Positions 1-64,000 of a DNA stretch of 64,000 nt are shown one piece after another. This stretch comes from an uncultured bacterium (GTDB lineage Bacteria > UBP6 > UBA1177): positions 5,188 to 69,187 of the forward strand of contig CAJOFY010000002.1 in the NCBI GenBank assembly GCA_905233945.1. Direction: 5' to 3'. Within the stretch, counting starts at the first letter, position 1. Each line of letters begins with the position of its first letter. The position numbers and the translations under genes are program-made. The notes below the pieces were generated by a model. It was given only the letters and a program-made list of their open reading frames with translations. It made no database searches and had not been told where the DNA came from.

Positions 1-1775
1 TACTGAGCATCCTGACCGTAGAATTTTTCTCCTTCTGAAGGACATTCGATCTCTTTTTCATTGTCGTAGCACTTGGTCTGTCCGGTGCAGAGATGAGCCA
101 TGCCAGGCTTGCTTTCAATGCATCCTCTGCTCTGTCCCCACCAGTAGTAATTTTCTTCGCAGCCGCAGGTGTAGCGCCGGTCGTCGCGCGGTTTGCATGT
201 ATCTGTCGTATGTTCAAAGCCGGCGCACGGATCCGCATCGCACGGATTTGCGCATTTAACACCGTCCCAGAAATAGTTCTCAACGCATCCGCAGAAGTAT
301 CCGCCCGCATCGCTCAAGTGGCAGATCCCGTCCGAATGTTCCGCATTTCCGCACGGATTGCCGAAGCACGGCGATTCAGCACACTTAACGCCGTCCCAGA
401 AATAATTTTCACTGCAAGGCTCGTTTCTGACACAGACGACATGGTTCTGGCTGTCTGACCCTCCGGTTTTTTCAAGATTCTTTATTTCTCCAGAAGAATA
501 TATGCTTACTCCCGGAGAGTATTCAATATCGGATTTTTGTGTCGTCGATGACCAGAAATAGACCGGAATATTTTCAGGATACGGGAAATCTGCTGAAGGA
601 TCGCTTTTTTCAAAATTCATAAGTGTGGCAAGTTCGTTTATGTTCGGCAGTCTCCAGTCGGAAAAGCCTCCGCTTGTGGATTTCTCGCACTCTGTAATGG
701 CTTCGTTCCACATTTTTCCGCGGGTATAGTTTGCCGTACTCCACATAAATCCGTTTTTGTAGTCCATCACCAGATTTGTATCGATCGATTTGAATGATGC
801 CGATGCATCCACCGGTTCTCCTCGTACGCAGCGGACATTGTACTGCATCGCCTTTTGTCCGGCAGATGAAGTTCTGTCTCCGTATTTTATCAGCCATGCG
901 GAGGAATCCAGGCCCGGGACCGGCATGGAAGACCACAGATAAATTTCTTCCTTTGTGTTCGGAAGCGGTGCCGCAAGCATAAGCTCTTTCGGAAGCGGAA
1001 GCCGCCAGTCGCTGTAACCGCCGTACTCAAGATTTCCGCAGTATTCCGCAGCTTCTTCCCAGCTTAACATCGAATCTGCAACGTTATTCATCCATTCGAT
1101 TTTAAGATTATTATCGATCCTGGTCGGCTCGTTTTTAACGGATTTATTCATTGAAAAACTCTGCGGCGCGCAGAAGCCGAGAGCGGCATAGTCAGCATCC
1201 TGACCGTAAAATTCCTCGCCTGGTTTGCGGCATTTAAGAACTTCCCAGGTGGAATAGCATAAATCAGCGCCGGTGCAGATATTAGCCGGGCCGGGTTTCG
1301 TTTCCGTGCAGCCTTTTCCTGTGCCCCACCAGTAGTAATTCTCCTCGCAGACGCAGGTATAATAAGAAGCATCCTCTCCCCTGCATTCTCCAGTTGAATG
1401 TTCAAAATTCCTGCATGAGACACCGTAGAAACACGGGTTAATGCAGTTTTTTCCGTTCCAAAAGTATTTTTCATTGCAGAGACAGACATAGCTGTCATCG
1501 CCGTCAGGCTCGCATTTTCCGGTGGAGTCCGCTATTTTTCTGCATGGATTCGGATAACACGGATTTTTTACTGTGACATCTGCCTCGTCTGCATCTTCTT
1601 CAGTTTCTTCTTCCTCCGAATCTTCGTAATCTTCATCATTTCCGTATACTTCTTCCTCAGCCGCATCCTCATCCGGCAGAATGCCGCTATCTGCATCGTT
1701 CTCCGTCTTTTTCGAGCCACCGCACGAAACGGTTAAAAATATCAGCGTGATAAGGAAAAGAAGGAGTTTTTTCAT
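1..1775 (-). CDS. DUF1566/EGF-like repeat lipoprotein, third of a tandem trio (3' end outside window)
   Basis: The frame is open from the ATG at 1775 to the left edge, giving at least 591 codons without a stop. The N-terminus is a lipoprotein signal (MKKLLLFLITLIFLTVSC) with Cys18 as the likely lipidated residue, followed by GGSKKTE and an acidic tether rich in D/E. Then come two EGF-like Cys-rich units, the CTG..CY....GQDA.YA linker, and DUF1566 domains recognisable by YC..LEY.GY.DWRLP, a W.SS strand and a closing VRCVRGE. A second Cys-rich block and a second linker follow at the left edge. RBS AAGGTG lies just upstream; the gene starts 10 bases after the previous one stops, so it is the distal gene of the operon read leftwards from 7289. 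Function unknown; a surface-exposed binding or adhesion role is an inference. Confidence 0.88.
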   Translation of the reverse strand, partial: MKKLLLFLITLIFLTVSCGGSKKTENDADSGILPDEDAAEEEVYGNDEDYEDSEEEETEEDADEADVTVKNPCYPNPCRKIADSTGKCEPDGDDSYVCLCNEKYFWNGKNCINPCFYGVSCRNFEHSTGECRGEDASYYTCVCEENYYWWGTGKGCTETKPGPANICTGADLCYSTWEVLKCRKPGEEFYGQDADYAALGFCAPQSFSMNKSVKNEPTRIDNNLKIEWMNNVADSMLSWEEAAEYCGNLEYGGYSDWRLPLPKELMLAAPLPNTKEEIYLWSSMPVPGLDSSAWLIKYGDRTSSAGQKAMQYNVRCVRGEPVDASASFKSIDTNLVMDYKNGFMWSTANYTRGKMWNEAITECEKSTSGGFSDWRLPNINELATLMNFEKSDPSADFPYPENIPVYFWSSTTQKSDIEYSPGVSIYSSGEIKNLEKTGGSDSQNHVVCVRNEPCSENYFWDGVKCAESPCFGNPCGNAEHSDGICHLSDAGGYFCGCVENYFWDGVKCANPCDADPCAGFEHTTDTCKPRDDRRYTCGCEENYYWWGQSRGCIESKPGMAHLCTGQTKCYDNEKEIECPSEGEKFYGQDAQ

Positions 1776-1785
1776 GATTTCACCT

Positions 1786-4209
1786 TTATTTATCAGCACA
1801 CTTTTCTCCGTTCCAGAATTTTCCGTTTTCGCACGGGTCGTTTGCAACACAGAATGTGTACACGGATTTGTATTCTTTAGGCGAGTAGAAATATTCTGCT
1901 GATGCATTCACTGCATTTGTTGTGGAAAGATGAGTTGAAGTGCTGAAATTCCATGAATATTCCTTGATGTTGGGCAGCCTCCAGTCAGAAATTCCGGCAT
2001 AATCAAGTTCCGAACAGTATTTCAGAGCCTCGGCCCATGTGTGGTTCAAATTTTCAGTTTTCACAAAAATCAGGTTTTTGTCATAACTCAACAGGAGATC
2101 CTTATAAGTTTCACTTGTAAACGTTTCTGACTTGCTGCTTTCACCTCTGACACAGCGTATGTTTAATGAAAACGGGCGTTTTTTCGGTTCGTTGTCCGAT
2201 GAAGTTGTAACATTGGATGTGATGTAAGGTTCTGCCGTGAAATTGATCACCTTGGCTTCATTATCGCATGTGGTGTATGTGGAACCGCCGGCACCTGGGC
2301 TGCCTGAACCGTGCTCGGAACAAACCTGCACAGTGTTGCTTGTCCAGAAAGCCGTTGTATATTCAGGAAAATATCCGGTATCGATCAGAGGCGGATATCT
2401 GCCGAAATCTGCGATAATTATAAATTCTTCCAGCGACGGCAGTCTCCAGTCGTCGTAACCGCCGTAAGTGAGATTTCCGCAGTACGAAAGCACGTCTTCA
2501 TAGTAAAGTTCTTCTATCGGCGGAATATTTTTCTGCCACCTAAGTCCTGTATTGTTGTCCGCTACAACAGGTTCTCCGGGAACGGTTTCTTCGATTGAAA
2601 AACTTTGCGGAACGCAGTAACCGAGTCTTGCATAATGCGCATCCTGGCCGGAAAACTCTTCTCCTTCCGCCGGGCAGGGAATCTCTTTTTCGTTGTCGTA
2701 GCATTTAAGCTGGCCTGTACAGATGTTCTCAGCCGCCGGCTTTTGTGTGCGGCAGCCTATATTATTACCGCGCCAGTAGTAGCCGTTATCACAGCTGCAC
2801 GAATAGGTAAAAGCATTTTCAGCTCTGCATTTTCCGGAAGCGTGTTCAAATTTTCCGCAATCAATGCCGGCACACGGATCGACGCATTTTTCACCGTTCC
2901 AGAAATATCCGTCAATGCATCCGCAGGAATATTTTTCCAGATCCTCTACATGACATTTTCCGTCGGAATGTTCTTTGTTGCCGCACGGATTCGGACTGCA
3001 GGGCGACACACATTCCTCCCCGTTCCAGAAGAAACCTCTTCTGCACAACTCGTTTCTGACACACACAATGTTGAAGTTGCTTGTTTTGAAAGAGCCTTCG
3101 CCAGCGCCGTCAATAGGTTCAACAACGAGAGCTTTTTCTTCGTTGATTGTTGTAGAAGACCAGAAATACGAATAATTCCACCATAAATAGTACATGGAAT
3201 TTTTCATTTGCTGTTCAAGTCCCGGAAGAAGTGCAGCCGGTCTATCTTTGGCGTGATCCACAATAGAATAAAGTTCGTTGATGTTTGGAAGTCTCCAGTC
3301 GGAAAAGCCGGCGTAAGTCAAATCTTCGCAAAAGGCAAGCGCATCATGCCAGTTACCGTAACTGTATTGCCTTAACCATGCGAGAGATGTTTCGTAATCT
3401 ATATCTATCGCTTTACCGGCAACATAGACTGTTTCAGTTGACGGATGAGTTTGCAGCGGCTCGCCTCTGACACAGCGCACATACTTTTTTTGAGTTTTTT
3501 CAGGCGGCCATACCCAGCCGGAGTTGTTATCGACATACCATGCATATAAATCACTCATAACAAACTCCTGCGCAGACCACACATTAAGACTTTCCTCGGA
3601 ATATGAAGAATAATTTCTGACACTCATCAGTTCTTTGGGAAACGGCAGTCTCCAGTCATCGTGACCGGCATATTCAAGTTTGTCACAATATTCAACAGCT
3701 TCATCCCAAGTGTAGGTTGAATCTGCAATTTCTTTCATCCATTCGATTTTCAGATTGTTGTCTAATAATGTAGGTTCGTCTTTGACAGAATTTTTTGTCG
3801 AAAAATCTTTTTCAATGCAGTAACCGAGTTTTGCGTACTGATAATCCTGGCCGTAAAAATCTTTTCCCTCTTTCGGACATGTTGTTCCTGTTTTGGCGTC
3901 ATAACACTCTCTCTGGCCGGTGCAGATGTTTGCGTAGGTTATCTTTTTGCATCCCGGATTTGCCCAGAAATAGCCTTCGACACAGTCGCATTCGTAAGCT
4001 TTCTCCTCAATGTTGGCAAAGTTTCCGCACGGATTTTCCTTTTCGGCATCTTCAGACACTTCCTCCTCAGCCGCATCCTCGTCCGGCAGAATGTCACTAT
4101 CGGCATCACTATCCGTCTTTTTCGAACCGCCGCACGAAACGGTGAGAAATACCGCTGTAACAAGTAAAAAAAGAAGTGTTTTCGCTGTATCAGTTATTCT
4201 CCGTTCCAT
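1786..4209 (-). CDS. DUF1566/EGF-like repeat lipoprotein, second of a tandem trio
   Basis: A 807-residue predicted lipoprotein. The signal segment TLLFLLVTAVFLTVSC ends in a lipobox Cys, then GGSKKTDSDADSD and an acidic tether. Four DUF1566 units are visible, each with a W-rich start, a YC..L.YAG..DWRLP core and a terminal CVR, at roughly residues 150-250, 265-390, 535-690 and 705-795. Between them are EGF-like units (C..NPCG..EHSDGKC) and two linkers ending FxGQDxxYAxLGYC. The chosen ATG has AAGGAG seven bases upstream and overlaps the last 16 bases of the preceding gene, which suggests translational coupling. The protein is closely similar in plan to both neighbours and probably arose by tandem duplication. 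DUF1566 (Lcl C-terminal-like) has no assigned activity; export to the cell surface is inferred. Confidence 0.92.
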   Translation of the reverse strand: MERRITDTAKTLLFLLVTAVFLTVSCGGSKKTDSDADSDILPDEDAAEEEVSEDAEKENPCGNFANIEEKAYECDCVEGYFWANPGCKKITYANICTGQRECYDAKTGTTCPKEGKDFYGQDYQYAKLGYCIEKDFSTKNSVKDEPTLLDNNLKIEWMKEIADSTYTWDEAVEYCDKLEYAGHDDWRLPFPKELMSVRNYSSYSEESLNVWSAQEFVMSDLYAWYVDNNSGWVWPPEKTQKKYVRCVRGEPLQTHPSTETVYVAGKAIDIDYETSLAWLRQYSYGNWHDALAFCEDLTYAGFSDWRLPNINELYSIVDHAKDRPAALLPGLEQQMKNSMYYLWWNYSYFWSSTTINEEKALVVEPIDGAGEGSFKTSNFNIVCVRNELCRRGFFWNGEECVSPCSPNPCGNKEHSDGKCHVEDLEKYSCGCIDGYFWNGEKCVDPCAGIDCGKFEHASGKCRAENAFTYSCSCDNGYYWRGNNIGCRTQKPAAENICTGQLKCYDNEKEIPCPAEGEEFSGQDAHYARLGYCVPQSFSIEETVPGEPVVADNNTGLRWQKNIPPIEELYYEDVLSYCGNLTYGGYDDWRLPSLEEFIIIADFGRYPPLIDTGYFPEYTTAFWTSNTVQVCSEHGSGSPGAGGSTYTTCDNEAKVINFTAEPYITSNVTTSSDNEPKKRPFSLNIRCVRGESSKSETFTSETYKDLLLSYDKNLIFVKTENLNHTWAEALKYCSELDYAGISDWRLPNIKEYSWNFSTSTHLSTTNAVNASAEYFYSPKEYKSVYTFCVANDPCENGKFWNGEKCADK

Positions 4210-7200
4210 CCGTCGTCTCCTTCAACACAGGATTTTTCCTGGGAATTCCATGAATAACCTTCGGCGCAACCGCACGAGTAGGAAGAATAGCTGACTGTGC
4301 ATATTCCGTCGGAATTGGCGATGCCGGTGCATGGGTTGGGAGTGCACAAGTCCTCCCTGCATGATGAACCAGACACCCAGACATATCCTTCGATGCAGCC
4401 GCATCTGAATCCTTCCGTTTCATCGTCGTAACATTCATCCGTGCTCTTTTTTGTGTCGGGACATGGATTTGAATCGCAGTTTCTCGTACATCTGTGACTT
4501 TTGAAATTCCAATAAAAAGGTTCCTCACAGCCGCAGTAGAATCTTCCGCTTTCCTCCTCATGACACTCTCCGTCGGAATGAGAGTAGGACGAGCACGGGT
4601 TTCCTTCGCAGGTTCTAAGACATTCCTTTTCGTCGGAATTCCAGAACGATTTTTCGGAACATTCGCAGTAGTAACCGTTTTTTTCCTTGGCACTGACTAT
4701 GCAGTTTCCTGTGCTGTAAGCCTGCGCTGCGCACGGATTGGGCTCGCACGGATTTTCTTTGATGCAGACTTCGCCGTTCCATATTGTGCCGCCGCTGCAC
4801 GGATTGTCGGTGACACAGCGCGTGTAAATATAGCTTGAATCTGTTTTATCCCGGTAATTGTCGTAATGAGCGTCTCCCCGGCAGTCACCGTAATCGACAA
4901 TCCACGCTTTTTCAGGTTTGTCATAAACTGTTGTGGATGACCAGTGGAAACTGCTCGGATAAGTCTCGTACCAGTAACCCACATAATAGGAAGATGAATA
5001 ACCGTAGCACGGCGTAAAATACTCCAGCAGCTCGTTTTTATTGGGCAGTCTCCAGTTTGAAAGTCCGCCGAGATCCAGTTTTTCGCAGTATTTAAGAGCG
5101 TTCTCCCAGCCGTAGGATTTTGTTCCTGCCTGCCAGATCAAAGTTCCTTTTGAATTAAAGGCTATTTCCGGATCTTTTTTGTTGCTCCCCACAAGGACAT
5201 CGAATGTCTTTTCAGGCAGCTGCTCTCCCCTGACGCAGCGGACATAATTTTGAACCATAAAAGAGGCTGTCTTTGAAATTCCTATCGAAAAATCGACACC
5301 CCAGTGTGAACTTGTTGAATCAGTTGCCAGCGGATCGTGCGGTCCGCCGGATGCCCACGATGTGCTGACAAATGACGAGCTTATGAAATATTCAGGCGGC
5401 GTATCGGGGAAATAATATGTGTTTATTGCAGGGTTTACCTTTTCACTGTCTACGATTGAATGAAGTTCAAGTATTGTCGGAAGTCTCCAGTCGTCGTGTC
5501 CGCCGTAAGAGAGATTTTCGCAGTAATCGAACGCTTCTTCGCACGGATAGCTGTAAGAAAAACAGCTGGTTATCGGCTTTGACAGTTTCTGCTGCCACTC
5601 GAGACCGGTATTGTTGTCAATGACAACCGGCTCGTTTCTGACGCTTTTGTCAACAGAAAAACTCTGCGGGATACATACTCCAAGGCCTGCATACTGCGCA
5701 TCCTGGCCGAAAAAATCCTCTTCTTCAGCCTGGCATTCGATCTCTTTGTCATTGTCGTAACACCCGCTCTGCCCGGTACATACATTTCCCGGTCCCGGCT
5801 CTTTTTCGACACAGCCGTTTTCCTCGTTCCACCAGCGGTAATTTCCAGTGCAGCCGCAACTGTAACGGAATGCGTCAATCGGTTCGCACTTCTGATCAGA
5901 ATGCAGAAACTTTTTGCACGGATTTTTGTCGCAGGGATTCACGCATTTTTTTCCGTCCCAGAAATATTTCTCAGTACATCCGCATGAAAAGCTCTTCATA
6001 CTGTTGATAAAACATTTGCCGTCAGAGTTCAGGAAGTTTTTGCAGGAATTGTCGCTGCACGGCGACTTGACACATTCTTTACCGCTCAGGAAATAACCTT
6101 TTTCGCACGGCTCGCTTCTTACGCAGATAACGCGTGCCTGCTCATACTTCTTGACGTTTGATATCTCTCCCGTGAAAATATTGGCGGAAAGAGCATATAT
6201 TGCATAGCTCGTGTTTACATCCTGGGTTGTTGACGACCACCATGCATCATATCTGAAATTATTTCCCGCATATGGAAAATTCGAAGCAGGGTTCTCTTTT
6301 TTAAAATTTACAAGCGAAAGAAGTTCGTTGATGTTTGGAAGTCTCCAGTCTGAAAAACCTGCATGCGTCGAGTTTTCGCAGTAGGCAAGAGCATCCATCC
6401 ATGATTTCGCGCCGGTATATGCAGTATTCCAAAAAAAACTGTTTATATGATCAAGAACCAGATCTTTTCCGATAGTTTCAAATAGTACAGAAACTTCCTT
6501 CTGTCCTCCGCGGACACACCGAACACTGTTTGTTTCACTCTTTTCAGCAGTGCTCAGATACCTTGAATTAACATGGATTTTCCATGCGTAAGAATCCTGC
6601 TTTGCCTGAGATGACCAAAGATATTTCTGCGGATTCAGCAGCGGTGCCGTGAACATCAGTTCTTTAGGCGACGGCAGCCGCCAGTCTTTGAAACCTTTAT
6701 ATTCAAGTTCATCGCAGTATTTTACAGCTTCATCCCAGCTATAGTCTGAATCCGCGAGCTTACGCATCCATGCGATTTTCAGATTGTTGTCTAAAGTGAT
6801 CTCTTCGCTGCCGGCAGCAATTGTCGACGAAAAATTTTTAGGAATACAAGTTCCTTTCTCAGCATAATGCCTGTCCTGCCCGTAAAAATCCTCTCCTTCT
6901 TTGGAACATGTCATACTGACATCACGGTTATAGCATTGTTTCTGTCCCGTACAGATGCTGGCGTATGTTATTTTCCTGCATCCGGGATTTGCCCAGAAGT
7001 AGCCTTCGGCACATCCGCATTCAAAGCCGCCCTCCTCTCTGTCGGTGCAGGTTCCGTCAACATTCGCAAAATTTTCGCAATGAATTGACTCAGCGGCTCC
7101 AGCATCTTCTTCCGCATACTCTTCCTCATCTTCTGTTTCTTCATCATTATTTTCTTCTGTCCCGTCAAAATCCGCAGCATCCTCATCCGGCAGAATATCG

Positions 7201-7289
7201 TTGTCAGTAACATTTTCAGTTTTTTTCGAACCGCCGCATGAAACAGCCAGAAATATCAGAGAGATAAGGAAAAGAAGGAGTTTTTTCAT
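4194..7289 (-). CDS. DUF1566/EGF-like repeat lipoprotein, first of a tandem trio
   Basis: A 1031-residue predicted lipoprotein beginning MKKLLLFLISLIFLAVSC; an in-frame upstream ATG at 7352 is rejected because GGAGG sits eight bases before 7289 and the signal peptide starts there. After an acidic tether there are four DUF1566 units (DWRLPSPKEL, DWRLPNINEL, DWRLPTILEL, NWRLPNKNEL). They are separated by EGF-like Cys modules and two CTGQ..CYxxx..GQD..YA linkers. The last 200 residues are an array of five or so EGF-like units (NPC...S.G.C......C.C.E.Y.WN...C). It is the promoter-proximal gene of the operon. The calcium-loop-like and Cys-rich architecture fits an extracellular protein, but no enzymatic motif is visible and the ligand is unknown. 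Confidence 0.92.
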   Translation of the reverse strand: MKKLLLFLISLIFLAVSCGGSKKTENVTDNDILPDEDAADFDGTEENNDEETEDEEEYAEEDAGAAESIHCENFANVDGTCTDREEGGFECGCAEGYFWANPGCRKITYASICTGQKQCYNRDVSMTCSKEGEDFYGQDRHYAEKGTCIPKNFSSTIAAGSEEITLDNNLKIAWMRKLADSDYSWDEAVKYCDELEYKGFKDWRLPSPKELMFTAPLLNPQKYLWSSQAKQDSYAWKIHVNSRYLSTAEKSETNSVRCVRGGQKEVSVLFETIGKDLVLDHINSFFWNTAYTGAKSWMDALAYCENSTHAGFSDWRLPNINELLSLVNFKKENPASNFPYAGNNFRYDAWWSSTTQDVNTSYAIYALSANIFTGEISNVKKYEQARVICVRSEPCEKGYFLSGKECVKSPCSDNSCKNFLNSDGKCFINSMKSFSCGCTEKYFWDGKKCVNPCDKNPCKKFLHSDQKCEPIDAFRYSCGCTGNYRWWNEENGCVEKEPGPGNVCTGQSGCYDNDKEIECQAEEEDFFGQDAQYAGLGVCIPQSFSVDKSVRNEPVVIDNNTGLEWQQKLSKPITSCFSYSYPCEEAFDYCENLSYGGHDDWRLPTILELHSIVDSEKVNPAINTYYFPDTPPEYFISSSFVSTSWASGGPHDPLATDSTSSHWGVDFSIGISKTASFMVQNYVRCVRGEQLPEKTFDVLVGSNKKDPEIAFNSKGTLIWQAGTKSYGWENALKYCEKLDLGGLSNWRLPNKNELLEYFTPCYGYSSSYYVGYWYETYPSSFHWSSTTVYDKPEKAWIVDYGDCRGDAHYDNYRDKTDSSYIYTRCVTDNPCSGGTIWNGEVCIKENPCEPNPCAAQAYSTGNCIVSAKEKNGYYCECSEKSFWNSDEKECLRTCEGNPCSSYSHSDGECHEEESGRFYCGCEEPFYWNFKSHRCTRNCDSNPCPDTKKSTDECYDDETEGFRCGCIEGYVWVSGSSCREDLCTPNPCTGIANSDGICTVSYSSYSCGCAEGYSWNSQEKSCVEGDDGWNGE

Positions 7290-7324
7290 TGGAACCTCCC
7301 CAGTAAAAAAATAAAAAACGTTAT

Positions 7325-7352
7325 ATTTTAGGAATTTTGAAAAAAATTTCAA
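7325..7352 (-). promoter_or_regulatory. Promoter of the tandem lipoprotein operon
   Basis: Reading leftwards, TTGAAA at 7352-7347 and TAAAAT at 7330-7325 are separated by 16 bases, matching the layout seen before several other genes here. It lies 36 bases upstream of the ATG at 7289. Confidence 0.55.
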
Positions 7353-7360
7353 TAAAATAC

Positions 7361-7415
7361 GTCATGTTGAACGGACGTGAAACATCTCTTGGATTCTTCG
7401 CCCGCTCAGAATGAC
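7361..7415. repeat. 55-bp palindromic composite intergenic repeat
   Basis: The segment begins GTCATGTTGAAC and ends CTCAGAATGAC, so its tips GTCAT/ATGAC are inverted repeats. The body contains GAAACATCTC and GATTCTTCGCCCGCTC. Sequences of this type (GTCATTCTGAGC...GAAGAATC) are familiar dispersed intergenic repeats in many unrelated bacteria. Only one copy is seen in this window. Confidence 0.45.
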
Positions 7416-7463
7416 CTGGTTTTTGCCAACTGCCTTTTAAGTTGAGTTTTTTGTACTTCAACA

Positions 7464-7514
7464 ACACTTTTATCAAGATAAAAATGTGTTTTGTTGACAC
7501 TTTTATCAAGATAA
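7464..7514 (+). promoter_or_regulatory. Duplicated operator-like repeat before the AAA/DUF4143 gene
   Basis: The 18-base sequence ACACTTTTATCAAGATAA occurs twice, at 7464-7481 and 7497-7514, spaced 33 bases start to start (about three helical turns). Each copy contains the dyad TTATC-AA-GATAA. The second copy lies in the promoter spacer, so binding there would block RNA polymerase. The binding protein is not known. Confidence 0.6.
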
Positions 7515-7522
7515 TATATGAT
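7494..7522 (+). promoter_or_regulatory. Strong sigma70-like promoter of the AAA/DUF4143 ATPase gene
   Basis: TTGACA (7494-7499), 17-base spacer, TATGAT (7517-7522). The spacer holds most of the second operator repeat. Confidence 0.65.
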
Positions 7523-7561
7523 TCCTTGTTTTTTTGCGGTTCAAAATCGAGGTAAAAAATT

Positions 7562-8863
7562 ATGAAAAGAGCGGCAATGCGAGAGCTTGCGGAGTGGAAA
7601 AAGAGCAAGATCCATAAACCTTTGATACTCCGTGGAGCGCGTCAGACTGGGAAAACATGGCTTCTCAAAGAGTTCGGACGTCTGTTTTTTCAGGACACGG
7701 TCTACATAAATTTTGAGAACGAACCCCGTTTCAGGGATCTTTTCAAAGAGGATTTCGACACGAAGCGGATAATTTCGACTATTCAGCTTTTTTACGGAAA
7801 AAAGATCGTCCCGAAAACCACTCTTATTATTTTTGACGAAATTCAGGCGGCGGAAGGAGCTTTGACTTCGCTGAAATACTTCTGCGAAAACGCTCCCGAA
7901 TACTACATTGCGGCAGCTGCTTCGCTTTTGGGGATCGCGATGCACGAAAACCAGTCGTTTCCGGTCGGAAAAGTCTCGTTTTTAGATCTTTATCCTCTCT
8001 CTTTTTCGGAATTTCTCGTGGCTTCGGGGATGGAGATGCTTCTTGAAGCAATGTTCAGGCAGGAGTGGAAAACTCTCGAAACTTTTCACGGCGAGCTGAT
8101 GAATCTGCTGAAAACATATCTTTATGTCGGAGGAATGCCGGAAGTCGTGATGAAATGGCTTGAAACGCATGATTATTCCGAGGTGAGGACAATTCAGCAC
8201 GAAATTCTGCGCTCATATCAGGCCGATTTTTCAAAACACGCGCCGTCGGGACAGGTCCCGAGGCTTGATATGGTCTGGGAAAGCCTTCCGGCACAGCTTG
8301 CGAAGGAAAATAAAAAATTTGTTTACGGTGTGATCCGTGAAGGGGCGAGGGCGAAGGATTTCGAACTTGCGATAATGTGGCTAGTCAACTGCGGGATCGT
8401 GCTGAAATCACATCGGGTCAGCACTCCGAAAATGCCGCTTAAAGCCTATCAGGATATGTCGGTGTTCAAACTTTTTATGGTCGATGTAGGGCTTCTCGGC
8501 GCATCAGCAGGACTTTCCGCGACTGCTCTTATCGACGGGAACCGCATAATGACTGAATTTAAAGGTGCTTTGACCGAGCAGTATGTCATGCAGGAACTCA
8601 AAACATTGAATTTAGACTACATCGGCTACTGGACGAACGAGCGAAGCACTTCGGAAGTAGATTTCGTGATCCAGAAAGAAAACAGCGTCATTCCGATAGA
8701 GGTGAAATCGGGCGAAAACCTGCGCTCAAGAAGCTTCACGCTTTTCTGTCAGAATTTCAGCCCAGACAAAGCGTTGAAAACCTCCGCGCTTCCTTACCGC
8801 GAAGACAAAACCGTTCTGAATGTTCCTCTTTACGGGATATCGGCGGTGATGAAAAGCTTGTAG
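7562..8863 (+). CDS. AAA family ATPase with C-terminal DUF4143 (PD-(D/E)xK-like) domain
   Basis: A 433-residue protein of the AAA_14/DUF4143 family. Walker A GARQTGKT is at residues 25-32 and Walker B IIFDEIQ ends at 95. SLLG at 121-124 is the usual family motif, although the normal T-G before it is replaced by alanines. The C-terminal half contains EVDFVI....IPIEVKSGEN at 365-386, the Asp and Glu-x-Lys pattern of a nuclease-like fold. These proteins are widespread as isolated, often multicopy accessory genes; their cellular role is not established and ATP-dependent DNA handling or defence is only inferred. A GAGG-type RBS precedes the ATG. Its own promoter with duplicated operator repeats suggests tight repression. 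Confidence 0.9.
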   Translation: MKRAAMRELAEWKKSKIHKPLILRGARQTGKTWLLKEFGRLFFQDTVYINFENEPRFRDLFKEDFDTKRIISTIQLFYGKKIVPKTTLIIFDEIQAAEGALTSLKYFCENAPEYYIAAAASLLGIAMHENQSFPVGKVSFLDLYPLSFSEFLVASGMEMLLEAMFRQEWKTLETFHGELMNLLKTYLYVGGMPEVVMKWLETHDYSEVRTIQHEILRSYQADFSKHAPSGQVPRLDMVWESLPAQLAKENKKFVYGVIREGARAKDFELAIMWLVNCGIVLKSHRVSTPKMPLKAYQDMSVFKLFMVDVGLLGASAGLSATALIDGNRIMTEFKGALTEQYVMQELKTLNLDYIGYWTNERSTSEVDFVIQKENSVIPIEVKSGENLRSRSFTLFCQNFSPDKALKTSALPYREDKTVLNVPLYGISAVMKSL

Positions 8864-8921
8864 TCAGAGTGTTTGAGGGATAGCTAAATCCCGTCAGAAT
8901 CTGGCGTTTCGAGTTTGTCGA

Positions 8922-8985
8922 TTCGCCACTTCGGTATAACGATATAACGGAATATCGATATATCGACAAAATTAGCGGCGGCGAA
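8922..8985. repeat. Dispersed palindromic intergenic repeat, copy 1
   Basis: Tips TTCGCC (8922-8927) and GGCGAA (8980-8985) are inverted repeats. The interior includes CGGTATAACGATATAACGG and the perfect 12-base palindrome TCGATATATCGA (8955-8966). It matches the copies at 12662-12719 and 48815-48908. Its right end supplies the stop codon and last Arg codons of the minus-strand methyltransferase gene. Confidence 0.7.
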
Positions 8986-10156
8986 GAACTGCGCCGAACA
9001 TTAAATCGCGTTCGTGCATCGGTTTGATTTTGAGGAAATCGCCGTTTGTGATTTCGGAAAGAAGTTCTTCGTTTCCGAGGTTTTCAAGAAGGCGTTCTTT
9101 TGCCGGAATTAAAGAAAAGTTTTTGTTTTTATTGAGAAAATCTTTGATGATTCCTTCGTTTTCGCATTTAAGGAAACTGCATGTGACATAAATAAGTTCG
9201 CCGCCGATTCTCACCTTTTCCGAGAATTTCTGAATCAGTTTTTTCTGCAAATTGTTGAGGTCTGAAAGCATTTTTTCGTCTATTTTCCAGCGGTCGCCGG
9301 GGTTGCGCCTGAGAACACCGCTTCCGCTGCACGGGGAATCGATGAAAACTGTGTCGAAGTTGTCACTTATATCCTGAAATACGGCTGTTTTTATTCTTGT
9401 TCCGGCGCGAATTGCGCGTTCTTTGATCTCTTTGAAAAGATAGGTTCTGGAATCGCTTGCCGTGATTTCGATATTTTTGAAAAAGGAGGCTATTGAAAGT
9501 GATTTTCCGCCGCCGCCTGCACACGGTTCAAGCAGGGTTTTAGTGTTTTTGTTCACTAAAAGCGACGCAATCTGGCTCGATTCATCCTGAAACTCGAAAA
9601 AGCCTTTTTCGAAAAGTTCCGAATTTTTAAGGCTTTTATTTGTTGGCTCGAGAATTATTCCGGCAGAGGAAATTTCCGTCTGAAAGTTTGCAAAACCTTC
9701 GTTTTCAAGTTTTTCCGAAAGCTCAACGCGTGAAATTCTTGCCAGATTGGTACGCAGATGAGTCTTTGCCTTTGAATTGAACCACTCGAAAACTTCCTGG
9801 TTATTCAACTTCTTGATTTCATTGGCTAAAAGCTCCGGAAAAGATTCATTAAAAAGTTTGCCGTAAGTTCCGTTTTTCTTCAGAATTTCTATTTTTCCGC
9901 TCAAAATTTCATCGGGTTCGTCTTCAAAAACCATGGCGATGTTTTTTGCGCAGATTTCAGAATTTTCCGAGACTTCATCGAAAAAAAGTTTGTGCCTCAA
10001 ATAAAAGAAAAACCGGTCTGAAACCCAGATTCTGTCGCGTTTTCCCAGCCGTTCAGCCTTGAAAATGGTGTTCAGCAGAATGTCGTATTTATCGCCGTCA
10101 TCCTGTTTTTCCAAAGCTGATTTCAGAATATTTCCCAAAAACCGGTTATATCTCAT
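8972..10156 (-). CDS. RsmB/NOP-family RNA (cytosine-5) methyltransferase, divergent paralog
   Basis: A 394-residue SAM-dependent methyltransferase. The catalytic motif DSPCSGSGVLRRNPGDRW is at 273-290 (Cys276), and the second conserved Cys is in VTCSF (Cys326). The SAM loop reads EPCAGGGGKS at 210-219 rather than the classical CAAPGGKT seen in the second RsmB of this window (48994-50307). The first 110 residues are helical and only vaguely NusB-like. The family methylates C5 of cytosine in rRNA (C967 of 16S for RsmB), but the different SAM loop suggests another target. It overlaps aroE by 11 bases, so the two are coupled. The extreme C-terminus (RRR, stop) is encoded within an intergenic repeat. 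Confidence 0.85.
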   Translation of the reverse strand: MRYNRFLGNILKSALEKQDDGDKYDILLNTIFKAERLGKRDRIWVSDRFFFYLRHKLFFDEVSENSEICAKNIAMVFEDEPDEILSGKIEILKKNGTYGKLFNESFPELLANEIKKLNNQEVFEWFNSKAKTHLRTNLARISRVELSEKLENEGFANFQTEISSAGIILEPTNKSLKNSELFEKGFFEFQDESSQIASLLVNKNTKTLLEPCAGGGGKSLSIASFFKNIEITASDSRTYLFKEIKERAIRAGTRIKTAVFQDISDNFDTVFIDSPCSGSGVLRRNPGDRWKIDEKMLSDLNNLQKKLIQKFSEKVRIGGELIYVTCSFLKCENEGIIKDFLNKNKNFSLIPAKERLLENLGNEELLSEITNGDFLKIKPMHERDLMFGAVLRRR

Positions 10157-10901
10157 TCTTGTTTGCCAGATTTAATATAAGTCCCTGATTCAACTGCGCG
10201 TTTGCGTGAAGTTCAGTTATTTCGGCAAATTTTTCCGCCGGAAGTGTTTCCACGAACCATCTTTTTGCCCCGAGCCAGCCTTGGAAAGCAAGCATCATTC
10301 TTGCGTCAATTGAAATTTTTCCTGAAGAATATCCGATTGTTATCACGTTTCTGCCTTCGACTGCGAAAGGAAGCGTGCTGATTGTAAGAAAATCGTCTTT
10401 CCACTCTGAAAGATTGCGGAAAATGCCAAAATTTTTTTCCCACCCTTTTTCGGTTCTTCCGAAAATTGTGATTTCGGAATGTTCTTCAAAAAGTGCGGCA
10501 GCTATCGAGCGGGCACTTCCGCCGTTTCCTAAAATTCCGCATTTGTTAAGATTCTCACCTTTGATTTTAAGCCATTTCACAAGTCCGGTTCCGTCGGTAT
10601 TGTCGCCAAAAATTCTGCCGTTACTTTTGAAAATTGTGTTCACGCTTCCTGCTGCTTTTGCCGTTTCAGTCAACTCGTCGCAAAGGCTCAATACATCGAT
10701 TTTATGCGGAATCGTGACGTTGGCGCCGATGCATCTTTCATTTTTAAGAAGTTGTAAAAAATCTTCTGCTTCTCCCCGAAAAATTTTGTAGAGAATACGG
10801 TTCCCTGAAATAATAGCGCAGTGTTCCTGAAAAAACGGTGAAAGCGAGAAATCAAGCGGATTTCCCCAGATGTAGATGATTTTTGTCCGAGAAAGTGTCA
10901 A
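10146..10901 (-). CDS. aroE: Shikimate dehydrogenase
   Basis: AroE reduces 3-dehydroshikimate to shikimate with NADPH in the chorismate pathway. The 251-residue product shows the shikimate-binding GNPLDFSLSP at 13-22, NVTIPHK with catalytic Lys67, GSVNT at 85-89, DNTDGTG at 100-106, and the nucleotide loop GILGNGGSARS at 122-132. Length is slightly short of the usual 270. The best start is TTG at 10901, four bases after the FHA gene's stop; no in-frame ATG lies near the conserved N-terminus and the RBS is weak, so expression probably depends on coupling. No other aromatic-pathway gene is in the window. Confidence 0.9.
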   Translation of the reverse strand: MTLSRTKIIYIWGNPLDFSLSPFFQEHCAIISGNRILYKIFRGEAEDFLQLLKNERCIGANVTIPHKIDVLSLCDELTETAKAAGSVNTIFKSNGRIFGDNTDGTGLVKWLKIKGENLNKCGILGNGGSARSIAAALFEEHSEITIFGRTEKGWEKNFGIFRNLSEWKDDFLTISTLPFAVEGRNVITIGYSSGKISIDARMMLAFQGWLGAKRWFVETLPAEKFAEITELHANAQLNQGLILNLANKNEI

Positions 10902-10904
10902 ATC

Positions 10905-12104
10905 TTAAAAATCAAGAATGTCGTCGGAAAGAGTGTCGAATTTTTTGCCTTCGGCAATAATACCCATGTCAATATATTTCACGATTTCAGACATAAGGAT
11001 AAATTCGTCATTGTCAGGAAAAGCATTGAGATATTTGATCGTTTCCTTTGAATTTACCATGAACTGAAGCGAGTCGAGTTCTGTTTTTGAAAGATCCGAA
11101 AGTTTCCCTTTGATCGGGCTGGCAAACTCGAGCTTGCCGTAGTTCGCGAGAGTTCTGTATTTGGCAAGATTATTTTTCTGGTTGGAAATTTCCATGAAAA
11201 TATCTTCGAGCTGGCGGTTTGAAGCCTCGTTTTTAGGCGCCGCATCGATTTTGAAGGAATATTCGCCGTCTTTAGCCAGAAGTGCGCGGGAAAGAGCCTT
11301 TTCCTGCGAAAAGTTCTTGTTCGTGAGTGATTCGCAGGCAACTATTCCGGTCGCGCTGATTGTAACTTCAATCTGCTCGGCAAAAGGAGAAGTGATGTTG
11401 AGCTTGAGGTATCCGGCTGAAGCCGACTGGGCAAGAATTTTGAGCAGATCAGCTACATCCATTGCGGAAAGACTGCCCGTCGACGAAGTGTTTGCATGCG
11501 CCAAATTATCTTTTTCGATATCCGATTTTGTCGTTTTTTTAAGGTTGAGCTTACCGATATTGACTTTCTCGTGTTCGGCATTGTCCGGAGTTCCCGACGT
11601 TACGGGAGTTACGACCTGAAGCGACTCGTCAAGCGTGAAAGCCTCTTCATCATCCTGTTCTGCCTTAACTTCAGGAATTGTCTTTTCCTGAACTTTTCTT
11701 GCAGCCGTAAAACTGTTTTCCTTGAACGAAATTTCCTGAACATTTTCATTCTGAGTATCTTCACCGCCGACTAAAATCGTCGAATCACCGACTGAAAAAT
11801 TCGAGCCGATTTTAAGTTCAGTCTCAGTTGCAGGACTCAGTTTTTCACCGTTGACATAAGTGCCGTTCGTGCTGTTGTGATCTTCTATGAACAGCTTGCC
11901 GCCGCGTGACGTGATCGAAGCGTGGCTGCGGCTGACTTTGGAATCGACAATCGCGACATCCGAAGAAATGTCCCTTCCGATTGAAAGTTTCTGCCCTTCG
12001 CGGATTGAAAATTCACCGCCTGAATACTTTCCTTTAATGAATGTGAACTTGATTTTGTCTGCGTCCGTTCCGTGATTTTTCACTAAATTACTGTATTTGC
12101 CCAT
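10905..12104 (-). CDS. FHA-domain protein with C-terminal DUF4388/PATAN-like domain
   Basis: A 399-residue cytoplasmic protein. The FHA domain spans about residues 20-110, with IGRD, the SRSHASI and the NSTNGTYVNG motifs that bind phosphothreonine peptides. An acidic low-complexity linker (130-200) leads to a second domain at about 210-300 beginning GSLSAMDVADLLKILAQ and containing GYLKL...GIVACES and DGEYSF, which resembles DUF4388 (PATAN), a domain found in signalling proteins of deltaproteobacteria. This suggests reading of Ser/Thr-kinase signals, but no kinase is encoded nearby. GGGAG precedes the ATG. It is the first gene of an operon with aroE and the RsmB-like gene. Confidence 0.82.
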   Translation of the reverse strand: MGKYSNLVKNHGTDADKIKFTFIKGKYSGGEFSIREGQKLSIGRDISSDVAIVDSKVSRSHASITSRGGKLFIEDHNSTNGTYVNGEKLSPATETELKIGSNFSVGDSTILVGGEDTQNENVQEISFKENSFTAARKVQEKTIPEVKAEQDDEEAFTLDESLQVVTPVTSGTPDNAEHEKVNIGKLNLKKTTKSDIEKDNLAHANTSSTGSLSAMDVADLLKILAQSASAGYLKLNITSPFAEQIEVTISATGIVACESLTNKNFSQEKALSRALLAKDGEYSFKIDAAPKNEASNRQLEDIFMEISNQKNNLAKYRTLANYGKLEFASPIKGKLSDLSKTELDSLQFMVNSKETIKYLNAFPDNDEFILMSEIVKYIDMGIIAEGKKFDTLSDDILDF

Positions 12105-12138
12105 AAAAATCTCCCTTTCAAAGGTTCAAAAACACTGT

Positions 12139-12167
12139 CCTATACTATATTAAGGATTTCTTTTCAA
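12139..12167 (-). promoter_or_regulatory. Promoter of the FHA-aroE-methyltransferase operon
   Basis: Leftward TTGAAA (12167-12162), 17-base spacer, TATAGG (12144-12139), 34 bases before the FHA gene's ATG. Confidence 0.45.
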
Positions 12168-12173
12168 GAAAAT

Positions 12174-12596
12174 TCACTTACTGCCCTTTCCGTTTTCAGC
12201 TCCCCTATTCGCTTCGAGCTCTTTTTTGGCTGAATCTATGAAAGTCATTACAAGAGCGGCTTCCTCCTTTGAAACCGCAACAGATTGGATGTTTTTCGTG
12301 ATAAAATCGAACCTGTCGTAAAAATCGGAGAGCTCTTTTTCGGTCGGTTTATATCCTTCGCCGCTTTTTTTCGCAAGAGCCATCATAGAATCAAGATACT
12401 TGGAAACAAGCTCTTTTCTGAGCGACTGCTCTTTGTATTCAAGACAATCTTCGTGCTCCGAAAGCAGAGCGATTTTCTCTAATTTGAGAGAAGTGATTTC
12501 CGCATCCATCGCTGACATTTTTTTCATCGAGACCGCCGCATAAGCAATCGATGCGACCGAAACAACAACAAGAAAAATAACAAAAACTCTTTTCAT
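12174..12596 (-). CDS. Small exported or membrane-anchored coiled-coil protein, function unknown
   Basis: 140 residues. The N-terminus MKRVFVIFLVVVSVASIAYAAVS is either a signal peptide cut after AYA or an uncleaved anchor. The rest is charged and helical, with a coiled-coil-like stretch (about 25-65) and a Lys/Gly-rich end. Two features support it as real: GGAGG seven bases before the ATG and a separate promoter upstream. No family recognised. It lies between the FHA operon and the efflux operon on the same strand and belongs clearly to neither. Confidence 0.72.
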   Translation of the reverse strand: MKRVFVIFLVVVSVASIAYAAVSMKKMSAMDAEITSLKLEKIALLSEHEDCLEYKEQSLRKELVSKYLDSMMALAKKSGEGYKPTEKELSDFYDRFDFITKNIQSVAVSKEEAALVMTFIDSAKKELEANRGAENGKGSK

Positions 12597-12626
12597 ATTA
12601 CCTCCAAAACAATCAAGAAACGCAGG

Positions 12627-12655
12627 ATTTTAAGGAAAAAAAGAAAAGAAAACAA
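12627..12655 (-). promoter_or_regulatory. Promoter of the 140-residue exported protein gene
   Basis: Leftward TTGTTT (12655-12650), 17-base T/C-rich spacer, TAAAAT (12632-12627), about 30 bases upstream of the ATG. Confidence 0.45.
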
Positions 12656-12661
12656 TTTTTA

Positions 12662-12719
12662 GCGCCGCTCGGTATAACGTTATAACGGTATCACGGTATA
12701 TCGACACGACTTGCGGCGC
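12662..12719. repeat. Dispersed palindromic intergenic repeat, copy 2
   Basis: Perfect inverted tips GCGCCGC (12662-12668) and GCGGCGC (12713-12719) enclose CGGTATAACGTTATAACGG, with the palindrome TATAACGTTATA at 12673-12684, and GGTATATCGAC. It is related to copy 1 and ends four bases beyond the tolC-like stop codon. Confidence 0.7.
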
Positions 12720-12722
12720 AAA

Positions 12723-14099
12723 TTACAGCTCGCTTCCTGTGATTATCGCAAGTTCATCGAGCGCTGTTTTGTATTTGTAGAGGTTTGCGATTTCCTCTGT
12801 TTTTGATTTTTTGACCATGAGCTGCGCGTTCAGAAGCTCGGTTTCGGTAGTCATCTGCTTTTCGTACTTCGCTTCCTGGATCTTGCGGGTGACTTCAGCC
12901 GATTCGATCTGAGTTTTGTTCTGCTCAAGCGCTTTTTCGAGCACTTTGATGTCGGCCATCAGTTTTTTGACCTGCAACGTCATGTCCTTTTTGAGCTTGA
13001 TGTTGGTGAGTTCAGTTGAAACCGACGACGCTTTTACAGCCTGATATTCGTAATACTGTCTTGCCGTGTCGAAGCCGAATTCCCATCTTGCGACCGCGCC
13101 GAAGAACATTACTCCTTCCGGATTTATCAGCGTGGAATCCCAGTTTTTCTTGAATCCGAAAGTGAGTCCTACCTGCGGAATGAAGTTCTGCATTGCCCGT
13201 TTGTTGAGATGCTCCTGGATCTCATTGTTTTTGTCGAGCATGTGCATTTCGGTCCTGTTGCTTGCCTGGGCCTCGATGATTTCATCCTCGCTTTTTGTGA
13301 TTTCGCGGAATTCCGGCTTGTCGTATTTGATCTCGAAACTATCTTCCTCGCGGTTCATGAACATAGCCAGAGCCGCTTTGATGACCGACTGGTTGCCGAG
13401 ATATTTCTCTTTTTCGACTTCGAGAGCCGCTCTTTCGACCTTGATTTTGTAGAGCGCCGTTTCATCGATAAGTCCCGCCTTGTGGAATTTTTCGGCGTTT
13501 TTCTCGTAGCGGTCAAGCTGCTCGAACGATTCGTCCAAAAGTTTCAGAATATCGCTCAGCATGTTGTAGGAGTTGTAGATCTTGACGATTTCGAGCTTGA
13601 TTTTGTCCTTCGTGAGTTCCGATTTCAGTTTCGTGATCTCCGATTTCAGTTCAAGCGCTTTGTAGCCGTGATAAATTCCCCAGAGCGGAGTGAGCGGCTG
13701 GACCACAGTTAAATCAAGCGTTCTCTGGTGCGTCGGCACGCCGAGGTCGATTTCCATCGGAGGAAGCTGGTCTGGAAGGTCGATCTGAATCGGAAGAGAA
13801 GAGTTGATCGACTGTTCGAGCATCCCTACCATCGGCGATAAATCTACCGTGAGTTTGTCGGGTTCAGGGAAATATTCAAGTTTCAGAAGTTTCGCTTCGA
13901 GCGAAATCGTGGGGAAAAAGCGCATGAAAACGGCTTTCTTCTCGTATTCGTCTTTGCCCGATTTCGAGTCTTCGGCTTTTATCGCCTCGCTGTTTTCTAT
14001 CGCGATCGAGATGATCTCATCGATGCCGAGTTCTTCTGCAGTCAGATTGAGAGAAATTGCTAACAATAAACAAGTTATTGAAATTATTGATTTTTTCAT
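12723..14099 (-). CDS. TolC-family outer membrane efflux protein
   Basis: A 458-residue outer-membrane channel subunit. The signal peptide MKKSIISITCLLLAISLNLTAEE starts at 14099, preceded by AAGGAGG; a longer in-frame start at 14159 would lie inside the upstream gene and lacks a signal. The body has the two duplicated helical halves of OEP proteins (IISIAIENSEAIKAED near the N-terminus; long coiled-coil helices such as ADIKVLEKALEQNKTQIESAE and YEKQMTTETELLNAQL near the C-terminus). It should form the trimeric exit duct for the RND pump encoded upstream in the same operon. Confidence 0.9.
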   Translation of the reverse strand: MKKSIISITCLLLAISLNLTAEELGIDEIISIAIENSEAIKAEDSKSGKDEYEKKAVFMRFFPTISLEAKLLKLEYFPEPDKLTVDLSPMVGMLEQSINSSLPIQIDLPDQLPPMEIDLGVPTHQRTLDLTVVQPLTPLWGIYHGYKALELKSEITKLKSELTKDKIKLEIVKIYNSYNMLSDILKLLDESFEQLDRYEKNAEKFHKAGLIDETALYKIKVERAALEVEKEKYLGNQSVIKAALAMFMNREEDSFEIKYDKPEFREITKSEDEIIEAQASNRTEMHMLDKNNEIQEHLNKRAMQNFIPQVGLTFGFKKNWDSTLINPEGVMFFGAVARWEFGFDTARQYYEYQAVKASSVSTELTNIKLKKDMTLQVKKLMADIKVLEKALEQNKTQIESAEVTRKIQEAKYEKQMTTETELLNAQLMVKKSKTEEIANLYKYKTALDELAIITGSEL

Positions 14100-14100
14100 C

Positions 14101-14421
14101 TTATGCCTCCTTCTCTTCATCAGAATAGACATAATCTTCACATTCCCACGATGCCGCAAGAATACGCTCGTTCTCGTTCACTATTTCCTTGTTCATTCTG
14201 CGGACAGCAGCAAGCATTTCGGCGCATTTTTCAGGGGTGACCTGAAGGAAAACGACTGCGTTCGTTCCGGGCCATACCGAAGTGTTCATTCTCGGGTTGC
14301 CGTTTTCAAAGGAGCCTGCCGTGTCCTCGACGATCTGGAAAGTTTTTATTCCGAGATTTCTGATTTCTTCCGTCAGCTGTTCGAGTTTTGAAATATTGCA
14401 GCTTACATAAACGAATTTCAT
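14101..14421 (-). CDS. Small PII-like protein in the efflux operon
   Basis: 106 residues with an alternating beta-alpha-beta pattern (MKFVYVSCN..KLEQLTEEIRNLG..TFQIVEDT, then SVWPGTNAVVFLQVTPEKCAEMLAAVRRM), compatible with a ferredoxin-like, PII-type trimer. It lacks a signal peptide, so should be cytoplasmic. It overlaps the end of the RND gene by four bases (ATGA) and stops one base before the tolC-like start, so it is translated with the pump. Similar small proteins occur in some RND operons and may sense a ligand or modulate the pump; that role is an inference, and the fold call is by pattern only. Confidence 0.72.
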   Translation of the reverse strand: MKFVYVSCNISKLEQLTEEIRNLGIKTFQIVEDTAGSFENGNPRMNTSVWPGTNAVVFLQVTPEKCAEMLAAVRRMNKEIVNENERILAASWECEDYVYSDEEKEA

Positions 14422-17400
14422 TTTGCACCTCCTTCAGCCGCCGCTTTTGCAGCTTTTTCTTCCTTAATCATCTCTCTTGTGTGCATAATTGCATAAATCG
14501 CAGGGATAAGAAGCAGCGTTACGAGAGTAGAAACCGTAAGTCCGCCGATAACCGTGATTCCGAGCGGCTTCCAGATTTCGGAACCGGCGCCGTTGTTAAG
14601 CGCCATCGGAAACATACCGATGATTGTAGTGATTGCCGTCATGAGAACCGGTCTGAGTCTTGATCTGCCGCCTTCCTTGATCGCTTCGACTATCGTGTAT
14701 CCTCTGCCGCGCAGAAGGTTAGTGTAGTCAACAAGAACGATACCGTTGTTGACGACGATACCTAAGAGCATGATGACTCCGACGAATGTTACCGCGCTCA
14801 GAGTGGTTCCGGTAAGGATGAATGCCCAGATGACGCCGATAATCGAAAGGGGAACGGTGAACATGATGATGAACGGATCCCTGAGCGATTCGAACTGGCT
14901 CGCCATAATTGCGTAAATCAGGAAAAGGCTTATCAGGAAAAGGATCTTCATGTCGCCGAAAGTTGACTGCTGGTCAACAACCTGGCCGCCGAGCTCAATG
15001 TAGACATCAGGATCGATAGTCTCGTTTTTGATGATATCCGTGACGTTTTTCGCAGCTTCACCGAGCGAGATGTTGTTGAGACCGAGTTTCAGATAGACGA
15101 TCCTCTGCTGTGTTTCGTGGAGAATCTTTGTCGGACCGCTTGTTTCCTCGATGATTCCTACTGCGCTGAGCGGAATGAGCTCGCCCGTTGCCGAAGTGAG
15201 CATGATATTTCTCAAGTCACTTATTTTATTGCGTTTTTCCTTGTTGTAGCGGATCACGATTTTGTATTCGTCGTTGTCCTGCTTGTATTCGCCAGATTCA
15301 GCTCCGTAAAGGCTTTCACGAACCGCAAGCGCTGCCATTCCGGCATTGATTCCGAGTCTCGCAAGTTTAACCCTGTCGAATTTGACGGTGATTTCGGGTT
15401 TGCCTCTGTCGGCAGTGGATTCGATATCCTGAAGGTAAGGCTGCTCTTCAAGGATTTTCTGAAGGCGGTCGCTTGTTTCGGTAAGTTTGTCGAGGTCGTG
15501 ACCGGTTATTTTGATTTCGATCGGTTTGCTTGAGCCGAGCATTGCGCTCTGGAGAAGCGATCCGGCGTTCATCGAGAACGATACGATTTCGGGAATTTCC
15601 TCGGCCTCTTTTCTGATTTTAGCCGCGACATCCTTGATATGGTAAGTTCGTTCGTTGCGGTTTACGATCTTGGCCATGATTGTCGCGACGTTCTTGCCTT
15701 CCGAAAATCCGAAAAGCGAAAGAAGACCGCTGTCAGTCTGGCCTGTAATCGAGTAGTATGTTCTGACATCTTCGGGATTGATGTTCCTTTTGACGATTTC
15801 CTCGATTTTTTTTGCAACTTCGACAGTGCGCTCAGGATCTACGCTCGATTCAAGCTCAGCGGTGGCAACCATATCGCCCATATCGAACTCAGGAATGTAG
15901 TCGGTTCCTGTGCTTAAACCCGCTTTAATAGTGAAGAAGAATACTGCAGCGACAACAATAACGACAAGCCATCTGAATTTTATGTTGAGCCCGAGAAGCG
16001 ATTTATAGATCTGCTCTACAAAAACAAAGAGCTTTTCCGAAGCGTTGTAGAGAAATCCGTGTTTTTTCTCCTTTATTTTTCTCTTCATCAGGACTGAACT
16101 CAGCATCGGAGCGAGGGAGAGCGAGACGAGCAGTGACGCCGCGATTGTGACAGATGCTACGAAAGCGAGCTGTTTGAAGAGAAGTCCGACGATTCCGCTT
16201 ACAAAAGCAAGCGGGATGAAAACCGCGACTGTTGTCAGAGTCGAAGAAGAGATAGCCGAAGTCATTTCACCTGCACCGAAAATCGCCGCTTCGGCCGGAC
16301 GCGAACCTTCCTCGATGTGCCGCGTGATGTTTTCAAATACAACGACCGTGTTATCGACAACCATACCGAGTGTGATCGAAAGCGCCATGAGCGAGAAGAT
16401 GTTTATCGTATATCCGAAAACATACATGAAAATAAGACCGATGATGAGCGAGAAGGGGATCGTGAGCGTAATGATGAGGCTTCCTCTCCATTCTCTGAGG
16501 AAAACGAGAATGACCAAAATGACGAAAATCGCCGCGTAAGCCGCAGTTGTCCCCAGGTTTTTTATCGACATTTCGATGACTTCCGAAGTGTCGTTGAGTT
16601 CTTCGATGACAACATCGCTCGGGACGTTTTTGCGGATCTCTTCCATCGCCGCCTTGATGTTTTTAGCGACTTCGAGAGTGTTGGCTCCGCTCTGTTTCTG
16701 CGTCATGATGACGGCCATCGTCTTTCCTTTGGCGCTGGCTGTGAAATCCTGCTCTTTCAGTTTGTCCCTGATTTCTGCGAGAGAGGAAAGCTTGACCATG
16801 CTGCCGTCTTTAGCGGGGATCATGATCTCGCCGATCTCATCAACTGACTCGAATTCAGCCGGAACACGCACCGAAAGGTCCATTCCGCCTGTTTTGACGC
16901 TTCCGCCGGGAACTGAAATATTCTGGGTTTCGAGGAGTTTTGCGATCATTGCGACAGAAATTCCGCTCGAACGGAGTTTTACAGGGTCAACGATTATTTC
17001 AATTTCTCTTTTCGGCGCGCCGAGAGTGATAAGACCGCCGATCCCGTCGACCTGTTTCAACCTTCCTTCGATTCTGTCGTCGATGATTTTAGCAAGTCCC
17101 ATCGCGCTTTCTTTAGCCGAAATACCGTACATGATGACGGGAACCATCGAGCTGTCGACTTTGATGATAGCCGGATCGTAAGCGTAGGATGGGAGAACTT
17201 TCTTGACGGGGTCGATTCTGTCTCGGACATCGTTTGTAGCATCGCCTATCTCTGTTCCGAAGTTGAATTCAAGCATGACGAAGCTGACGTTTTCCTTGGA
17301 AACAGACTTCAGCGACTTGATTTTGGGAACGCCGGCAAGCTGTTTTTCAAGCGGTTTCGTGACCTGCTGCTCGACATCTTCCGAAGAAGCGCCGGGAAGG

Positions 17401-17549
17401 ATCGTGACAACTGTGAGCGAAGGATATTCGACTTCGGGAAGGATATCGAGTTTGAGTGCGTAGAACGCGAGCAGACCGAAAATCAGGATCCCTGTGAATA
17501 TCATCGATATCGTGACAGGTTTTTTAACAGCAATCTGTGAGAGTCTCAT
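14418..17549 (-). CDS. RND-family efflux transporter, inner-membrane pump (HAE1/AcrB-like)
   Basis: 1043 residues, the usual length for RND pumps. It starts MRLSQIAVKKPVTISMIFTGILIFGLLAFYAL, the first membrane helix. A large periplasmic loop (PGASSEDVEQQVTKPLE, DATNDVRDRID) and helices 2-6 follow, including GMVVDNTVVVFENITRHIEEG, whose Asp is a proton-relay position. The second half repeats the plan, with GIVVNNGIVLVDYTNLL and RLRPVLMTAITTIIGMFPMAL. It exports drugs, lipids or similar hydrophobic compounds using proton motive force; the substrate cannot be read from sequence. Second structural gene after the fusion protein, eight bases apart. Confidence 0.95.
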   Translation of the reverse strand: MRLSQIAVKKPVTISMIFTGILIFGLLAFYALKLDILPEVEYPSLTVVTILPGASSEDVEQQVTKPLEKQLAGVPKIKSLKSVSKENVSFVMLEFNFGTEIGDATNDVRDRIDPVKKVLPSYAYDPAIIKVDSSMVPVIMYGISAKESAMGLAKIIDDRIEGRLKQVDGIGGLITLGAPKREIEIIVDPVKLRSSGISVAMIAKLLETQNISVPGGSVKTGGMDLSVRVPAEFESVDEIGEIMIPAKDGSMVKLSSLAEIRDKLKEQDFTASAKGKTMAVIMTQKQSGANTLEVAKNIKAAMEEIRKNVPSDVVIEELNDTSEVIEMSIKNLGTTAAYAAIFVILVILVFLREWRGSLIITLTIPFSLIIGLIFMYVFGYTINIFSLMALSITLGMVVDNTVVVFENITRHIEEGSRPAEAAIFGAGEMTSAISSSTLTTVAVFIPLAFVSGIVGLLFKQLAFVASVTIAASLLVSLSLAPMLSSVLMKRKIKEKKHGFLYNASEKLFVFVEQIYKSLLGLNIKFRWLVVIVVAAVFFFTIKAGLSTGTDYIPEFDMGDMVATAELESSVDPERTVEVAKKIEEIVKRNINPEDVRTYYSITGQTDSGLLSLFGFSEGKNVATIMAKIVNRNERTYHIKDVAAKIRKEAEEIPEIVSFSMNAGSLLQSAMLGSSKPIEIKITGHDLDKLTETSDRLQKILEEQPYLQDIESTADRGKPEITVKFDRVKLARLGINAGMAALAVRESLYGAESGEYKQDNDEYKIVIRYNKEKRNKISDLRNIMLTSATGELIPLSAVGIIEETSGPTKILHETQQRIVYLKLGLNNISLGEAAKNVTDIIKNETIDPDVYIELGGQVVDQQSTFGDMKILFLISLFLIYAIMASQFESLRDPFIIMFTVPLSIIGVIWAFILTGTTLSAVTFVGVIMLLGIVVNNGIVLVDYTNLLRGRGYTIVEAIKEGGRSRLRPVLMTAITTIIGMFPMALNNGAGSEIWKPLGITVIGGLTVSTLVTLLLIPAIYAIMHTREMIKEEKAAKAAAEGGAK

Positions 17550-17557
17550 GGCTGCAC

Positions 17558-18607
17558 CTACTTGTTGCTGACAGTAACAGGAACGTTGTCTCTAAGTTTT
17601 GTTTTTCCGGCACTGACAACAATTTCGCCGCTTTCAATTCCTTTTATTGCGTAGAAATCGCCGAGATCTTCTAGAATTTCGACCTCTTTCCTGTGTGCGA
17701 CATTGTTTTCTACAGCAAAAAGGTAGTGTATGTTGGTTCCTGCCTGACGTGCTACCGCAAGGCGCGGAACCATGACTGCCTTGATTTCGGGAAGAGAGAT
17801 TTTTACTCTGCCGAACATACCGGGTTTTATAAGTTTTTTCGCGTTATTTATCTCGATTTTTACGACGGCGGTCCTTGAAATTACTGAAACAAGTGTCTCT
17901 GTCGAAAAGATTTTTCCTTTTATCTTCGTGTCCGGGTAAGCATCCGCGACAACTTCGATATCTTTGATTTTCTGGATGAGCGGAAGTTCCTTTTCGTCGA
18001 CCTGGATCTCAAGGAAAAGCCTGTTCAGATCCATGAATCTGATGATGCCGTTCGCATGCGAGAAACCGGGAGTAAGGCCAGGGTTGAGAAGCATGAACTC
18101 TTCACCTTCTCTAAGCATGTGCTCTGCTACCATTCCGTCGAAAGGAGCAATGATCTCCATATTTTCCTTCATCATTTTTACTTTTGCCTTCGTCGCGTTG
18201 AGTTTTGCCTCAAGATGGTCGAGCTGCTGCTGCGGAAGAACGCCTGATTCTACGAGGTCTTTGACTCTTTCGTAGTCTTTTTCGACCGCTTCGAGCTCAA
18301 CTTCAGCCGATTCCGCCATCTCTCCCGAAAGCGTTACGATCACCGAGCCTTTAGGAACAGAAGCCCCTTCGCGGTAGTGGATCTTCTTGATTTTTCCGGG
18401 CATTCTCGCCGAAAGATTCGCCTCTCTGAAAGGTTTGAACGAGCCGCCGAACTCAAGAACAGGAGAGTAACTTTCTTCTTTTGCTTCAATAACTGCAACG
18501 ACCGGAGTTTTCTCTGCTACGGCAGTTTCCTGCTGAGCTTCTTCCTTTTCAAGGCAACCGCTGAAAAGAAAAATTGAAAGAGCCAACAAAATCAATAAGT
18601 TTCTCAT
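17558..18607 (-). CDS. RND efflux periplasmic adaptor (membrane fusion protein), lipoprotein
   Basis: 349 residues. The lipobox is FLFSGC (Cys18). The adaptor fold is shown by the barrel-sandwich segment FKPFREANLSARMPGKIKKI and the matching IIAPFDGMVAEHMLREGE, separated by a helical hairpin (AEVELEAVEKDYERVKDLVESGVLPQQQLDHLEAKLNATKAKVKMM). Beta-barrel and membrane-proximal domains follow. It links the inner-membrane pump to the TolC-like channel in the periplasm. GAGAGG precedes the ATG, and the gene follows the TetR gene by 16 bases. Confidence 0.93.
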   Translation of the reverse strand: MRNLLILLALSIFLFSGCLEKEEAQQETAVAEKTPVVAVIEAKEESYSPVLEFGGSFKPFREANLSARMPGKIKKIHYREGASVPKGSVIVTLSGEMAESAEVELEAVEKDYERVKDLVESGVLPQQQLDHLEAKLNATKAKVKMMKENMEIIAPFDGMVAEHMLREGEEFMLLNPGLTPGFSHANGIIRFMDLNRLFLEIQVDEKELPLIQKIKDIEVVADAYPDTKIKGKIFSTETLVSVISRTAVVKIEINNAKKLIKPGMFGRVKISLPEIKAVMVPRLAVARQAGTNIHYLFAVENNVAHRKEVEILEDLGDFYAIKGIESGEIVVSAGKTKLRDNVPVTVSNK

Positions 18608-18623
18608 AACAACCTCTCAATTA

Positions 18624-19214
18624 CTATTTTAAAAGTCCATAGTTGAAAACATTCACAAAAGTCTCTTTGACCCGCTCGTAGTCGTCCGATTCGGGTGAAA
18701 TATCCTTTGTAAGGCAGAAGATCTGCGAAACAAGGTTCAGCATTTTGACAAGGACTTCAAGATCGACATTTTTCACTTTTCCCGCTTCGACACCGCTCTG
18801 AAGTTTGTCGAGGATGATTTTCATCTTTTCCCTGTGCATCTCGTGGAAGAAGTTGATCGAGTTCTGCGGCATCTGAAGAATGGCGTTCGCCACCAGCATA
18901 TAAGTCTCTTCATGTTCGCGGTAGTAGTCCATGTGGGCGTCGAAAAGAACGGCGACGAAATCTCCGTAACCGACATTTTCGAGTTTTTTGCCGATTTCGT
19001 CGTACATCTCATCCATGCAGTATTTCACAGACTCGAAGAAGAGATCTTCCTTGTTCTGGAAATAGCGGTAGAGCGTCCCTTTGCCGACTCCCGCGTTTTT
19101 CGCGATTTTGTCGATATCGGAAATATGGAAACCTGACGCAGCGAAACTTTGTACTGCCGATTTCAATATTTTGAGCTTGCGCTCGATCTGGTTTTTTGTC
19201 ATCTTGAAAAACAT
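18624..19214 (-). CDS. TetR-family transcriptional regulator of the RND operon
   Basis: 196 residues. The N-terminal helix-turn-helix is clear: FAASGFHISDIDKIAKNAGVGKGTLYRYFQNKEDLF (about 23-60). The C-terminal helical domain binds an unknown ligand. The ATG at 19214 is preferred over 19202 because GAGG precedes it. It is promoter-proximal to the pump genes on the same strand, with palindromes upstream, so autorepression together with the efflux operon is the likely arrangement. Confidence 0.92.
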   Translation of the reverse strand: MFFKMTKNQIERKLKILKSAVQSFAASGFHISDIDKIAKNAGVGKGTLYRYFQNKEDLFFESVKYCMDEMYDEIGKKLENVGYGDFVAVLFDAHMDYYREHEETYMLVANAILQMPQNSINFFHEMHREKMKIILDKLQSGVEAGKVKNVDLEVLVKMLNLVSQIFCLTKDISPESDDYERVKETFVNVFNYGLLK

Positions 19215-19232
19215 TGCAAACCTCGCATTTCA

Positions 19233-19300
19233 AAACTCCGGAGTTTCATAAAACGAAACTCGTCGGTTCCGTTTTTTAATACTGGACAGTCATTTGTCAA
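19233..19300 (-). promoter_or_regulatory. Promoter and candidate TetR operators of the RND operon
   Basis: Leftward TTGACA (19300-19295), 16-base spacer, TAAAAA (19278-19273). In the spacer ACTGGACAGT (19281-19290) is a dyad of the ACTG..CAGT type common to TetR operators. Downstream lie the imperfect inverted repeat AAACGAAAC/GTTCCGTTT (19251-19274) and the perfect 14-base palindrome AAACTCCGGAGTTT (19233-19246). Which one binds the regulator is not decided by sequence. Confidence 0.55.
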
Positions 19301-19309
19301 GAGAAATTT

Positions 19310-19337
19310 TTGACTTGTTCAATTTCAACCGTAAAAT
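19310..19337 (+). promoter_or_regulatory. Promoter of the 19368-23232 lipoprotein pair
   Basis: TTGACT (19310-19315), 16-base spacer, TAAAAT (19332-19337), 30 bases before the ATG. Confidence 0.55.
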
Positions 19338-19367
19338 CAGGCAGTTTAGATTTTGTGAGGTTCTAAA

Positions 19368-21530
19368 ATGAAGAAAATCACAACACTTTTTTATCTTACG
19401 GCAGTTTCGCTGCTTTTGATTCTGGCAGCAGGCTGCGGCAATTCCGGTTCAGGCAGAAAACAGGGCGGAATTTACGGCGAATGTTTCAAGGATAATACCT
19501 GCGGTGACGGACTTGTATGCGATACGGAAAACAATGTGTGCATAAAAGACATGACCGCTGACAAAGATGCAGAAAATACTGATGATATTGAACCGGATGA
19601 CGATACAGATTGGGAAACAATTCCTGACGAGGATTCCGCTTCCGGCGAAAAAGACGACACCGATCCCTCGAAAGACGGATACGGAAACTGGAACGATCCG
19701 AAAACCGGTTTGATATGGTCAGAAAAGCATTTTGTTTCAGGGATGTCAGTACTGGATGATCTTATTTCATTCTGCGGCAACCTCGTCGAAGGCGGTTTCA
19801 GCGACTGGAGAATGCCTACAATTGACGAACTCAGAACACTGATTCAGAATTGCTCAAACACAGAACCTTACGGATTCTGCAAGATAAGCGAAGAGACCGG
19901 AGCTCTCTCCTGGGATGATGATTTCGATATATGGAGATGCAACTGTTTATGGAAAGACGAGTGGACTCAGCAGACAGGAAAAGATGAATTCGTTTATGAC
20001 AACGGCGGCTACTACAGCAAAATAGGCGATGATCAGAATGTTGCTCTCTGTTCTTCTTCTGTCAGTGATGACGGAGGCGCTCCATGGTGGGTCGGTTTTC
20101 GCACGGCCAGCATAGCACCCGCTTCTCTCGATAAGGGAGCTGTATTCCGCTGTGTAGGAAGTTATTCACGACAGAAACAGTGCGATGGACTTCCCGAAAA
20201 TGCAGGCTGGAACGTTTTTTCAGACATTCCGCAAAGATGGGACGGTTCATCATGGATTCCTGACGATGCGGCTTCCTACAATGAAAAACCGAGCGAGACG
20301 GAATGCAGGTTTATATGCAATCCGGGATACAAATGGAACGGTTCAGAGTGCGCTTTGCAGGATCTTGAAGCCATTTCCGAATGCAGCCATGGAAGCCCTG
20401 CACCGTGCCATGAGTCCTCAAGTGGTCTTATCTGGTCTGCGAAGGCACCGTATGAAATGCTGCACTATGATGCCGTTGATTACTGCGATAATCTTGCTGA
20501 AGGCGGACTCGGCGGCTGGCATCTGCCGACAATCAGCGAGCTCCGTACACTGATTCAGAATTGTCGCTGGACGGTTACAGGAGGGGACTGCAGGATTACA
20601 GATGATTGCCTTTCTGCAACAGCTTGCGAATACTCATATAGTCAATGTGATAATGATTGCAACAGTATTGGCGGCAACAATGGCGCTCACGTCATATACA
20701 GCAAATTCGGTGATGAAGGAGATTTTTTATCTTCATCTAAATTGGCAGATTACCCTGATGATGTGTGGGGTGTGAACTTTGATAAAGCTCAAATTCTGGC
20801 ATTCGGTACAGACGAAGTCTATCATAAAGCCAGTGTCCGCTGCGTAAAAAGCAAACAGGTTCGCAGGGAATGTACCGGACTCCCTGAAAATGCGCTCTGG
20901 AACAGCGTTTCAAGCATATTGCAGACATGCGACGAAACATCGTGCCTGCCGAGCGCGGTCGGGGTCTATAACGAAACTCCGAGCGAAACAGAATGCAGAT
21001 TCAAATGCTATCCCGGTTATGAGTGGGATGGTTCGAAATGCAATCTTACCAACCCTGAAGCTCTTTCGGAATGCGGTCCTGAAAGCCCTATGCCGTGCAT
21101 GGATCACTCAAGCGGTCTTGTCTGGTCTTCTAAAACTTCGACATCATGGGATATGCTGGATGCCGAAGATTACTGTGAAAACCTTACCGAAGGCGGGATC
21201 ACCGGCTGGCATCTGCCGACGATCAGCGAACTCAGGACTTTGATCGTGGACTGTCCTGCTACGGAGCCTGGCGGAGAATGCGGAGTTACTGATGACTGCC
21301 TGTCGAAAGAAGAGTGCTTGACAGAGAAGATCTGCTCCTGCGGTTATAATGACAATCACATCAAGTTCGGATATGAGGGTTATTATCTGCTCTCTTCTTC
21401 CAGAAACGGCGAAATTTATCACGGTGCAGAAGGAGATTACGAAAGAGTGTGGTGTGTTTACTGCAGCTATGCCAAGATAAAAGAGTGCAGTCTGATGTGG
21501 CCAGACCTCAATTTTCACTGTGTGAGGTAG
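19368..21530 (+). CDS. DUF1566-repeat lipoprotein (GLPENA linker type)
   Basis: 720 residues with the lipoprotein signal MKKITTLFYLTAVSLLLILAAGC. A short Cys unit (GECFKDNTCGDGLVCDTENNVC) and an acidic tether precede three DUF1566 domains, marked by GLIWS...FCGNLVEGGFSDWRMPTIDELRTLI, then GGWHLPTISELRTLI, then TGWHLPTISELRTLI. They are joined by two copies of a roughly 60-residue Cys-containing module with GLPENA.WN, WDGSSW, YNE and ECRF.C..GY.W.G..C. Its first 65 residues nearly match those of the next gene, showing recent duplication. GAGG precedes the ATG. Surface location is inferred; no function is known. Confidence 0.92.
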   Translation: MKKITTLFYLTAVSLLLILAAGCGNSGSGRKQGGIYGECFKDNTCGDGLVCDTENNVCIKDMTADKDAENTDDIEPDDDTDWETIPDEDSASGEKDDTDPSKDGYGNWNDPKTGLIWSEKHFVSGMSVLDDLISFCGNLVEGGFSDWRMPTIDELRTLIQNCSNTEPYGFCKISEETGALSWDDDFDIWRCNCLWKDEWTQQTGKDEFVYDNGGYYSKIGDDQNVALCSSSVSDDGGAPWWVGFRTASIAPASLDKGAVFRCVGSYSRQKQCDGLPENAGWNVFSDIPQRWDGSSWIPDDAASYNEKPSETECRFICNPGYKWNGSECALQDLEAISECSHGSPAPCHESSSGLIWSAKAPYEMLHYDAVDYCDNLAEGGLGGWHLPTISELRTLIQNCRWTVTGGDCRITDDCLSATACEYSYSQCDNDCNSIGGNNGAHVIYSKFGDEGDFLSSSKLADYPDDVWGVNFDKAQILAFGTDEVYHKASVRCVKSKQVRRECTGLPENALWNSVSSILQTCDETSCLPSAVGVYNETPSETECRFKCYPGYEWDGSKCNLTNPEALSECGPESPMPCMDHSSGLVWSSKTSTSWDMLDAEDYCENLTEGGITGWHLPTISELRTLIVDCPATEPGGECGVTDDCLSKEECLTEKICSCGYNDNHIKFGYEGYYLLSSSRNGEIYHGAEGDYERVWCVYCSYAKIKECSLMWPDLNFHCVR

Positions 21531-21534
21531 ATAG

Positions 21535-23232
21535 ATGAAAAAAATTGCGATTTGTATTCTGACGGTTTCGGCTCTGCTTGTCCTGATGATCGGTTGCGGC
21601 AGCAATTCGGGTTCAGGCAGGAATCAGGGTGAAATTTACGGCGAATGTTTTAAAGACAACACCTGCAACGAAGGGCTTGTCTGCGACACTGAGCATAACA
21701 CCTGTGTCAGAGATGAAGATTATTCTGATGATGCCGGGCCTGATACCGGAGATGATTATGATAACGAAGCTGATGATCAAAAAGATACTGCCGAGCCGGA
21801 AGAAGATAATGAAATATATGAAGAAACCATGCCTGACGATGTCGATGTCTATTGCTGGGAGTACAAGTGCAAAGACGGAAAAAGTTATTGCGGATATAAA
21901 AAAAACGGCGGTGAAATTAAATGGGCAAAAATTGAAACCTGCGCTTTTTCCGAATGTATCGCTTCCACCGGAAAATGCGGCTGTGACACTTCGGAAGACG
22001 GAAAAATACACTGCGAAAGCGACAAGCTTCATATTTGTTCCAACGGTAAATGGCAAATCACGGAACAATGCAAAGCCGGCTGCGATTCCGCGACAGACAG
22101 TTGCAGGCCGTGGGAAGATCCTGACAGCGGCCTGGAATGGTCAATGGAATCAAATGCCATGATTTGGAAAGATGCTGTCGATTATTGTGATAATCTTACC
22201 GAGGGTGGATTCAGCGACTGGCGGCTTCCGTCAATCAGTGAAGCCCGCACATTGATTCTGCACTGCCTGGAGACCAAAACAGGCGGACGATGTGGAGTTA
22301 CTGACACCTGCCTGTCGTCTGACTGCTGGAATTACAACTGCAGTCTGCTGTGCGATCCTAAACAAGACGGCTATTACAACAAAATGGATAACAGCCATAC
22401 AACTTCCAGTCTGTTCTGGTCTGCTTCAGAGGTTTCGGACAGCTTGATCCGCGCATGGGGCATTGAACTTTACACAGGCGGTGTTGCGGAAAAAGTCAAA
22501 AACGAATACGGCGTTGTCCGCTGTGTCAGAGGTGAAAATCACTTACGGCAGTGCAAAGGACTTCCGGAACACGCATTCTGGAACAGCGCTTCCGACATAT
22601 TTTCGACTTGGGACGGCTCATCATGGCAGCCTTCGCTGACAGGTGTTTACAATGAAACTTCAAGTGAAAAAGAGTGCAGATTCAAGTGCATTCCAGGATA
22701 CAAATGGGACGGATATAAATGTATATTGAGTGATGATTTGCCTGAATGCGCTCCTGAAAGCCCGACTCCTTGCAAGGATTATTCCAGCGGGCTGGTCTGG
22801 TCTTCGAAGTCTTCGGAAAAAAGTAATTGGAAAGATGCCGTCAATTATTGTTTAAGACATTCGGAAAACGTAGGCAAAGTGTGGTTCATGCCGACAATCG
22901 ACGAACTCAGAACGCTTGTCAAAAAGTGCCAGAAGGCGGAATACGGAGGAATATGCGCGATAAGTGAGGAAAACGATATTCTTTCTATTTATGATGTCGG
23001 AGAGAGGGAAAGCTGTTTTTGCTATGAAAAGGGCTCCGAATCCAGCGAATACAACAAATTCGGAGATTCCGGTTTGTTCTGGTCATCTTCCGCACGTTCG
23101 GACGATCCGGATTATATATGGGGTGTTTTCTACGGTTATATTTCATACGGTGCCGGCAGCTATAGCGGTGTTGAAATCATGAATTTTATCAAAACCTATG
23201 ATCGCGGTAATGTCCGCTGTGTCGCGAGATAA
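21535..23232 (+). CDS. DUF1566-repeat lipoprotein, paralog of the preceding gene
   Basis: 565 residues; signal MKKIAICILTVSALLVLMIGC, then GSNSGSGR and the same GECFKDNTC..GLVCDTE unit as the gene before it. After the acidic tether a Cys-rich region specific to this copy (about 105-185: CWEYKCKDGKSYCGYKKNGG..., CDTSEDGKIHCESDKLHICSNGKW) precedes two DUF1566 domains (FSDWRLPSISEARTLI and VWFMPTIDELRTLV) joined by one GLPEHA..ECRFKC module. It starts four bases after the upstream stop (RBS GAGG), so the two form one operon. Confidence 0.92.
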   Translation: MKKIAICILTVSALLVLMIGCGSNSGSGRNQGEIYGECFKDNTCNEGLVCDTEHNTCVRDEDYSDDAGPDTGDDYDNEADDQKDTAEPEEDNEIYEETMPDDVDVYCWEYKCKDGKSYCGYKKNGGEIKWAKIETCAFSECIASTGKCGCDTSEDGKIHCESDKLHICSNGKWQITEQCKAGCDSATDSCRPWEDPDSGLEWSMESNAMIWKDAVDYCDNLTEGGFSDWRLPSISEARTLILHCLETKTGGRCGVTDTCLSSDCWNYNCSLLCDPKQDGYYNKMDNSHTTSSLFWSASEVSDSLIRAWGIELYTGGVAEKVKNEYGVVRCVRGENHLRQCKGLPEHAFWNSASDIFSTWDGSSWQPSLTGVYNETSSEKECRFKCIPGYKWDGYKCILSDDLPECAPESPTPCKDYSSGLVWSSKSSEKSNWKDAVNYCLRHSENVGKVWFMPTIDELRTLVKKCQKAEYGGICAISEENDILSIYDVGERESCFCYEKGSESSEYNKFGDSGLFWSSSARSDDPDYIWGVFYGYISYGAGSYSGVEIMNFIKTYDRGNVRCVAR

Positions 23233-23233
23233 A

Positions 23234-23261
23234 TTGATTTGTCAGATATAACCCGTAAAAT
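23234..23261 (+). promoter_or_regulatory. Promoter of folP
   Basis: TTGATT (23234-23239), 16-base spacer, TAAAAT (23256-23261); only 23 bases separate the -10 box from the start codon, so the leader is short. Confidence 0.5.
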
Positions 23262-23284
23262 TCAGCGGTTTTTGTTTTGAGGCA

Positions 23285-24484
23285 ATGATGCTGGTTTATC
23301 CTTTCAATGTTTTTGACGAAGAACACGGATCCCTGATGAAGAAACTCGGGGTCTCTGAGTGCGGTTCTGCGATAATGCGCGGACGTTTCGGCACGGAATC
23401 GTTTTTGGTTTCGGATATTTCGACTCCGGCGGCAAATGTCGTAAAGCAGCAGGTTCTTGCTCTTGGCGGCGAGGCTGCGGTTCCGGCGCATGCTGTAAAC
23501 TGCTCGAAACCGAAAAGCGATTTCGTTTTTTCACTCAGAAGCGACAAAATCCCTGAATTTGTTTCACGCATGAAAGCTCAATGCTGGAAACTGCCTCAAG
23601 TTGCGGATTTTGTCGAAAAATTTGTCGGATCTCAGAAGCCGTGGTTTTCTTTTTCCCATCCCGGGATCGACACGACGCGGCCGAATATCATGGGGATCCT
23701 CAATGTTACTCCGGACTCTTTTTCGGACGGCGGAAGCTGGACGGATATCGATGCCGCTTTGAAACATGTTTCCGGAATGCTTGAAAACGGTGCCGATATA
23801 ATCGATGTCGGCGGCGAATCTACGCGCCCGGGAAGTGATCCGGTCGATGCCGAAACCGAGAAAAAGCGCGTTGTTCCCGTTATCACTGAGATAAAAAAAC
23901 AGTTTCCCAAGACTGTGATTTCCATCGACACCGTGAAAAGTTCCGTTGCTGACGCTGCGATAAATGCCGGTGCGGAAATCGTGAACGACGTAAGCGGTCT
24001 CACTTTTGATCCGGAAATGGCTTCAGTCTGCGCCGGTGCTGGAAAACCTGTTGTGATCGGCCACATAAAAGGCTCGCCGAAAGATATGCAGCAGAATCCG
24101 GTTTATGAAAATCTGTTCGGCGAAATGCTTGATTTTTTCAATAAATCGAAAGACCAGCTGCTTTCAAAGGGTCTCGCGGAAAGCAAAATCATTATCGATC
24201 CGGGAATCGGTTTCGGCAAAACCCTCGAGCACAATTTAGCGATAATAAAACACCTTGAAGTCTTCTTCTCATGTCTGAATCCTGTTGCGGTCGGTTTCAG
24301 CCGCAAAAGCATGATCGGAGCACTCTGCGGAAGAAAAGATCCGCTTGAAAGGCTTGCGGGAACAGTCACACTTGATACAATCGCTTTAGAAAAGGGTGCT
24401 GCAATCATAAGAGTCCACGATGTAAAAGAAGCAAAAGATACTTTAGAAATATTCAACGCTTTAAAGGAGCCGTCGGCTTTTTGA
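23285..24484 (+). CDS. folP: Dihydropteroate synthase
   Basis: FolP condenses 6-hydroxymethyl-dihydropterin pyrophosphate with p-aminobenzoate in folate synthesis. Signature motifs sit in the C-terminal two thirds: RPNIMGILNVTPDSFSDGG, ADIIDVGGESTRPGS, ISIDTVKSSVADAAINAGAEIVNDVSG, IIIDPGIGFGKT and VGFSRKSMIG. The protein has 399 residues, about 120 more than the classical enzyme; the extra N-terminal part is shared by some bacterial homologs and has no assigned role. Two adjacent ATGs (23285, 23288) are possible; the GAGG just upstream fits 23288 better. The gene stands alone between the lipoproteins and the toxin-antitoxin pair. Confidence 0.93.
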   Translation: MMLVYPFNVFDEEHGSLMKKLGVSECGSAIMRGRFGTESFLVSDISTPAANVVKQQVLALGGEAAVPAHAVNCSKPKSDFVFSLRSDKIPEFVSRMKAQCWKLPQVADFVEKFVGSQKPWFSFSHPGIDTTRPNIMGILNVTPDSFSDGGSWTDIDAALKHVSGMLENGADIIDVGGESTRPGSDPVDAETEKKRVVPVITEIKKQFPKTVISIDTVKSSVADAAINAGAEIVNDVSGLTFDPEMASVCAGAGKPVVIGHIKGSPKDMQQNPVYENLFGEMLDFFNKSKDQLLSKGLAESKIIIDPGIGFGKTLEHNLAIIKHLEVFFSCLNPVAVGFSRKSMIGALCGRKDPLERLAGTVTLDTIALEKGAAIIRVHDVKEAKDTLEIFNALKEPSAF

Positions 24485-24526
24485 GCCTTGCCACAGCACT
24501 CTTTGCATCAATTGATACATTTTTGA

Positions 24527-24560
24527 TTGACAAAACCGACAATTTGTGTACCATAATGGT
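24527..24560 (+). promoter_or_regulatory. Promoter with overlapping palindrome of the toxin-antitoxin pair
   Basis: TTGACA (24527-24532), 16-base spacer, TACCAT (24549-24554). The perfect palindrome ACCAT-A-ATGGT (24550-24560) covers the -10 box, a typical place for antitoxin autorepression. Confidence 0.55.
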
Positions 24561-24575
24561 CCGGAGGTGCAAAAA

Positions 24576-24986
24576 ATGAACCCATATTACAACCAAAATT
24601 ATACTCGTGAAGATATTGATTTGATTCTTGCAAAAATCAAGTCTTGCGTAGAGAACAACCGTTACACGATTGCATTAAATGAAAACCGGAAGGAAAATAT
24701 AGATTTTATCAATGAGTACAATATCCGCAGCGACAAACAGCGTTCTATTTTGATGCAGATTAAGACCAAAGATTTTTGTCACTCGCTTCAGAATACGAAA
24801 CTGGGGTATGAATATGAAGTTCTCTATGTGTTTGTTCCGCAAGTTCAGCTTTTCAATGCCGAAGGTGAAGAAGAAACTGTAGATGTTTATACAAAATTTA
24901 ACATTATTGATCTTCCGTCCGGAAGTCGGGCTGTTGTTGTTTCATTCCACAAGAAGAACAAACCGGTTGAATATTTGTTTCGTTAG
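24576..24986 (+). CDS. Putative toxin of a Panacea-type toxin-antitoxin pair (possibly MqsR-like)
   Basis: 136 residues beginning MNPYYNQNYTREDIDLILAKI; a GTG 30 bases upstream is in frame but GGAGG nine bases before 24576 fixes the ATG. The pattern is an N-terminal helix (DIDLILAKIKSCVENNRYTI), a middle helical region with TKDFCHSL, then beta strands YEYEVLYVFVPQ, VDVYTKFNIIDL and SRAVVVSFHKKN. This order resembles MqsR-type mRNA interferases, though the product is longer and the match is by eye only. Its position directly before a gene encoding an antitoxin-like protein (18-base gap) is the main argument for a toxin. Other toxin families also pair with Panacea domains. Confidence 0.55.
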   Translation: MNPYYNQNYTREDIDLILAKIKSCVENNRYTIALNENRKENIDFINEYNIRSDKQRSILMQIKTKDFCHSLQNTKLGYEYEVLYVFVPQVQLFNAEGEEETVDVYTKFNIIDLPSGSRAVVVSFHKKNKPVEYLFR

Positions 24987-25004
24987 GGTCGTGAGGAGGA
25001 AAAA

Positions 25005-26000
25005 ATGGATAATAACAAAAAAGTATTCTGTGAAGAGTGCAGAAAAGATGTCAATTATGTCGTCAGTCGAATTTCAATGATCGGAAAGATAAAGGAAAAA
25101 GAATATGTCTACACAGGCATGGAAGCTAAATGTGCTGATTGCGGATCTTTTGTTTTCGTGCCGGAACTGAATGACGGGAATCTGAAAGCTCTCTATGACG
25201 TTTATCGTGAAAAGAACGGCATTATTTCACTTGAAACTATTTTGGCTATTCCCCGGAAATACGACATCGGAAAACGTCCTCTTTCGATTCTGCTTGGGTG
25301 GGGCGAACAGACTTTTACCCGTTACTGTGACGGCGATATGCCTACAAAGCAATATTCCGATATTTTGATTCGGATATATTCCGATCCTGCTTATTACCTG
25401 GAAATACTGGAGGCAGGAAAAGAAAAACTGGCGACACATTCATACGAAAAAAGCAAAAAGGCTGCTGATACATTGCTGAAAAGCCAGATGCCGGCAAAAA
25501 GCAAGATAGATACGGTCATCAGGTATGTTTTGAATCAGTGTGAAGACATTACGCCGCTGGCATTGCAGAAAGCTGTCTACTATATTCAAGGGTTTTACTG
25601 TGCTTTTTACGGGACTTTCCTTTTTCAGGAGGATTGTCAGGCATGGGTTCACGGACCAGTCTACAAAGATATTTACTTCCGCTACAAAAATTACAGGTTT
25701 GACCCCATCGGTAAATCGGAAAATTTTGATGTTTCGGTCTTTTCTTCCGGAGAAAAAGCAATTTGTGACAGTGTTATTCAGAATATATGCTGTTACAGCG
25801 GAAAAGTTCTGGAACGGTTTACGCACAATGAAACTCCGTGGCTTGCCGCAAGAGGCGATCTGCCGGTTACTGCTTCTTCAGACCGCATAATAGAAAAAGT
25901 GCTGATCAAAAAATATTTCGATGCAGTAAAACGAAAATACAGCATGGTTAATCCAAGCGACATAAAAGCGTATGCCGAAGATATGTTCAGAGCATTCTGA
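25005..26000 (+). CDS. Antitoxin-like protein: zinc ribbon + HTH + Panacea (SocA/DUF4065) domain
   Basis: 331 residues in three parts. An N-terminal zinc ribbon has paired cysteines C9/C12 and C43/C46, as in MqsA/YgiT-type antitoxins. An HTH region (about 65-130: YREKNGIISLETILAI...LSILLGWGEQTFTRYCDGDMPTKQYSDIL) should bind the promoter. The C-terminal Panacea domain (about 165-300) shows ITPLALQKAVYYIQGFYCAFYGTFLFQEDCQAWVHGPVYKDIYFRY. Panacea is known as a promiscuous toxin-neutralising domain. AGGAGG lies just before the ATG. Autoregulation through the palindrome at 24550-24560 is inferred. Confidence 0.85.
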   Translation: MDNNKKVFCEECRKDVNYVVSRISMIGKIKEKEYVYTGMEAKCADCGSFVFVPELNDGNLKALYDVYREKNGIISLETILAIPRKYDIGKRPLSILLGWGEQTFTRYCDGDMPTKQYSDILIRIYSDPAYYLEILEAGKEKLATHSYEKSKKAADTLLKSQMPAKSKIDTVIRYVLNQCEDITPLALQKAVYYIQGFYCAFYGTFLFQEDCQAWVHGPVYKDIYFRYKNYRFDPIGKSENFDVSVFSSGEKAICDSVIQNICCYSGKVLERFTHNETPWLAARGDLPVTASSDRIIEKVLIKKYFDAVKRKYSMVNPSDIKAYAEDMFRAF

Positions 26001-26041
26001 TTTTTGTGTTCACAGCCTTTGCTTTTGTCAGGTACTTTCAT

Positions 26042-26069
26042 TTGACTTGTCGGCTTTAACTTGTAAAAT
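26042..26069 (+). promoter_or_regulatory. Promoter of the cdaA operon
   Basis: TTGACT (26042-26047), 16-base spacer, TAAAAT (26064-26069), 35 bases before the ATG. Confidence 0.55.
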
Positions 26070-26104
26070 TCCGAGTTTTGTGTTTTTGAGGTAAAGGAGC
26101 CGTC

Positions 26105-26899
26105 ATGTCTTTAACTTTTTCGGAATTTCTGCTGGCTGTTGCCGGGATTGATTCAATTCCGCTTTTTGTTTTCAAAGCCGCAGTCGATTTTTGTTGTATT
26201 TACTTCATTTTTTACTTGTTTTTCGTCGAAATCAAGGACAGCAAGTCGGTCAGGGTCACAGCCGGATTTGCCCTTCTCGCCATTTTTTACATTATTGCGC
26301 GCCTCACCGGTCTTAACGGAATCGAGTGGTTTTTAGGAAAATTCTTCTCGTATTCCCCCATTCTGATAATTGTCATTTTCCGCAATGAAATCAAAAACAT
26401 GTTTGCTTCGATGAGCATTGTCGGCATCAATATGAAACAGGAGGAATATTCCGGTGAAGAGGATGTCATAAGCCACATCGCAAACGCGATGGATTATCTT
26501 GCTTCGGTCCGTGAAGGCGCCCTTGTCGTAATCATGCCGTCGGGCGACGCAAAAATCGGAGCGATAGCCGAGGGAACAGAAATCGATTCACTCATCACGA
26601 GAGAGCTTCTTCTTACGATTTTCAAGAAAAATTCTCCTCTTCACGACGGAGCTGTCATCATAAAAAACAGAAGAATTGAAAGGGCTTCGGTATTTTTCTC
26701 GCTCAGCACGAACCCCGATATCGACCCCAACTTCGGAACGAGACACCGCGCGGCTTACGGCATCAGCGAGAAAGTGCCTGATGCGCTTGTCATCGTCGTC
26801 AGCGAGGAAAGAGGCGAAATTTCGCTTCTTCACGGCGGCAGAATAACGCGCGATCTCAGCAAGGATGCCCTTAAACAGCAGCTTTCAAACAGACTTTAG
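26105..26899 (+). CDS. cdaA: Membrane-bound diadenylate cyclase CdaA
   Basis: CdaA makes c-di-AMP from two ATP. The 264-residue product has hydrophobic N-terminal segments (about 15-40, 45-65 and 70-90, the last including WFLGKFFSYSPILIIVIF) and a cytoplasmic DAC domain. Catalytic motifs are HDGA at 180-183 and TRHRAA with R213-H214-R215; DPNFG precedes the latter. RBS AAGGAG is five bases from the ATG. It is followed by a YbbR-domain gene, the usual CdaA partner, which supports the call. Confidence 0.94.
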   Translation: MSLTFSEFLLAVAGIDSIPLFVFKAAVDFCCIYFIFYLFFVEIKDSKSVRVTAGFALLAIFYIIARLTGLNGIEWFLGKFFSYSPILIIVIFRNEIKNMFASMSIVGINMKQEEYSGEEDVISHIANAMDYLASVREGALVVIMPSGDAKIGAIAEGTEIDSLITRELLLTIFKKNSPLHDGAVIIKNRRIERASVFFSLSTNPDIDPNFGTRHRAAYGISEKVPDALVIVVSEERGEISLLHGGRITRDLSKDALKQQLSNRL

Positions 26900-26908
26900 G
26901 AGAGTGGA

Positions 26909-27493
26909 ATGAACATAACAACTTCACCGAAAAAGGATCGTCTGAAAAAGATTTTCACCCACAATCTGCGGGAAAAACTCATCGCGGCGGCTTGTGCGGC
27001 TGTCGCTCTGCTGCTTTCATTCTGCTTCAGAACAGCTGATCAGACCTACACCTTCAACATCAGTATAAAAACCGCTCCGGAACAGATTATCGTTTCGCAG
27101 AATACAGAGAAAATTGATGTGAAAGTTTCCGGAACCTTTTTTGATCTCCGCAAAATCGACAGGAGCACACTTGAGATAAACTTTGATTTTTCAGCCGAAG
27201 AAGCGGGTGGAATCACAAAAACTCTTGACAAGAATATTCTGCCGGCATCATTCTCAGCGCTTGAAATCAAAAGCATATCTCCGCAGACACTGGTTTTGAA
27301 GACTGAGGAGCGCAAAACCGAAACCGCTCCGGAACATGCAGAGACCTCACCCGAGACGTCTCTGGGAACGTCTCCCGAACAAAACCCTGCAGAAACCTCC
27401 ACGGAAACGTCTCCCGAACAAAAACCCGTAGAAACTTCCCCTGAAACGTCTCCTGAACAAAAAATACCGGCAGCCGAGGGGAAAAATGACTGA
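26909..27493 (+). CDS. YbbR-domain (CdaR-like) membrane protein with a PEQ/ETSPE repeat tail
   Basis: 194 residues. One N-terminal membrane helix (about 22-43, LIAAACAAVALLLSFCF) is followed by a single YbbR-like beta domain (about 50-130; TFNISIKTAPEQIIVSQNTEKIDVKVSG, LEINFDFS). YbbR proteins regulate CdaA; this one carries a single domain rather than the usual three or four. Residues 135-190 are low-complexity repeats built on ETSPE and PEQKP units. AGGAG precedes the ATG nine bases after cdaA, and the end overlaps cysC by eight bases. The role in c-di-AMP control is inferred from family and position. Confidence 0.85.
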   Translation: MNITTSPKKDRLKKIFTHNLREKLIAAACAAVALLLSFCFRTADQTYTFNISIKTAPEQIIVSQNTEKIDVKVSGTFFDLRKIDRSTLEINFDFSAEEAGGITKTLDKNILPASFSALEIKSISPQTLVLKTEERKTETAPEHAETSPETSLGTSPEQNPAETSTETSPEQKPVETSPETSPEQKIPAAEGKND

Positions 27494-27995
27494 AAATGCG
27501 CGTGTAATCTGGTTTACAGGACTCTCCGGCGCCGGTAAAACCACTCTGGCTGAAAAGCTGGCGGACTATCTGAAAAAAAACGGCGAAAAATGCGAACTTC
27601 TTGACGGAGACACCGTCAGAAACATCTTTCCTCAGACTGGATTTTCCAAAAAAGAGCGCGACGAGCACATAAAACGGATGGGTTTTCTGGCTTCGATGCT
27701 CGAGCGCAACGGCGTGACTGTTGTCGCCTCCTTCATCTCGCCTTACCGCGAATCGCGTGATTTTGTCAGAAAAATGTGCAGAAATTTTGTCGAAGTTTAT
27801 GTTTCGACTTCCCTCGAAATATGTGAAAAACGCGATGTCAAAGGCCTTTACAAAAAAGCGAGAAAAGGCGAAATCACCTCTTTCACCGGAATCGACGATC
27901 CTTACGAACCGCCGCTTAATCCCGAAATCACAATAAACACAGCTTGCGAAACAGTTGAAGAATCTTTCAAAAAGCTGATTGAATTACTGAAATAA
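27486..27995 (+). CDS. cysC: Adenylylsulfate kinase (APS kinase)
   Basis: CysC phosphorylates adenylylsulfate to PAPS. The 169-residue protein has Walker A GLSGAGKTT at 12-20, LLDGD at 38-42, VASFISPYRESRDFVR, the lid region KGLYKKARKGEI and FTGIDDPYEPP, all standard. No sulfate adenylyltransferase or PAPS reductase gene is in the window, so its substrate supply is unclear. The start lies inside the end of the YbbR gene (ATGACTGA overlap), tying it to the c-di-AMP operon. It ends one base before dxs, which converges from the other strand. Confidence 0.93.
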   Translation: MTENARVIWFTGLSGAGKTTLAEKLADYLKKNGEKCELLDGDTVRNIFPQTGFSKKERDEHIKRMGFLASMLERNGVTVVASFISPYRESRDFVRKMCRNFVEVYVSTSLEICEKRDVKGLYKKARKGEITSFTGIDDPYEPPLNPEITINTACETVEESFKKLIELLK

Positions 27996-27996
27996 A

Positions 27997-29841
27997 TCAC
28001 AGATTTTTTACCGCTCCGGCGATGCTTTCCGCGTCAATTCCCTCGGCAGTTCTGAGTTCCGTCTGTCTGCCGTGTGTAGAGAAGCTGTCTTTGACACCTA
28101 AAATCGTGCATTTTGAGTCAATACGGCGGCGGCTGAGTTCCTCAAGCAGAGCTGATCCGGCGCCTCCGGCGGCAATTCCGTCTTCGACTGTGACAATATG
28201 CGTTATCCCGTGCTGTTTTATGAGTTCAAAAAGATCTTCCGGAAGCGGTTTTATGAATTTAAGGTCATATACAAAAGGAAAAATTTTCTCTTTTTTCAGT
28301 TTTTCAGCCGCTTCCATGGCATAAACAGTCATTATTCCGACTGACACTATCATTGTTTTCGAGTTTCCTTCCGCCATTATCTCTCCCGAGCACTCTCTGA
28401 GCGGGGTCAGACGGTTGGAACTCCGTTTTCCGCTGCCGTTTCCGCGCGGATAGCGTATTGCGACAGGTGATTTTAAAGAAAGCGAAAATTCGATCATTCT
28501 AGCCATTTCCGATTCGTCACGCGGCGCCATGACAGTCATATTGGGAATCATGCGGCAGTAGGCTATATCAAAAAGCCCATGGTGAGTCGCACCGTCCTCG
28601 CCGACAAGACCTGCCCGGTCGATAAGAAAAGTGACCGGAAGATTCTGGAGAGCGACATCGTGGACAATGTTGTCGAAAGCGCGCTGCAGAAAGGTCGAGT
28701 ATATCGCAACAACCGGGCGGAGTCCGCCTGCGGCAAGCCCGGAAGCGAATGTAACGGCGTGTCCTTCCGACATTCCGACATCGTAGACTCTCGACGGAAA
28801 GGCTTCCTGAAGTTTCCAGAGCCCTGTTCCGTCGGGCATGGCGGCTGTGATGGCGACCAGATTGGAATGCCGCCTGAAAAGGCGCGGCAGATAGTCGGCA
28901 AGATACCCTGTGAAAGACGGCGAAGCGGGCTTTTTCATCTCTCCGGTTTCTATTTCAAAAGGAGCTATACCGTGGAATTTTCTGGGATTTTCCTCTGCAA
29001 ACCTGTAACCTTTGCCTTTGACCGTATGAATATGCAGAAGAACAGGCTCTCCGTTCGGTTTCAAATCGTTTAGGGTTTCAACAAGTTCTTCGATATTGTG
29101 ACCGTCAATCGGACCTACATACTGGTATCCGAACCCTTCAAAAAGAATTCCGGGAGTCAGCAAAGATTTTGACGAATTAAGAGTTTTTCTAATAATATCA
29201 ACTATTTTTTCACCATGAAAAATAGGCGGCAACTTTGAAATAAGCTGTTTTATCTCGTTTCTCGCTGCAGAATACTTCTGTCCAGAAAGTTTGCGGCTGA
29301 ACCACTTTGAAAGCGCACCGACAGAAGTTGAAATAAACATATCATTGTCGTTTAAAATCGTGATGGTGTTCTTGCCGAACCGGTCAACATTGTTCATAGC
29401 CTCGAGAGCAAGTCCGCTTGTTATCGCGCCGTCGCCGATTACAGAAATCACTTTCGCACCGTCATTCCGCATCCTGAGCGCCTCACGCATGCCGAGACCT
29501 GCCGAAATCGATGTTCCGCCGTGGCCTGTGCCGAAAAAGTCGTACTTTGATTCAGAAATTTTCGGAAAGCCCGAAATCCCGCCGTAAGTCCTTAACGTGT
29601 CAAAATTTCCCCATCTGTCGGTGAGCATTTTGTAAGCGTACGCCTGGTGTCCGACATCCCAGATGATTTTGTCTTTCGGCAGATCAAAAACCTTGAGCAG
29701 AGCGATCGTGAGCTCGACGGTTCCGAGAGAAGAAGCCAGATGCCCGCCTCTTTTCGCCACGGTCTCGACCATTTTTTTTCTTGTTTCCGCAGCAATTTCA
29801 ATAAGTTCCTGCGAATCAGCCTGTTTTATTCTTTCTATCAT
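27997..29841 (-). CDS. dxs: 1-deoxy-D-xylulose-5-phosphate synthase
   Basis: Dxs joins pyruvate and glyceraldehyde 3-phosphate in the first step of the MEP isoprenoid pathway, using thiamine diphosphate. The 614-residue protein contains GGHLASSLGTVELTIAL, WDVGHQAYAYKMLT, the ThDP motif GDGAITSGLALEAMNN...NDN, the HTVKGKGY segment, and the transketolase pyrimidine and C-terminal domains (MSEGHAVTFASGLA, DRAGLVGEDGATHHGLFDI, RYPRGNG). Its ATG overlaps the rsmE stop by four bases. ispE, another MEP-pathway gene, is at 54003. Confidence 0.96.
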   Translation of the reverse strand: MIERIKQADSQELIEIAAETRKKMVETVAKRGGHLASSLGTVELTIALLKVFDLPKDKIIWDVGHQAYAYKMLTDRWGNFDTLRTYGGISGFPKISESKYDFFGTGHGGTSISAGLGMREALRMRNDGAKVISVIGDGAITSGLALEAMNNVDRFGKNTITILNDNDMFISTSVGALSKWFSRKLSGQKYSAARNEIKQLISKLPPIFHGEKIVDIIRKTLNSSKSLLTPGILFEGFGYQYVGPIDGHNIEELVETLNDLKPNGEPVLLHIHTVKGKGYRFAEENPRKFHGIAPFEIETGEMKKPASPSFTGYLADYLPRLFRRHSNLVAITAAMPDGTGLWKLQEAFPSRVYDVGMSEGHAVTFASGLAAGGLRPVVAIYSTFLQRAFDNIVHDVALQNLPVTFLIDRAGLVGEDGATHHGLFDIAYCRMIPNMTVMAPRDESEMARMIEFSLSLKSPVAIRYPRGNGSGKRSSNRLTPLRECSGEIMAEGNSKTMIVSVGIMTVYAMEAAEKLKKEKIFPFVYDLKFIKPLPEDLFELIKQHGITHIVTVEDGIAAGGAGSALLEELSRRRIDSKCTILGVKDSFSTHGRQTELRTAEGIDAESIAGAVKNL

Positions 29842-30560
29842 TCTGCCCCTCCCGGAAAATTGGTGCAGTTTATCAGGTTTTTCACGTATGCTGAAGCGAA
29901 TGTAACGGCGTTTTCCATCCTGAGAATCGGTGTGTCAACCGAAAACATTGCAAAATCCTTTTCCTTAAAAAATGAAGTTTCACCTTCGGAAAATCCCCCT
30001 TCCGCACCGATCCATACCATTTTGTCTTTTTTACTTTTGCATTTATAACATGCTAAATTTATTGAAGAATACGGATGCAACACTATGTGTTCGCAATCCA
30101 TTGCTGCAAGATTTTCCTTTGCCGAAAAATGTATTTCCGGAAGAAACGTGCGGCGCGACTGCGATGCAGCCGAAGCGACAATGCCTTTAAGGCGCGGCAT
30201 TTTTTTCTCAATGAGTTTCAAATCTGTATTGGAATAGTCGCTTCTGAAAATGAAAAAGGCGTCGGCTCCTGCTTCGACTCCGTTTCTCAAGCACTCCTCA
30301 AGCGCCGAAATATCGGCTGAGGCAAGAGCTGCAAAAAGTTTCGGCTTATTTTTTAAGTCATTATATTTATTGACAATTCTAAAGATGGCTGACTTACCGG
30401 AAAGTTCAGTTTCGGTTTCATAGACAGTGCAGCATGAAGCAAAAGAAACCTTTTCCTTGTCACGGATCCTGCGGACTTTAACTAAGTAATGCAGATCTTC
30501 CTCGTCTGGAACAAGCAAATTACCTGAAATATTAAGTTTTTCTCTCACCAGATGTATCAT
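29838..30560 (-). CDS. rsmE: 16S rRNA (uracil1498-N3)-methyltransferase
   Basis: A SPOUT-class methyltransferase of 240 residues. The N-terminal PUA-like part contains DLHYLVKVRRIRDKEKVSF. The C-terminal knotted domain shows SRRTFLPEIHF, VWIGAEGGFSEGE, and the C-terminal LRMENAVTFASAYVKN, characteristic of RsmE. It sits in an operon between the FAD oxidase gene (one-base gap) and dxs (four-base overlap). Confidence 0.92.
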   Translation of the reverse strand: MIHLVREKLNISGNLLVPDEEDLHYLVKVRRIRDKEKVSFASCCTVYETETELSGKSAIFRIVNKYNDLKNKPKLFAALASADISALEECLRNGVEAGADAFFIFRSDYSNTDLKLIEKKMPRLKGIVASAASQSRRTFLPEIHFSAKENLAAMDCEHIVLHPYSSINLACYKCKSKKDKMVWIGAEGGFSEGETSFFKEKDFAMFSVDTPILRMENAVTFASAYVKNLINCTNFPGGAE

Positions 30561-30561
30561 G

Positions 30562-32106
30562 TCACTCTATTTCGAACATGTTTCCGATATTTAAAATCAA
30601 ATCGGGATCAAACACCTTTTTGATCCGTCTCATTTCGTTCACACCCTCTTCGCCGAACATCATTTCAAGGTATTTGCGCTTGATTTTTCCGATTCCGTGC
30701 TCAGCCGATACCGTCCCTTTGAGCTCAAGCACTTTTTTTGCCATAAGTGCATATATTTCTTTGGCTTTTTCGAGTTCATCATAGTTCGACGGAAGTAAAT
30801 TTATGTGGAGATGGTTGTTTCCGATGTGGCCGAAAACAGCGTATTTCAAGCCGCTTTTTTCAAGAGTTCCGCGGTAAAATGCCGCAAGCTCGTCGAATTT
30901 TTCGTCGCTGACCGCAAAATCGGTGCCCAGCTTATGTACAAGCGGGTATTTTTTCTTTGTTTCGGCGATTGTAGCGTTGACACTTTCTGGAACGGCATGG
31001 CGGAAAGCCTTTATCCGCTCTATTTCGCAGGTTTCCCATGCGCACCACGAGTTTTCGGGAAGTCCGACGAGTTCGTTCACCTCTTTTTCGAGAGGCGGAA
31101 TGCAGTTTTTGTCGAAAGCGATGTCAAAAAACACCGCGGATTTGTAATTTTCCTTAAATTCAGGAATATCGAGGCTCATGCAGCCGCTTTCGCTCCTCGT
31201 TTTTATCAGGTTGATTCCTGATTCGCCGATAAATTCAATAAAATCAGGCTTCAAAGTGCTTTTTTTCAGCTTTTTGACAAATGAAACAGCCTCATTGTCG
31301 GAATCAAAAAACTGGACGACACTGAGCGACGGCTTCTTTTTCTCAAGCCATAGCTCGAGCTCGGAAATCACTCCCAGAATTCCTTCGGAGCCGACAAAAA
31401 GATCAATAATATCCATGCCTTGTTTTGAATAAAGTCCTGCTGCGTTCTTGCAGTCGGGCATTTCGTAAGCTCCCCGTGCGAAATTTTTTCCGGCAAAACT
31501 GAAAAAACCGCCGGCATCTGCTGAACATTTTCCGCGTTCGATTTTATGCACAGAACCGTCGGGAAGGACGACTGTCATCGATTTTATCCAGTTTCTTGTC
31601 GGCCCGAATCTGTAGGTCGCAGCTCCGCTCGCGTTTGTCGCGGCTGTTCCGCCGATCTGTGCGCTCATTTCGGTAGGATCAACGGGATAGCACCATAAAT
31701 CTGTCGAATTATTGAATAAATTCAGTGCATTTTCTGTCAAGTCAATAAGGCCTGAAGTCTCTTTTACTCTCAAAGTTTCGGCAATTTTTGAAAGTGTGAC
31801 AGCCGCACCTACTTTCAGGAAAAAACGGTCGTTCTCAAAGCCTAGGCCAACGATTTTGTTGAATTTTTCCATTGAAATCACAATGCCGCCGAAAGGAACG
31901 GCTGCTCCGGTTATACCGGTTCCGCCGCCTGCGACAGTAACTTTGAGATTTTTTCCGACGCAGTATTTCAGAAGTGCCGAAATCTCATCCTCGGTTTCCG
32001 GAAAAAATATCTCGCCGGCGATTCCGCCGCTGATTTTGCTCTCGTCACGTAAGAACCTGTCGTCTTCCGCCGGTTTTCTGCGTTCTATGAATCTGAAATC
32101 CGCCAT
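30562..32106 (-). CDS. FAD-linked oxidase, GlcD/D-lactate dehydrogenase type
   Basis: 514 residues from the ATG at 32106 (AAAGG upstream); an in-frame TTG at 32133 is less likely. The FAD-binding PCMH domain shows TVAGGGTGITGAAVPFGGIVISMEKFNKI and GTAATNASGAATYRFGPTRNWIKSM; the C-terminal domain has FGHIGNNHLHINLLP and AEHGIGKIKRKYLEMMFG, the His motif used in hydroxyacid oxidation. The family oxidises glycolate, D-lactate or other D-2-hydroxyacids; the substrate cannot be decided. No GlcE/GlcF or LutB partner is adjacent. First gene of the operon with rsmE and dxs. Confidence 0.9.
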   Translation of the reverse strand: MADFRFIERRKPAEDDRFLRDESKISGGIAGEIFFPETEDEISALLKYCVGKNLKVTVAGGGTGITGAAVPFGGIVISMEKFNKIVGLGFENDRFFLKVGAAVTLSKIAETLRVKETSGLIDLTENALNLFNNSTDLWCYPVDPTEMSAQIGGTAATNASGAATYRFGPTRNWIKSMTVVLPDGSVHKIERGKCSADAGGFFSFAGKNFARGAYEMPDCKNAAGLYSKQGMDIIDLFVGSEGILGVISELELWLEKKKPSLSVVQFFDSDNEAVSFVKKLKKSTLKPDFIEFIGESGINLIKTRSESGCMSLDIPEFKENYKSAVFFDIAFDKNCIPPLEKEVNELVGLPENSWCAWETCEIERIKAFRHAVPESVNATIAETKKKYPLVHKLGTDFAVSDEKFDELAAFYRGTLEKSGLKYAVFGHIGNNHLHINLLPSNYDELEKAKEIYALMAKKVLELKGTVSAEHGIGKIKRKYLEMMFGEEGVNEMRRIKKVFDPDLILNIGNMFEIE

Positions 32107-32136
32107 TTTGCCTTTTTCCAACAAAAAAAACAAAAG

Positions 32137-32164
32137 ATTATAGAAAATTTTTTTAATATTTCGA
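32137..32164 (-). promoter_or_regulatory. Promoter of the FAD oxidase-rsmE-dxs operon
   Basis: Leftward TCGAAA (32164-32159), 16-base spacer, perfect TATAAT (32142-32137), 31 bases before the ATG. Confidence 0.5.
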
Positions 32165-32199
32165 CATTTTAAATTTATTCCGGCAAAAGCGGCAAATTA

Positions 32200-32227
32200 T
32201 TGACAAAAAAAATTAAGAATATTTATT
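32200..32227 (+). promoter_or_regulatory. Possible promoter of the metalloprotease gene
   Basis: TTGACA (32200-32205) with a 16-base spacer and a poor TTTATT -10 (32222-32227), about 40 bases before the ATG at 32266. Confidence 0.3.
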
Positions 32228-32265
32228 GCTTGCTAATTATAGGTTTTTTGTTATTGGAGAGAAAA

Positions 32266-34566
32266 ATGAGAAAATTGTTTATTTTGACTGCAATCCTTTT
32301 TGCGTTTACGGCACTTTTCGGCGGGAAGCCGGAGTTTGAAATCATCAGGCTCGAAAAACCGCTTTCAGCGGCAAATATTCAGAATTTTGTCGCCAAAAAA
32401 CTTCCTGCGGCAATTTCCCTGAAGTCCCCGCTTCTCAAAGGAACGATCCAAAATTCCAACACGATCTCTGGTGTTTCGATACACAGGGTTTCATGGGTCT
32501 ACAACGGTATTCCGGTTGTAGGCAAATTCACCGTCATCAAAGAAAAAGACGGAAAAATATTTAATATTATCAACGGTTTGCATGATTTTTCACTCGACAC
32601 AAAACCTGTTCTTTCACCTGAACAGGCTGCTCTCACACTGAAAGGGAAACATTTCGGCGACCCGGCAATAAAACCCGATTTCGCAGCAAAACTCGTGATA
32701 CTCGAAGACTCTGGAGACTACAGACTTGCATACCGCATCCGCTTCCGCCCCATGAGTCCTGTTGACGGCAGATTTTTTTTCGTTGACGCAAAAAACGGCA
32801 GACTTCTCCGCACAGGCAACCTCGTAAAGTTTGCGACAAACAAGGCTAAAGTTTTCGAGATGAACCCGGTCAGCACTCCTGATCCGGTAGAAGTCGATCT
32901 TCTCTGGGTCGGAGACGATGCAGAGGGCAAACTTTCCGCAGCAGCCAATGAAAAAGGCCTCAGAAAAATCGTTGCAGCCAACTGCCCCGATTTAGGCGAA
33001 ATGTTTGAATACGATACCGGCTACCAAAAATACGAATTTCCTGTCTGCACTATCAAGCAGCTTGCAAACAAAGATGAAAACGGCAGTTTCATCTACGAAG
33101 ACTGGGACAAAGGTTTAAAGTACAAATTCGATACCGAAGACATTTATCCCGAAATCGCTCTTTACTATCACATGACTAAAATTTACGACTATCTTGCCGG
33201 ACTCGGTCTCAAAGAATATACGGAACTTCCGAACCATGAAGGAACCAAGCCTATAGTCGGAATTGCCAACTTCCAGATGATGGGCTATTACAGCGGATAC
33301 AATACATCCGACCTGAAGCCGATGGACAACGCTTTCTTCAGCAAATACGATCCCTCATTTGCCGAAATGTTCTACGGTGATTTTGAATACAACGACTGCG
33401 ACGCTCTTGTTTTCGGTCAGGGAACAAATGCCGATTTTGCTTACGACGGCGACGTTATCTATCACGAATTCGGTCACGGCGTTGTTGACGGCATCGCGAA
33501 TTTCGAATACACAGGCTGGCCCGACAAATACGGTTTCACCAATGAAATCATGGGAATGAACGAAGGTATGGCCGATGTTTTCTCGTTCATAATCACCGAA
33601 GATCCGTGCCTTGCCGAGTATGTTGCTAAAGGAACCGGTCAGATGGCCGGCGCAGTAGAACTAGACGGGAAACTCTGCCTCAGAACGACAACGAATCCGA
33701 ACCGCGTAAACGAAGATTTCACCGGAGAAAGCCACAACGACGGTCTCCCGCTTGTCGGAGCACACTGGGAAATTTATGAGAAAATGATTGAAAACGGCTT
33801 CACAAAAGACGATTTTGCGAAAATTTTCCTTACCGCACTCATGTCGGTTCCGCACAGCGAGATCGGTTACAAAGAGTGGGGCGAACTCATGCTTGACGCA
33901 GCCGAATCAAGTCCGGCAGCGGCTCTGAAGGAGGATTTCAGGCAAATTCTCACAGACAGAGGCTACTTCAACGAAATCCGTGCGAGAGACATCACCGGCA
34001 AATCGGATCTGTTTACAGTCGGCGGTGTCGGTGACGGATACTACACAGCTTCCACCGATACGGTTCTGATAAATTACGACGCTGATTATCTGGAAGTCAG
34101 CCCGATGTATGTCCAGTTTTACTACGATGTTCCTGAATGTATAGATACTTTGAAAGTGTCCGCAAGTCTTTACAGTGATACCGGTAACCAGAGATTCGCA
34201 CCTGAATTCATGGTTTTTGTCCGTGAAGGCAAGCCTGTCGAATGGAGCCACAAAAGCGAACCGAGCAGCGTCAAATACGACAAAGTTGTTGAAAGTTATG
34301 ACGGCGACAGCTGGACTTTTTCGAATCTCAAGCCCGGCGAAAGATACTATTTCCATTTCATAAACACCGGTTCATCAGGATACGTCTACAATATGAAAGC
34401 CAAAGGATCCTGGGCATCCGAAGAAAAATGTGAATCCTCGGAAAACCCGGATGAAGAGAATATATCTGACAATGACGAAGAAAATGTATCTGATGACGAC
34501 ATGATGAACGACGATGAATCCAAAAAGGAAAACAAAAACAGCGGCTGCTCGATGACCCTTCTTTAA
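32266..34566 (+). CDS. Secreted M4-type (thermolysin-like) metalloprotease
   Basis: 766 residues from the ATG at 32266 (GGAGAG just upstream) with signal peptide MRKLFILTAILFAFTALFGG. An FTP/PepSY-like propeptide (about 45-180, VSWVYNGIPVVGKFTVI) precedes the peptidase domain. The zinc site is HEFGH at 400-404 with the third ligand in NEGMAD (Glu433), the M4/M36 pattern. A C-terminal beta domain (about 570-710) precedes an acidic D/E/N-rich spacer. The last residues are NKNSGCSMTLL, a tail shared with two other secreted proteins here. It shares its terminal A with the next start (TAATG), so both are translated together. Extracellular protein degradation is the likely role. Confidence 0.9.
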   Translation: MRKLFILTAILFAFTALFGGKPEFEIIRLEKPLSAANIQNFVAKKLPAAISLKSPLLKGTIQNSNTISGVSIHRVSWVYNGIPVVGKFTVIKEKDGKIFNIINGLHDFSLDTKPVLSPEQAALTLKGKHFGDPAIKPDFAAKLVILEDSGDYRLAYRIRFRPMSPVDGRFFFVDAKNGRLLRTGNLVKFATNKAKVFEMNPVSTPDPVEVDLLWVGDDAEGKLSAAANEKGLRKIVAANCPDLGEMFEYDTGYQKYEFPVCTIKQLANKDENGSFIYEDWDKGLKYKFDTEDIYPEIALYYHMTKIYDYLAGLGLKEYTELPNHEGTKPIVGIANFQMMGYYSGYNTSDLKPMDNAFFSKYDPSFAEMFYGDFEYNDCDALVFGQGTNADFAYDGDVIYHEFGHGVVDGIANFEYTGWPDKYGFTNEIMGMNEGMADVFSFIITEDPCLAEYVAKGTGQMAGAVELDGKLCLRTTTNPNRVNEDFTGESHNDGLPLVGAHWEIYEKMIENGFTKDDFAKIFLTALMSVPHSEIGYKEWGELMLDAAESSPAAALKEDFRQILTDRGYFNEIRARDITGKSDLFTVGGVGDGYYTASTDTVLINYDADYLEVSPMYVQFYYDVPECIDTLKVSASLYSDTGNQRFAPEFMVFVREGKPVEWSHKSEPSSVKYDKVVESYDGDSWTFSNLKPGERYYFHFINTGSSGYVYNMKAKGSWASEEKCESSENPDEENISDNDEENVSDDDMMNDDESKKENKNSGCSMTLL

Positions 34567-35543
34567 TGTTCAGTTTTTTGAAAGAAAACATAGATTACGG
34601 ACTTTATTCCGCATACCAGTTCGCATTTCTGAAAAACGAAATCCTTTCGTGCGGGTGCGCGGGGACTTTTGATTTCGATTCAAGTGATAAAATAAATAAT
34701 TCCACGCAGTTTGACCTTGCTTCGCTCACGAAGGCGATTGTCACCGTCCCGCTTTTTTACAGCCTGATTGCAGAGAAGGAAATCAGCCCCGATGAAAAAA
34801 TATCCCGTTTTTTTGGAGATAACAGCAGTAACATCACTGTTTACGAGCTTCTGAGCCACACTTCTGGTTTCCCGGCATGGCTTCCGTTTTATGAACTTGT
34901 TCCGGCTGAAAAACCTTTGGAAGAAAGAAAAAAAGAGGTCGAAAAAATTATTTTTGAGCACGAAACCGGAGACAAAACAAAGTGTTACAGCGATCTCAAC
35001 TATCTTCTGCTCGGTTTTATCCTTGAAAAAACGTTCGACAGTCCGCTTGATAAAATCTTCAGCGGTTTCGTCAAATCAAACAGACTGGAGGGTACCTTCA
35101 CCTTCGACCCGGAAGACAAAACACCGAAAACGGCTTTTTCCAAACTGCGCAATAATTTCCCAGAAAAAACAGTCGAAGATGAAAACTGCTGGTTTTTAGG
35201 CGGGAAAACAGGTCATGCAGGACTTTTCGGAAGCGCCCAGGCAGTTGTCGGCCATTTCCACAGACTACTAAAAACACTGTGGTTTCTGCCGACAGCGCAA
35301 AGGCTGGATTTTGCCGGCTTCGACCGTCCGGAAGGAAACGATTCGAACTACGGAAAATCGGCTAACCCGGAAAGTTTCGGACATCTGGGCTTCACCGGAA
35401 CCGCTTTTCTTATCGACCCCGATAAAAAAACAATCGCCGCGCTTCTCACAAACTCAACTCATCCGACTCCCGATAAACCCGGAAGAAAAGAACGGATAAA
35501 ACGGGCAAGACAGCAGTTTTTCGATTCATTCCGGCAGGCATAA
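34566..35543 (+). CDS. Serine hydrolase of the beta-lactamase/PBP (class C-like) family
   Basis: 325 residues. Motifs of the family: S53-L-T-K56 in FDLASLTKAI, the Y-S-D-L-N tyrosine motif at about 140-145, and HLGFTGT near the end in place of KTG. LLSHTSGFPAW is also typical. No signal peptide is visible, so it is probably cytoplasmic unless exported with its neighbour. Such enzymes act as esterases, D-amino-acid peptidases or similar; the presence of the family does not mean antibiotic resistance. The ATG overlaps the protease stop codon (TAATG), indicating coupled translation. Confidence 0.85.
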   Translation: MFSFLKENIDYGLYSAYQFAFLKNEILSCGCAGTFDFDSSDKINNSTQFDLASLTKAIVTVPLFYSLIAEKEISPDEKISRFFGDNSSNITVYELLSHTSGFPAWLPFYELVPAEKPLEERKKEVEKIIFEHETGDKTKCYSDLNYLLLGFILEKTFDSPLDKIFSGFVKSNRLEGTFTFDPEDKTPKTAFSKLRNNFPEKTVEDENCWFLGGKTGHAGLFGSAQAVVGHFHRLLKTLWFLPTAQRLDFAGFDRPEGNDSNYGKSANPESFGHLGFTGTAFLIDPDKKTIAALLTNSTHPTPDKPGRKERIKRARQQFFDSFRQA

Positions 35544-35554
35544 CATAAAGCAAC

Positions 35555-35582
35555 TTGATTTTGATTTTTTCAAGGCTACAAT
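35555..35582 (+). promoter_or_regulatory. Promoter of the subtilisin gene
   Basis: TTGATT (35555-35560), 16-base spacer, TACAAT (35577-35582), followed by a leader of about 105 bases. Confidence 0.5.
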
Positions 35583-35596
35583 TATTAGTTTTTACG

Positions 35597-35641
35597 TGCC
35601 TTGATAAATGTACCGATTTATTGGTCTTTTTTTATAAGGCA
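35597..35641 (+). other. Nested stem-loop in the subtilisin mRNA leader
   Basis: TGCCTT (35597-35602) pairs with AAGGCA (35636-35641), enclosing ATAAAT/ATTTAT (35604-35609/35616-35621) and then a T-rich run. It may be a stability or attenuation element; no known riboswitch is recognised. Confidence 0.35.
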
Positions 35642-35695
35642 TTGTTTTTGCTTAAATTTTTAGTTTTTTGTTTTGATATTTTGCGGAGGTTAAAA

Positions 35696-38317
35696 ATGTC
35701 TGTTTTCAGAAAAACAGCTGTTCTTCTTTTATCAATCTGCGTTTTTTCGCTTCTTTTTGCCGAAAACGAGCGTCCGGTTCTCGGCAAACTTATTGAAAGA
35801 AACGGCTTTCTTTACGACACTTTTTATTATCATGTCAGCGGCGAACCGCAGTATCTCCTTCAGAAATACAACGAGATCGCGCTTCCTCATTCAGTCAATC
35901 TGAACTCACTTAACGGGCTTGAATTCGACGGCATGCGGATCACCGACCTTATCTCCGATGTCACGTTCGATGCCCAGAATTTCAGGGCTTTCAAAATCAA
36001 ACTTGACGAGTACGACCGCAAAAACTGGATGCAGGTGCGCAATATTCTTGCAAAAAACGGTGTTGCTGCATGGCCGGTTCTCACTTACCACGCAAAAGAT
36101 ACTCCGATAGTTCTCGACGGTACGATGAACCTTGTCTTCACAAAATACACAAGCAAAGAGGAGCAGGAGGAAACTCTCAGGATTTTCGGGCTTGAAGTCG
36201 TTGAAATCATTGACGAAGAAAACAACTATTACAAAGTTCAGCTTCCTGCCGGAACAGATCCTTTCGCAATCGCGAACGCTCTCTATACAAGAAATTTGGT
36301 CCGCTGGGCCCAGCCGAACTGGCTCTGGAAATTCATCCCCATGGCTACGACCCCGAACGACCCTTATTTTTCAAGTCAGTGGCATTTGACTCAGATCAAC
36401 GCGCAGCATGCATGGGACACTGAAACAGGCGAAGGAAAAGATGTCAGAATCGCTATCGTAGATACCGGTGTTGACCTTAATCACCCTGACCTCAACGTTC
36501 TTTCGAACCTAGGCAAAGACTACCTCGGCAGCCTCGGCGGTGCTCCGAATATTCCCACCTACGGCGGCAATCAGAAGGGAGGAAACGATCATGAAGGCAC
36601 GCCGCACGGAACATCGTGTGCCGGTCTTGCAGCTGCGAAGACGAACAACAGTCTAGGTGTTTCGGCTTCATGCTGGGGATGTCCTATCATTCCGATAAGA
36701 CTTATTGCCGATGCCGGTGTTGATCAATACTCGGCAGTACATCCTGAAGACAACTACAACGCGATGAAACATGCCGTTGACAACGGTGCGTGGGTTGTAA
36801 GCAACAGCTGGGGTATGCAGGATACGGACTGGCAGGGAAACTGCTCCACAGTTCCTGCCGACAGCAACAGTTCACAGGGTGTAGATTACGGCAGACAAAA
36901 CGGCAGAAACGGCAAAGGGACTCTTTTTCTCTGGGCGGCTGGAAACTCGCACTGCAACACCAGTATGAACAATTTCCTTAAAAACGACGATGACCTTCTG
37001 ACTGTCAGCGCTCTCAGCAGCTCCGGCTCTATGGAAAGCTACTCGAACTACGGCGTTGCAATAGATATCGCCGCAGGAGCCGGTGCAAGCACAACAGATA
37101 TTCAGGGAAACACTTACGGCTATGCAATATCATCTTACGGCGGTCTCGGAAGCCTTGACAGTAACGGCGACTACACGAGCGGATTCAGCGGAACAAGCGC
37201 GGCAACCCCTGTTGCTGCCGGTGCTGTAGCACTCATGCTCGCGGCAAATCCCGACATGACTTTCAATGAAGCGATGAACTGCATCAAAGTTTCGGCGTTC
37301 AGACCGACAACCGCCTGCGCAGAAGGCAACTGGACATCACAGAGCGACGATTATATCACCAACGGCCAGCATTCACCATGCTACGGTTACGGCATAGTTG
37401 ATGCGAACGCAATGGTTGTCGGCGCTAAGAACGGAACATGCGGCGAGTGCATCCCGACAGCCACGATCGACGGTTGTTTCAGCAGCTACGCCGGCAAAGA
37501 CGATGACTGCGACGGCATAGTTGACAACGACTGCACAACAACCGGAGGAAAAGGAAAAGCCGGCGATGCCTGCACGGCGGCATCTGACTGCGTCAATACG
37601 TCAAACAACCCGAAATGCATCACTGACGAAGGCTGGACCGGAGGTTACTGTTCCGGCGTATGTTCTTCAAATGCCGACTGCCACAACGGCACCAAACAAG
37701 TTGAATGTTACCAGGGACAGTGCATAGCAAAATGCAGCTACAACGATATCCGCTCTGGCTACGCATGCATTTCCGACAAAATCCTTCCGAAAGGAACAGA
37801 GGTTGTCGCGAACTGCGGAAACAACGTAAAGGAAGAAGGTGAAAAATGCGACGGTGACACAAAAACCTGCAAATCAATCGACAGCAGCTTCACCGGCGGA
37901 TACGCTCAGTGCAACCAAAACTGCACAGGATACGACACCAGCACCTGCCAGGGCGGCGGCGGAAGTCTCTGCGGAAACGGCAACGTTGACAACGGCGAAC
38001 TCTGCGACGGAGATACGACACCATGCAGTCAGCTTGCAAATACTCCTCCGAACGGAACGGCGAAATGCACCGCGAACTGCCTCGGATGGGATAAATCAGG
38101 CTGCTACGACGGCGGCTCCTCAGACAACGGTTCAGGCAACAACGGCGGCTCCGGAAACGGCTCCTCAGACAAGGAAAACTGCGGAAACGGATTCCTTGAC
38201 GCCGGAGAACAGTGTGACGACGGCAACAAAATGGACGGCGACGGCTGTTCGAAATACTGCATGAAGGAAAGCGGCACAAAATCCTCATCTTCCGGCTGCG
38301 CGATAACGGTTTTCTAA
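35696..38317 (+). CDS. Secreted subtilisin-like serine protease (S8) with Myxo-type Cys repeats
   Basis: 873 residues from the ATG at 35696 (GGAGG six bases upstream), signal peptide MSVFRKTAVLLLSICVFSLLFA. An I9-like prodomain (about 60-215) precedes the catalytic domain, with Asp256 in IVDTGVDLNHPDL, His304 in HEGTPHGTSCAG and Ser501 in GFSGTSAATPVAAG. After residue 580 come DDDCDGIVDNDC (MopE-like calcium loop), several Cys units with CGN..EEGE.CDGD, and a final CGNGFLDAGEQCDDGNKMDG repeat of the DUF4215/Myxococcus type. The chain ends SSSSGCAITVF, matching the tail of the M4 protease. Likely extracellular or surface-bound. Confidence 0.93.
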   Translation: MSVFRKTAVLLLSICVFSLLFAENERPVLGKLIERNGFLYDTFYYHVSGEPQYLLQKYNEIALPHSVNLNSLNGLEFDGMRITDLISDVTFDAQNFRAFKIKLDEYDRKNWMQVRNILAKNGVAAWPVLTYHAKDTPIVLDGTMNLVFTKYTSKEEQEETLRIFGLEVVEIIDEENNYYKVQLPAGTDPFAIANALYTRNLVRWAQPNWLWKFIPMATTPNDPYFSSQWHLTQINAQHAWDTETGEGKDVRIAIVDTGVDLNHPDLNVLSNLGKDYLGSLGGAPNIPTYGGNQKGGNDHEGTPHGTSCAGLAAAKTNNSLGVSASCWGCPIIPIRLIADAGVDQYSAVHPEDNYNAMKHAVDNGAWVVSNSWGMQDTDWQGNCSTVPADSNSSQGVDYGRQNGRNGKGTLFLWAAGNSHCNTSMNNFLKNDDDLLTVSALSSSGSMESYSNYGVAIDIAAGAGASTTDIQGNTYGYAISSYGGLGSLDSNGDYTSGFSGTSAATPVAAGAVALMLAANPDMTFNEAMNCIKVSAFRPTTACAEGNWTSQSDDYITNGQHSPCYGYGIVDANAMVVGAKNGTCGECIPTATIDGCFSSYAGKDDDCDGIVDNDCTTTGGKGKAGDACTAASDCVNTSNNPKCITDEGWTGGYCSGVCSSNADCHNGTKQVECYQGQCIAKCSYNDIRSGYACISDKILPKGTEVVANCGNNVKEEGEKCDGDTKTCKSIDSSFTGGYAQCNQNCTGYDTSTCQGGGGSLCGNGNVDNGELCDGDTTPCSQLANTPPNGTAKCTANCLGWDKSGCYDGGSSDNGSGNNGGSGNGSSDKENCGNGFLDAGEQCDDGNKMDGDGCSKYCMKESGTKSSSSGCAITVF

Positions 38318-38373
38318 GTTTTGTTTATTTTTTCTTTAATAAAATCACAATATTAAGCCACGAGGTGCAAAAA

Positions 38374-40002
38374 ATGAAGTTCAAAAGTCTCTGCCTTGCA
38401 GTTTTTGCCGCGATTTTTATTTTCGCAGCATGTTCAGACAGTAAAAAAGATGAGAATACGAATTCCGACTCTGATCCGATCAACGACCAGAATGACGAAT
38501 TGCCTGACGACTCCGAACAGGAGGACGATGCAACGGCAGCCAATCCCGATTTCGAGGATCTGGAATGCGGTACGAATTTCGGAGACTATGCCTGTGATTT
38601 CACTCTGCCGTTCGATTCGGAAAACTGGAATTTCGCGGAAAACTACTCGAAAAACGAAAACTACCTTTTCGTGTTCTACCGCGGAATGAACCAGACAAGC
38701 ACCAAAATCTGGTCGTCGGAACTCTACAACACATTTGAAAAATCACCTGAAAACATCCATTTTTTCTTCATTGTAGAAACCGATAAAAGCGATTTTGCCG
38801 AAGAAAAAGCACAAATCATAAAAGACTCTGTAAAAGAGGCCGTCGCAATTACCGGCAAAAAAAATCTTCTTGAAAAAATCCACATCATGGACAAGACTCT
38901 CTCCGAAACGGATTCATGGATAAATGAGTGGCTTAAAAACAACAAATCCGATTTTTTCATCGGCATCGACAGATTCCGCAGACTCAGAAAAGGCGGCTCG
39001 TTTTCAAACTGGAACTCGAACTCGCTTCCGCCGGAACTCGACAACATCCACAAAGAGGCCGAGCTTTACGATTACGAAAAACAACTTTCTGATTTTATTG
39101 AAGAAAACAAACAGAATTCCACAGTTTTCAAAGGTTTGGAAAGTGTTCCTTTTGAAGATGAAGGCTGGACTAAAAACATTGATTTCACAACTGATTTCAA
39201 AGGACTTTCCGAAAACGGCGAACTTTACATCATGCTTGAGCAGATCTGCGACGACCCGAACAAATGCAAGTGGGACCGCCTGGAAAGGCTTTTCCTCTGC
39301 GACGAAACCGGTGAAAAATGCGAAACCGAGATCGGACGCTGGATCACGACTTACGGCAGAAGCGGAAAATGGCTGACCGACATCACGCCGCTGAAACCGC
39401 TTTTTGAAAAAGAGGGAAAATACAAATTCAGATTTACGGTCGACGGCGACTATTACGTCAACAACCTTGACTTCATTTTTGTAAAGAAAAACGATACCGC
39501 GAAAAACACTCTTACTCCGCTTTTCAACCAGCGCGAACAGTTTGACGAAACCTACAACTCGCATTTTAAACCGATGAAGATCGAAATCTCCGGAAATGTC
39601 AAGAAAGCAAAGATTTTCGCGTTCATCACAGGCCACGGAAACCAATCTGAGGAGGCAAACTGCGCCGAGTTCTGCCCGTTTGAATCAGTTTTCACTGTAA
39701 ACGGAACTGACTTTAAAATCCGCTTTGACAAGGCTGGAAACTCCGACGGATGCTTTGAGGAAGTAAAAAACGGCGTTGTTCCCAACCAGTACGGTTCATG
39801 GCCATACGGCCGTGCAGGATGGTGCCCTGGCCAAAACGTCACGCTTATTGAAGCCGATGTTTCGGAAGCTCTTGTCAGCGGCGAAAACACTTTTTCCTAC
39901 GCGGCTTACCTTGACGGAGAGGTTTACGAGCCGGTCGTTACAGACGAAAGCGGCTATCGCGCCGAAATTTATCTTTCAAGTTATCTGGTACTTTACGAAT
40001 AA
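38374..40002 (+). CDS. Peptide-N-glycosidase F-like lipoprotein
   Basis: 542 residues; lipoprotein signal MKFKSLCLAVFAAIFIFAAC (Cys20), start at 38374 with AGGTG upstream rather than the in-frame GTG at 38365. Residues 70-235 resemble a thioredoxin-like insert (LFVFYRGMNQTSTKIWSSELY). From about 245 the PNGase F jelly-roll domains follow: CKWDRLERLF (W300-D301-R302, probably the catalytic Asp region), IGRWITTYG, GHGNQSEEANCAEFCPF (420 on), VNGTDF, DGC and VVPNQYGSWPYGRAGWCPG (466-486). PNGase F removes N-linked glycans from asparagine. In this protease cluster it would deglycosylate glycoproteins before proteolysis; substrate and activity are inferred. Confidence 0.85.
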   Translation: MKFKSLCLAVFAAIFIFAACSDSKKDENTNSDSDPINDQNDELPDDSEQEDDATAANPDFEDLECGTNFGDYACDFTLPFDSENWNFAENYSKNENYLFVFYRGMNQTSTKIWSSELYNTFEKSPENIHFFFIVETDKSDFAEEKAQIIKDSVKEAVAITGKKNLLEKIHIMDKTLSETDSWINEWLKNNKSDFFIGIDRFRRLRKGGSFSNWNSNSLPPELDNIHKEAELYDYEKQLSDFIEENKQNSTVFKGLESVPFEDEGWTKNIDFTTDFKGLSENGELYIMLEQICDDPNKCKWDRLERLFLCDETGEKCETEIGRWITTYGRSGKWLTDITPLKPLFEKEGKYKFRFTVDGDYYVNNLDFIFVKKNDTAKNTLTPLFNQREQFDETYNSHFKPMKIEISGNVKKAKIFAFITGHGNQSEEANCAEFCPFESVFTVNGTDFKIRFDKAGNSDGCFEEVKNGVVPNQYGSWPYGRAGWCPGQNVTLIEADVSEALVSGENTFSYAAYLDGEVYEPVVTDESGYRAEIYLSSYLVLYE

Positions 40003-40016
40003 GATTTACAGATTTT

Positions 40017-40970
40017 TTACAGAACCGTAAGCGAACAGCCCGAACTTGTCATGGTTTCGCTTGCTTCGGGAGCATCATCACCGTTGCAGATGTAATAGCT
40101 GTTTTGAACCTCGTTTTCGTCAAGGACACCGTTTCTGTCTTTATCCAGCCCGTTCATGAATTTTTTGCCGCCGTTTTCGCACTTGCTGCCGGCAGGCTCA
40201 TCAACTATACTGACCAAAGAATCAAAACCGTCGGTTCCGGCCTCACCCTGAGCGCCATCATGACCCTGCAGACCTGGTTCTCCCTGATCGCCGCGGTCGC
40301 CTTTGCTGCCTTCAGCTCCGTTTTTACCGTCAGTTCCGATATTTGTTTTACCTTTATCCCCCTGAGGGCCCACTTTATCGGCAGCAGAGCCGTTGCAGAT
40401 ATATTTTACCGTTATCTCGGATTCTTCGAAAGTTCCGTTTCCGTCTGCATCGAAGCAGATCTCGATTTTTGAACCGCCCTCAGCGCACTTTTCACCTGCA
40501 GGCTCTTCAGAAACAACAAATTCCGAAGCTTTTCCGTCAGCACCGTCAGCACCGTTTTTTCCGTTTCCAATTTCCATGGAAACCTTTGATTCTCCGTCAT
40601 CACCAGGTGTAGTACCGACATTACATATAGAGGTTTTAATGATTTGCTTATCGGTATCGATCTTGTCGTCTAAATTGCAGTCGAAACCGCTTTTTATCAT
40701 GACTCCGCCCGTAGGACACGCGGCATAAATTTCCGCCGGAGTTCCAGGTTCGGATTTGGCGTTGCAGCCGTCGGCACCGTTGCAGACGTATCCGCCTGAC
40801 TGAATTTCGCTGTCGTCAAGAATATCGTCCGCACCAGGATCGCCTACCGCAACATATATGCCGCCCAGCGGACAGTTCGCATCACCTGAAGTAAGCTCTG
40901 TCGTCTCGATTACCTGAACCGCGGAAAGCGGAAGCGAGACAAATAAAAAGAGAGGTAATATTTTTTTCAT
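40017..40970 (-). CDS. Secreted collagen-like/DUF7151-like repeat protein
   Basis: 317 residues with signal peptide MKKILPLFLFVSLPLSAVQ and GGAGG before the ATG. Four units contain a CxxGG..., then D-x-N/D-x-NG-x-L/F-D/E-x-E pattern and Y.CNG, the EF-hand-like loops of DUF7151. They are separated by collagen-type G-x-y stretches: DGADG, GPQGDKGKTNIGTDGKNGAEGSK and GDRGDQGEPGLQGHDGAQGE. The C-terminus is TMTSSGCSLTVL, the same tail type as the two proteases. Calcium-dependent surface or matrix protein is an inference. It converges with the PNGase-like gene across a 14-base gap. Confidence 0.85.
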   Translation of the reverse strand: MKKILPLFLFVSLPLSAVQVIETTELTSGDANCPLGGIYVAVGDPGADDILDDSEIQSGGYVCNGADGCNAKSEPGTPAEIYAACPTGGVMIKSGFDCNLDDKIDTDKQIIKTSICNVGTTPGDDGESKVSMEIGNGKNGADGADGKASEFVVSEEPAGEKCAEGGSKIEICFDADGNGTFEESEITVKYICNGSAADKVGPQGDKGKTNIGTDGKNGAEGSKGDRGDQGEPGLQGHDGAQGEAGTDGFDSLVSIVDEPAGSKCENGGKKFMNGLDKDRNGVLDENEVQNSYYICNGDDAPEASETMTSSGCSLTVL

Positions 40971-40979
40971 GGCCGCCTC

Positions 40980-42239
40980 CTAACCGCGCACCTTCTTTAC
41001 AGCAGCAAAAGCAAAAATCATTGAAAGTGCCGCAAGCAGCGCAAGAATCAGAGAATCTCCGTCATCAAGCGCACTTGCCGAGCATCCAGTCGAGGAAGAA
41101 GTGAGGCCAGCCTCCTCAGCATCTCTTCCGTTGCAGACATAGTGGATGTTTTCAGAATCGACTTCGCCTTCGTCAAGAGTTCCGTTTCCGTTCACATCAA
41201 GACCGGTTTCGATTTTTTTGCCGCCGGCAACGCAGTTTTCCCCTTTCGGCTCATTGACAACCGATACAAGAGCCGCGGCGCCGTTGCTTCCGTTTGCACC
41301 TGAGGGACCGGTTTCGCCCTGTTCACCCTGTTCACCTGCCGGACCTTCATCGCCTTTCGGCCCCTGATCACCGTTGCATACATATTTTATCTGTGTAACT
41401 TCAGAATCTTCGAGCTTACCGTTGTCGTCCGAGTCAACTCCGACTTCTATTTTAATACCGCCGTTGACACAGCCGCTCTCTGCTTCCATTTCACCGGCAT
41501 TGAAACTTGAAGTTCTCGCAAGCGCGTCATGGCCTTTAGGTCCCGGAGCTCCCTGCGATGATGCGTTTTTACCGTTGCAGACATATTTAGTCTGAGTCGG
41601 ATCCACTTCGGAATCTTCGAGCGAACCGCTGTTGTCAAGGTCAATGCCTGTCTCTATTTTTATACCGTCATTTTTCGTGCAGTTGTCACCTTTCGGCTCG
41701 TCGGAAACTTTTAGAAGCGCGTTGTGTCCGTTGCCGCCGTTTTCTCCGTTGCAGATATATTTTGTCTGTGTAATCTCGGTATCTTCGAGCTCGTTGCTGT
41801 CGTCAGAGTCAACTCCGACTTCTATTTTTGTACCGCCGTTGGCGCAGCCGCTCTCTGCTGTCATCTCACCGGCATTGAAACTTGTGGTTCTTGAAATCGC
41901 GTCGTGGCCCTTGTCACCTTTTTCTCCGTTGCAGACATATTTAGGCTGTTCCGAACCGATAGTAACTTTTACGCCACCTGCAGCACAGTTGGTACCGGCA
42001 GCTTCTTCTGTAACCGAAACCGCAGGTCCAGCTCCGTCGCAGACATAATTCGTAGAAGTCACTTCGGAATCTTCGAGCGAGCCGTTCTCATCATCGTCCG
42101 TGCCGCTTTCGATTTTGACACCGCCGTGGGTGCAGTTTGCTCCGGCACCTTCATGAGAAACATTCACAAGCATATCCTTTGCCGAAAGCGGAAATGCACA
42201 CAAAAAACTTAAAACAATAATAAAAGCTGTTTTTTTCAT
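40980..42239 (-). CDS. DUF7151-like repeat surface protein with Cys-TM-basic C-terminal anchor
   Basis: 419 residues, signal peptide MKKTAFIIVLSFLCAFPLSAK. Five full DUF7151-like units and one short one (EEAAGTNCAAGGVKV... D.D..GSLEDSEVTSTNYVCDG and variants) are followed by a collagen-like GPKGDEGPAGEQGEQGETGPSG stretch and a last unit. The C-terminus, TSSSTGCSASALDDGDS + hydrophobic helix LILALLAALSMIFAFAA + KKVRG, is a tripartite sorting signal like MYXO-CTERM or Synergist-CTERM. The start has GAGAGG upstream; the next gene begins nine bases after its stop. It may be cut and anchored by a sortase-like membrane protease not found in this window. Confidence 0.88.
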   Translation of the reverse strand: MKKTAFIIVLSFLCAFPLSAKDMLVNVSHEGAGANCTHGGVKIESGTDDDENGSLEDSEVTSTNYVCDGAGPAVSVTEEAAGTNCAAGGVKVTIGSEQPKYVCNGEKGDKGHDAISRTTSFNAGEMTAESGCANGGTKIEVGVDSDDSNELEDTEITQTKYICNGENGGNGHNALLKVSDEPKGDNCTKNDGIKIETGIDLDNSGSLEDSEVDPTQTKYVCNGKNASSQGAPGPKGHDALARTSSFNAGEMEAESGCVNGGIKIEVGVDSDDNGKLEDSEVTQIKYVCNGDQGPKGDEGPAGEQGEQGETGPSGANGSNGAAALVSVVNEPKGENCVAGGKKIETGLDVNGNGTLDEGEVDSENIHYVCNGRDAEEAGLTSSSTGCSASALDDGDSLILALLAALSMIFAFAAVKKVRG

Positions 42240-42359
42240 ACTGGCCTCTCACATATTAAGTCAAAAACAAATAACGCGCTATCATCTTGTTGAAATCAAG
42301 TAAAAATTCAAGTTTTGGGGCATATCCGGCTAAGAATATTTTTTTTATTAACTTTTTTG

Positions 42360-42387
42360 TTGAAAAAAAACTTTTTCAGACTACACT
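42360..42387 (+). promoter_or_regulatory. Promoter of the 42446 lipoprotein gene
   Basis: TTGAAA (42360-42365), 16-base spacer, TACACT (42382-42387). The 206-base divergent region 42240-42445 shows no other clear element; the minus-strand promoter for 42239 was not resolved. Confidence 0.45.
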
Positions 42388-42445
42388 CTCTTGTGCTGTG
42401 AGTTGATTTGGCATTTATTCGATAGTTTATTTTGGAGGTTTTGAG

Positions 42446-43213
42446 ATGAAAAAGATGTTTTTTGTATTAGCTGCAGCTGTTTTCATGTTTGTTGCATGCG
42501 GAGATGATCCGTCTGCTCTTATTCCAAGTACAGACAATGAGTCTACGGTAGATCAGGATACAACCCCAGTTGTTGATGAAGATGTCGTTGCTCCTGACAC
42601 AAATCCGGAAACAGACGCTGATGCAACTGTTGATGACGGCTGTGCCGACACAGAAGGAAAAGGCTGTGCTACAGATGCTGACTGCGGCGCATGCATGATC
42701 TGCGTCAAAGGCGGAAAATGCGCAAAAGGATGCACAACGGATGACGACTGTGTAATCCAGCCCGGCACGAAATGCAACACGAAACTTGCACGCTGCCTTA
42801 ACGTTTTCGCTTCGACAAAAGCTTGCTCCGATGCAAACTGCCCGACCGGCTGCTGCTACGCTGAAAAAGGTCTCTCGGGTGTTAAATGCGCAAAACAGGC
42901 TGACCCGACTCTCTGCGGTCTCTGCGCAAACGGCGAGATTTACTCTCCTGAAGATTCAAGCTGCATTCCGGCTGCATGTTCTTCGACAACTGACAACTGC
43001 CCGACACTCAACGCAGGTTCTACAAAACCTGATGCAAAATGCTTCGAGTGCAAAACCGGTGAGCTTATCTGCAAAGCTAAAACCAGCACAAGCGGATGCT
43101 CGGCAGGCACAATCATCAACGCAGCTCAGTGTGTTCCGGCTGGTCAGCAGTGTGTTGAAGGCGTAAGCGAATGCTGCTCCGGTATGCCTTGCGTTCAGGG
43201 TTACTGCTACTAA
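42446..43213 (+). CDS. Cys-rich predicted lipoprotein, function unknown
   Basis: 255 residues; signal MKKMFFVLAAAVFMFVAC with Cys18, then a D/T/P-rich tether (about 20-70). The remainder holds more than 25 cysteines in short units such as GKGCATDADCGACMICVKGGKCAKGC, TKACSDANCPTGCCY and CVEGVSECCSGMPCVQGYC. These resemble disulfide-knotted Dickkopf- or Myxo-type Cys modules, but no named family is certain. GGAGG lies seven bases before the ATG. A surface role is inferred. Confidence 0.8.
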   Translation: MKKMFFVLAAAVFMFVACGDDPSALIPSTDNESTVDQDTTPVVDEDVVAPDTNPETDADATVDDGCADTEGKGCATDADCGACMICVKGGKCAKGCTTDDDCVIQPGTKCNTKLARCLNVFASTKACSDANCPTGCCYAEKGLSGVKCAKQADPTLCGLCANGEIYSPEDSSCIPAACSSTTDNCPTLNAGSTKPDAKCFECKTGELICKAKTSTSGCSAGTIINAAQCVPAGQQCVEGVSECCSGMPCVQGYCY

Positions 43214-43317
43214 TCTGATCTGAATCATTTCTTTTGATTTTCCCGATTTTTTCTGATTTTTCTTGAAATAAACTCTTGTATCATTAGATTTACGCGGTTT
43301 TTTTAAAGGAGTTTTTT

Positions 43318-44052
43318 ATGTACAGTTTACTTATTTCTTTAGGTATCGGCCTTGTTGTCGGCCTGCTTCTGGGTTTTTTGGTAAATGCCGGTCTCGGGAT
43401 TTTTCTCGGTCTTTTCGCTTTTTTCGCGGCTTTCATATTTTTCCAGCGTTTTTTCTCGAAAAAGCTGCAGGCAGTTTTTATGGCTGCGAATTTTGAAATC
43501 CAGAAACAGCAGTTTGACCGCGCGATAGAGGCTTTGAAAGAAGGCTACCGCTACAACAAATACGCTTTTCTGGTTCAGGCGCAGATTGACACGCAGATCG
43601 GAATCATCCTATATTCGCAGAAGAAGTTCGGCGAAGCCTACAAGTATCTCAAAAACTCGAACCCGCGCATAATGATGGGATACCTGATGTACATAATCGG
43701 CTGCATCAAAAACAAAAAGACCGAAAATATCGACAAGAACATCGACCTTCTCATCCGCTTCAACAAAAAGGATCCTTTTGTCTATTCGGCAATCGCCTAT
43801 ATTTATGAAGAAGAGCTTGATAACCGCGACAAAGCTCTCGAAACCTTGACGAAGGCGGCAAAAATCATGCCTGACAATCCGAAAATAAAGGAACATCTTC
43901 TCGCTTTCCAGAACAACAAGGAATTCAAAATGGAAAAATACGGCGAGCAGTGGTATCAGCTCATGCTTGACAGAAAGGGACTCGCGCGCCTTCAGAACAA
44001 GATGATAAAGAACCAGCAGAAAAGCATGGGCGTAAGAACTTTCACAAGATAG
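43318..44052 (+). CDS. Membrane-anchored TPR-repeat protein
   Basis: 244 residues. Two Gly-rich hydrophobic helices (about 2-25 and 28-47) are followed by a helical-repeat domain with TPR-like units: FDRAIEALKEGYRYNKYAFLVQAQIDTQIGIILYSQKKFGEAYKYL and PFVYSAIAYIYEEELDNRDKALETLTKAAKIMPDNPKIKEHL. AAGGAG precedes the ATG. It is the first gene of a three-gene unit with 44059 and cobA. Partners are unknown. Confidence 0.8.
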   Translation: MYSLLISLGIGLVVGLLLGFLVNAGLGIFLGLFAFFAAFIFFQRFFSKKLQAVFMAANFEIQKQQFDRAIEALKEGYRYNKYAFLVQAQIDTQIGIILYSQKKFGEAYKYLKNSNPRIMMGYLMYIIGCIKNKKTENIDKNIDLLIRFNKKDPFVYSAIAYIYEEELDNRDKALETLTKAAKIMPDNPKIKEHLLAFQNNKEFKMEKYGEQWYQLMLDRKGLARLQNKMIKNQQKSMGVRTFTR

Positions 44053-44058
44053 CGGAAC

Positions 44059-44571
44059 ATGGATATTTCAATTCTGGAAAAACGCGGAATCAGCACGAAA
44101 ATCGCCGAATCGCTGAAAAGAGAACCCGAGCTTTTTGAAATTTCGCTCAAAATCCTCGAAAAAGCCGATTTGAACGCGAATTCCTTCAAAAATTTTCTCC
44201 GCTACACTCGTGAAATCGGGCTTAGAGAAGGGAAACCGTTCGATGAAATATTTGAAAATGCCGGTCTCTGCACAATTCTGGATAACGAAAATATTTCGGA
44301 AAAAACAAAAGGCGAAGAGCTTATGAGCAGGCTCTACAACCTGCGTTATCCGCTCTGGAGCAAAAAACAGGCGAACTTTCAGAAACTCAAAAACAAATTC
44401 CGCGCCGAAACAGGCGGAGAGATCATTTTTCCCGATTTTGCGGAAGGAAACAGTTTCAAAATTTCGTTCACGATAAAAGAGGCGTCAGATATCGACAAAA
44501 TCGAAGAAACTATTGCCAAAGCAATGCCTGTTCTCAAAGAATCGCTCTCGGAAATAAAGGAAAATTCATAA
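44059..44571 (+). CDS. Protein of unknown function in the cobA operon
   Basis: 170 residues, no signal peptide or membrane helix; largely helical with many charged residues (SILEKRGISTKIAESLKREPELFEISLKIL) and a final beta-alpha segment (GGEIIFPDFAEGNSFKISFTIKEASDIDKIEETIAKAMPVL). That end loosely recalls the C-terminal dimer domain of ParB proteins, but the similarity is too weak to name. It is tightly packed between the TPR gene (6 bases) and cobA (12 bases). Confidence 0.7.
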   Translation: MDISILEKRGISTKIAESLKREPELFEISLKILEKADLNANSFKNFLRYTREIGLREGKPFDEIFENAGLCTILDNENISEKTKGEELMSRLYNLRYPLWSKKQANFQKLKNKFRAETGGEIIFPDFAEGNSFKISFTIKEASDIDKIEETIAKAMPVLKESLSEIKENS

Positions 44572-44583
44572 TCGGAGGCTAAA

Positions 44584-45105
44584 ATGGAAGACTGCAGAGG
44601 TTATGTTCAGGTTTACACGGGAAACGGCAAAGGAAAGACGACGGCTTCTTTCGGACTCGCTCTGAGAGCGGCTATGGCCGGCAAGAAAGTCTTCATCGGA
44701 CAATTCGTGAAAGGAATGCCTTACAGCGAACTCAAAGCGCCTGAATACATCAAAAACATAGAAATCAGGCAGTACGGCGCAGACTGCTTCATCGTCAAAG
44801 CACCGACCGAACACGACATCAAAATCGCGCGTGACGGCCTTCAGGAAATGGCCGGGATCCTTAAAAGCGGAAAATACGATGTTGTTATTATGGACGAGGC
44901 AAACATCGCCCTTTTCTACAAACTTTTTTCGGTCGAAGAACTTATTGAAGCTGTCAGAAACCGCGCGGAACACGTTGAAGTCGTCATCACCGGCAGATAC
45001 GCGCCGCAGGAAATCATCGATTTCGCCGACCTTGTCACCGAAATGAAGGAAATCAAGCACTACTACACGAAAGGTGTGGAAGCGAGAACCGGAATCGAGA
45101 AATAA
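44584..45105 (+). CDS. cobO: Corrinoid adenosyltransferase (CobA/CobO/BtuR type)
   Basis: Transfers the adenosyl group of ATP to cob(I)yrinate a,c-diamide or cobinamide, making adenosylcobalamin. 173 residues; the P-loop GNGKGKTTASFGLALRAA starts at residue 13. IGQFVKGMPYSEL, VVIMDEAN (Walker B) and TGRYAPQEIIDFADLVTEMKEIKHYYTKGVEARTGIE are standard. GGAGG-like RBS (CGGAGG) precedes the ATG. The cobalamin riboswitch at 47343 lies in the same neighbourhood but does not control this gene. Confidence 0.93.
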   Translation: MEDCRGYVQVYTGNGKGKTTASFGLALRAAMAGKKVFIGQFVKGMPYSELKAPEYIKNIEIRQYGADCFIVKAPTEHDIKIARDGLQEMAGILKSGKYDVVIMDEANIALFYKLFSVEELIEAVRNRAEHVEVVITGRYAPQEIIDFADLVTEMKEIKHYYTKGVEARTGIEK

Positions 45106-45124
45106 CCCGGTCCTGTCTCAATTC

Positions 45125-45152
45125 TTGCCTTTTCACGGCTTTTCCTTAAAAT
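45125..45152 (+). promoter_or_regulatory. Promoter of the 45218 lipoprotein gene
   Basis: TTGCCT (45125-45130), 16-base spacer, TAAAAT (45147-45152), with a 65-base leader. Confidence 0.45.
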
Positions 45153-45217
45153 ATTGCGTTTTTTGTTGATTTCGTTTGAAGATACAGTGAATTTATAAAT
45201 TTTCTTCGAGGTTTAAA

Positions 45218-47278
45218 ATGAAAAGATTTTCCATTTGCTTAGCTCTTTTTGCGGCACTGCTTTTCGTAATTTCATGCGGCGGCGGTTCGAAAAAAGAAAA
45301 TTCAGCCGAAACTCAGGATTCAGATTCAGGAGAAACTGTAACCGACAGCGATACAGCTGACACTGAAACTTCAGACGGCGATACAACCGACACCACGCCA
45401 GACAACGGCGATACAGTTGATACCGGAACTTCAGACGATGATAAAACCGATAGCGCGACTGATAACGGCGATACGACTGACGATTCAGGCGATTCCCAGC
45501 CTGACAACGGCGATACGATCGATGATTACGATGAGGAGGACGCCAAAAGCCCGTGCGACCAGAATCCGTGTGCAGATGTTTCGGCATCGGACGGAGAATG
45601 CACTGAAAAAGACGAAACCTATGAATGCGGCTGCTTTGAAAACTACTCATGGAAAGAGGGTGACTGCGTCGCTGACAGCCAGCATACTGAATGCAAAAAC
45701 CTGCCTGAAAACGCAGTATGGAACACCGCGACCGAAATTACGCAAAAATGGACAGGCTCAGTCTGGGAACCTTCGACAAACGGTGTTTACAATGAAGAGG
45801 TTTCGACAACTGAATGCCGCTTTAAATGCAACGATGGATATGAATGGAACGGTGCAAAATGCGTCGTGATTTTTCAGAAGTGCAATGCCGAAAACGCTGA
45901 CAAAACCTGCAAAGACGACGTAACAGGCTACATCTGGTCGGCTCAGTCGGCTGAAAAATACGGTCAGGAGGATATTAAAACATACTGCGAAGGTCTGACG
46001 ACCGACAACCTTTCGTGGAGAACGCCTAATATCGACGAACTCCGCACAATTATCAGGAACTGCGACAAGACAAAAACAAACGGAGCATGCCCTGTCACTG
46101 TTGCGCACTTCGATTACAACACATACTGGAATGATGACTGCAAAGGCTGCACTCCTGAAGAAGGAATTAAATACAACATTTTCGGCACAAAAAAGGGCGA
46201 CAGCTATTTCCGTCTCTGGTCTTCAACTCAGTCCGAAGAAAACAGCATATCCTATTATACGGTAATGTTTTCTTCAGATACTTATATGGCTTACATAGGT
46301 CCGGATTACACTTCATCCTGGAATATCCGCTGCCTCGGAAGCGGCAAATGCCAAGAAAATTACGAGCTTGACGGCAATTTTGAGTGCGTTCCGGCAACAA
46401 GACTCGCCCACTGTGAAAATCTTCCTGAAAACGCCGTTTCAAATTCGATCATAAACGGCGACTACAACATTGTGCAGGTCTGGAACCCTGCAATCGGGAA
46501 ATGGCTGCCGGAAAATACAACATTCAAACTCTGCTTTGATGACGATCCTTCCGAATGCTGCTTCCACTGCGAGGAAGACAACTATAGATACAACCAGGCA
46601 GAAAACAAATGCGAGCAGATAACAAGGAAGCTTGCATGCCGGGGACTTCCTGACTACGCAGAGTGGAACGGCATAGATGGAATCACCCAAACTCTATCCA
46701 GCGACGGCAAATGGCTGCCTAATAAGAACAACACCGGAGTTTATGACACAAATCCAAGTGAAACCGAGTGTCATTTCAAATGCCAAACAGACTTTGAATG
46801 GAACAACGGAAAGAGGTGTTTGCGCAAAACACCGTACTTAGATTCAACAACCGGTCTCACCTGGTCGGCATTATCTTCAAGCAAGATTGGCATAAATGAA
46901 GCCGTTAATTATTGCAGCACTTATTCTGAATCCGGTTTAAGCGGCTGGCGTTTACCGACTATCAACGAACTCCGCACCCTGATAAAAAATTGCAAAAGCA
47001 CAATGCCTAACGGCAGCTGCCCTGTCAGCGAGCCGAATTGTCTCGGTGAGGGCTGTTTTGAAACATTGTCTTGCAATAGGTGTCATTGGGCGCAGTATAA
47101 CGATGATTTTGATGAAATCGGACGCAGCATAATGGGAGATGATGACAAATTATTGTCTTCCTCGTCTTACGATGATTATTTTGCGGGCGTCGACTTCCGT
47201 CTCGGAAATATTGAAAAGATTCGTAAAATAGATATCAATGGTAAAGAAAATTCTTTATATGTCCGCTGCGTCAAGTAA
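45218..47278 (+). CDS. DUF1566-repeat lipoprotein with long D/T-rich tether
   Basis: 686 residues; signal MKRFSICLALFAALLFVISC and GGGSKKEN. Residues 30-105 are an acidic tether built on D-G/S-D-T repeats. An EGF-like unit (CDQNPCADVSASDGECTE) leads to two DUF1566 domains (LSWRTPNIDELRTIIRNC and LSGWRLPTINELRTLIKNC). Three copies of the GLPENA..ECRFKC module lie between and around them; the middle copy is divergent (ECCFHC). It is a relative of the 19368-23232 pair rather than of the 1-7289 trio. AGG in CGAGG precedes the ATG. Confidence 0.92.
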   Translation: MKRFSICLALFAALLFVISCGGGSKKENSAETQDSDSGETVTDSDTADTETSDGDTTDTTPDNGDTVDTGTSDDDKTDSATDNGDTTDDSGDSQPDNGDTIDDYDEEDAKSPCDQNPCADVSASDGECTEKDETYECGCFENYSWKEGDCVADSQHTECKNLPENAVWNTATEITQKWTGSVWEPSTNGVYNEEVSTTECRFKCNDGYEWNGAKCVVIFQKCNAENADKTCKDDVTGYIWSAQSAEKYGQEDIKTYCEGLTTDNLSWRTPNIDELRTIIRNCDKTKTNGACPVTVAHFDYNTYWNDDCKGCTPEEGIKYNIFGTKKGDSYFRLWSSTQSEENSISYYTVMFSSDTYMAYIGPDYTSSWNIRCLGSGKCQENYELDGNFECVPATRLAHCENLPENAVSNSIINGDYNIVQVWNPAIGKWLPENTTFKLCFDDDPSECCFHCEEDNYRYNQAENKCEQITRKLACRGLPDYAEWNGIDGITQTLSSDGKWLPNKNNTGVYDTNPSETECHFKCQTDFEWNNGKRCLRKTPYLDSTTGLTWSALSSSKIGINEAVNYCSTYSESGLSGWRLPTINELRTLIKNCKSTMPNGSCPVSEPNCLGEGCFETLSCNRCHWAQYNDDFDEIGRSIMGDDDKLLSSSSYDDYFAGVDFRLGNIEKIRKIDINGKENSLYVRCVK

Positions 47279-47313
47279 TTTCAATCAAAAATTCAGTTTA
47301 CAAATCTAAATAT

Positions 47314-47341
47314 TTGACACCCCGTTTTTAAAGCCTATATT
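47314..47341 (+). promoter_or_regulatory. Promoter upstream of the cobalamin riboswitch
   Basis: TTGACA (47314-47319), 16-base spacer, TATATT (47336-47341). Confidence 0.6.
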
Positions 47342-47342
47342 G

Positions 47343-47515
47343 CGGCGATTTGTTTCTGCGGAAATCGGTGAAAATCCGATGCTGTCCCGCAACCGTGAAG
47401 CTTTAAGCCAAGCCGGATACACAGACTCAGATCACGTTAATGAGTACCCCGAGGAGGGAAAAATTGCGATCCGAGGTTTTCACAATTTTTCCAGTATTAT
47501 TCACTTTCCAACAAT
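47343..47515 (+). promoter_or_regulatory. Cobalamin (AdoCbl) riboswitch
   Basis: The conserved core is clear: GGTGAAAATCC (47368-47378), GCTGTCCCGCAACCGTGAAG (47381-47400), then the B12 box AAGCCGGATACACAGAC (47410-47426). Downstream, AAAATTG pairs with CAATTTT shortly before the RBS, and TCCA/TGGA can mask the GGAGG at the start. It therefore probably controls translation of the lipoprotein at 47526, shutting it off when cobalamin is plentiful. Boundaries are approximate. Confidence 0.88.
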
Positions 47516-47525
47516 GGAGGAGAAA

Positions 47526-48797
47526 ATGAAAAAAACCTTATCTTTGCTTGCAGTTATTCTTGTGCTCGTTTTCGCTGTGTCGTGCGGAGGCAGCAAAAAG
47601 GACGACAATGACACACCGGACACTGAACCTGCTGACGACACTGATGTTACAGAAACAGATTCAGATTCAGAAAATGAAACCGAGACTGATGCTGACACGA
47701 CTCCCGAAAACCCTGACACAGAAAATCCCGATGAAGGAGATTCTGCAAACGATGAAGATGACACAAACGATGCGGACGATGCTGACGAAACAACCGATGA
47801 CGACACAGACTCAGAAGAGCCCGTCAAAACACACAAACTTATCGGCAGATACGCCGACAGCTGGGGCGGCAGCCACATCATTTCCAACACGGCATGGTTT
47901 GATCCTTCGGAATACGGTGATTCTCTTTGCCACATCACTCAGTTTGACAACGAAAAAGGGTTCATCATCGCTCAGAACGACAAGGTCAAATCTTACAATC
48001 CTGAAAAATGGAGCAGATTCGACTTCACCGAAAAAGACGGAAAAATTTATTTCTGCCAGATTGCTTACGACAAAGAGAGCGAAGCCGAGGCTCTTGCGGT
48101 TACGGATGCAGACAGAACTGATCCGGCGACATCAGGCTGCGGAGACTATTCATGGACAGAACTTACTGAAGTCAAAGAAACCGGAATCGACAAAGACGAT
48201 GAAAAAATCGTTGCATGGGCAACCGGATACAAAGATTATCAGGTCGGCGAAGGCGTTGATGAAGAGTGGAAAAAACCTGAAGGTGCTCTTGGTAAAGCTG
48301 AAGGAACTCCGACAGAAAATATTGTCGTTTTAGGCGACGGAGGCAGCATAATCCTTACTTTTGCGAAACCGATTACAGACGGCGAAGGAGCCGATTTCGC
48401 GGTTTTCGAAAACAGTATCAACGACACTTTCCTTGAAATCGGAACTGTTGAAGTCAGCAGCGACGGCGAACATTTTGTCGCTTTTGACAACTACTATCTC
48501 GGCACTGAAGAAGTGGAATCCTATGGCGGACACGACGCTCGCCTTATCTGGGGATTCGCAGGCAAATTCAAAGCAGGAGTCGGCACAATGTTCGACCTTG
48601 CGGAACTCGCAGGAAAACAGGAAGTTGCAGACGGTTTGCTTGACCTCACCGCTGTCACTCATGTTAAAATCGTTGACGTGATCGGCAACGGCGAACAGCT
48701 TGATTCGATCGGAGATCCGATCTACGACCCGTATCCGACAAGCGGAAGCGCAGGTTTTGATTTGGACGCTGTCGCAGTAATCAACGAAAAAGAATAA
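47526..48797 (+). CDS. Cobalamin-riboswitch-controlled surface lipoprotein
   Basis: 423 residues from ATG 47526 (GGAGG upstream); an in-frame TTG at 47340 lies inside the riboswitch and is rejected. Signal [27 protein letters not shown] and a D/T/E-rich tether to about residue 100. A first domain (100-235) has no recognised family. The second (about 255-420) contains [56 protein letters not shown] and [15 protein letters not shown], a beta-rich domain seen in exported proteins of Bacteroidota and other groups. Riboswitch control implies a role in corrinoid capture or uptake, as for BtuG/BtuH-type lipoproteins; that is an inference. Confidence 0.85.
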
Positions 48798-48814
48798 AAG
48801 GCGCTCTTATCGAT

Positions 48815-48908
48815 GCCGCCGAATTTTGTCGATATATCGAATTGTCGAAATCTCGAAATATCGACGGCGGCGACCGGAATATCGAAGGCGGCGAATCGTT
48901 ATTACGAC
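48815..48908. repeat. Dispersed palindromic intergenic repeat, copy 3 (reverse orientation, extended)
   Basis: Starts GCCGCCGAATTTTGTCGATA, the reverse complement of the right half of copy 1, with the same TCGATATATCGA palindrome at 48829-48840. It is followed by further units GAAATATCGACGGCGGCGA, GGAATATCGAAGGCGGCGAA and a trailing CAGCGGCGACC. It fills the gap between the 47526 gene and rsmB. Confidence 0.7.
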
Positions 48909-48993
48909 AGCGGCGACCAAATTCTTAATTACGATTTCTTTCCCATTTTTCTCAAGTATGCTATAAAGCGGCAGATTTTTCTCAGGAGGAAAC

Positions 48994-50307
48994 GTGAGCA
49001 GCAAAAAGACAAAAGATCCAAGACTTGTGGCAAGTTCGCTGATCCAGGATGTGCTTGACCAGTCATTTTTCGTGAACGAACTTCTGAACGATTCACTTTC
49101 GGCTTTCGACTTTCCGAAAAGACGCTTCATCACGGAGCTTGTCTACGGCACGGTGCGGAATTTAACCCACCTTGACTACTGGATCCTCAAAGTTTTCAAA
49201 AAGCCGCTGAAAAAAATAGACAAAAATCTTCTTTCACTGCTTCGCGTCTCGCTCTATCAGATACTTTTCATGTCGAACAGAGAGGCTGCGACGATCGTTT
49301 TCGAGGCTGCAGAACTTGCAAAACGCTGCGGAAACGACAAAACGGCGGGCTTTGTCAACTTCATTCTGCGCGAGATTCTTCGCATCAGCCCGACACGCGA
49401 AAACATGGAAGCTGATTTCGGCGAAAGACGCGACGAGTTTTTGCAGACATATTATTCCGTTCCCGACTGGTTTTACGCGAGGATAAAGACTCAAGCAGAA
49501 ACTTTGGGCAAGGATGTCGAAGAATACCTGCAGATCGTGAACAAGCCGCTAGGGATCACTCTCAGGATCGAAGGCGACGAAAATTTGAGGCAGCAGATCA
49601 TCGAAAAACTCGTTTCGAAAGGGGCTTCAGCCGAAGAGGCAAAACTCAGTCCGTACGGAATCTGCACGAACAAAGCGGTGAACTTCTCGATGCTGAAAGG
49701 CTTCGACAACATCTACATTCAGGATGAGTCTTCGCAGCTTTCGGTTCTCGAAATGGACATAAAAAAGGGCGACAAAATCCTCGATATCTGCGCTGCTCCG
49801 GGCGGCAAAACCCTTTTTGCATCGTATCTGACAGGAGATGAAGGCTTCGTCACGGCGGCGGATGTCAACGGAAACCGTCTCAATATGCTTGCAGACGTCG
49901 TTATACAGCACGGAAAGAAAAACATCGGAATGAAACTCCACGACGCGACCAAAGACAACCCCGAATGGCACAGCGCTTTCGACAGAGTTCTCCTTGACGC
50001 ACCGTGTAGCGCGCTCGGCACAGTGAGAAGACACCCCGAAACAAAGTGGATAAAGAACGACAACGACCCTGCGAAAATGGCGGCAGTCTCGGGAAAAATA
50101 CTCGAAAGAGCGGGAAAATATCTGAAAAAAGACGGCATCCTCGTTTTTTCCGTCTGCACCTTCACGAAAGAGGAAACATTGGAGCAGATCAAGCGTTTCT
50201 CCGCACATCACCCAGAATTTACCGTGGAGAAATCGTATTTCACAGTCAAAGAACCCGATGACAACAGAGACATATTTTTCATCTGCAGAATGAGGAAAAT
50301 AAAATGA
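48994..50307 (+). CDS. rsmB: 16S rRNA (cytosine967-C5)-methyltransferase RsmB
   Basis: 437 residues with full family architecture. The N-terminal NusB-like RNA-binding domain (about 5-135) shows RRFITELVYGTVRNLTHLDYW and LLRVSLYQILFM. The methyltransferase domain has ILDICAAPGGKTLFASYL (SAM loop), LDAPCSALGTVRRHPETKW (catalytic Cys) and FSVCTFTKEE. It methylates 16S rRNA. AGGAGG precedes the ATG. It heads an operon with rpe (four-base ATGA overlap) and nadC. Compare the divergent paralog at 8972-10156. Confidence 0.94.
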   Translation: MSSKKTKDPRLVASSLIQDVLDQSFFVNELLNDSLSAFDFPKRRFITELVYGTVRNLTHLDYWILKVFKKPLKKIDKNLLSLLRVSLYQILFMSNREAATIVFEAAELAKRCGNDKTAGFVNFILREILRISPTRENMEADFGERRDEFLQTYYSVPDWFYARIKTQAETLGKDVEEYLQIVNKPLGITLRIEGDENLRQQIIEKLVSKGASAEEAKLSPYGICTNKAVNFSMLKGFDNIYIQDESSQLSVLEMDIKKGDKILDICAAPGGKTLFASYLTGDEGFVTAADVNGNRLNMLADVVIQHGKKNIGMKLHDATKDNPEWHSAFDRVLLDAPCSALGTVRRHPETKWIKNDNDPAKMAAVSGKILERAGKYLKKDGILVFSVCTFTKEETLEQIKRFSAHHPEFTVEKSYFTVKEPDDNRDIFFICRMRKIK

Positions 50308-50963
50308 TAAAAATCGCTCCCTCGATCCTTTCGGCCGATTTTTTAAAACTTGAGGAAGAAATCAGATCAATCGAAACAAGCGGCGCCGATCTTGTCCATC
50401 TCGACATCATGGACGGCCATTTCGTTCCGAACATCACTTTCGGTCCGATGATCGTGAAGCAGATCAGACCTCTCGTGAAACTTCCTTTTGACGCGCATCT
50501 TATGATAGAGAACCCGACACAGTTCATTCAGAAGTTCGCCGATGCGGGATGCGAAATGATCACTGTTCACGCCGAGACGGAGCAGCATCTTCACCGCACG
50601 CTCCAGTTCATCAAAAAGCTCGGACTCAAGGCCGGGGTTTCGGTAAATCCGCACACGCCCATCGATTTTCTTCCCTATGTCGGAGACTTGTGTGACCTTT
50701 TCCTTGTGATGAGCGTAAACCCGGGTTTCGGCGGTCAGGAATACATAAAAAGTGCATCCGAAAAAATCAGAAAAGTTGCCGAGATCCGCGAAAAATACGG
50801 CTTTAACTACGAAATTTCGGTTGACGGCGGCGTGAACGCGAAAACCCTGCCTGAAGTCATCAAAGCAGGTGCCGATATCGCTGTCATGGGTTCGTATTTC
50901 TTCGGCAAACCCGCATCGGAAAGAGCTGAACTTGTAAGAAACGCAAAAAATATTTCTAAATAG
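50304..50963 (+). CDS. rpe: Ribulose-phosphate 3-epimerase
   Basis: Interconverts ribulose 5-phosphate and xylulose 5-phosphate in the pentose phosphate pathway. 219 residues, TIM barrel. Motifs: IAPSILSADFLKLEEE at the start, LVHLDIMDGHFVPNITFGP (metal-binding His and Asp), HLMIENP, VMSVNPGFGGQEY and the last-strand VDGGVN with GADIAVMGSYFF. The start overlaps the rsmB stop by four bases. Confidence 0.96.
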   Translation: MIKIAPSILSADFLKLEEEIRSIETSGADLVHLDIMDGHFVPNITFGPMIVKQIRPLVKLPFDAHLMIENPTQFIQKFADAGCEMITVHAETEQHLHRTLQFIKKLGLKAGVSVNPHTPIDFLPYVGDLCDLFLVMSVNPGFGGQEYIKSASEKIRKVAEIREKYGFNYEISVDGGVNAKTLPEVIKAGADIAVMGSYFFGKPASERAELVRNAKNISK

Positions 50964-50973
50964 GAGAAGAAAA

Positions 50974-51819
50974 ATGAGATGTCCCGACTATGTAACCAAA
51001 GAATTTATAGCGCATGTCATCAGAGAGGATCTAGGGCGCGGCGATGTTACGACAAACTTTGTCTGCGATGAGCCGCGTAACGGCAGAGCTTTCATCAAAG
51101 CTAAAAGCGACCTTGTTCTCTGCGGAGTTGACCTCGCTGCATACATATTTGAATTTATTGACGAAACTCTTGATATTGAACTTCTGGCGCGTGACGGCGA
51201 AAAACTCTGCGCAGGCGAAAGAATAATGAATATTTCTGGCAACGCGGCATCGATCCTCAAGGCTGAAAGAACCGCTCTCAACTTCCTGCAGAGGCTGAGC
51301 GGAATCGCATCGCTTACGGCTGAATATGTGAAAGAAATCGACAGATATTCCGAAACAAAGATCGCCGACACGAGAAAGACGACTCCGGGGCTCAGAACTT
51401 TGGAAAAATACGCAGTTAGAACAGGCGGAGGCAGCAACCACCGCTTCGGGCTTGACGACGGCGTTATGATAAAAGACAACCACATAGTTCTTGCAGGTTC
51501 GATCACGCAGGCAGTCGAAAACGTAAGAAGCAAAATACATCACCTTCTTAAGATCGAAGTCGAAACGACGAATCTCGATGAAGTTAAAGAGGCTCTTGCG
51601 GCAAAAGCAGACGTCATCATGCTTGACAACATGAACAGCGAAATGATGAGTGAAGCGATCTCAATCATCGGCGACAGAGCAAAAATCGAAATCTCAGGCG
51701 GCGTAACACTTGAAAAAATCAACGAGCTTTCAAAACTCGGTGCCGATTTCATTTCAGTCGGAGCGCTCACCCACTCTGCCGTTGCGAAAGACATCAACCT
51801 CACGCTCGAAATAGTTTAA
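50974..51819 (+). CDS. nadC: Nicotinate-nucleotide pyrophosphorylase (quinolinate phosphoribosyltransferase)
   Basis: Converts quinolinate and PRPP to nicotinate mononucleotide in NAD synthesis. 281 residues, normal length. Signatures: RTALNFLQRLSGIAS, ADTRKTTPGLRTLEKYAVRTGGGSNHRFGLDDGVMIKDNH, EVETTNLDEVKEAL, DVIMLDNM, and EISGGVTLEKINELSKLGADFISVGALTHSA. AGGAG precedes the ATG, ten bases after rpe. nadA and nadB are not in the window. Confidence 0.96.
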   Translation: MRCPDYVTKEFIAHVIREDLGRGDVTTNFVCDEPRNGRAFIKAKSDLVLCGVDLAAYIFEFIDETLDIELLARDGEKLCAGERIMNISGNAASILKAERTALNFLQRLSGIASLTAEYVKEIDRYSETKIADTRKTTPGLRTLEKYAVRTGGGSNHRFGLDDGVMIKDNHIVLAGSITQAVENVRSKIHHLLKIEVETTNLDEVKEALAAKADVIMLDNMNSEMMSEAISIIGDRAKIEISGGVTLEKINELSKLGADFISVGALTHSAVAKDINLTLEIV

Positions 51820-51835
51820 TTCTCTTTGCAATCGC

Positions 51836-51863
51836 TTGAAATTAGAAAAAAAATCGTTAAAAT
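51836..51863 (+). promoter_or_regulatory. Promoter of the M3 peptidase gene
   Basis: TTGAAA (51836-51841), 16-base spacer, TAAAAT (51858-51863), 41 bases before the ATG. Confidence 0.55.
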
Positions 51864-51904
51864 ACTGTGTTTTTTTGTTTTAATGGTTAAAACAGGAGGA
51901 AAAG

Positions 51905-53986
51905 ATGAAAAAAAGATTGGTCATTTTGACAGTTCTGGCTGGATTTTTCTTCGCTTCGTGCGGAAGTCAGCCAGCAAAAGAGGAAGAACCGGCAAAACAG
52001 TCGGAAACTCCGGCTCAAGAGCAGGTTGCACAGCCTGAAAAAACAGAGGAAAAAGCTCCCGATTTCGGTGAAAAAGGAAACGCTTTCTACAAACACTGCG
52101 CTGACGAATTCGCAGCTGTCAAAGCTATCATCGCCGACATCAAGGCTAATCCGGAAGGAAGAAAAAACATTGAAAAACTTCAGCTTTTCAACAACTTCGA
52201 AATCAAAATCGAGGATGCTTGGGGAAAAATCGAGATCTACGAGATGAACCACCCCGACGAAGGAATGAGAAACGCGGCAATGGCAGCTGAAAGCGAGCTT
52301 ATGGCGATCCTTTCCGAAATCACTCTCGACGCTGACCTTTACAAAGTTATGGCGGCTATCCCGGCTGACGATCCGGAGTTCGACGCTGAAGACAAACGTT
52401 TCCTCGCAGACGTTATCGACGATTTCAAACGTTCGGGCGTTGACAAAGACGAGAAAACCCGCGAGGAAATCAAAAAAGTCAATGCTGAGCTTGTCGCTAT
52501 TTCGCAGCAGTTCAACGCAAACATCGCATCCGACAGAAAGAGCATCAAAGTCGCTCCGGAAAGGCTTAAAGGACTTCCTGAAGACTTCATCAACGGCCAT
52601 GCTAAAGACGAAAACGGCATGATAACCCTCACGACCGACTATCCGGATTACTTCCCGGTAATGGAGTCGGCTGACGACGAAACTCTGAGAAAAGAGATGT
52701 ATTTCCTCGCTCAGAATGTCGCTTATCCTTCAAACGAAGAGGTTTTCGACAAACTTCTCAAAGGAAGAAAGAAACTCGCGAACCTTCTTGGTTACAAAAA
52801 CTGGCCCGAATATTCCGAAGCGAAACTTATGATCGGAAATCCGGAGAACGCAGAGAATTTCGTAAAGAAAATTGCAGCGATATCGATGCCATACGCAAAG
52901 AAAGAAGCTGAAATACTTCTTGCGAAGAAAAAACAGCTTACCGGTAAAGACGATGTCGAAGTCGAGCCGTGGGACAGATTCTACATTCCGCGCCTTGTCA
53001 GAATGGAAAAGTTCAGCTACGACCCGGAAGCAGTTCGCCCCTACTTCGAGATCCAGAAGGTTTTGAACGGAATTTTCACAGTAAATTCAAAGATTTTCGG
53101 CCTTGAGTTCAAACAGATCAAACGCGACGACGTATGGCACGAAAGCATTCTTTCCTACGACGTTTACTCGAACGGCGAAAAGATCGGAACTTTCGACCTT
53201 GACCTCTATCCGCGTGAGAACAAATACAAACATTTCGCGATGTTCACCAACGAGCAGGGAATCAAAGGAAGACTTCCGAGAATGGCTATCGTCGGCAACT
53301 TCCCGACACCTGTAAACGGCAAAGCTTATGTCGGTCATGACAGCGTCCAGACCCTTTTCCACGAGTTCGGACACCTCATCCACGGAATCCTTGCAAGCGG
53401 ACACAAATACATCCGTTTCGCAGGAACAAACTGCCAGCGAGACTTCGTCGAAACTCCTTCGCAGTTCATGGAAGAATATGTATGGGACGCTTCGATCCTT
53501 CAGCTTTGGGCGACCAACGACGCAGGCGAGCCGATCCCGGCAGAACTTGTAGAAAAAATGAGAAAATCGGATGAATTCGGCAAAGGTCTCCACACTTCAA
53601 GACAGCTTTACCTCGCAATCCTTTCGCTTGAAGTTTACCTTCAGGATCCGGATGCGGAAGGTTTCAACCACCACGCTTTCGAAAAGAAGACCGAAAGAGA
53701 ATACTCTCCGTGGAAAACCTACGAAGAGACCCACCAGATCGAGAATTTCGGACACCTTGACGGCTACAGCTCGAACTACTACACCTACATGTGGTCGCTT
53801 TCGATCGCTAAAGACTTCTACGGCTACATCATGCAGAACGGCGGCCTTATGAACACAGATGTCATGGGCAAATACAGAGACCAGGTCCTCAAAGCAGGCG
53901 GCGCGAAAGACGGTATGCAGATGGTCCGCGACTTCCTCGGAAGAGAACTTTCGTTCGAAGCATTCGAAAAGTGGCTTAATCAGTAA
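51905..53986 (+). CDS. M3-family metallopeptidase (oligopeptidase), lipoprotein
   Basis: 693 residues; lipoprotein signal MKKRLVILTVLAGFFFASC (Cys19) and a K/E/P/A-rich tether to about 55. The rest is the helical M3 fold, with zinc site HEFGH at 486-490 and the third ligand in DFVETPSQF (Glu516). YNW/YPRENKYKHFAMF and the AYVGHDSVQTLFHEFGH block agree with M3A (thimet oligopeptidase/Dcp-like) enzymes. These cut short peptides inside a closed channel; an outer-surface or periplasmic version would finish digestion begun by the secreted proteases at 32266 and 35696. AGGAGG precedes the ATG. Confidence 0.93.
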   Translation: MKKRLVILTVLAGFFFASCGSQPAKEEEPAKQSETPAQEQVAQPEKTEEKAPDFGEKGNAFYKHCADEFAAVKAIIADIKANPEGRKNIEKLQLFNNFEIKIEDAWGKIEIYEMNHPDEGMRNAAMAAESELMAILSEITLDADLYKVMAAIPADDPEFDAEDKRFLADVIDDFKRSGVDKDEKTREEIKKVNAELVAISQQFNANIASDRKSIKVAPERLKGLPEDFINGHAKDENGMITLTTDYPDYFPVMESADDETLRKEMYFLAQNVAYPSNEEVFDKLLKGRKKLANLLGYKNWPEYSEAKLMIGNPENAENFVKKIAAISMPYAKKEAEILLAKKKQLTGKDDVEVEPWDRFYIPRLVRMEKFSYDPEAVRPYFEIQKVLNGIFTVNSKIFGLEFKQIKRDDVWHESILSYDVYSNGEKIGTFDLDLYPRENKYKHFAMFTNEQGIKGRLPRMAIVGNFPTPVNGKAYVGHDSVQTLFHEFGHLIHGILASGHKYIRFAGTNCQRDFVETPSQFMEEYVWDASILQLWATNDAGEPIPAELVEKMRKSDEFGKGLHTSRQLYLAILSLEVYLQDPDAEGFNHHAFEKKTEREYSPWKTYEETHQIENFGHLDGYSSNYYTYMWSLSIAKDFYGYIMQNGGLMNTDVMGKYRDQVLKAGGAKDGMQMVRDFLGRELSFEAFEKWLNQ

Positions 53987-54002
53987 GATCTCTGATTTTT
54001 AA

Positions 54003-54845
54003 ATGATTTCAACGATTTATTCTCCCGCAAAAATCAATATTTTTCTGAAAATTGAAGGGCGCGATAAAGTGAGCGGAATGCATTTTCTCCGTTCGCTTTT
54101 CGCCCCGATCGATATCTGCGACAGACTGGAGATCGAAGAAAGCGGCACTTTTTCAGTTGTCACAAACGGCATCGCAGAAGAGATCCCGACTGAAAAAAAC
54201 ATCGTTTTCAAAGCATATTCAGCACTCAGGAACTATGTCGGAAAAGAACTTCCTGAATTTTCGGTAAAAATCGAAAAATCGATCCCTACCGGAGCAGGTT
54301 TGGGCGGCGGAAGCAGCAACGCGGCGGCATTTTTAAAGTTTGCGAACGAGCACTGCAAGCTGAATTTGAGTTTGATTCAACTCATTGAAATCGCTTCAAA
54401 AATCGGAAGCGACGTTCCGTTTTTCATTCTCGGAAAACCGGCGATAGTATCGGGAACCGGTGAAAAAATCGAGGCAGTAGAACTTCCCGAAAGCGGAAAG
54501 TTTTTCGTTCTCGTAAACCCTGAAATCCACGTCGACACAAAGCTCGCCTACTCGCTTTTTGACAAAAAATATCCTGATTGCGGCACTTCAAACCGCGTTC
54601 CGGAACAGTTTTCATGGAAAAAAGAGCATGTTTTCAACGACTTTGAGGAAATCGTTTTTGCCGAATTTCCCGGAATCGCCCGCGTCAAAACCGAACTTGA
54701 ACTTGCGGGAGCCTCAAAAGTTTTCATGTCGGGAAGCGGCTCAACACTCGTCGCAATGACCGAAAACGAAGAAACCGCCCGGAAAATCGTCGCTGAATTT
54801 TCAAAAAGGTTTAAAACCGTGAGAAAAATCAGTTTCGTAGCGTAA
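54003..54845 (+). CDS. ispE: 4-diphosphocytidyl-2-C-methyl-D-erythritol kinase
   Basis: A GHMP kinase of the MEP isoprenoid pathway. 280 residues: SPAKINIFLKIEGRD at the N-terminus (catalytic Lys), IPTGAGLGGGSSNAAAFLKF with the ATP loop around 95-108, IGSDVPFFI, and the C-terminal VFMSGSGSTLVAM. It begins 16 bases after the M3 peptidase stop, so may be cotranscribed. Confidence 0.94.
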   Translation: MISTIYSPAKINIFLKIEGRDKVSGMHFLRSLFAPIDICDRLEIEESGTFSVVTNGIAEEIPTEKNIVFKAYSALRNYVGKELPEFSVKIEKSIPTGAGLGGGSSNAAAFLKFANEHCKLNLSLIQLIEIASKIGSDVPFFILGKPAIVSGTGEKIEAVELPESGKFFVLVNPEIHVDTKLAYSLFDKKYPDCGTSNRVPEQFSWKKEHVFNDFEEIVFAEFPGIARVKTELELAGASKVFMSGSGSTLVAMTENEETARKIVAEFSKRFKTVRKISFVA

Positions 54846-54902
54846 AATTTCCAGTCGTTAGACCCGGTTTATCGTGGTCGTTGTGATTATTTATGTCAGA
54901 TT

Positions 54903-55688
54903 TTATATTCTGATTCTTTCAATAGATACGCATCTGGCCGGATCAAGCTCGAAATCGGCGATTATCCCTTCGATTCTGATATCGTTTTTTGCTGGAACAA
55001 AATGCTGAGGGATATTCGAGAGATAGCCTCGTATGCTCTCTTTTTCGTTGAAACCGAGAACCGAAAAGAATGATCCGCAGCGGCCTAAATCGGTGATGTA
55101 GCCCATTCTTTCGTTGATTATTTTCTCGTCCGAAGTCTGGACATGTGTGTGGGTGCCGAAGAAAAGCTCGATCTTATCGGCTAAATAGAAGCCGAAAGCC
55201 TCTTTTTCGGCAGTTGCCTCGGCGTGAAAGTCAAGAACGATTATGTCGGCGCCCTCTGCGCGCATCTTTTCGATCTCAGTCAGAGCTTTTTTGAAAGGAT
55301 TGTCGATAGGCGGCATAAAAACTGTTCCGAGAAGGTTCAAAACACCGATCTTTATTCCGCTTTTTTCGTGCGTGACAACGACTGAGCCTTTTCCCTGCAG
55401 GTCATCGGGATAGTTCGCCGGACGGAGAACATAAGGAGTGCTGTCGATAAATGAATAAATTTCGGACTTGTTCCAGATGTGGTTTCCCGAAGTTATGACA
55501 TCGACTCCGCACGAGTGCAGAAGAGTCGCGTGCTTTTCCAGAAGTCCGGCGCCTCCTGAAGTGTTTTCGCCGTTTGCAATGACAAAATCGATTGAATAAT
55601 TCTTGATAATTTCAGGCAGTTGCTCTTTAACGAAGTTTCTTGCGTGTCTTCCGACTATGTCGCCTAAAGCAAGGATCCTGAAAGCCAT
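54903..55688 (-). CDS. YmdB-type metallophosphoesterase (TIGR00282 family)
   Basis: 261 residues. Dinuclear metal motifs: LALGDIVGR, IANGENTSGGAGL, TSGNHIW, VLDFHAEATAEKEAF and FGTHTHVQTSDE. Bacillus YmdB hydrolyses 2',3'-cyclic nucleotides and, as here, is encoded right after RNase Y (one-base gap), which suggests a link with RNA turnover. The convergent gap to ispE (54846-54902) holds no visible feature. Confidence 0.92.
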   Translation of the reverse strand: MAFRILALGDIVGRHARNFVKEQLPEIIKNYSIDFVIANGENTSGGAGLLEKHATLLHSCGVDVITSGNHIWNKSEIYSFIDSTPYVLRPANYPDDLQGKGSVVVTHEKSGIKIGVLNLLGTVFMPPIDNPFKKALTEIEKMRAEGADIIVLDFHAEATAEKEAFGFYLADKIELFFGTHTHVQTSDEKIINERMGYITDLGRCGSFFSVLGFNEKESIRGYLSNIPQHFVPAKNDIRIEGIIADFELDPARCVSIERIRI

Positions 55689-55689
55689 T

Positions 55690-57246
55690 TTACTGAGCGG
55701 TTGCGATGACTCTTGTTTCTCTTATAACGATGACCTTGATCTGACCGGGGTAGGAAAGGTCTGTCTCGATCTTTTTCGCGATATCGGTTGCGAGGGTGTA
55801 AGCGTTTTCGTCGTTGACTTTTTCGGTGTCGACCATGACTCTGAGTTCTCTTCCAGCCTGGATCGCGAACGATTTGTCAACGCCGGGGAAGGAGTTCGCG
55901 ATATTTTCAAGGTCTGCAAGTCTCTGAACGTAAGCCTCTGCCATCTCTCTTCTTGCTCCGGGTCTTGCGCCGCTCAAAGCATCGGCAGCCGAAACGATGA
56001 AGTCAAGAACTGTTTCGGGTTTGACTTCGCCGTGGTGAGCCGCGATCGCAGCGACGATCCTGTGCTGCTCGCCGTATTTTTCTGCAAGTTTCGCACCGAT
56101 CGAAGCGTGGCTTCCTTCGATTTCGTGGTCAACTGCTTTACCGATATCGTGAAGAAGTCCCGCGCGTTTCGCGTTTTTGATGCTGTTTGCGCTGCATCCG
56201 AGTTCAGCCGCGATCTCACCTGCAAGGAAAGCCGCTTCTACAGAGTGTTTCCATACATTCTGGCCGTAGCTTGTTCTGTATCTCAGTCTTCCGACAAGAA
56301 GAACGAGTTCCGGATGAAGTTTGTGGATTCCGAGGTCGAAAACAGCCTGGTCGCCGGCTTCTTTGATCGCCTTCCAGACTTCTTTTGTGCAGGCATCGAA
56401 AACTTCTTCGATTCTGCCGGGATGGATCCTGCCGTCGGCGATGAGTTTCTGAAGCGTAAGAGAAGCGATCTGACGCCTGATCGGGTTGAAGTTGCTGATT
56501 ACGACTGCTTCAGGCGTATCGTCGATGATAAGGTCAACTCCTGTAACAGCTTCGATGGCGCGGATGTTTCTTCCTTCGCGGCCTATGATTCTTCCTTTCA
56601 TCTCGTCATTCGGAAGACTGACGGTCGTGACTGTGTTTTCAACTACATATTCTCCTGCGTAGCGCTGAATTGCGGTCGAAAGGATCTCTTTGCTTTTCTT
56701 TTCGGCGTCTTCGACCATCGCGTCTTCGATTGCCTTGATTTTTTTCGCGGCATCGTGTTTCGCCTCGTCCTCGATTTTCTGAATGAGAACTTCTTTTGCC
56801 TCTTCCTGGGTCATTCCGGCAATTCTTTCAAGCTCTGTATTTACTTCCGAGAGCTTTTCTTCAAGCTGGACGCGCTGCTTGTCGAGGAAAATCTCGTCGT
56901 CTTTCTGTTTTTTCTCAATGGTTTTAAGCTCTTTTTCCTTGACGATGTTGAGCTCGTCGCGCTGGGTGAGCTGTTCCTCGCGCTTGTTGAGTCTTCTTTC
57001 GCGCTCTTTGAACTCTTTCAGGAGTTCGTTTTTCGAATTTTCAGTCTCTTTTTTGCCTTCAAGAACGATTTCCTGTGCCTTGATTTCGGCCTCTTTCACA
57101 ACTTTTGCAGCGTCATCTTTTGCGTTGCTGAGCTCTTTCTGAGCCTTTTCCATTTTTTCTTTGAAAACAAGCGATCTTGACATCGCCCAGATTACTGCAC
57201 CAAGCACAATTCCAATAATAAGAAAAATTATTGAAGTAATGTCCAT
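55690..57246 (-). CDS. rny: Ribonuclease Y
   Basis: 518 residues with the full order: N-terminal membrane helix (about 5-22), long coiled coil (30-190), KH domain with GRIIGREGRNIRAIEAVTGVDLIIDDTPE, and an HD domain with LLHDIGKAVDHEIEGSHASIG (His366-Asp367). RNase Y is the membrane-bound endonuclease that starts mRNA decay in many bacteria lacking RNase E. GGGAG lies upstream of the ATG. A long open frame on the opposite strand (55603-57180) is a shadow. Confidence 0.96.
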   Translation of the reverse strand: MDITSIIFLIIGIVLGAVIWAMSRSLVFKEKMEKAQKELSNAKDDAAKVVKEAEIKAQEIVLEGKKETENSKNELLKEFKERERRLNKREEQLTQRDELNIVKEKELKTIEKKQKDDEIFLDKQRVQLEEKLSEVNTELERIAGMTQEEAKEVLIQKIEDEAKHDAAKKIKAIEDAMVEDAEKKSKEILSTAIQRYAGEYVVENTVTTVSLPNDEMKGRIIGREGRNIRAIEAVTGVDLIIDDTPEAVVISNFNPIRRQIASLTLQKLIADGRIHPGRIEEVFDACTKEVWKAIKEAGDQAVFDLGIHKLHPELVLLVGRLRYRTSYGQNVWKHSVEAAFLAGEIAAELGCSANSIKNAKRAGLLHDIGKAVDHEIEGSHASIGAKLAEKYGEQHRIVAAIAAHHGEVKPETVLDFIVSAADALSGARPGARREMAEAYVQRLADLENIANSFPGVDKSFAIQAGRELRVMVDTEKVNDENAYTLATDIAKKIETDLSYPGQIKVIVIRETRVIATAQ

Positions 57247-57259
57247 GTCCGTCTCCCTC

Positions 57260-57817
57260 TTAGTTGTTTATAATAATCCTCTCCGGAGTCACGACTGCGT
57301 CCAGCCGTTCGTCGAAAGGCTCCGAAAAGCCCTCTTCCACGATCTGAAAATCAAAAGCGACACCGAGAGTGTACGAATTACTGTCTTTATATTTAAGCGT
57401 CGAATCGTAAAAACCGCCGCCGTAGCCGATACGCTCGCATTTTTCCGAAAAAGCGACTCCGGGAACGATGAAAAGGTCGATATTTTCAATTTCAATTTTC
57501 GGAAGAGAGGTTTTCGGTTCCGGAATGTTGAAACTTCCTTTCTCGAAATCGTCCATATTTTTCGCTTCATAAAACGATAGTTTTTTCGTTCCGTTTTCGA
57601 CTCTCGGAAAGACAAAACGCTTGCCTTCACACTTGAAAAGCGGTCTGACATCGACCTCGTTTTTTATCGGAACATAGAGCGCGATAGTTTTTGATTCCCC
57701 AAAAACATCCAGTGAAATCAATCGCTTATTTATTTTATCGCTTAAAATGGTGATTTCTTCGGCACTCAGTTTTTTCCTGAGCAGAAGAATCTGTTTGCGT
57801 AAAGCAGATTTTTCCAA
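57260..57817 (-). CDS. 5-formyltetrahydrofolate cyclo-ligase
   Basis: Converts 5-formyl-THF to 5,10-methenyl-THF with ATP. Motifs: LEKSALRKQILLLRKKLS near the start, FVFPRVENGTKKLSF, DLFIVPGVAFSEKCERIGYGGGFYDSTL, VAFDFQIVEEGFSEPFDERLDAVVTPE. Family members begin around the EKSALRK motif, so TTG at 57817 (185 residues) is chosen; ATG at 57865 is the alternative and would add 16 residues over a hairpin. The RBS is poor for both. It precedes rny by 13 bases on the same strand. Confidence 0.88.
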   Translation of the reverse strand: MEKSALRKQILLLRKKLSAEEITILSDKINKRLISLDVFGESKTIALYVPIKNEVDVRPLFKCEGKRFVFPRVENGTKKLSFYEAKNMDDFEKGSFNIPEPKTSLPKIEIENIDLFIVPGVAFSEKCERIGYGGGFYDSTLKYKDSNSYTLGVAFDFQIVEEGFSEPFDERLDAVVTPERIIINN

Positions 57818-57862
57818 ATTATATAAAAGCCTTGCGGCTCCTCCGGGAAAAATATATATAAA

Positions 57863-57883
57863 CATCCGGCCAAAAACCGGATG
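57863..57883 (-). other. Perfect hairpin in the leader of the cyclo-ligase gene
   Basis: CATCCGG and CCGGATG form a seven-pair stem around a seven-base loop. No T-run follows directly. It could regulate the gene, as this gene family is linked to 6S RNA in other bacteria, but no 6S-like RNA is recognisable here. Confidence 0.35.
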
Positions 57884-57894
57884 AACTCGGCGGC

Positions 57895-57944
57895 AAGTTA
57901 TTAAAACAAAATAAAATGTCAATTTTTCCTAATTTAATTATAAT
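57895..57944. promoter_or_regulatory. Divergent promoter region between the cyclo-ligase and MBL genes
   Basis: Leftward TTGACA (57922-57917) with a 16-base spacer and weak TAACTT (57900-57895). Rightward TATAAT (57939-57944) lacks a good -35 box and lies 25 bases before the MBL gene. Confidence 0.4.
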
Positions 57945-57969
57945 ATTCAGGTTTTTTTAGGAGGTAAAG

Positions 57970-58620
57970 ATGGAGATAAAGACACTGCCGGTTGCTCCGA
58001 TCTGGGAGAACAGCTACATTGTTTCGGAAAAAAACGAGGCTTTTATTGTCGATCCGGGAGGAGAAACGGAAAAAATAATCAGGGCTGCGGATGGACTTGA
58101 TGTGCGCTATATTCTGCTGACTCACGCCCATTTTGACCATATTCTGGGACTTAACGCCGTAAAAAACGCGTTTCCTGACGCAAAACTTGCAGTCCACAAA
58201 CTCGAAAAAGAGTGGCTTTACGACCCTTCGCTCAATATGTCGGACGATTTTTTCCCGGACTTGGAATTTGTCTATGAAAAAAAGAATGTCGAGATTATGC
58301 TCGAAGACGGCATGGAGCTTGATTTTGCCGGCACAAAAATCAAGGTGTTCCACACTCCCGGCCACACTCCCGGAAGTACTTGTTTTTACATTGAAAAGAA
58401 CGATTCGAGCGGCAAACCGGTACTTTTTTCGGGCGACACGCTTTTCAGAAGCAGTGTCGGAAGAACCGATTTCCCCGGCGGTGACGGCAGAAAAATTGTC
58501 GAAAGCATAAAAACAAAGCTTCTCACTCTTCCCGATGAAACCGTTGTTTATCCGGGACATGAGGAAAATACATCCATTGCCCTTGAAAAAAAGCTGAACC
58601 CGTTTCTGAACAGGGGCTGA
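57970..58620 (+). CDS. Metallo-beta-lactamase-fold hydrolase (glyoxalase II-like)
   Basis: 216 residues. The metal motif THAHFDHILG begins at residue 51, with HTPGHTPGS and SGDTLFRSSVGRTDFPGG downstream and the last His in YPGHEENTS. This set is typical of small cytoplasmic hydroxyacylglutathione hydrolase-like proteins; without the C-terminal glyoxalase II domain the substrate remains open. AGGAGG precedes the ATG. Confidence 0.9.
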   Translation: MEIKTLPVAPIWENSYIVSEKNEAFIVDPGGETEKIIRAADGLDVRYILLTHAHFDHILGLNAVKNAFPDAKLAVHKLEKEWLYDPSLNMSDDFFPDLEFVYEKKNVEIMLEDGMELDFAGTKIKVFHTPGHTPGSTCFYIEKNDSSGKPVLFSGDTLFRSSVGRTDFPGGDGRKIVESIKTKLLTLPDETVVYPGHEENTSIALEKKLNPFLNRG

Positions 58621-58646
58621 TTTTTCCGTGAGTGCTGTAATGTCAC

Positions 58647-58674
58647 TTGACAGACAAACCCGTTTAATTAAAAT
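58647..58674 (+). promoter_or_regulatory. Promoter of parB
   Basis: TTGACA (58647-58652), 16-base spacer, TAAAAT (58669-58674), 30 bases before the chosen ATG. Confidence 0.65.
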
Positions 58675-58703
58675 CATCCGGCTTGAATTTCATGGAGGAA
58701 TCA

Positions 58704-59543
58704 ATGCTTGAAAGAAAGATAAACGGAAAAACACTGGGCGGCAGAGGTCTGGATACACTGCTGCCTCCTGATGACCCGAAAACTCTGCCTGTCGACAGGA
58801 TAAAACCGAACGATGAGCAGCCGAGAAAGCGTTTCGACGAAAAAGGGCTGAAGGAACTTGCCGAATCGATAAAGCAGTACGGCATAATCGAGCCGATACT
58901 TGTCCAGAAAGAAGGAGATATTTACCGCATCGTTGCCGGTGAAAGGCGTTTCCGTGCGGCGCAGATTGCAGGTCTGACACATGTTCCCGTGACAATTTAC
59001 AAAGGTGAGGAGGCTTATCAGATCTCGCTCATAGAGAATCTTCAGCGCGAGGATCTGAACCCGATTGAAGTTGCCGAAGCATACGACGAACTTATGAAGC
59101 GTTTTGACTATACTCAGGAAGAGCTCAGCCGGAAAGTCGGCAAAAGCCGCAGCGAGGTCAGCAACTGCATGAGGCTTCTCAATCTCTGCGAAAAAATCAA
59201 GGATCTTGTACGCTGCGGAGAGCTTTCCACAGGACAGGTTCGTCCGCTTGCCGCCCTTAATCACAACGAGCAGAAACTCATACTTGACCGGATTATGAAC
59301 GAAAAACTCACAGCCCGTCAGGTTGAAAAACTGGCTTCACAGAAAACGGCGCCGAAAAAAAACAAGAAACAGGAAGTCGCGGAAATCTGGCGTGAAAAGG
59401 CGGCAGCAATCGCTTCCGGAATTAAAGGAATCAAAGCTAAAGTCATGCTGAAGCCGAAAAAACGCGGAGTTTCGCTTACTCTGGATTTTGCTTCACTTGA
59501 AGATTTTGAAACATTCTCGGCTTCTCTCAAACGCAAAAAATAA
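58704..59543 (+). CDS. parB: Chromosome-partitioning protein ParB
   Basis: 279 residues from ATG 58704, chosen because GGAGG is five bases upstream; in-frame starts at 58683 (TTG) and 58692 are less likely. The N-terminal CTPase/ParB domain has PNDEQPRKRFDEKGLKELAESI and GIIEPILVQK, GERRFRAAQIAG and ENLQREDLNPIEVAEAY. The HTH (YTQEELSRKVGKSRSEVSNCMRLLNL) binds parS. A short C-terminal dimer domain ends LEDFETFSASLKRKK. parA is not in the window and no parS site was found nearby. Confidence 0.94.
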   Translation: MLERKINGKTLGGRGLDTLLPPDDPKTLPVDRIKPNDEQPRKRFDEKGLKELAESIKQYGIIEPILVQKEGDIYRIVAGERRFRAAQIAGLTHVPVTIYKGEEAYQISLIENLQREDLNPIEVAEAYDELMKRFDYTQEELSRKVGKSRSEVSNCMRLLNLCEKIKDLVRCGELSTGQVRPLAALNHNEQKLILDRIMNEKLTARQVEKLASQKTAPKKNKKQEVAEIWREKAAAIASGIKGIKAKVMLKPKKRGVSLTLDFASLEDFETFSASLKRKK

Positions 59544-60232
59544 TGTTTCCTGAGATTTGCAAAAAATTTCTTTTTATATTTCTGATTTTGTCTTTTTTTA
59601 CCCTTTCCGCAGAAAAAAAATTCACAGTTGTGATTGATCCTGGGCACGGCGGAAGCAATACCGGTGCAGTTTCCGGCAATGTTTCCGAAAAAGAGCTTAC
59701 TTTGGCACTTGCGGCTAAAATCAGGGCTTTTTTCAAAAAACATCCTGTCCAGGGAATTGAAATCATTTACACAAGAAGTGATGATTCATCGGTTTCGATT
59801 AAGGAGAGAGTCGAACTTATAGAGCGGATTCAGCCCGACCTTTTTATTTCGCTCCATTTCAACAGCCAGAAAGTTCTTTCCACAAACCGCGGATTTGAAA
59901 TCTATTATCCTCCCGATTTTGTCAGCAAAGATGCCGCTTCGACTGCGCTTTTTTACGACAAAGTGAACCGATCGTTCAATTTCGGTGCTATTTTCCGAGA
60001 TCTTTATTTCAAGGCGAATCTCCACACAACATGGCGGCTTCCGCTCAACATGTTTTCGCAGAAATACAATTTCGGCCTATTTGACGATACGACCGTACCC
60101 GGACTTTTGCTTGAAATTGCCTATATTTCGTCGCCGGAAGATCGTGCTTGTATAGAAAATCCACTTTTTACAGCCGACGTTGCCTGGTTCATATACGACA
60201 CGATAATAAAAATTGCCGAAAAAAACCGGTAG
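59543..60232 (+). CDS. N-acetylmuramoyl-L-alanine amidase (Amidase_3)
   Basis: 229 residues; signal peptide FLFIFLILSFFTLSA within the first 25. Zinc-dependent motifs: VVIDPGHGGSNTGAVSG, EKELTL, TRSDDSSVSIKERVELIE, DLFISLHFNS and the C-terminal LLLEIAYISSPED (catalytic Glu). It cleaves the amide bond between MurNAc and the stem peptide in the periplasm. The ATG overlaps the parB stop (TAATG). Confidence 0.92.
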   Translation: MFPEICKKFLFIFLILSFFTLSAEKKFTVVIDPGHGGSNTGAVSGNVSEKELTLALAAKIRAFFKKHPVQGIEIIYTRSDDSSVSIKERVELIERIQPDLFISLHFNSQKVLSTNRGFEIYYPPDFVSKDAASTALFYDKVNRSFNFGAIFRDLYFKANLHTTWRLPLNMFSQKYNFGLFDDTTVPGLLLEIAYISSPEDRACIENPLFTADVAWFIYDTIIKIAEKNR

Positions 60233-60240
60233 TTACAAAA

Positions 60241-61074
60241 ATGAAAATTCGCGAACTTATTGATGAAACAGGGAAAAAATTGAAAAACGTCTCTGAAACA
60301 CCGAGACTTGACGCTGAAATTATGCTTGCAAAGGCGCTTGGAACAGACCGTTTCGGCATTTTTACAATGGACAGCGGTGAAATCGATGAAAAAACAAAGG
60401 AAATCTTTGATTCTTTTGTTTCAAGGAGGATGAATTTTGAGCCTGTCGCCTACATTACAAACGAAAAAGAGTTCTTTGAGGACACTTTTTATGTTGACAG
60501 GCGCGTTCTGATACCGCGTCCCGAAACCGAATTTGTTGTTGAAGAGGCTCTTTTGCTGCTGAAAAACACCCGAAAAGCCGATCTCCTTGACATCTGCTGC
60601 GGAAGCGGCTGCATCGGTCTCAGCATAAAACGCGCCTCGGAATGCTCTCTCACCCTTTCAGACATTTCGCCTGATGCTCTCGAAGTGGCAAAAATCAACG
60701 CGCTTCGTCTTTTTCCGGCAGAAAAAGAGATTTTTTTCGTTCAAAGCGATCTTTTTGAGAATATTTCCGGCAAGTTCGACATTATTACCGCAAATCCGCC
60801 GTATCTTTCTGAAAACGACATGAAAAAGTTTGTCGTAAACGATCTGAAGTATGAGCCTGAAAATGCTTTTTGGGGAGGAAAAAACGGGTTTGAAATCACT
60901 GAAAAAATTTTAAATTCCGTCTGTAATTTCCTTAAACCCGGCGGATTCTTCATAACGGAGCTCGGTTATGAAGGGGCTGAACAGCTTCCTGTACAGACAG
61001 ATGAAATCGAACTTGTCAGAATTGCAAAAGACTATTCAGGAATAGACAGAACTGCTGTTTTTAAGAAAAAATAA
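60241..61074 (+). CDS. prmC: Peptide chain release factor N5-glutamine methyltransferase
   Basis: Methylates the GGQ glutamine of release factors RF1 and RF2. 277 residues from ATG 60241, eight bases after the amidase stop; a longer in-frame start would lie in that gene. N-terminal helical domain with ETPRLDAEIMLAKALG, PVAYITNEKEFF and VDRRVLIPRPETE. SAM domain with LLDICCGSGCIGLSI and catalytic NPPYLSENDM (Asn185). Confidence 0.93.
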   Translation: MKIRELIDETGKKLKNVSETPRLDAEIMLAKALGTDRFGIFTMDSGEIDEKTKEIFDSFVSRRMNFEPVAYITNEKEFFEDTFYVDRRVLIPRPETEFVVEEALLLLKNTRKADLLDICCGSGCIGLSIKRASECSLTLSDISPDALEVAKINALRLFPAEKEIFFVQSDLFENISGKFDIITANPPYLSENDMKKFVVNDLKYEPENAFWGGKNGFEITEKILNSVCNFLKPGGFFITELGYEGAEQLPVQTDEIELVRIAKDYSGIDRTAVFKKK

Positions 61075-61141
61075 CTTGCGGATTTCTTAATTTTATGGTA
61101 AGGAGCCGCGGCTTTTTTTAACAACTCTCAGGAGGTTTTCT

Positions 61142-61888
61142 ATGTCAGGCCACAATAAGTGGAGCACGATTAAGCACAAAAAAGGTGCTGCAGATGCAAA
61201 AAGAGGCAAAATTTTCACAAAACTCATCAAAGAAATCACGATAGCTGCAAAAGGCGGCGGCGGAGACCCTGACGGCAACCCGCGTCTTAAAACCGCCATC
61301 CAGTCGGCAAAAGCGGCTAACATGCCTCTCGACAACATCACAAGAGCAATCAAAAAAGGAACCGGCGAGCTTGAAGGCTCAAGCTATGAAGAGGTAACAT
61401 ACGAGGGATACGGTCCGGGCGGAGTCGCAATGATGATCGACTGTCTTACCGACAACAAAAACAGAACCGTTTCCGAAATCAGAAGAATCTTCACGAAAGC
61501 CGGCGGCAACATGGGCAACAGCGGCTGCGTAAACTGGATGTTCAGCCAGAAAGGCCAGATCATCATCCCGAAAGAGGGCGTTGATGAGGAAAAACTTATG
61601 GAAGATGCTCTTGAAGCTGGTGCTGAAGATGTCATCGACAACGACGAAGTTTGGGAAGTAAGGACCGAAATGGGCGATGTTTACGCTGTTTCCGGCGCTC
61701 TTACCGAAAAAGGATACCAGTTCGAGGAAGCTAAAATCGCACGTATCCCGCAGAATTTCGTAAAAGTCGAAGGAAAAGTCGCAGAGCAGGTCCTCAAACT
61801 CATGGAAGCTTTCGACGACAGCGACGACGTTCAGGATGTCTATGCGAACTACGACATAGATTTCAGCCAGTTGCCAGAGGAAGAATAG
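61142..61888 (+). CDS. yebC: YebC/PmpR-family protein
   Basis: 248 residues, standard length. [20 protein letters not shown] and [11 protein letters not shown]-type N-terminus (here [16 protein letters not shown]), [26 protein letters not shown] and [22 protein letters not shown] are diagnostic. Family members are reported as DNA-binding regulators and as translation factors that help ribosomes at proline stretches. AGGAGG lies before the ATG. It is followed by ruvC, ruvA and ruvB, a common gene order. Confidence 0.95.
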
Positions 61889-61894
61889 TCTATC

Positions 61895-62374
61895 TTGGAT
61901 AAACAAGGCTACATCATTCTTGGAATCGACCCCGGCAGTATCAAAACGGGCTTCGGCCTGATAAGTGCTGCCGGGCGTTCTTTTTCTCACATTGAAAACG
62001 GTTTGATAATGCCGCCGAAAGGGCTCGATTTCAAAGACAGAATCGGCTTTATTTTCCGCGGTGTCTGTGATGTTATGGATGAATTCAAGCCTAATGCGGT
62101 AGCTCTGGAGGATGTTTTCATCGCGAAAAACGCCCAGAGCGCGCTGAAACTAGGTCATGTCAGAGGAGCAGTAATGAGTGCCGCGGCAATTCACGGACTT
62201 CCCCTTTTCGAATACACTCCGACAAGGGTGAAACAGTCTGTCACCGGCAACGGCAGGGCGGAAAAATTCCAGGTTCAGGAGATGATAAAAATTCTTCTCA
62301 GGCTAAAGGAAGCTCCGTACGAAGATGCCGCTGACGCGCTTGCCATTGCAATAACCCACGCATTTACGGTGTAA
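61895..62374 (+). CDS. ruvC: Crossover junction endodeoxyribonuclease RuvC
   Basis: Resolves Holliday junctions with RuvAB. 159 residues beginning at TTG 61895, six bases after yebC; no ATG lies near. Catalytic acidic residues are in ILGIDPGS (Asp12), ALEDVFIAKNAQSALKLGHVRGA, and YEDAADALAIAITHA at the end. GAGGAAG lies 13 bases upstream as a distant RBS. Confidence 0.94.
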   Translation: MDKQGYIILGIDPGSIKTGFGLISAAGRSFSHIENGLIMPPKGLDFKDRIGFIFRGVCDVMDEFKPNAVALEDVFIAKNAQSALKLGHVRGAVMSAAAIHGLPLFEYTPTRVKQSVTGNGRAEKFQVQEMIKILLRLKEAPYEDAADALAIAITHAFTV

Positions 62375-62376
62375 AA

Positions 62377-62982
62377 ATGATAGGTTACATCAAAGGAACA
62401 GTAGTAGCGAACGAAGATCGCGAACTCACGATACTGACTGAAGGCGGTGTCGGATACGTTGTCGGCGTAACTCCGACTCTCAACGTAAAATACCCCGAAG
62501 GAGAGGCTGTTTCGCTTTTCGTCCAGACTTTTGTCCGCGAAGATGCGATAGATCTTTACGGATTCGAGCGGATCGAAGAAAAACACCTTTTCAACATGCT
62601 CTGCGAAGTAAACAAGATCGGACCGAAAACGGCACTTTCGATCCTTGCTTTCGCTCCGATAGAAGATATCGTCTCTGCGATAATTTCGGGTAACGCGCAG
62701 TTTTTCAAGAAAATCAGCGGCGTAGGCGCGAAAACGGCAGAAAAGATAATCATTGATTTAAAAGACAAAACCGACAAATTTTCTGCGATCGCCGCAGGTT
62801 CTTCGGAAACGGCCAAGGTCCTTTCAAACGACAAGCAGATCCGCGAAGCTGCCGACGCGCTTGCCGCTCTGGGCTTCAATCCGCTTCAGATCAGGCATGC
62901 GATGGCAAAAATAGAGGATAAGGAATCAAAGAGAGCGGAAGAGATCATCAGAGAGGCTCTCAAAGTTATCAGAAACCTCTGA
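62377..62982 (+). CDS. ruvA: Holliday junction DNA helicase subunit RuvA
   Basis: 201 residues: N-terminal OB fold (MIGYIKGTVVANEDRELTILTEGGVGYVV), two HhH motifs (INKIGPKTALSILAF-type: VNKIGPKTALSILAF and ISGVGAKTAEKIIIDLKDK) and the C-terminal domain III that touches RuvB (IREAADALAALGF). It starts two bases after the ruvC stop. Confidence 0.95.
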   Translation: MIGYIKGTVVANEDRELTILTEGGVGYVVGVTPTLNVKYPEGEAVSLFVQTFVREDAIDLYGFERIEEKHLFNMLCEVNKIGPKTALSILAFAPIEDIVSAIISGNAQFFKKISGVGAKTAEKIIIDLKDKTDKFSAIAAGSSETAKVLSNDKQIREAADALAALGFNPLQIRHAMAKIEDKESKRAEEIIREALKVIRNL

Positions 62983-62998
62983 TTTACGGTGAAAAACT

Positions 62999-64000
62999 AT
63001 GAATGAAGAGAGATTGCTCAATTCGCAGGAACTTCCCGAAGATTCCTCGCTTGAAGGCGGACTCAGACCGAAAAACCTGAGCGGCTACATCGGTCAGAAA
63101 GCGGTCGTAGACAATATTAAGATCTATATTGAAGCCGCTAAAAAAAACGGAAGGCAACTTGACCACATCCTTCTCGCAGGCCCTCCCGGACTCGGCAAAA
63201 CCACTCTTAGCCAGATAATCGCCAATGAAATGGGAGTCAATATGTTTTCGACTTCCGGCCCTGTCATCGAGAAAAAAGGCGATCTGGCCGGTCTGCTCAC
63301 CCCTCTCCAAGAAGGCGATGTCCTTTTTATTGACGAGATCCACCGTCTGAATCCGGCCGTTGAAGAGAGTTTGTATCCGGCGATGGAGGATTTCCGTTTC
63401 GACATCATGCTCGGACAGGGACGGGAAGCCAACAGCGTGCCTCTTCCGCTGCAGCCGTTCACGCTTATCGGCGCGACAACAAAGACAGGACTTCTTTCAA
63501 GCCCGCTCAGAGACAGGTTCCAGATAGTTTTCAGAATGGATTACTACAATGTCGAAGACCTTGAAACGATAGTGAAACGCTCGGCTAAAGTTCTGGGTAT
63601 AACGATTGACGATGCCGGAGCTCACGAAATTGCAAGACGTTCGCGCGGAACTCCGCGAATCGCGAACAGGATTTTAAAGCGTGTCCGCGATTTCGCCCTT
63701 GTCAAAGGAAACGGAGACATCGACATATCTATCGCGAAATTCGCTCTCAACCAGATGGAAATCGACGAGGACGGCCTTGACCAGATGGACAGAACGATCC
63801 TTATGACAATAATCGAGTCTTTCCGCGGAGGCCCGGTCGGAATAGAAGCGATCGCGGCAAGCGTCAGCGAGGAGAGACGCACTCTCGAGGACGTTTACGA
63901 GCCTTATCTCATTAAATCAGGCTTCATCGCCAGAACGGCGAAAGGACGCGTGGTAACGAAAAAAACTTTGGACAAGTTCGGAATCAAAGCAAACGACATG
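62999..64000 (+). CDS. ruvB: Holliday junction branch migration ATPase RuvB (3' end outside window)
   Basis: 334 codons are present and the frame is still open at the window edge, so only the very end can be missing. [12 protein letters not shown] at the start, Walker [11 protein letters not shown], Walker [11 protein letters not shown], sensor 1 [19 protein letters not shown] (with the arginine finger region), and [17 protein letters not shown] are standard. The winged-helix C-terminus ([17 protein letters not shown]...[17 protein letters not shown]) follows. It drives branch migration with RuvA and RuvC encoded just upstream. Confidence 0.96.

Follow-up and report, generated by a model that had tools for sequence, protein, structure and literature searches.

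The window, a 64,000-nucleotide stretch of DNA from an uncultured bacterium, encodes an antitoxin with a Panacea domain beside a 136-residue protein of uncertain kind, which raises the question of what toxin this antitoxin controls and how the pair is regulated. The initial annotation offered two readings of the toxin, a longer relative of MqsR or a new type.

Two tandem genes form a Panacea-type toxin-antitoxin pair

The pair consists of two open reading frames that lie in tandem on the + strand with 18 bp between them, the toxin gene first (24576-24986, ATG to TAG, 136 aa; MqsR-like, phrog_34059) and the antitoxin gene second (25005-26000, ATG to TGA, 331 aa; PanA type). A purine-rich Shine-Dalgarno-like sequence precedes each frame. 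A relative of the toxin is encoded immediately upstream of the antitoxin in 55 of 55 related loci, which were drawn from genome contigs, viral contigs, and plasmids and include loci retrieved by the antitoxin alone. The antitoxin thus has the adjacent cognate toxin gene with conserved linkage that identifies a Panacea antitoxin (PanA). Comparison of the window with a sister genome, G013, gave dN/dS values of 0.06 for the toxin and 0.10 for the antitoxin, which indicates purifying selection on both. We conclude that the gene pair is a real and stable unit, and the initial description of a Panacea-type toxin-antitoxin pair holds. The toxin frames of two related loci, L020 (near 4001-4208) and L022 (near 3352-3785), look truncated or frameshifted beside intact antitoxins, which would reflect either decay or assembly error.

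The antitoxin was initially described as an MqsA-like zinc ribbon and helix-turn-helix (HTH) joined to a Panacea domain, and the profile searches bear this out. The Panacea domain (PF13274, SocA_Panacea) scores 65.3 bits (E=1e-17) over residues 187-279, above the cut-off of 25.7, and together with C-terminal helices it occupies 25563-25997 (+ strand). The N-terminus matches both MqsA antitoxin models significantly, yet under their curated cut-offs: PF15731 at E=4e-4 (20.9 bits against 30) and TIGR03830 at E=2e-15 (56.5 bits against 61.8). This MqsA-type zinc-binding domain spans residues 1-70 (25005-25214, + strand), is predicted to contain two long strands and an 18-residue helix, and carries Cys9, Cys12, Cys43, and Cys46, which are invariant across 19 sequences. 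The zinc ligands of Escherichia coli MqsA are Cys3, Cys6, Cys37, and Cys40 (PMC2791442), and the spacing of the four cysteines is identical in the two proteins. An XRE-like HTH domain of five helices follows at residues 76-137 (25230-25415, + strand), as delineated by a search with the antitoxin-family profile A2 and by the predicted model; in hmmsearch, this profile also picks out solved MqsA proteins (3gn5 and 2kz8, E=6e-4). In the predicted model, the zinc part is followed by the five-helix HTH and then by a mostly helical Panacea part.

The toxin is probably a long, divergent relative of MqsR

The initial annotation placed the 136-residue partner in no family with certainty, and indeed it has no significant Pfam or NCBIfam match of its own. 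PADLOC likewise returned nothing usable, and weak matches such as Mannosyl_trans2 were set aside as chance. The partner does match phrog_34059, a PHROG of unknown function (E=3e-18). The MqsR_toxin model PF15723 (Pfam cut-off 26.2 bits) does not match the window toxin, and relatives of the toxin score 17.9-21.7 bits. When toxin profiles A3 and A7 were aligned with the canonical MqsR profile A5 by hhalign, the match had E=2e-5 and a probability of 76-78, which are single pairwise E-values and thus good, not overwhelming. The aligned region of 88 columns spans MqsR almost end to end; the input was a profile of 31 toxin relatives against seven canonical MqsR sequences from plasmids, and a broader profile gave the same result. 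Distant toxin relatives that are also partnered with Panacea antitoxins match PF15723 over nearly the full profile at E=2.8e-4 to 4.4e-3, and the depositors of one such bridging relative, MPV1_17 from a Marinitoga phage (phrog_34059), described it as a putative toxin. All of these links between the toxin and MqsR fall below curated cut-offs. A search for MqsR_toxin in 41 genomes, comprising the host's own and those of its relatives, found none, and control genomes gave none either.

In a joint alignment, Tyr105, Lys107, Ser123, and Phe124 of the toxin fall on Tyr81, Lys83, Ser94, and Phe95 of MqsR. Tyr81 is essential in MqsR (PMC9636575), and Tyr105, Lys107, Ser123, and His125 are invariant among the toxin's relatives. 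The essential Lys56 of MqsR is replaced by His69 in the window toxin and by Tyr or Lys in relatives, and the SFK motif of MqsR becomes SFH (S-F/C-H in every aligned member), which replaces Lys96. Because of these two replacements, the chemistry of the toxin may differ from that of MqsR. The full-length profile match, the bridging homologues, the tyrosine at the position of Tyr81, and the MqsA-type partner together lead us to regard the toxin as a relative of MqsR, probably a long and divergent MqsR-like protein that shares its homology and probable mechanism and stands outside formal PF15723 membership.

The toxin model is confident (pLDDT 93) and comprises three helices followed by a beta-sheet. 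The PDB yielded no significant sequence match to the toxin or to profiles A1 and A7, and Foldseek of the model against the PDB returned nothing at E<=0.001, with no MqsR among the top 50. Most PDB returns were NTF2-like and CaMKII-hub folds at E>0.005, which we did not accept; this was also true of a read-through model, in which the toxin and antitoxin were folded as one chain by in-frame read-through with the TAG codon as Gln. The read-through model has a pTM of 0.42 and supports no interface. Against viral models, Foldseek gave one strong match, to a phage protein of 124 aa. It carries the label 'HTH-type transcriptional regulator' but may be an MqsR-like protein under the wrong name.

The pair resembles known MqsR:PanA systems

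In an experimentally tested pair of this architecture, the MqsR toxin proved toxic, was neutralised by the zinc domain, and depended on one tyrosine (Ernits et al. 2023, PMC10440598). The MqsR(D2):PanA systems of B. fungorum and L. rossiae (PMC10440598) resemble the window pair in combining an MqsR-type toxin, with a predicted catalytic tyrosine, and a Panacea antitoxin. The ZBD-HTH-Panacea composition of the window antitoxin recurs in B. fungorum PanA; the catalytic tyrosine of the B. fungorum toxin is residue 97, and its putative counterpart in the window toxin is residue 105. In both MqsA and B. fungorum PanA, neutralisation of MqsR falls to the zinc domain, and in the latter it does not require the Panacea domain (PMC10440598). 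With its ZBD-HTH-Panacea antitoxin and apparent MqsR-type toxin, the window pair has the MqsR(D2):PanA composition.

The E. coli MqsR/MqsA pair has the toxin-first operon, the zinc domain, and the HTH that we find in the window, and its toxin has the Y-x-K ... S-F motif and the Tyr81 position in common with the window toxin. In contrast, MqsA lacks the Panacea domain that is added in the window antitoxin, and MqsR is 98 aa long, whereas the window toxin, at 136 aa, has insertions on either side of the tyrosine strand as well as a C-terminal NKPxxYLFR tail. Lys56 and SFK of MqsR also contrast with His and SFH in the window toxin. Phage pairs such as MPV1_17/19 of the Marinitoga phage (phrog_34059) and orf20/orf21 of Lactococcus phage bIL311 also have a short SFH-type MqsR-like protein ahead of a Panacea antitoxin, although those toxins are shorter (about 98-108 aa) and the N-termini of their antitoxins are shorter or diverged. 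The type VI pair SocA/SocB shares only the Panacea (SocA) domain with the window antitoxin: SocA has neither a zinc nor an HTH domain, SocB is an unrelated toxin, and neutralisation is proteolytic.

Of the two readings offered initially, the longer MqsR relative is therefore favoured by the profile-profile match, the bridging homologues, and Tyr105, and the new type falls away with the architecture already known (PMC10440598). Studies from 2022-2023 demonstrated the Panacea toxin-antitoxin kind and an MqsR:PanA pair of this composition, along with its toxicity, what its zinc domain does, and a catalytic tyrosine (PMC8832971, PMC10440598). The pair is a well-formed but ordinary example and leaves the general understanding of toxin-antitoxin systems unchanged. 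What it adds is a previously unrecognised toxin family tied to MqsR, with altered catalytic positions, a conserved candidate operator, and a case of transfer. The toxins of this family, which Pfam and NCBIfam miss, gain a name and a probable mechanism; they are annotated as 'hypothetical protein' beside 'SocA domain-containing' antitoxins on plasmids of Clostridioides, Paenibacillus, and Lysinibacillus, and they also occur on viral contigs.

A conserved palindrome upstream of the promoter is a candidate operator

Upstream of the toxin gene, on the + strand, the sequence contains a -35 box, TTGACA (24527-24532), that is conserved in most relatives. Comparison of upstream regions points to TACCAT (24549-24554) as the probable -10 box, which corresponds to TATCAT located 16-17 bp after TTGACA in relatives; CATAAT (24552-24557, + strand) is an alternative. 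The initial annotation placed a perfect palindrome on the -10 box. That palindrome, ACCATAATGGT, is indeed present at 24550-24560 (+ strand), next to the -10 region, and consists of two 5-bp arms around one central A, but the suggestion that it has a regulatory role did not survive comparison. Five inverted repeats with 5-bp arms, including ACCATAATGGT, occur in the 110 bp upstream, where shuffled sequences average 1.25. Among the related loci, ACCATAATGGT was found in none; it is present only in the window's own copies, and relatives have GTATCAT... in its place. We therefore ruled out ACCATAATGGT as an operator, and its symmetry is probably due to chance.

The conserved element is instead TGCATCAATTGATACA (24504-24519, + strand), which is palindromic at 7 of 8 pairs, ends 7 bp upstream of the -35 box, and falls outside the segment covered by the initial annotation (24527-26000). 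Of 33 related upstream regions, 29 contain its consensus, TGYAYYAATTRRTRCA, with two or fewer mismatches, compared with 0.9% of shuffled ones; this comparison is not independent because the consensus was derived from the same upstream regions. Where TTGAC is present in relatives, it nearly always lies 6-7 bp beyond the palindrome. Distant members have the palindrome too, and among the longer perfect versions are those of L004 and L015, in which both half-sites have changed together. The exact TGYAYYAATTRRTRCA pattern occurs once in the 2.65-Mb genome, at the toxin-antitoxin promoter. From this pattern of conservation, we put forward TGCATCAATTGATACA as a concrete and likely candidate for the operator bound by the antitoxin.

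The cassette appears to have entered between folP and cdaA from a Clostridia-like donor

Among 28 genomes from the host's phylum, only two encode the toxin, and they belong to a single genus. In the antitoxin tree, the window and its sister are nested among sequences of Lachnospiraceae and other Eubacteriales with support of 97/95. The host encodes several Omp85 proteins, which marks it as a diderm and not an ordinary member of the Lachnospiraceae/Eubacteriales group. The GC content of the cassette is 39.5% versus 46%, the lowest of any 1.5-kb stretch in the window. Based on the narrow distribution within the phylum, the nearest kin in Clostridia, and the low GC content, we regard the cassette as a horizontal acquisition from a Clostridia-like donor. 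It documents how such a pair moved out of Clostridia into a lineage unrelated to them, where it landed between two housekeeping genes.

In eleven sister genomes, folP overlaps cdaA directly. The overlap in sister species is located at TAAAGGAGCCGTC, and in the window this 13-bp sequence borders both ends of a 1.6-kb insert as a direct repeat, with the left copy (24462-24474, + strand) at the 3' end of folP and the right copy (26092-26104, + strand) at the ribosome-binding site of cdaA. With TAAAGGAGCCGTC at both ends of the insert, the end of folP and the ribosome-binding site of cdaA are both preserved.

The folP-cdaA junction is variable within the genus (window 24462-26104; L075, L076): the two genes overlap in 11 genomes and are parted by the toxin-antitoxin pair in the window's own genome (G000), by two Lcl_C-type lipoproteins together with the toxin-antitoxin pair in G013, and by two other secreted-protein genes in G011. 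When folP and cdaA are parted, cdaA is preceded by a promoter-like stretch (26036-26091) that resembles the one upstream of folP. At 19368-23232, the window encodes two large lipoproteins side by side, each with repeats of the Lcl_C domain (PF07603); in G013, similar genes are found across folP from this position, adjoining the toxin-antitoxin pair. Between G000 and G013 (L076), dS is about 0.8 in the toxin-antitoxin genes and 1.1-1.3 in folP and cdaA, and the lower value may reflect a later transfer between the two lineages.

Proposed mechanism and alternatives

We consider it probable that the pair is an MqsR:PanA operon, a toxin-antitoxin system of type II. By analogy with its homologues, the free toxin would act as an RNase, with Tyr105 (the equivalent of Tyr81 in MqsR) as its catalytic residue, and would halt translation by cleaving mRNA. 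As in MqsA, and in line with the part played by the zinc domain in B. fungorum PanA, the N-terminal zinc domain of the antitoxin would bind the toxin and block its access to RNA. The conservation of TGCATCAATTGATACA suggests that an HTH dimer could bind this site and so couple transcription of the operon to the amount of free antitoxin, and the Panacea domain may sense a cue and then set the toxin free or switch it on, as hypothesised by Ernits et al. (PMC10440598). The cassette itself would have come from a Clostridia-like donor and settled between folP and cdaA with neither gene broken.

The main competing explanation is that the toxin has an unrelated new fold or activity and merely shares an MqsA-type antitoxin. 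Panacea antitoxins are hyperpromiscuous and pair with dozens of toxin kinds (PMC8832971), and such a reading would also fit the failure of Foldseek to match a solved structure and the lack of a Pfam match. However, the zinc domain of such antitoxins is the part that binds MqsR (PMC10440598), and the full-length profile-profile match, the bridging homologues with MqsR_toxin matches, and the conserved Y-x-K ... SF motif all connect the toxin itself to MqsR, which makes an unrelated fold unlikely. Less likely still is a mainly regulatory pair, or one for plasmid or prophage maintenance, whose upstream protein has lost its toxicity and is kept for the antitoxin's transcriptional control. The constraint on the toxin, as strong as or stronger than that on the antitoxin (dN/dS 0.06 versus 0.10), and the invariance of the putative catalytic tyrosine in all members speak against a protein that has lost its activity, even though Lys56 and Lys96 of MqsR are replaced and the L020 and L022 toxins are apparently broken beside intact antitoxins.

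The identity of the Panacea and SocA domains also invites a type VI model like that of SocAB, in which the Panacea protein would act as an adaptor and deliver the toxin to ClpXP for degradation. The antitoxin does match NF047745 weakly over 65 residues, but at 35.7 bits against a cut-off of 190, and we rejected SocAB-like action on this equivalog score. PanATs tested so far form type II complexes (PMC8832971), and the window antitoxin has a dedicated zinc-binding neutralisation domain, which together leave a type VI mechanism extremely improbable.

Within the MqsR:PanA reading, a bolder version is possible, although we hold it to be doubtful: the Panacea-linked 'SFH' toxins could constitute a separate branch of MqsR in which the active site has been remodelled (Tyr + His for Tyr + Lys), possibly with another RNA target. 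The operator shared across this family would have its centre roughly 50 bp ahead of the inferred transcription start, a position from which antitoxin, once bound, could activate or tune the promoter instead of just blocking it.

The same genome encodes other Panacea proteins. At L093 (contig C49, 1389-2244), a Panacea protein with neither a zinc nor an HTH domain precedes a protein of 123 aa that appears to contain a membrane stretch, and at L094 (contig C27, 1377-2334), another such Panacea protein is followed by a 146-aa protein. These are probably two further Panacea toxin-antitoxin pairs.

Follow-up and report, generated by a model that had tools for sequence, protein, structure and literature searches.

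The sortase, exosortase/archaeosortase, rhombosortase and myxosortase systems that have been reviewed act on a tripartite C-terminal signal made of a motif, a helix and a basic end (PMC11980579). Cleavage of the MYXO-CTERM signal (TIGR03901) by MrtX depends on the Cys, and the proteins are displayed at the surface through T2SS (Guo, Haft & Wall, 2025; PMC11980579). A dedicated Cys acyltransferase was predicted, not identified, by the same authors, who also place Rce1 in the same CPBP family as myxosortase (PMC11980579).

The window analyzed here is a stretch of 64,000 nucleotides from contig CAJOFY010000002.1 of an uncultured bacterium in UBP6. UBP6 are little-known bacteria, from animal guts among other places. 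Several secreted proteins encoded in the window share a short C-terminal tail that most likely works like a MYXO-CTERM signal. That the tail is a genuine signal, present throughout one order of UBP6, is strongly supported. It is most likely a stripped-down relative of the tag that fixes myxobacterial proteins to the surface, and the first such tag without a membrane-spanning anchor. A sequence-only reading of the window had proposed an undescribed C-terminal signal related to MYXO-CTERM. This proposal held: the tail is found on exported proteins across the order, and a literature search, whose scope did not extend to the main in-silico myxosortase paper, returned no account of a CTERM signal that lacks a helix.

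Short tails on unrelated proteins of the window

The tails stand at the extreme ends where the sequence-only reading had placed them (Table 1), the full end of the metalloprotease being NSGCSMTLL. As that reading had also claimed, the three carriers are otherwise unrelated: the subtilase matches Pfam S8, the collagen-like protein matches DUF7151 and collagen, and the metalloprotease has an intact HEFGHG motif and weak, sub-threshold Pfam matches to M36/M4. The neighbor of the collagen-like protein, its DUF7151 paralog, does end in the MYXO-CTERM-like SSSTGCSASALDDGDS-helix-KKVRG that had been described for it. No NCBIfam CTERM model matched any of the four window proteins at E<=1, the helix-type one included. 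The helix that characterizes MYXO-CTERM is present in the class of this neighbor and absent from the short class. Because the helix and the basic end are two defining features, the short tail is not classed as a member of MYXO-CTERM.

Table 1. Coordinates of the tail-bearing genes and of their C-terminal signals in the window.
Feature	Positions	Strand	Details
M4/M36-like metalloprotease, secreted	32200..34566	+	HEFGHG; type-I signal peptide at internal ATG (MRKLFILTAILFAFTALFGG); acidic linker; tail SGCSMTLL
Short C-terminal sorting tail	34540..34566	+	S-G-C-S-M-T-L-L-stop; kept in genus orthologs
Subtilase (S8), secreted	35555..38317	+	myxo_disulf_rpt/DUF4215 cysteine-rich region; signal peptide MSVFRKTAVLLLSICVFSLLFAEN; tail SSGCAITVF
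Short C-terminal sorting tail	38288..38317	+	S-S-G-C-A-I-T-V-F-stop
DUF7151/collagen-like protein, secreted	40017..40970	-	signal peptide MKKILPLFLFVSLPLSAVQ; tail SSGCSLTVL
Short C-terminal sorting tail	40017..40046	-	S-S-G-C-S-L-T-V-L-stop
DUF7151/collagen-like protein, secreted, helix form of signal	40980..42239	-	STGCSASALDDGDS + helix + KKVRG
MYXO-CTERM-like tripartite C-terminus	40980..41099	-	SSSTGC motif, helix, basic end

Distribution in the genome and in the UBP6 order

The 2.65 Mb genome was searched with a degenerate DNA pattern for G-C-x-x-T-Phi-Phi-stop, using the reversed pattern as a control. The pattern gave seven matches (one for the control), five of which are the ends of long ORFs. 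Beyond the window, the carriers are a C25 peptidase (SSSSGCSATVL) and a metallophosphoesterase (KSKGCAITVF). Stretches sampled regardless of tails add four carriers, all with a type-I signal peptide, whose ends are looser (GGCSLDFI, NGCSISVIGGE, SGCALVTID and SGCSALMID). By rough extrapolation, each genome would encode some 20-30 short-tail proteins.

The UBP6 genomes compared comprise one order with three families (f1-f3), to which the host belongs, plus another family (f4). A strict pattern matched 55 times in genomes of the host order, including 15 of the 15 genomes of the genus, versus twice for the reversed control. In 52 genomes from outside the phylum it matched five times, always in tiny frames or on TGG, and none of these matches ends a real gene. 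A looser pattern combined with DNA context yielded 110 distinct ends, about 95 of them on long ORFs. The carriers include C25, S8 and M4-like proteins, metallophosphoesterases, DUF7151 and HYDIN-Ig proteins and tiny proteins, and occur across the whole order. For instance, f3 proteins of 62-64 residues (L015, L033) consist of a signal peptide, an acidic stretch and the tail. The signal is thus spread beyond neighbors with recent shared ancestry, to which the sequence-only reading had allowed that it might be restricted. No short tail was found in f4, and 22 Myxococcota-type genomes with a myxosortase yielded no real one; the GCGC form of the short tail (described below) is absent from 141 genomes of the Myxococcota phylum.

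Tail consensus and export signals

The approximately 95 distinct proteins of the host order carry an acidic linker followed by S/G-G-C-[S/A/G]-hydrophobic-[T/S]-[V/L/I]-[F/I/L]-COOH; the longer consensus reads acidic linker, S/D, S/G, G, C, S/A/G, hydrophobic or Cys, T/S, V/L/I, I/F/L and carboxylate. Asp and Glu make up 33% of the 40 residues upstream of the tail. Gly-Cys is present in 95 of 95 short tails, as the search pattern demands; the Gly, the Cys, the residue after the Cys and the last three positions are wholly or partly fixed by this pattern, and their frequencies do not count as independent evidence. At the second position after the Cys, which the pattern did not constrain, all 95 tails have a hydrophobic residue or a Cys. 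Short tails end in T/S-Phi-Phi and lack an Arg/Lys-rich C-terminal end, and some end otherwise (TIID, LVTID, SVIGGE, VVW). Family f3 and a single f1 genus have a sub-variant, GCGCS[LVI][LI]. Among orthologs of the M4-type protease in the genus, identity is 0.88 over the last seven residues, 0.43 in the linker and 0.76 upstream; the tail is hence maintained by selection.

Export signals accompany the tail. By a simple heuristic, a Sec type-I signal peptide is present in 49 of the 52 full-length carriers, and the three others are a carrier at a contig edge, a spurious ORF and a gene with a broken (frameshifted) start. Cytoplasmic carriers, which would have spoken against a sorting signal, have no genuine case among these 52, and there is no real lipoprotein either. 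Among distinct UBP6 gene calls, 55 of 226 proteins with a type-I signal peptide bear the short tail versus 2 of 378 others, both apparent misclassifications. The stretches sampled regardless of tails show the same in small numbers (4 of 67 proteins with a type-I signal peptide, 0 of 33 lipoproteins and 0 of 122 others). The main limits of these data are the draft state of the MAGs, the heuristic signal-peptide calls and a tail collection biased by the search pattern.

Exchange with the helix-bearing form

Homologous proteins carry the same Gly-Cys core with or without a helix, as expected from the suggestion that the tails are a variant without a helix. Such homologs end either in GGGGCSLT-LL* or in GGGGCSLT-TVEN...helix...RRMSIA* (* denotes the stop). 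In f3, homologs from different genera swap forms, TADKIEVTGGGGCSLTLL* (G022) against TADQIEVSGGGGCSLTTVENGESPETVAGVWLAIALLGIASILRRMSIA* (G024). Within the host genus, the homolog of the shorter collagen-like protein (40017-40970) keeps its syntenic place and, depending on the species, has SSGCSLTVF* or SSGCSVSLIDDNSGLESFLSVISNICRFVSDLF* as its end; the ends of this gene are 5 residues or 28-29 residues long, and the long ones form a non-basic helix. Where the short tails of a lineage contain GCGC, so do its helix tails (TGCGCSTV...LLRRKISRS). The distance from the Cys to the end is bimodal, at 4-8 or 28-40 residues, with a mode at 5 that the search pattern favors. Helix-bearing profile matches occur in all genomes of the order, weakly in some (e.g., G017 and G023), and the carriers of the helix form are mainly a DUF7151 protein and proteins of roughly 1,000 residues that match DUF11/DUF7619. 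Since homologs swap the two forms around the same core, the short form is best read as a MYXO-CTERM-like signal that stops five residues after the Cys.

A candidate myxosortase and possible acyltransferases

A co-occurring membrane protease of the myxosortase kind had been named as something to look for, and one is present: each of the 15 genomes of the genus encodes exactly one PF02517 (CPBP) protein, with a PF02517 score over the cut-off. The five NCBIfam models that it matches best are without exception Mrt models, among them MrtP (85 bits) and Mrt_core (79), with MrtX and MrtZ next. The Mrt_core (NF040914) cut-off of 100 is missed by the enzymes of the host order (78.8-84.1 bits); a fragment of the f4 enzyme scores 104.3. 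The catalytic motifs EExxxR, FxxxH and HxxxN are invariant, and the protein has a confident seven-helix AlphaFold2 model, with which a fold search of the PDB gave no significant match; a sequence search of the PDB gave nothing useful. The protein is predicted to be a divergent myxosortase with all catalytic motifs, as its best NCBIfam matches suggest even though they lie below the cut-offs. Its nearest named relatives come from MAGs of rumen and gut, such as UBP6_UBA1177 and UBP6_UBA1196, and on this basis the host is assigned to candidate phylum UBP6; more distant relatives are in lake sediment and other environmental bins. Beyond UBP6, the closest homologs found are mostly from Myxococcota and deltaproteobacteria. 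The gene just upstream of the myxosortase, for which a Pfam search gave no match, is confined to the host genus apart from one rumen genome that is more distant.

A link between the short tail and this myxosortase is probable on comparative grounds. Genomes of f3 have many short tails, few helix tails and an intact myxosortase. The 65%-complete G024 yielded a single CPBP protein, the other, non-myxosortase one. Family f4 has a myxosortase and helix tails, and zero short tails, so the enzyme by itself does not predict the short tail; since UBP6 genomes also hold helix-type substrates, the myxosortase could serve those alone. A 140-aa membrane protein that adjoins a tiny tail protein in two f3 genomes was considered as a dedicated enzyme and rejected, as a credible homolog is present in only 4 of 28 genomes and absent from the host genus.

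Components for lipidation and surface display are also encoded. UBP6 genomes mostly have 4-7 Lgt-family proteins each, versus a mode of 1 in 51 outgroup genomes; myxosortase-bearing Myxococcota-type genomes have about 3, with split hits merged. Multiple Lgt copies would fit a dedicated Cys acyltransferase, and this fit is circumstantial because one UBP6 Lgt pairs with LspA and f4 has a tandem lgt-lgt-lspA-lspA. The extra copies, common in Myxococcota too, may have other causes. Among the genomes of the order, only the 59%-complete G002 yielded no T2SS GspD, and the matches in G001 and G010 are no more than partial or weaker ones.

Proposed mechanism and alternatives

We favor, with a probability of roughly two in three, the reading that the tail represents the myxosortase (MYXO-CTERM) type of signal in a minimal version without the helix: the Cys would be lipidated, the tail removed and the protein anchored at the surface via T2SS. 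Carriers, whose type-I signal peptide is seen directly, would be exported via Sec. The invariant Cys of [SG]-G-C-[SAG]-Phi-[TS]-Phi-Phi-COOH would then be lipidated at the inner membrane, possibly by an Lgt-like enzyme, and the single CPBP-family myxosortase would trim the residues after it, as Rce1 does on a CaaX box; the latter step is suggested by co-occurrence and by the enzyme's family. By analogy with TraA of M. xanthus, T2SS would move the lipid-tagged protein to the surface, where the C-terminal lipid would hold it. The hardest step of this path is the capture of a five-residue hydrophobic tail without a helix or membrane anchor. The hydrophobic T-[VL]-[FIL] end may replace the classical transmembrane helix, either by dipping into the membrane or by binding the enzyme directly. 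CaaX processing by Rce1, of the same CPBP family, shows that such processing can in principle do without a helix. A more specific version, held at only slightly better than even odds, is that the tail is an exported CaaX-like lipidation and processing tag of about eight residues, free of any membrane anchor, on which an acyltransferase (perhaps an Lgt paralog dedicated to it) and the myxosortase would act beyond the cytoplasm, and that this tag has largely replaced the helix-bearing signal in one UBP6 order.

The same observations can be read in other ways. Coincidence, recent gene duplication or an artefact that hides a helix (a frameshift or stop readthrough) might come to mind since the carriers of the window are clustered and two of its four proteins are DUF7151 paralogs, but unrelated folds carry the tail genome-wide and order-wide, and a hidden helix was found in 0 of 64 short-tail genes, by in-frame readthrough or in the +1 and +2 frames, with all three stop codons in use; these results refute the idea, which retains a negligible probability. 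The tail could instead mark proteins for degradation or quality control, given that tail-specific Prc/Tsp or DegS-like proteases recognize hydrophobic C-termini. Such a tag is very improbable, as it would leave unexplained the invariant Gly-Cys, the nearly exclusive occurrence on proteins with signal peptides and the exchange with MYXO-CTERM-like helices.

Two further alternatives keep the tail as a signal and dispense with the myxosortase. If the Cys were lipidated and the tail left untrimmed, the residues after the Cys would serve solely as an acyltransferase site; with just 4-8 residues after the Cys there is little to remove, and UBP6 has several Lgt-like enzymes. Conservation in kind at the second position after the Cys (95/95) and an M4-type tail more conserved than the region upstream suggest instead that the whole tail is recognized, and we consider this alternative improbable. 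It is unlikely, to a lesser degree, that the signal is read by a PDZ-like protein or a T2SS component that binds a class-I-like T-x-Phi-COOH end; in that case the Cys would form a disulfide or another attachment, and there would be neither lipid nor CPBP cleavage. The free T/S-Phi-Phi terminus at a near-fixed distance from the Cys and the near-universal GspD of the order are consistent with such a reader, and the short tail offers an intramembrane protease no membrane helix. However, homologs in which a shared GC[SA]-Phi core leads into either a short or a helix tail, and lineages whose two forms both have GCGC cores, argue for one recognition system, and the divergent ends from TIID to VVW imply that a strict C-terminal PDZ motif is not needed.

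Should the favored myxosortase-type reading be correct, its consequences reach beyond this order. Search models presuppose the tripartite signal, and if a helix-less form works, such proteins have been overlooked in many genomes. Bacterial surface sorting would be tied to eukaryotic CaaX processing, and the rumen-associated candidate phylum UBP6 would display proteases, collagen-like proteins and phosphoesterases at its surface. The short tails are also small, testable substrates with which to ask which enzyme lipidates the Cys and whether a myxosortase needs the helix.

Comparison with known systems

The short tail shares part of its design with several described systems. LPXTG/sortase, PEP-CTERM/exosortase and GlyGly-CTERM/rhombosortase also combine a signal peptide with a sorting signal at the opposite end of unrelated secreted proteins; unlike the UBP6 short tail, their signals have a helix and a basic end, and their motifs and enzymes are unrelated. 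JDVT-CTERM/MrtJ, Synerg-CTERM/MrtS and other Cys-containing CTERM systems likewise have an invariant Cys, and their CPBP proteases belong to one branch with the UBP6 enzyme, which matches these models at 1e-16, whereas their known signals are tripartite with a helix and the UBP6 enzyme falls under their equivalog cut-offs. In the CaaX box, too, a Cys within a few residues of the C-terminus precedes hydrophobic residues, and Rce1 (PF02517 family) is a CPBP glutamic protease; UBP6 tails of the GCGCSLI type even show C-a-a-X spacing. CaaX proteins, however, are cytoplasmic and prenylated, while the UBP6 carriers are exported and their usual spacing is the Cys plus five residues. MYXO-CTERM/MrtX (TIGR03901; Guo, Haft & Wall, 2025; PMC11980579) resembles the UBP6 system in having exported carriers (proteases and adhesin-like proteins) with a Sec signal peptide and a linker, an invariant Cys in a C-terminal Gly-Cys (sometimes GCGC) motif, and both a CPBP-family myxosortase and T2SS in the genome. 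MYXO-CTERM-like helix tails with basic ends occur in UBP6 as well, although the dominant UBP6 form has 4-8 residues after the Cys, without a transmembrane helix and without a basic end.

Genes accompanying the tail system

The gene immediately upstream of the myxosortase gene, the proposed tail-processing enzyme, encodes a 466-residue membrane protein with no Pfam match. Its identity is 75–95% within the genus and 44% in L198, a locus from a compared genome, and it is a possible accessory factor. In two genomes of family f3, a 140-residue polytopic membrane protein adjoins a tiny secreted protein of 62–64 residues that consists of a signal peptide, an acidic stretch and a GCALTLL tail; G015 and G016 also have a homolog of the membrane protein.

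Other C-terminal classes and untailed window genes

A third C-terminal class has GC[STA] followed by 28–29 residues and ends ...ISNICRFVSDLF, without a basic end. Helix-type GC tails form the C-termini of a ~1,000-residue protein family that most of the order's UBP6 genomes encode, with DUF11/DUF7619 matches in the two members scanned. The short tail is on none of the window's large lipoproteins, which have SDSD/TDTD acidic repeats as well as cysteine-rich W-R-L-P modules in repeated copies. A beta-lactamase-like serine hydrolase has neither signal peptide nor tail; its gene begins where that of the M4-like protease ends, at the stop codon.

Locations of the features (G000, host genome)
Feature	Location	Remark
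466-residue membrane protein	L279:2676-4076 (G000:C41)	immediately upstream of myxosortase gene
140-residue membrane protein and tiny tail protein	L015, L033, L037-L040	two f3 genomes
Third C-terminal class	L045, L046, L051, L053-L056	homologs of short-tail protein, window 40017-40970
~1,000-residue family, host members	G000:C6:11745, C8:4019, C33:16832, C34:2641, C44:11779	
Large lipoproteins	window 1786-7352, 19368-23232, 45218-47278	
Serine hydrolase gene	window 34566-35543	
Lgt-family genes, host	G000:C13, C4, C9, C50, C23, C3	L273-L278
Tandem lgt-lgt-lspA-lspA operon	L288:2733-5592	G026, UBP6 family f4

Lgt-family genes

The host genome has six Lgt-family genes, four of them divergent members and one, on C4, paired with LspA. 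Nearly all UBP6 genomes of the host order have 4–7; the outgroup mode is one (51 genomes). G026, of UBP6 family f4, has two lgt genes in tandem with two lspA genes, and side-by-side Lgt-family matches also occur in several Myxococcota-type genomes.
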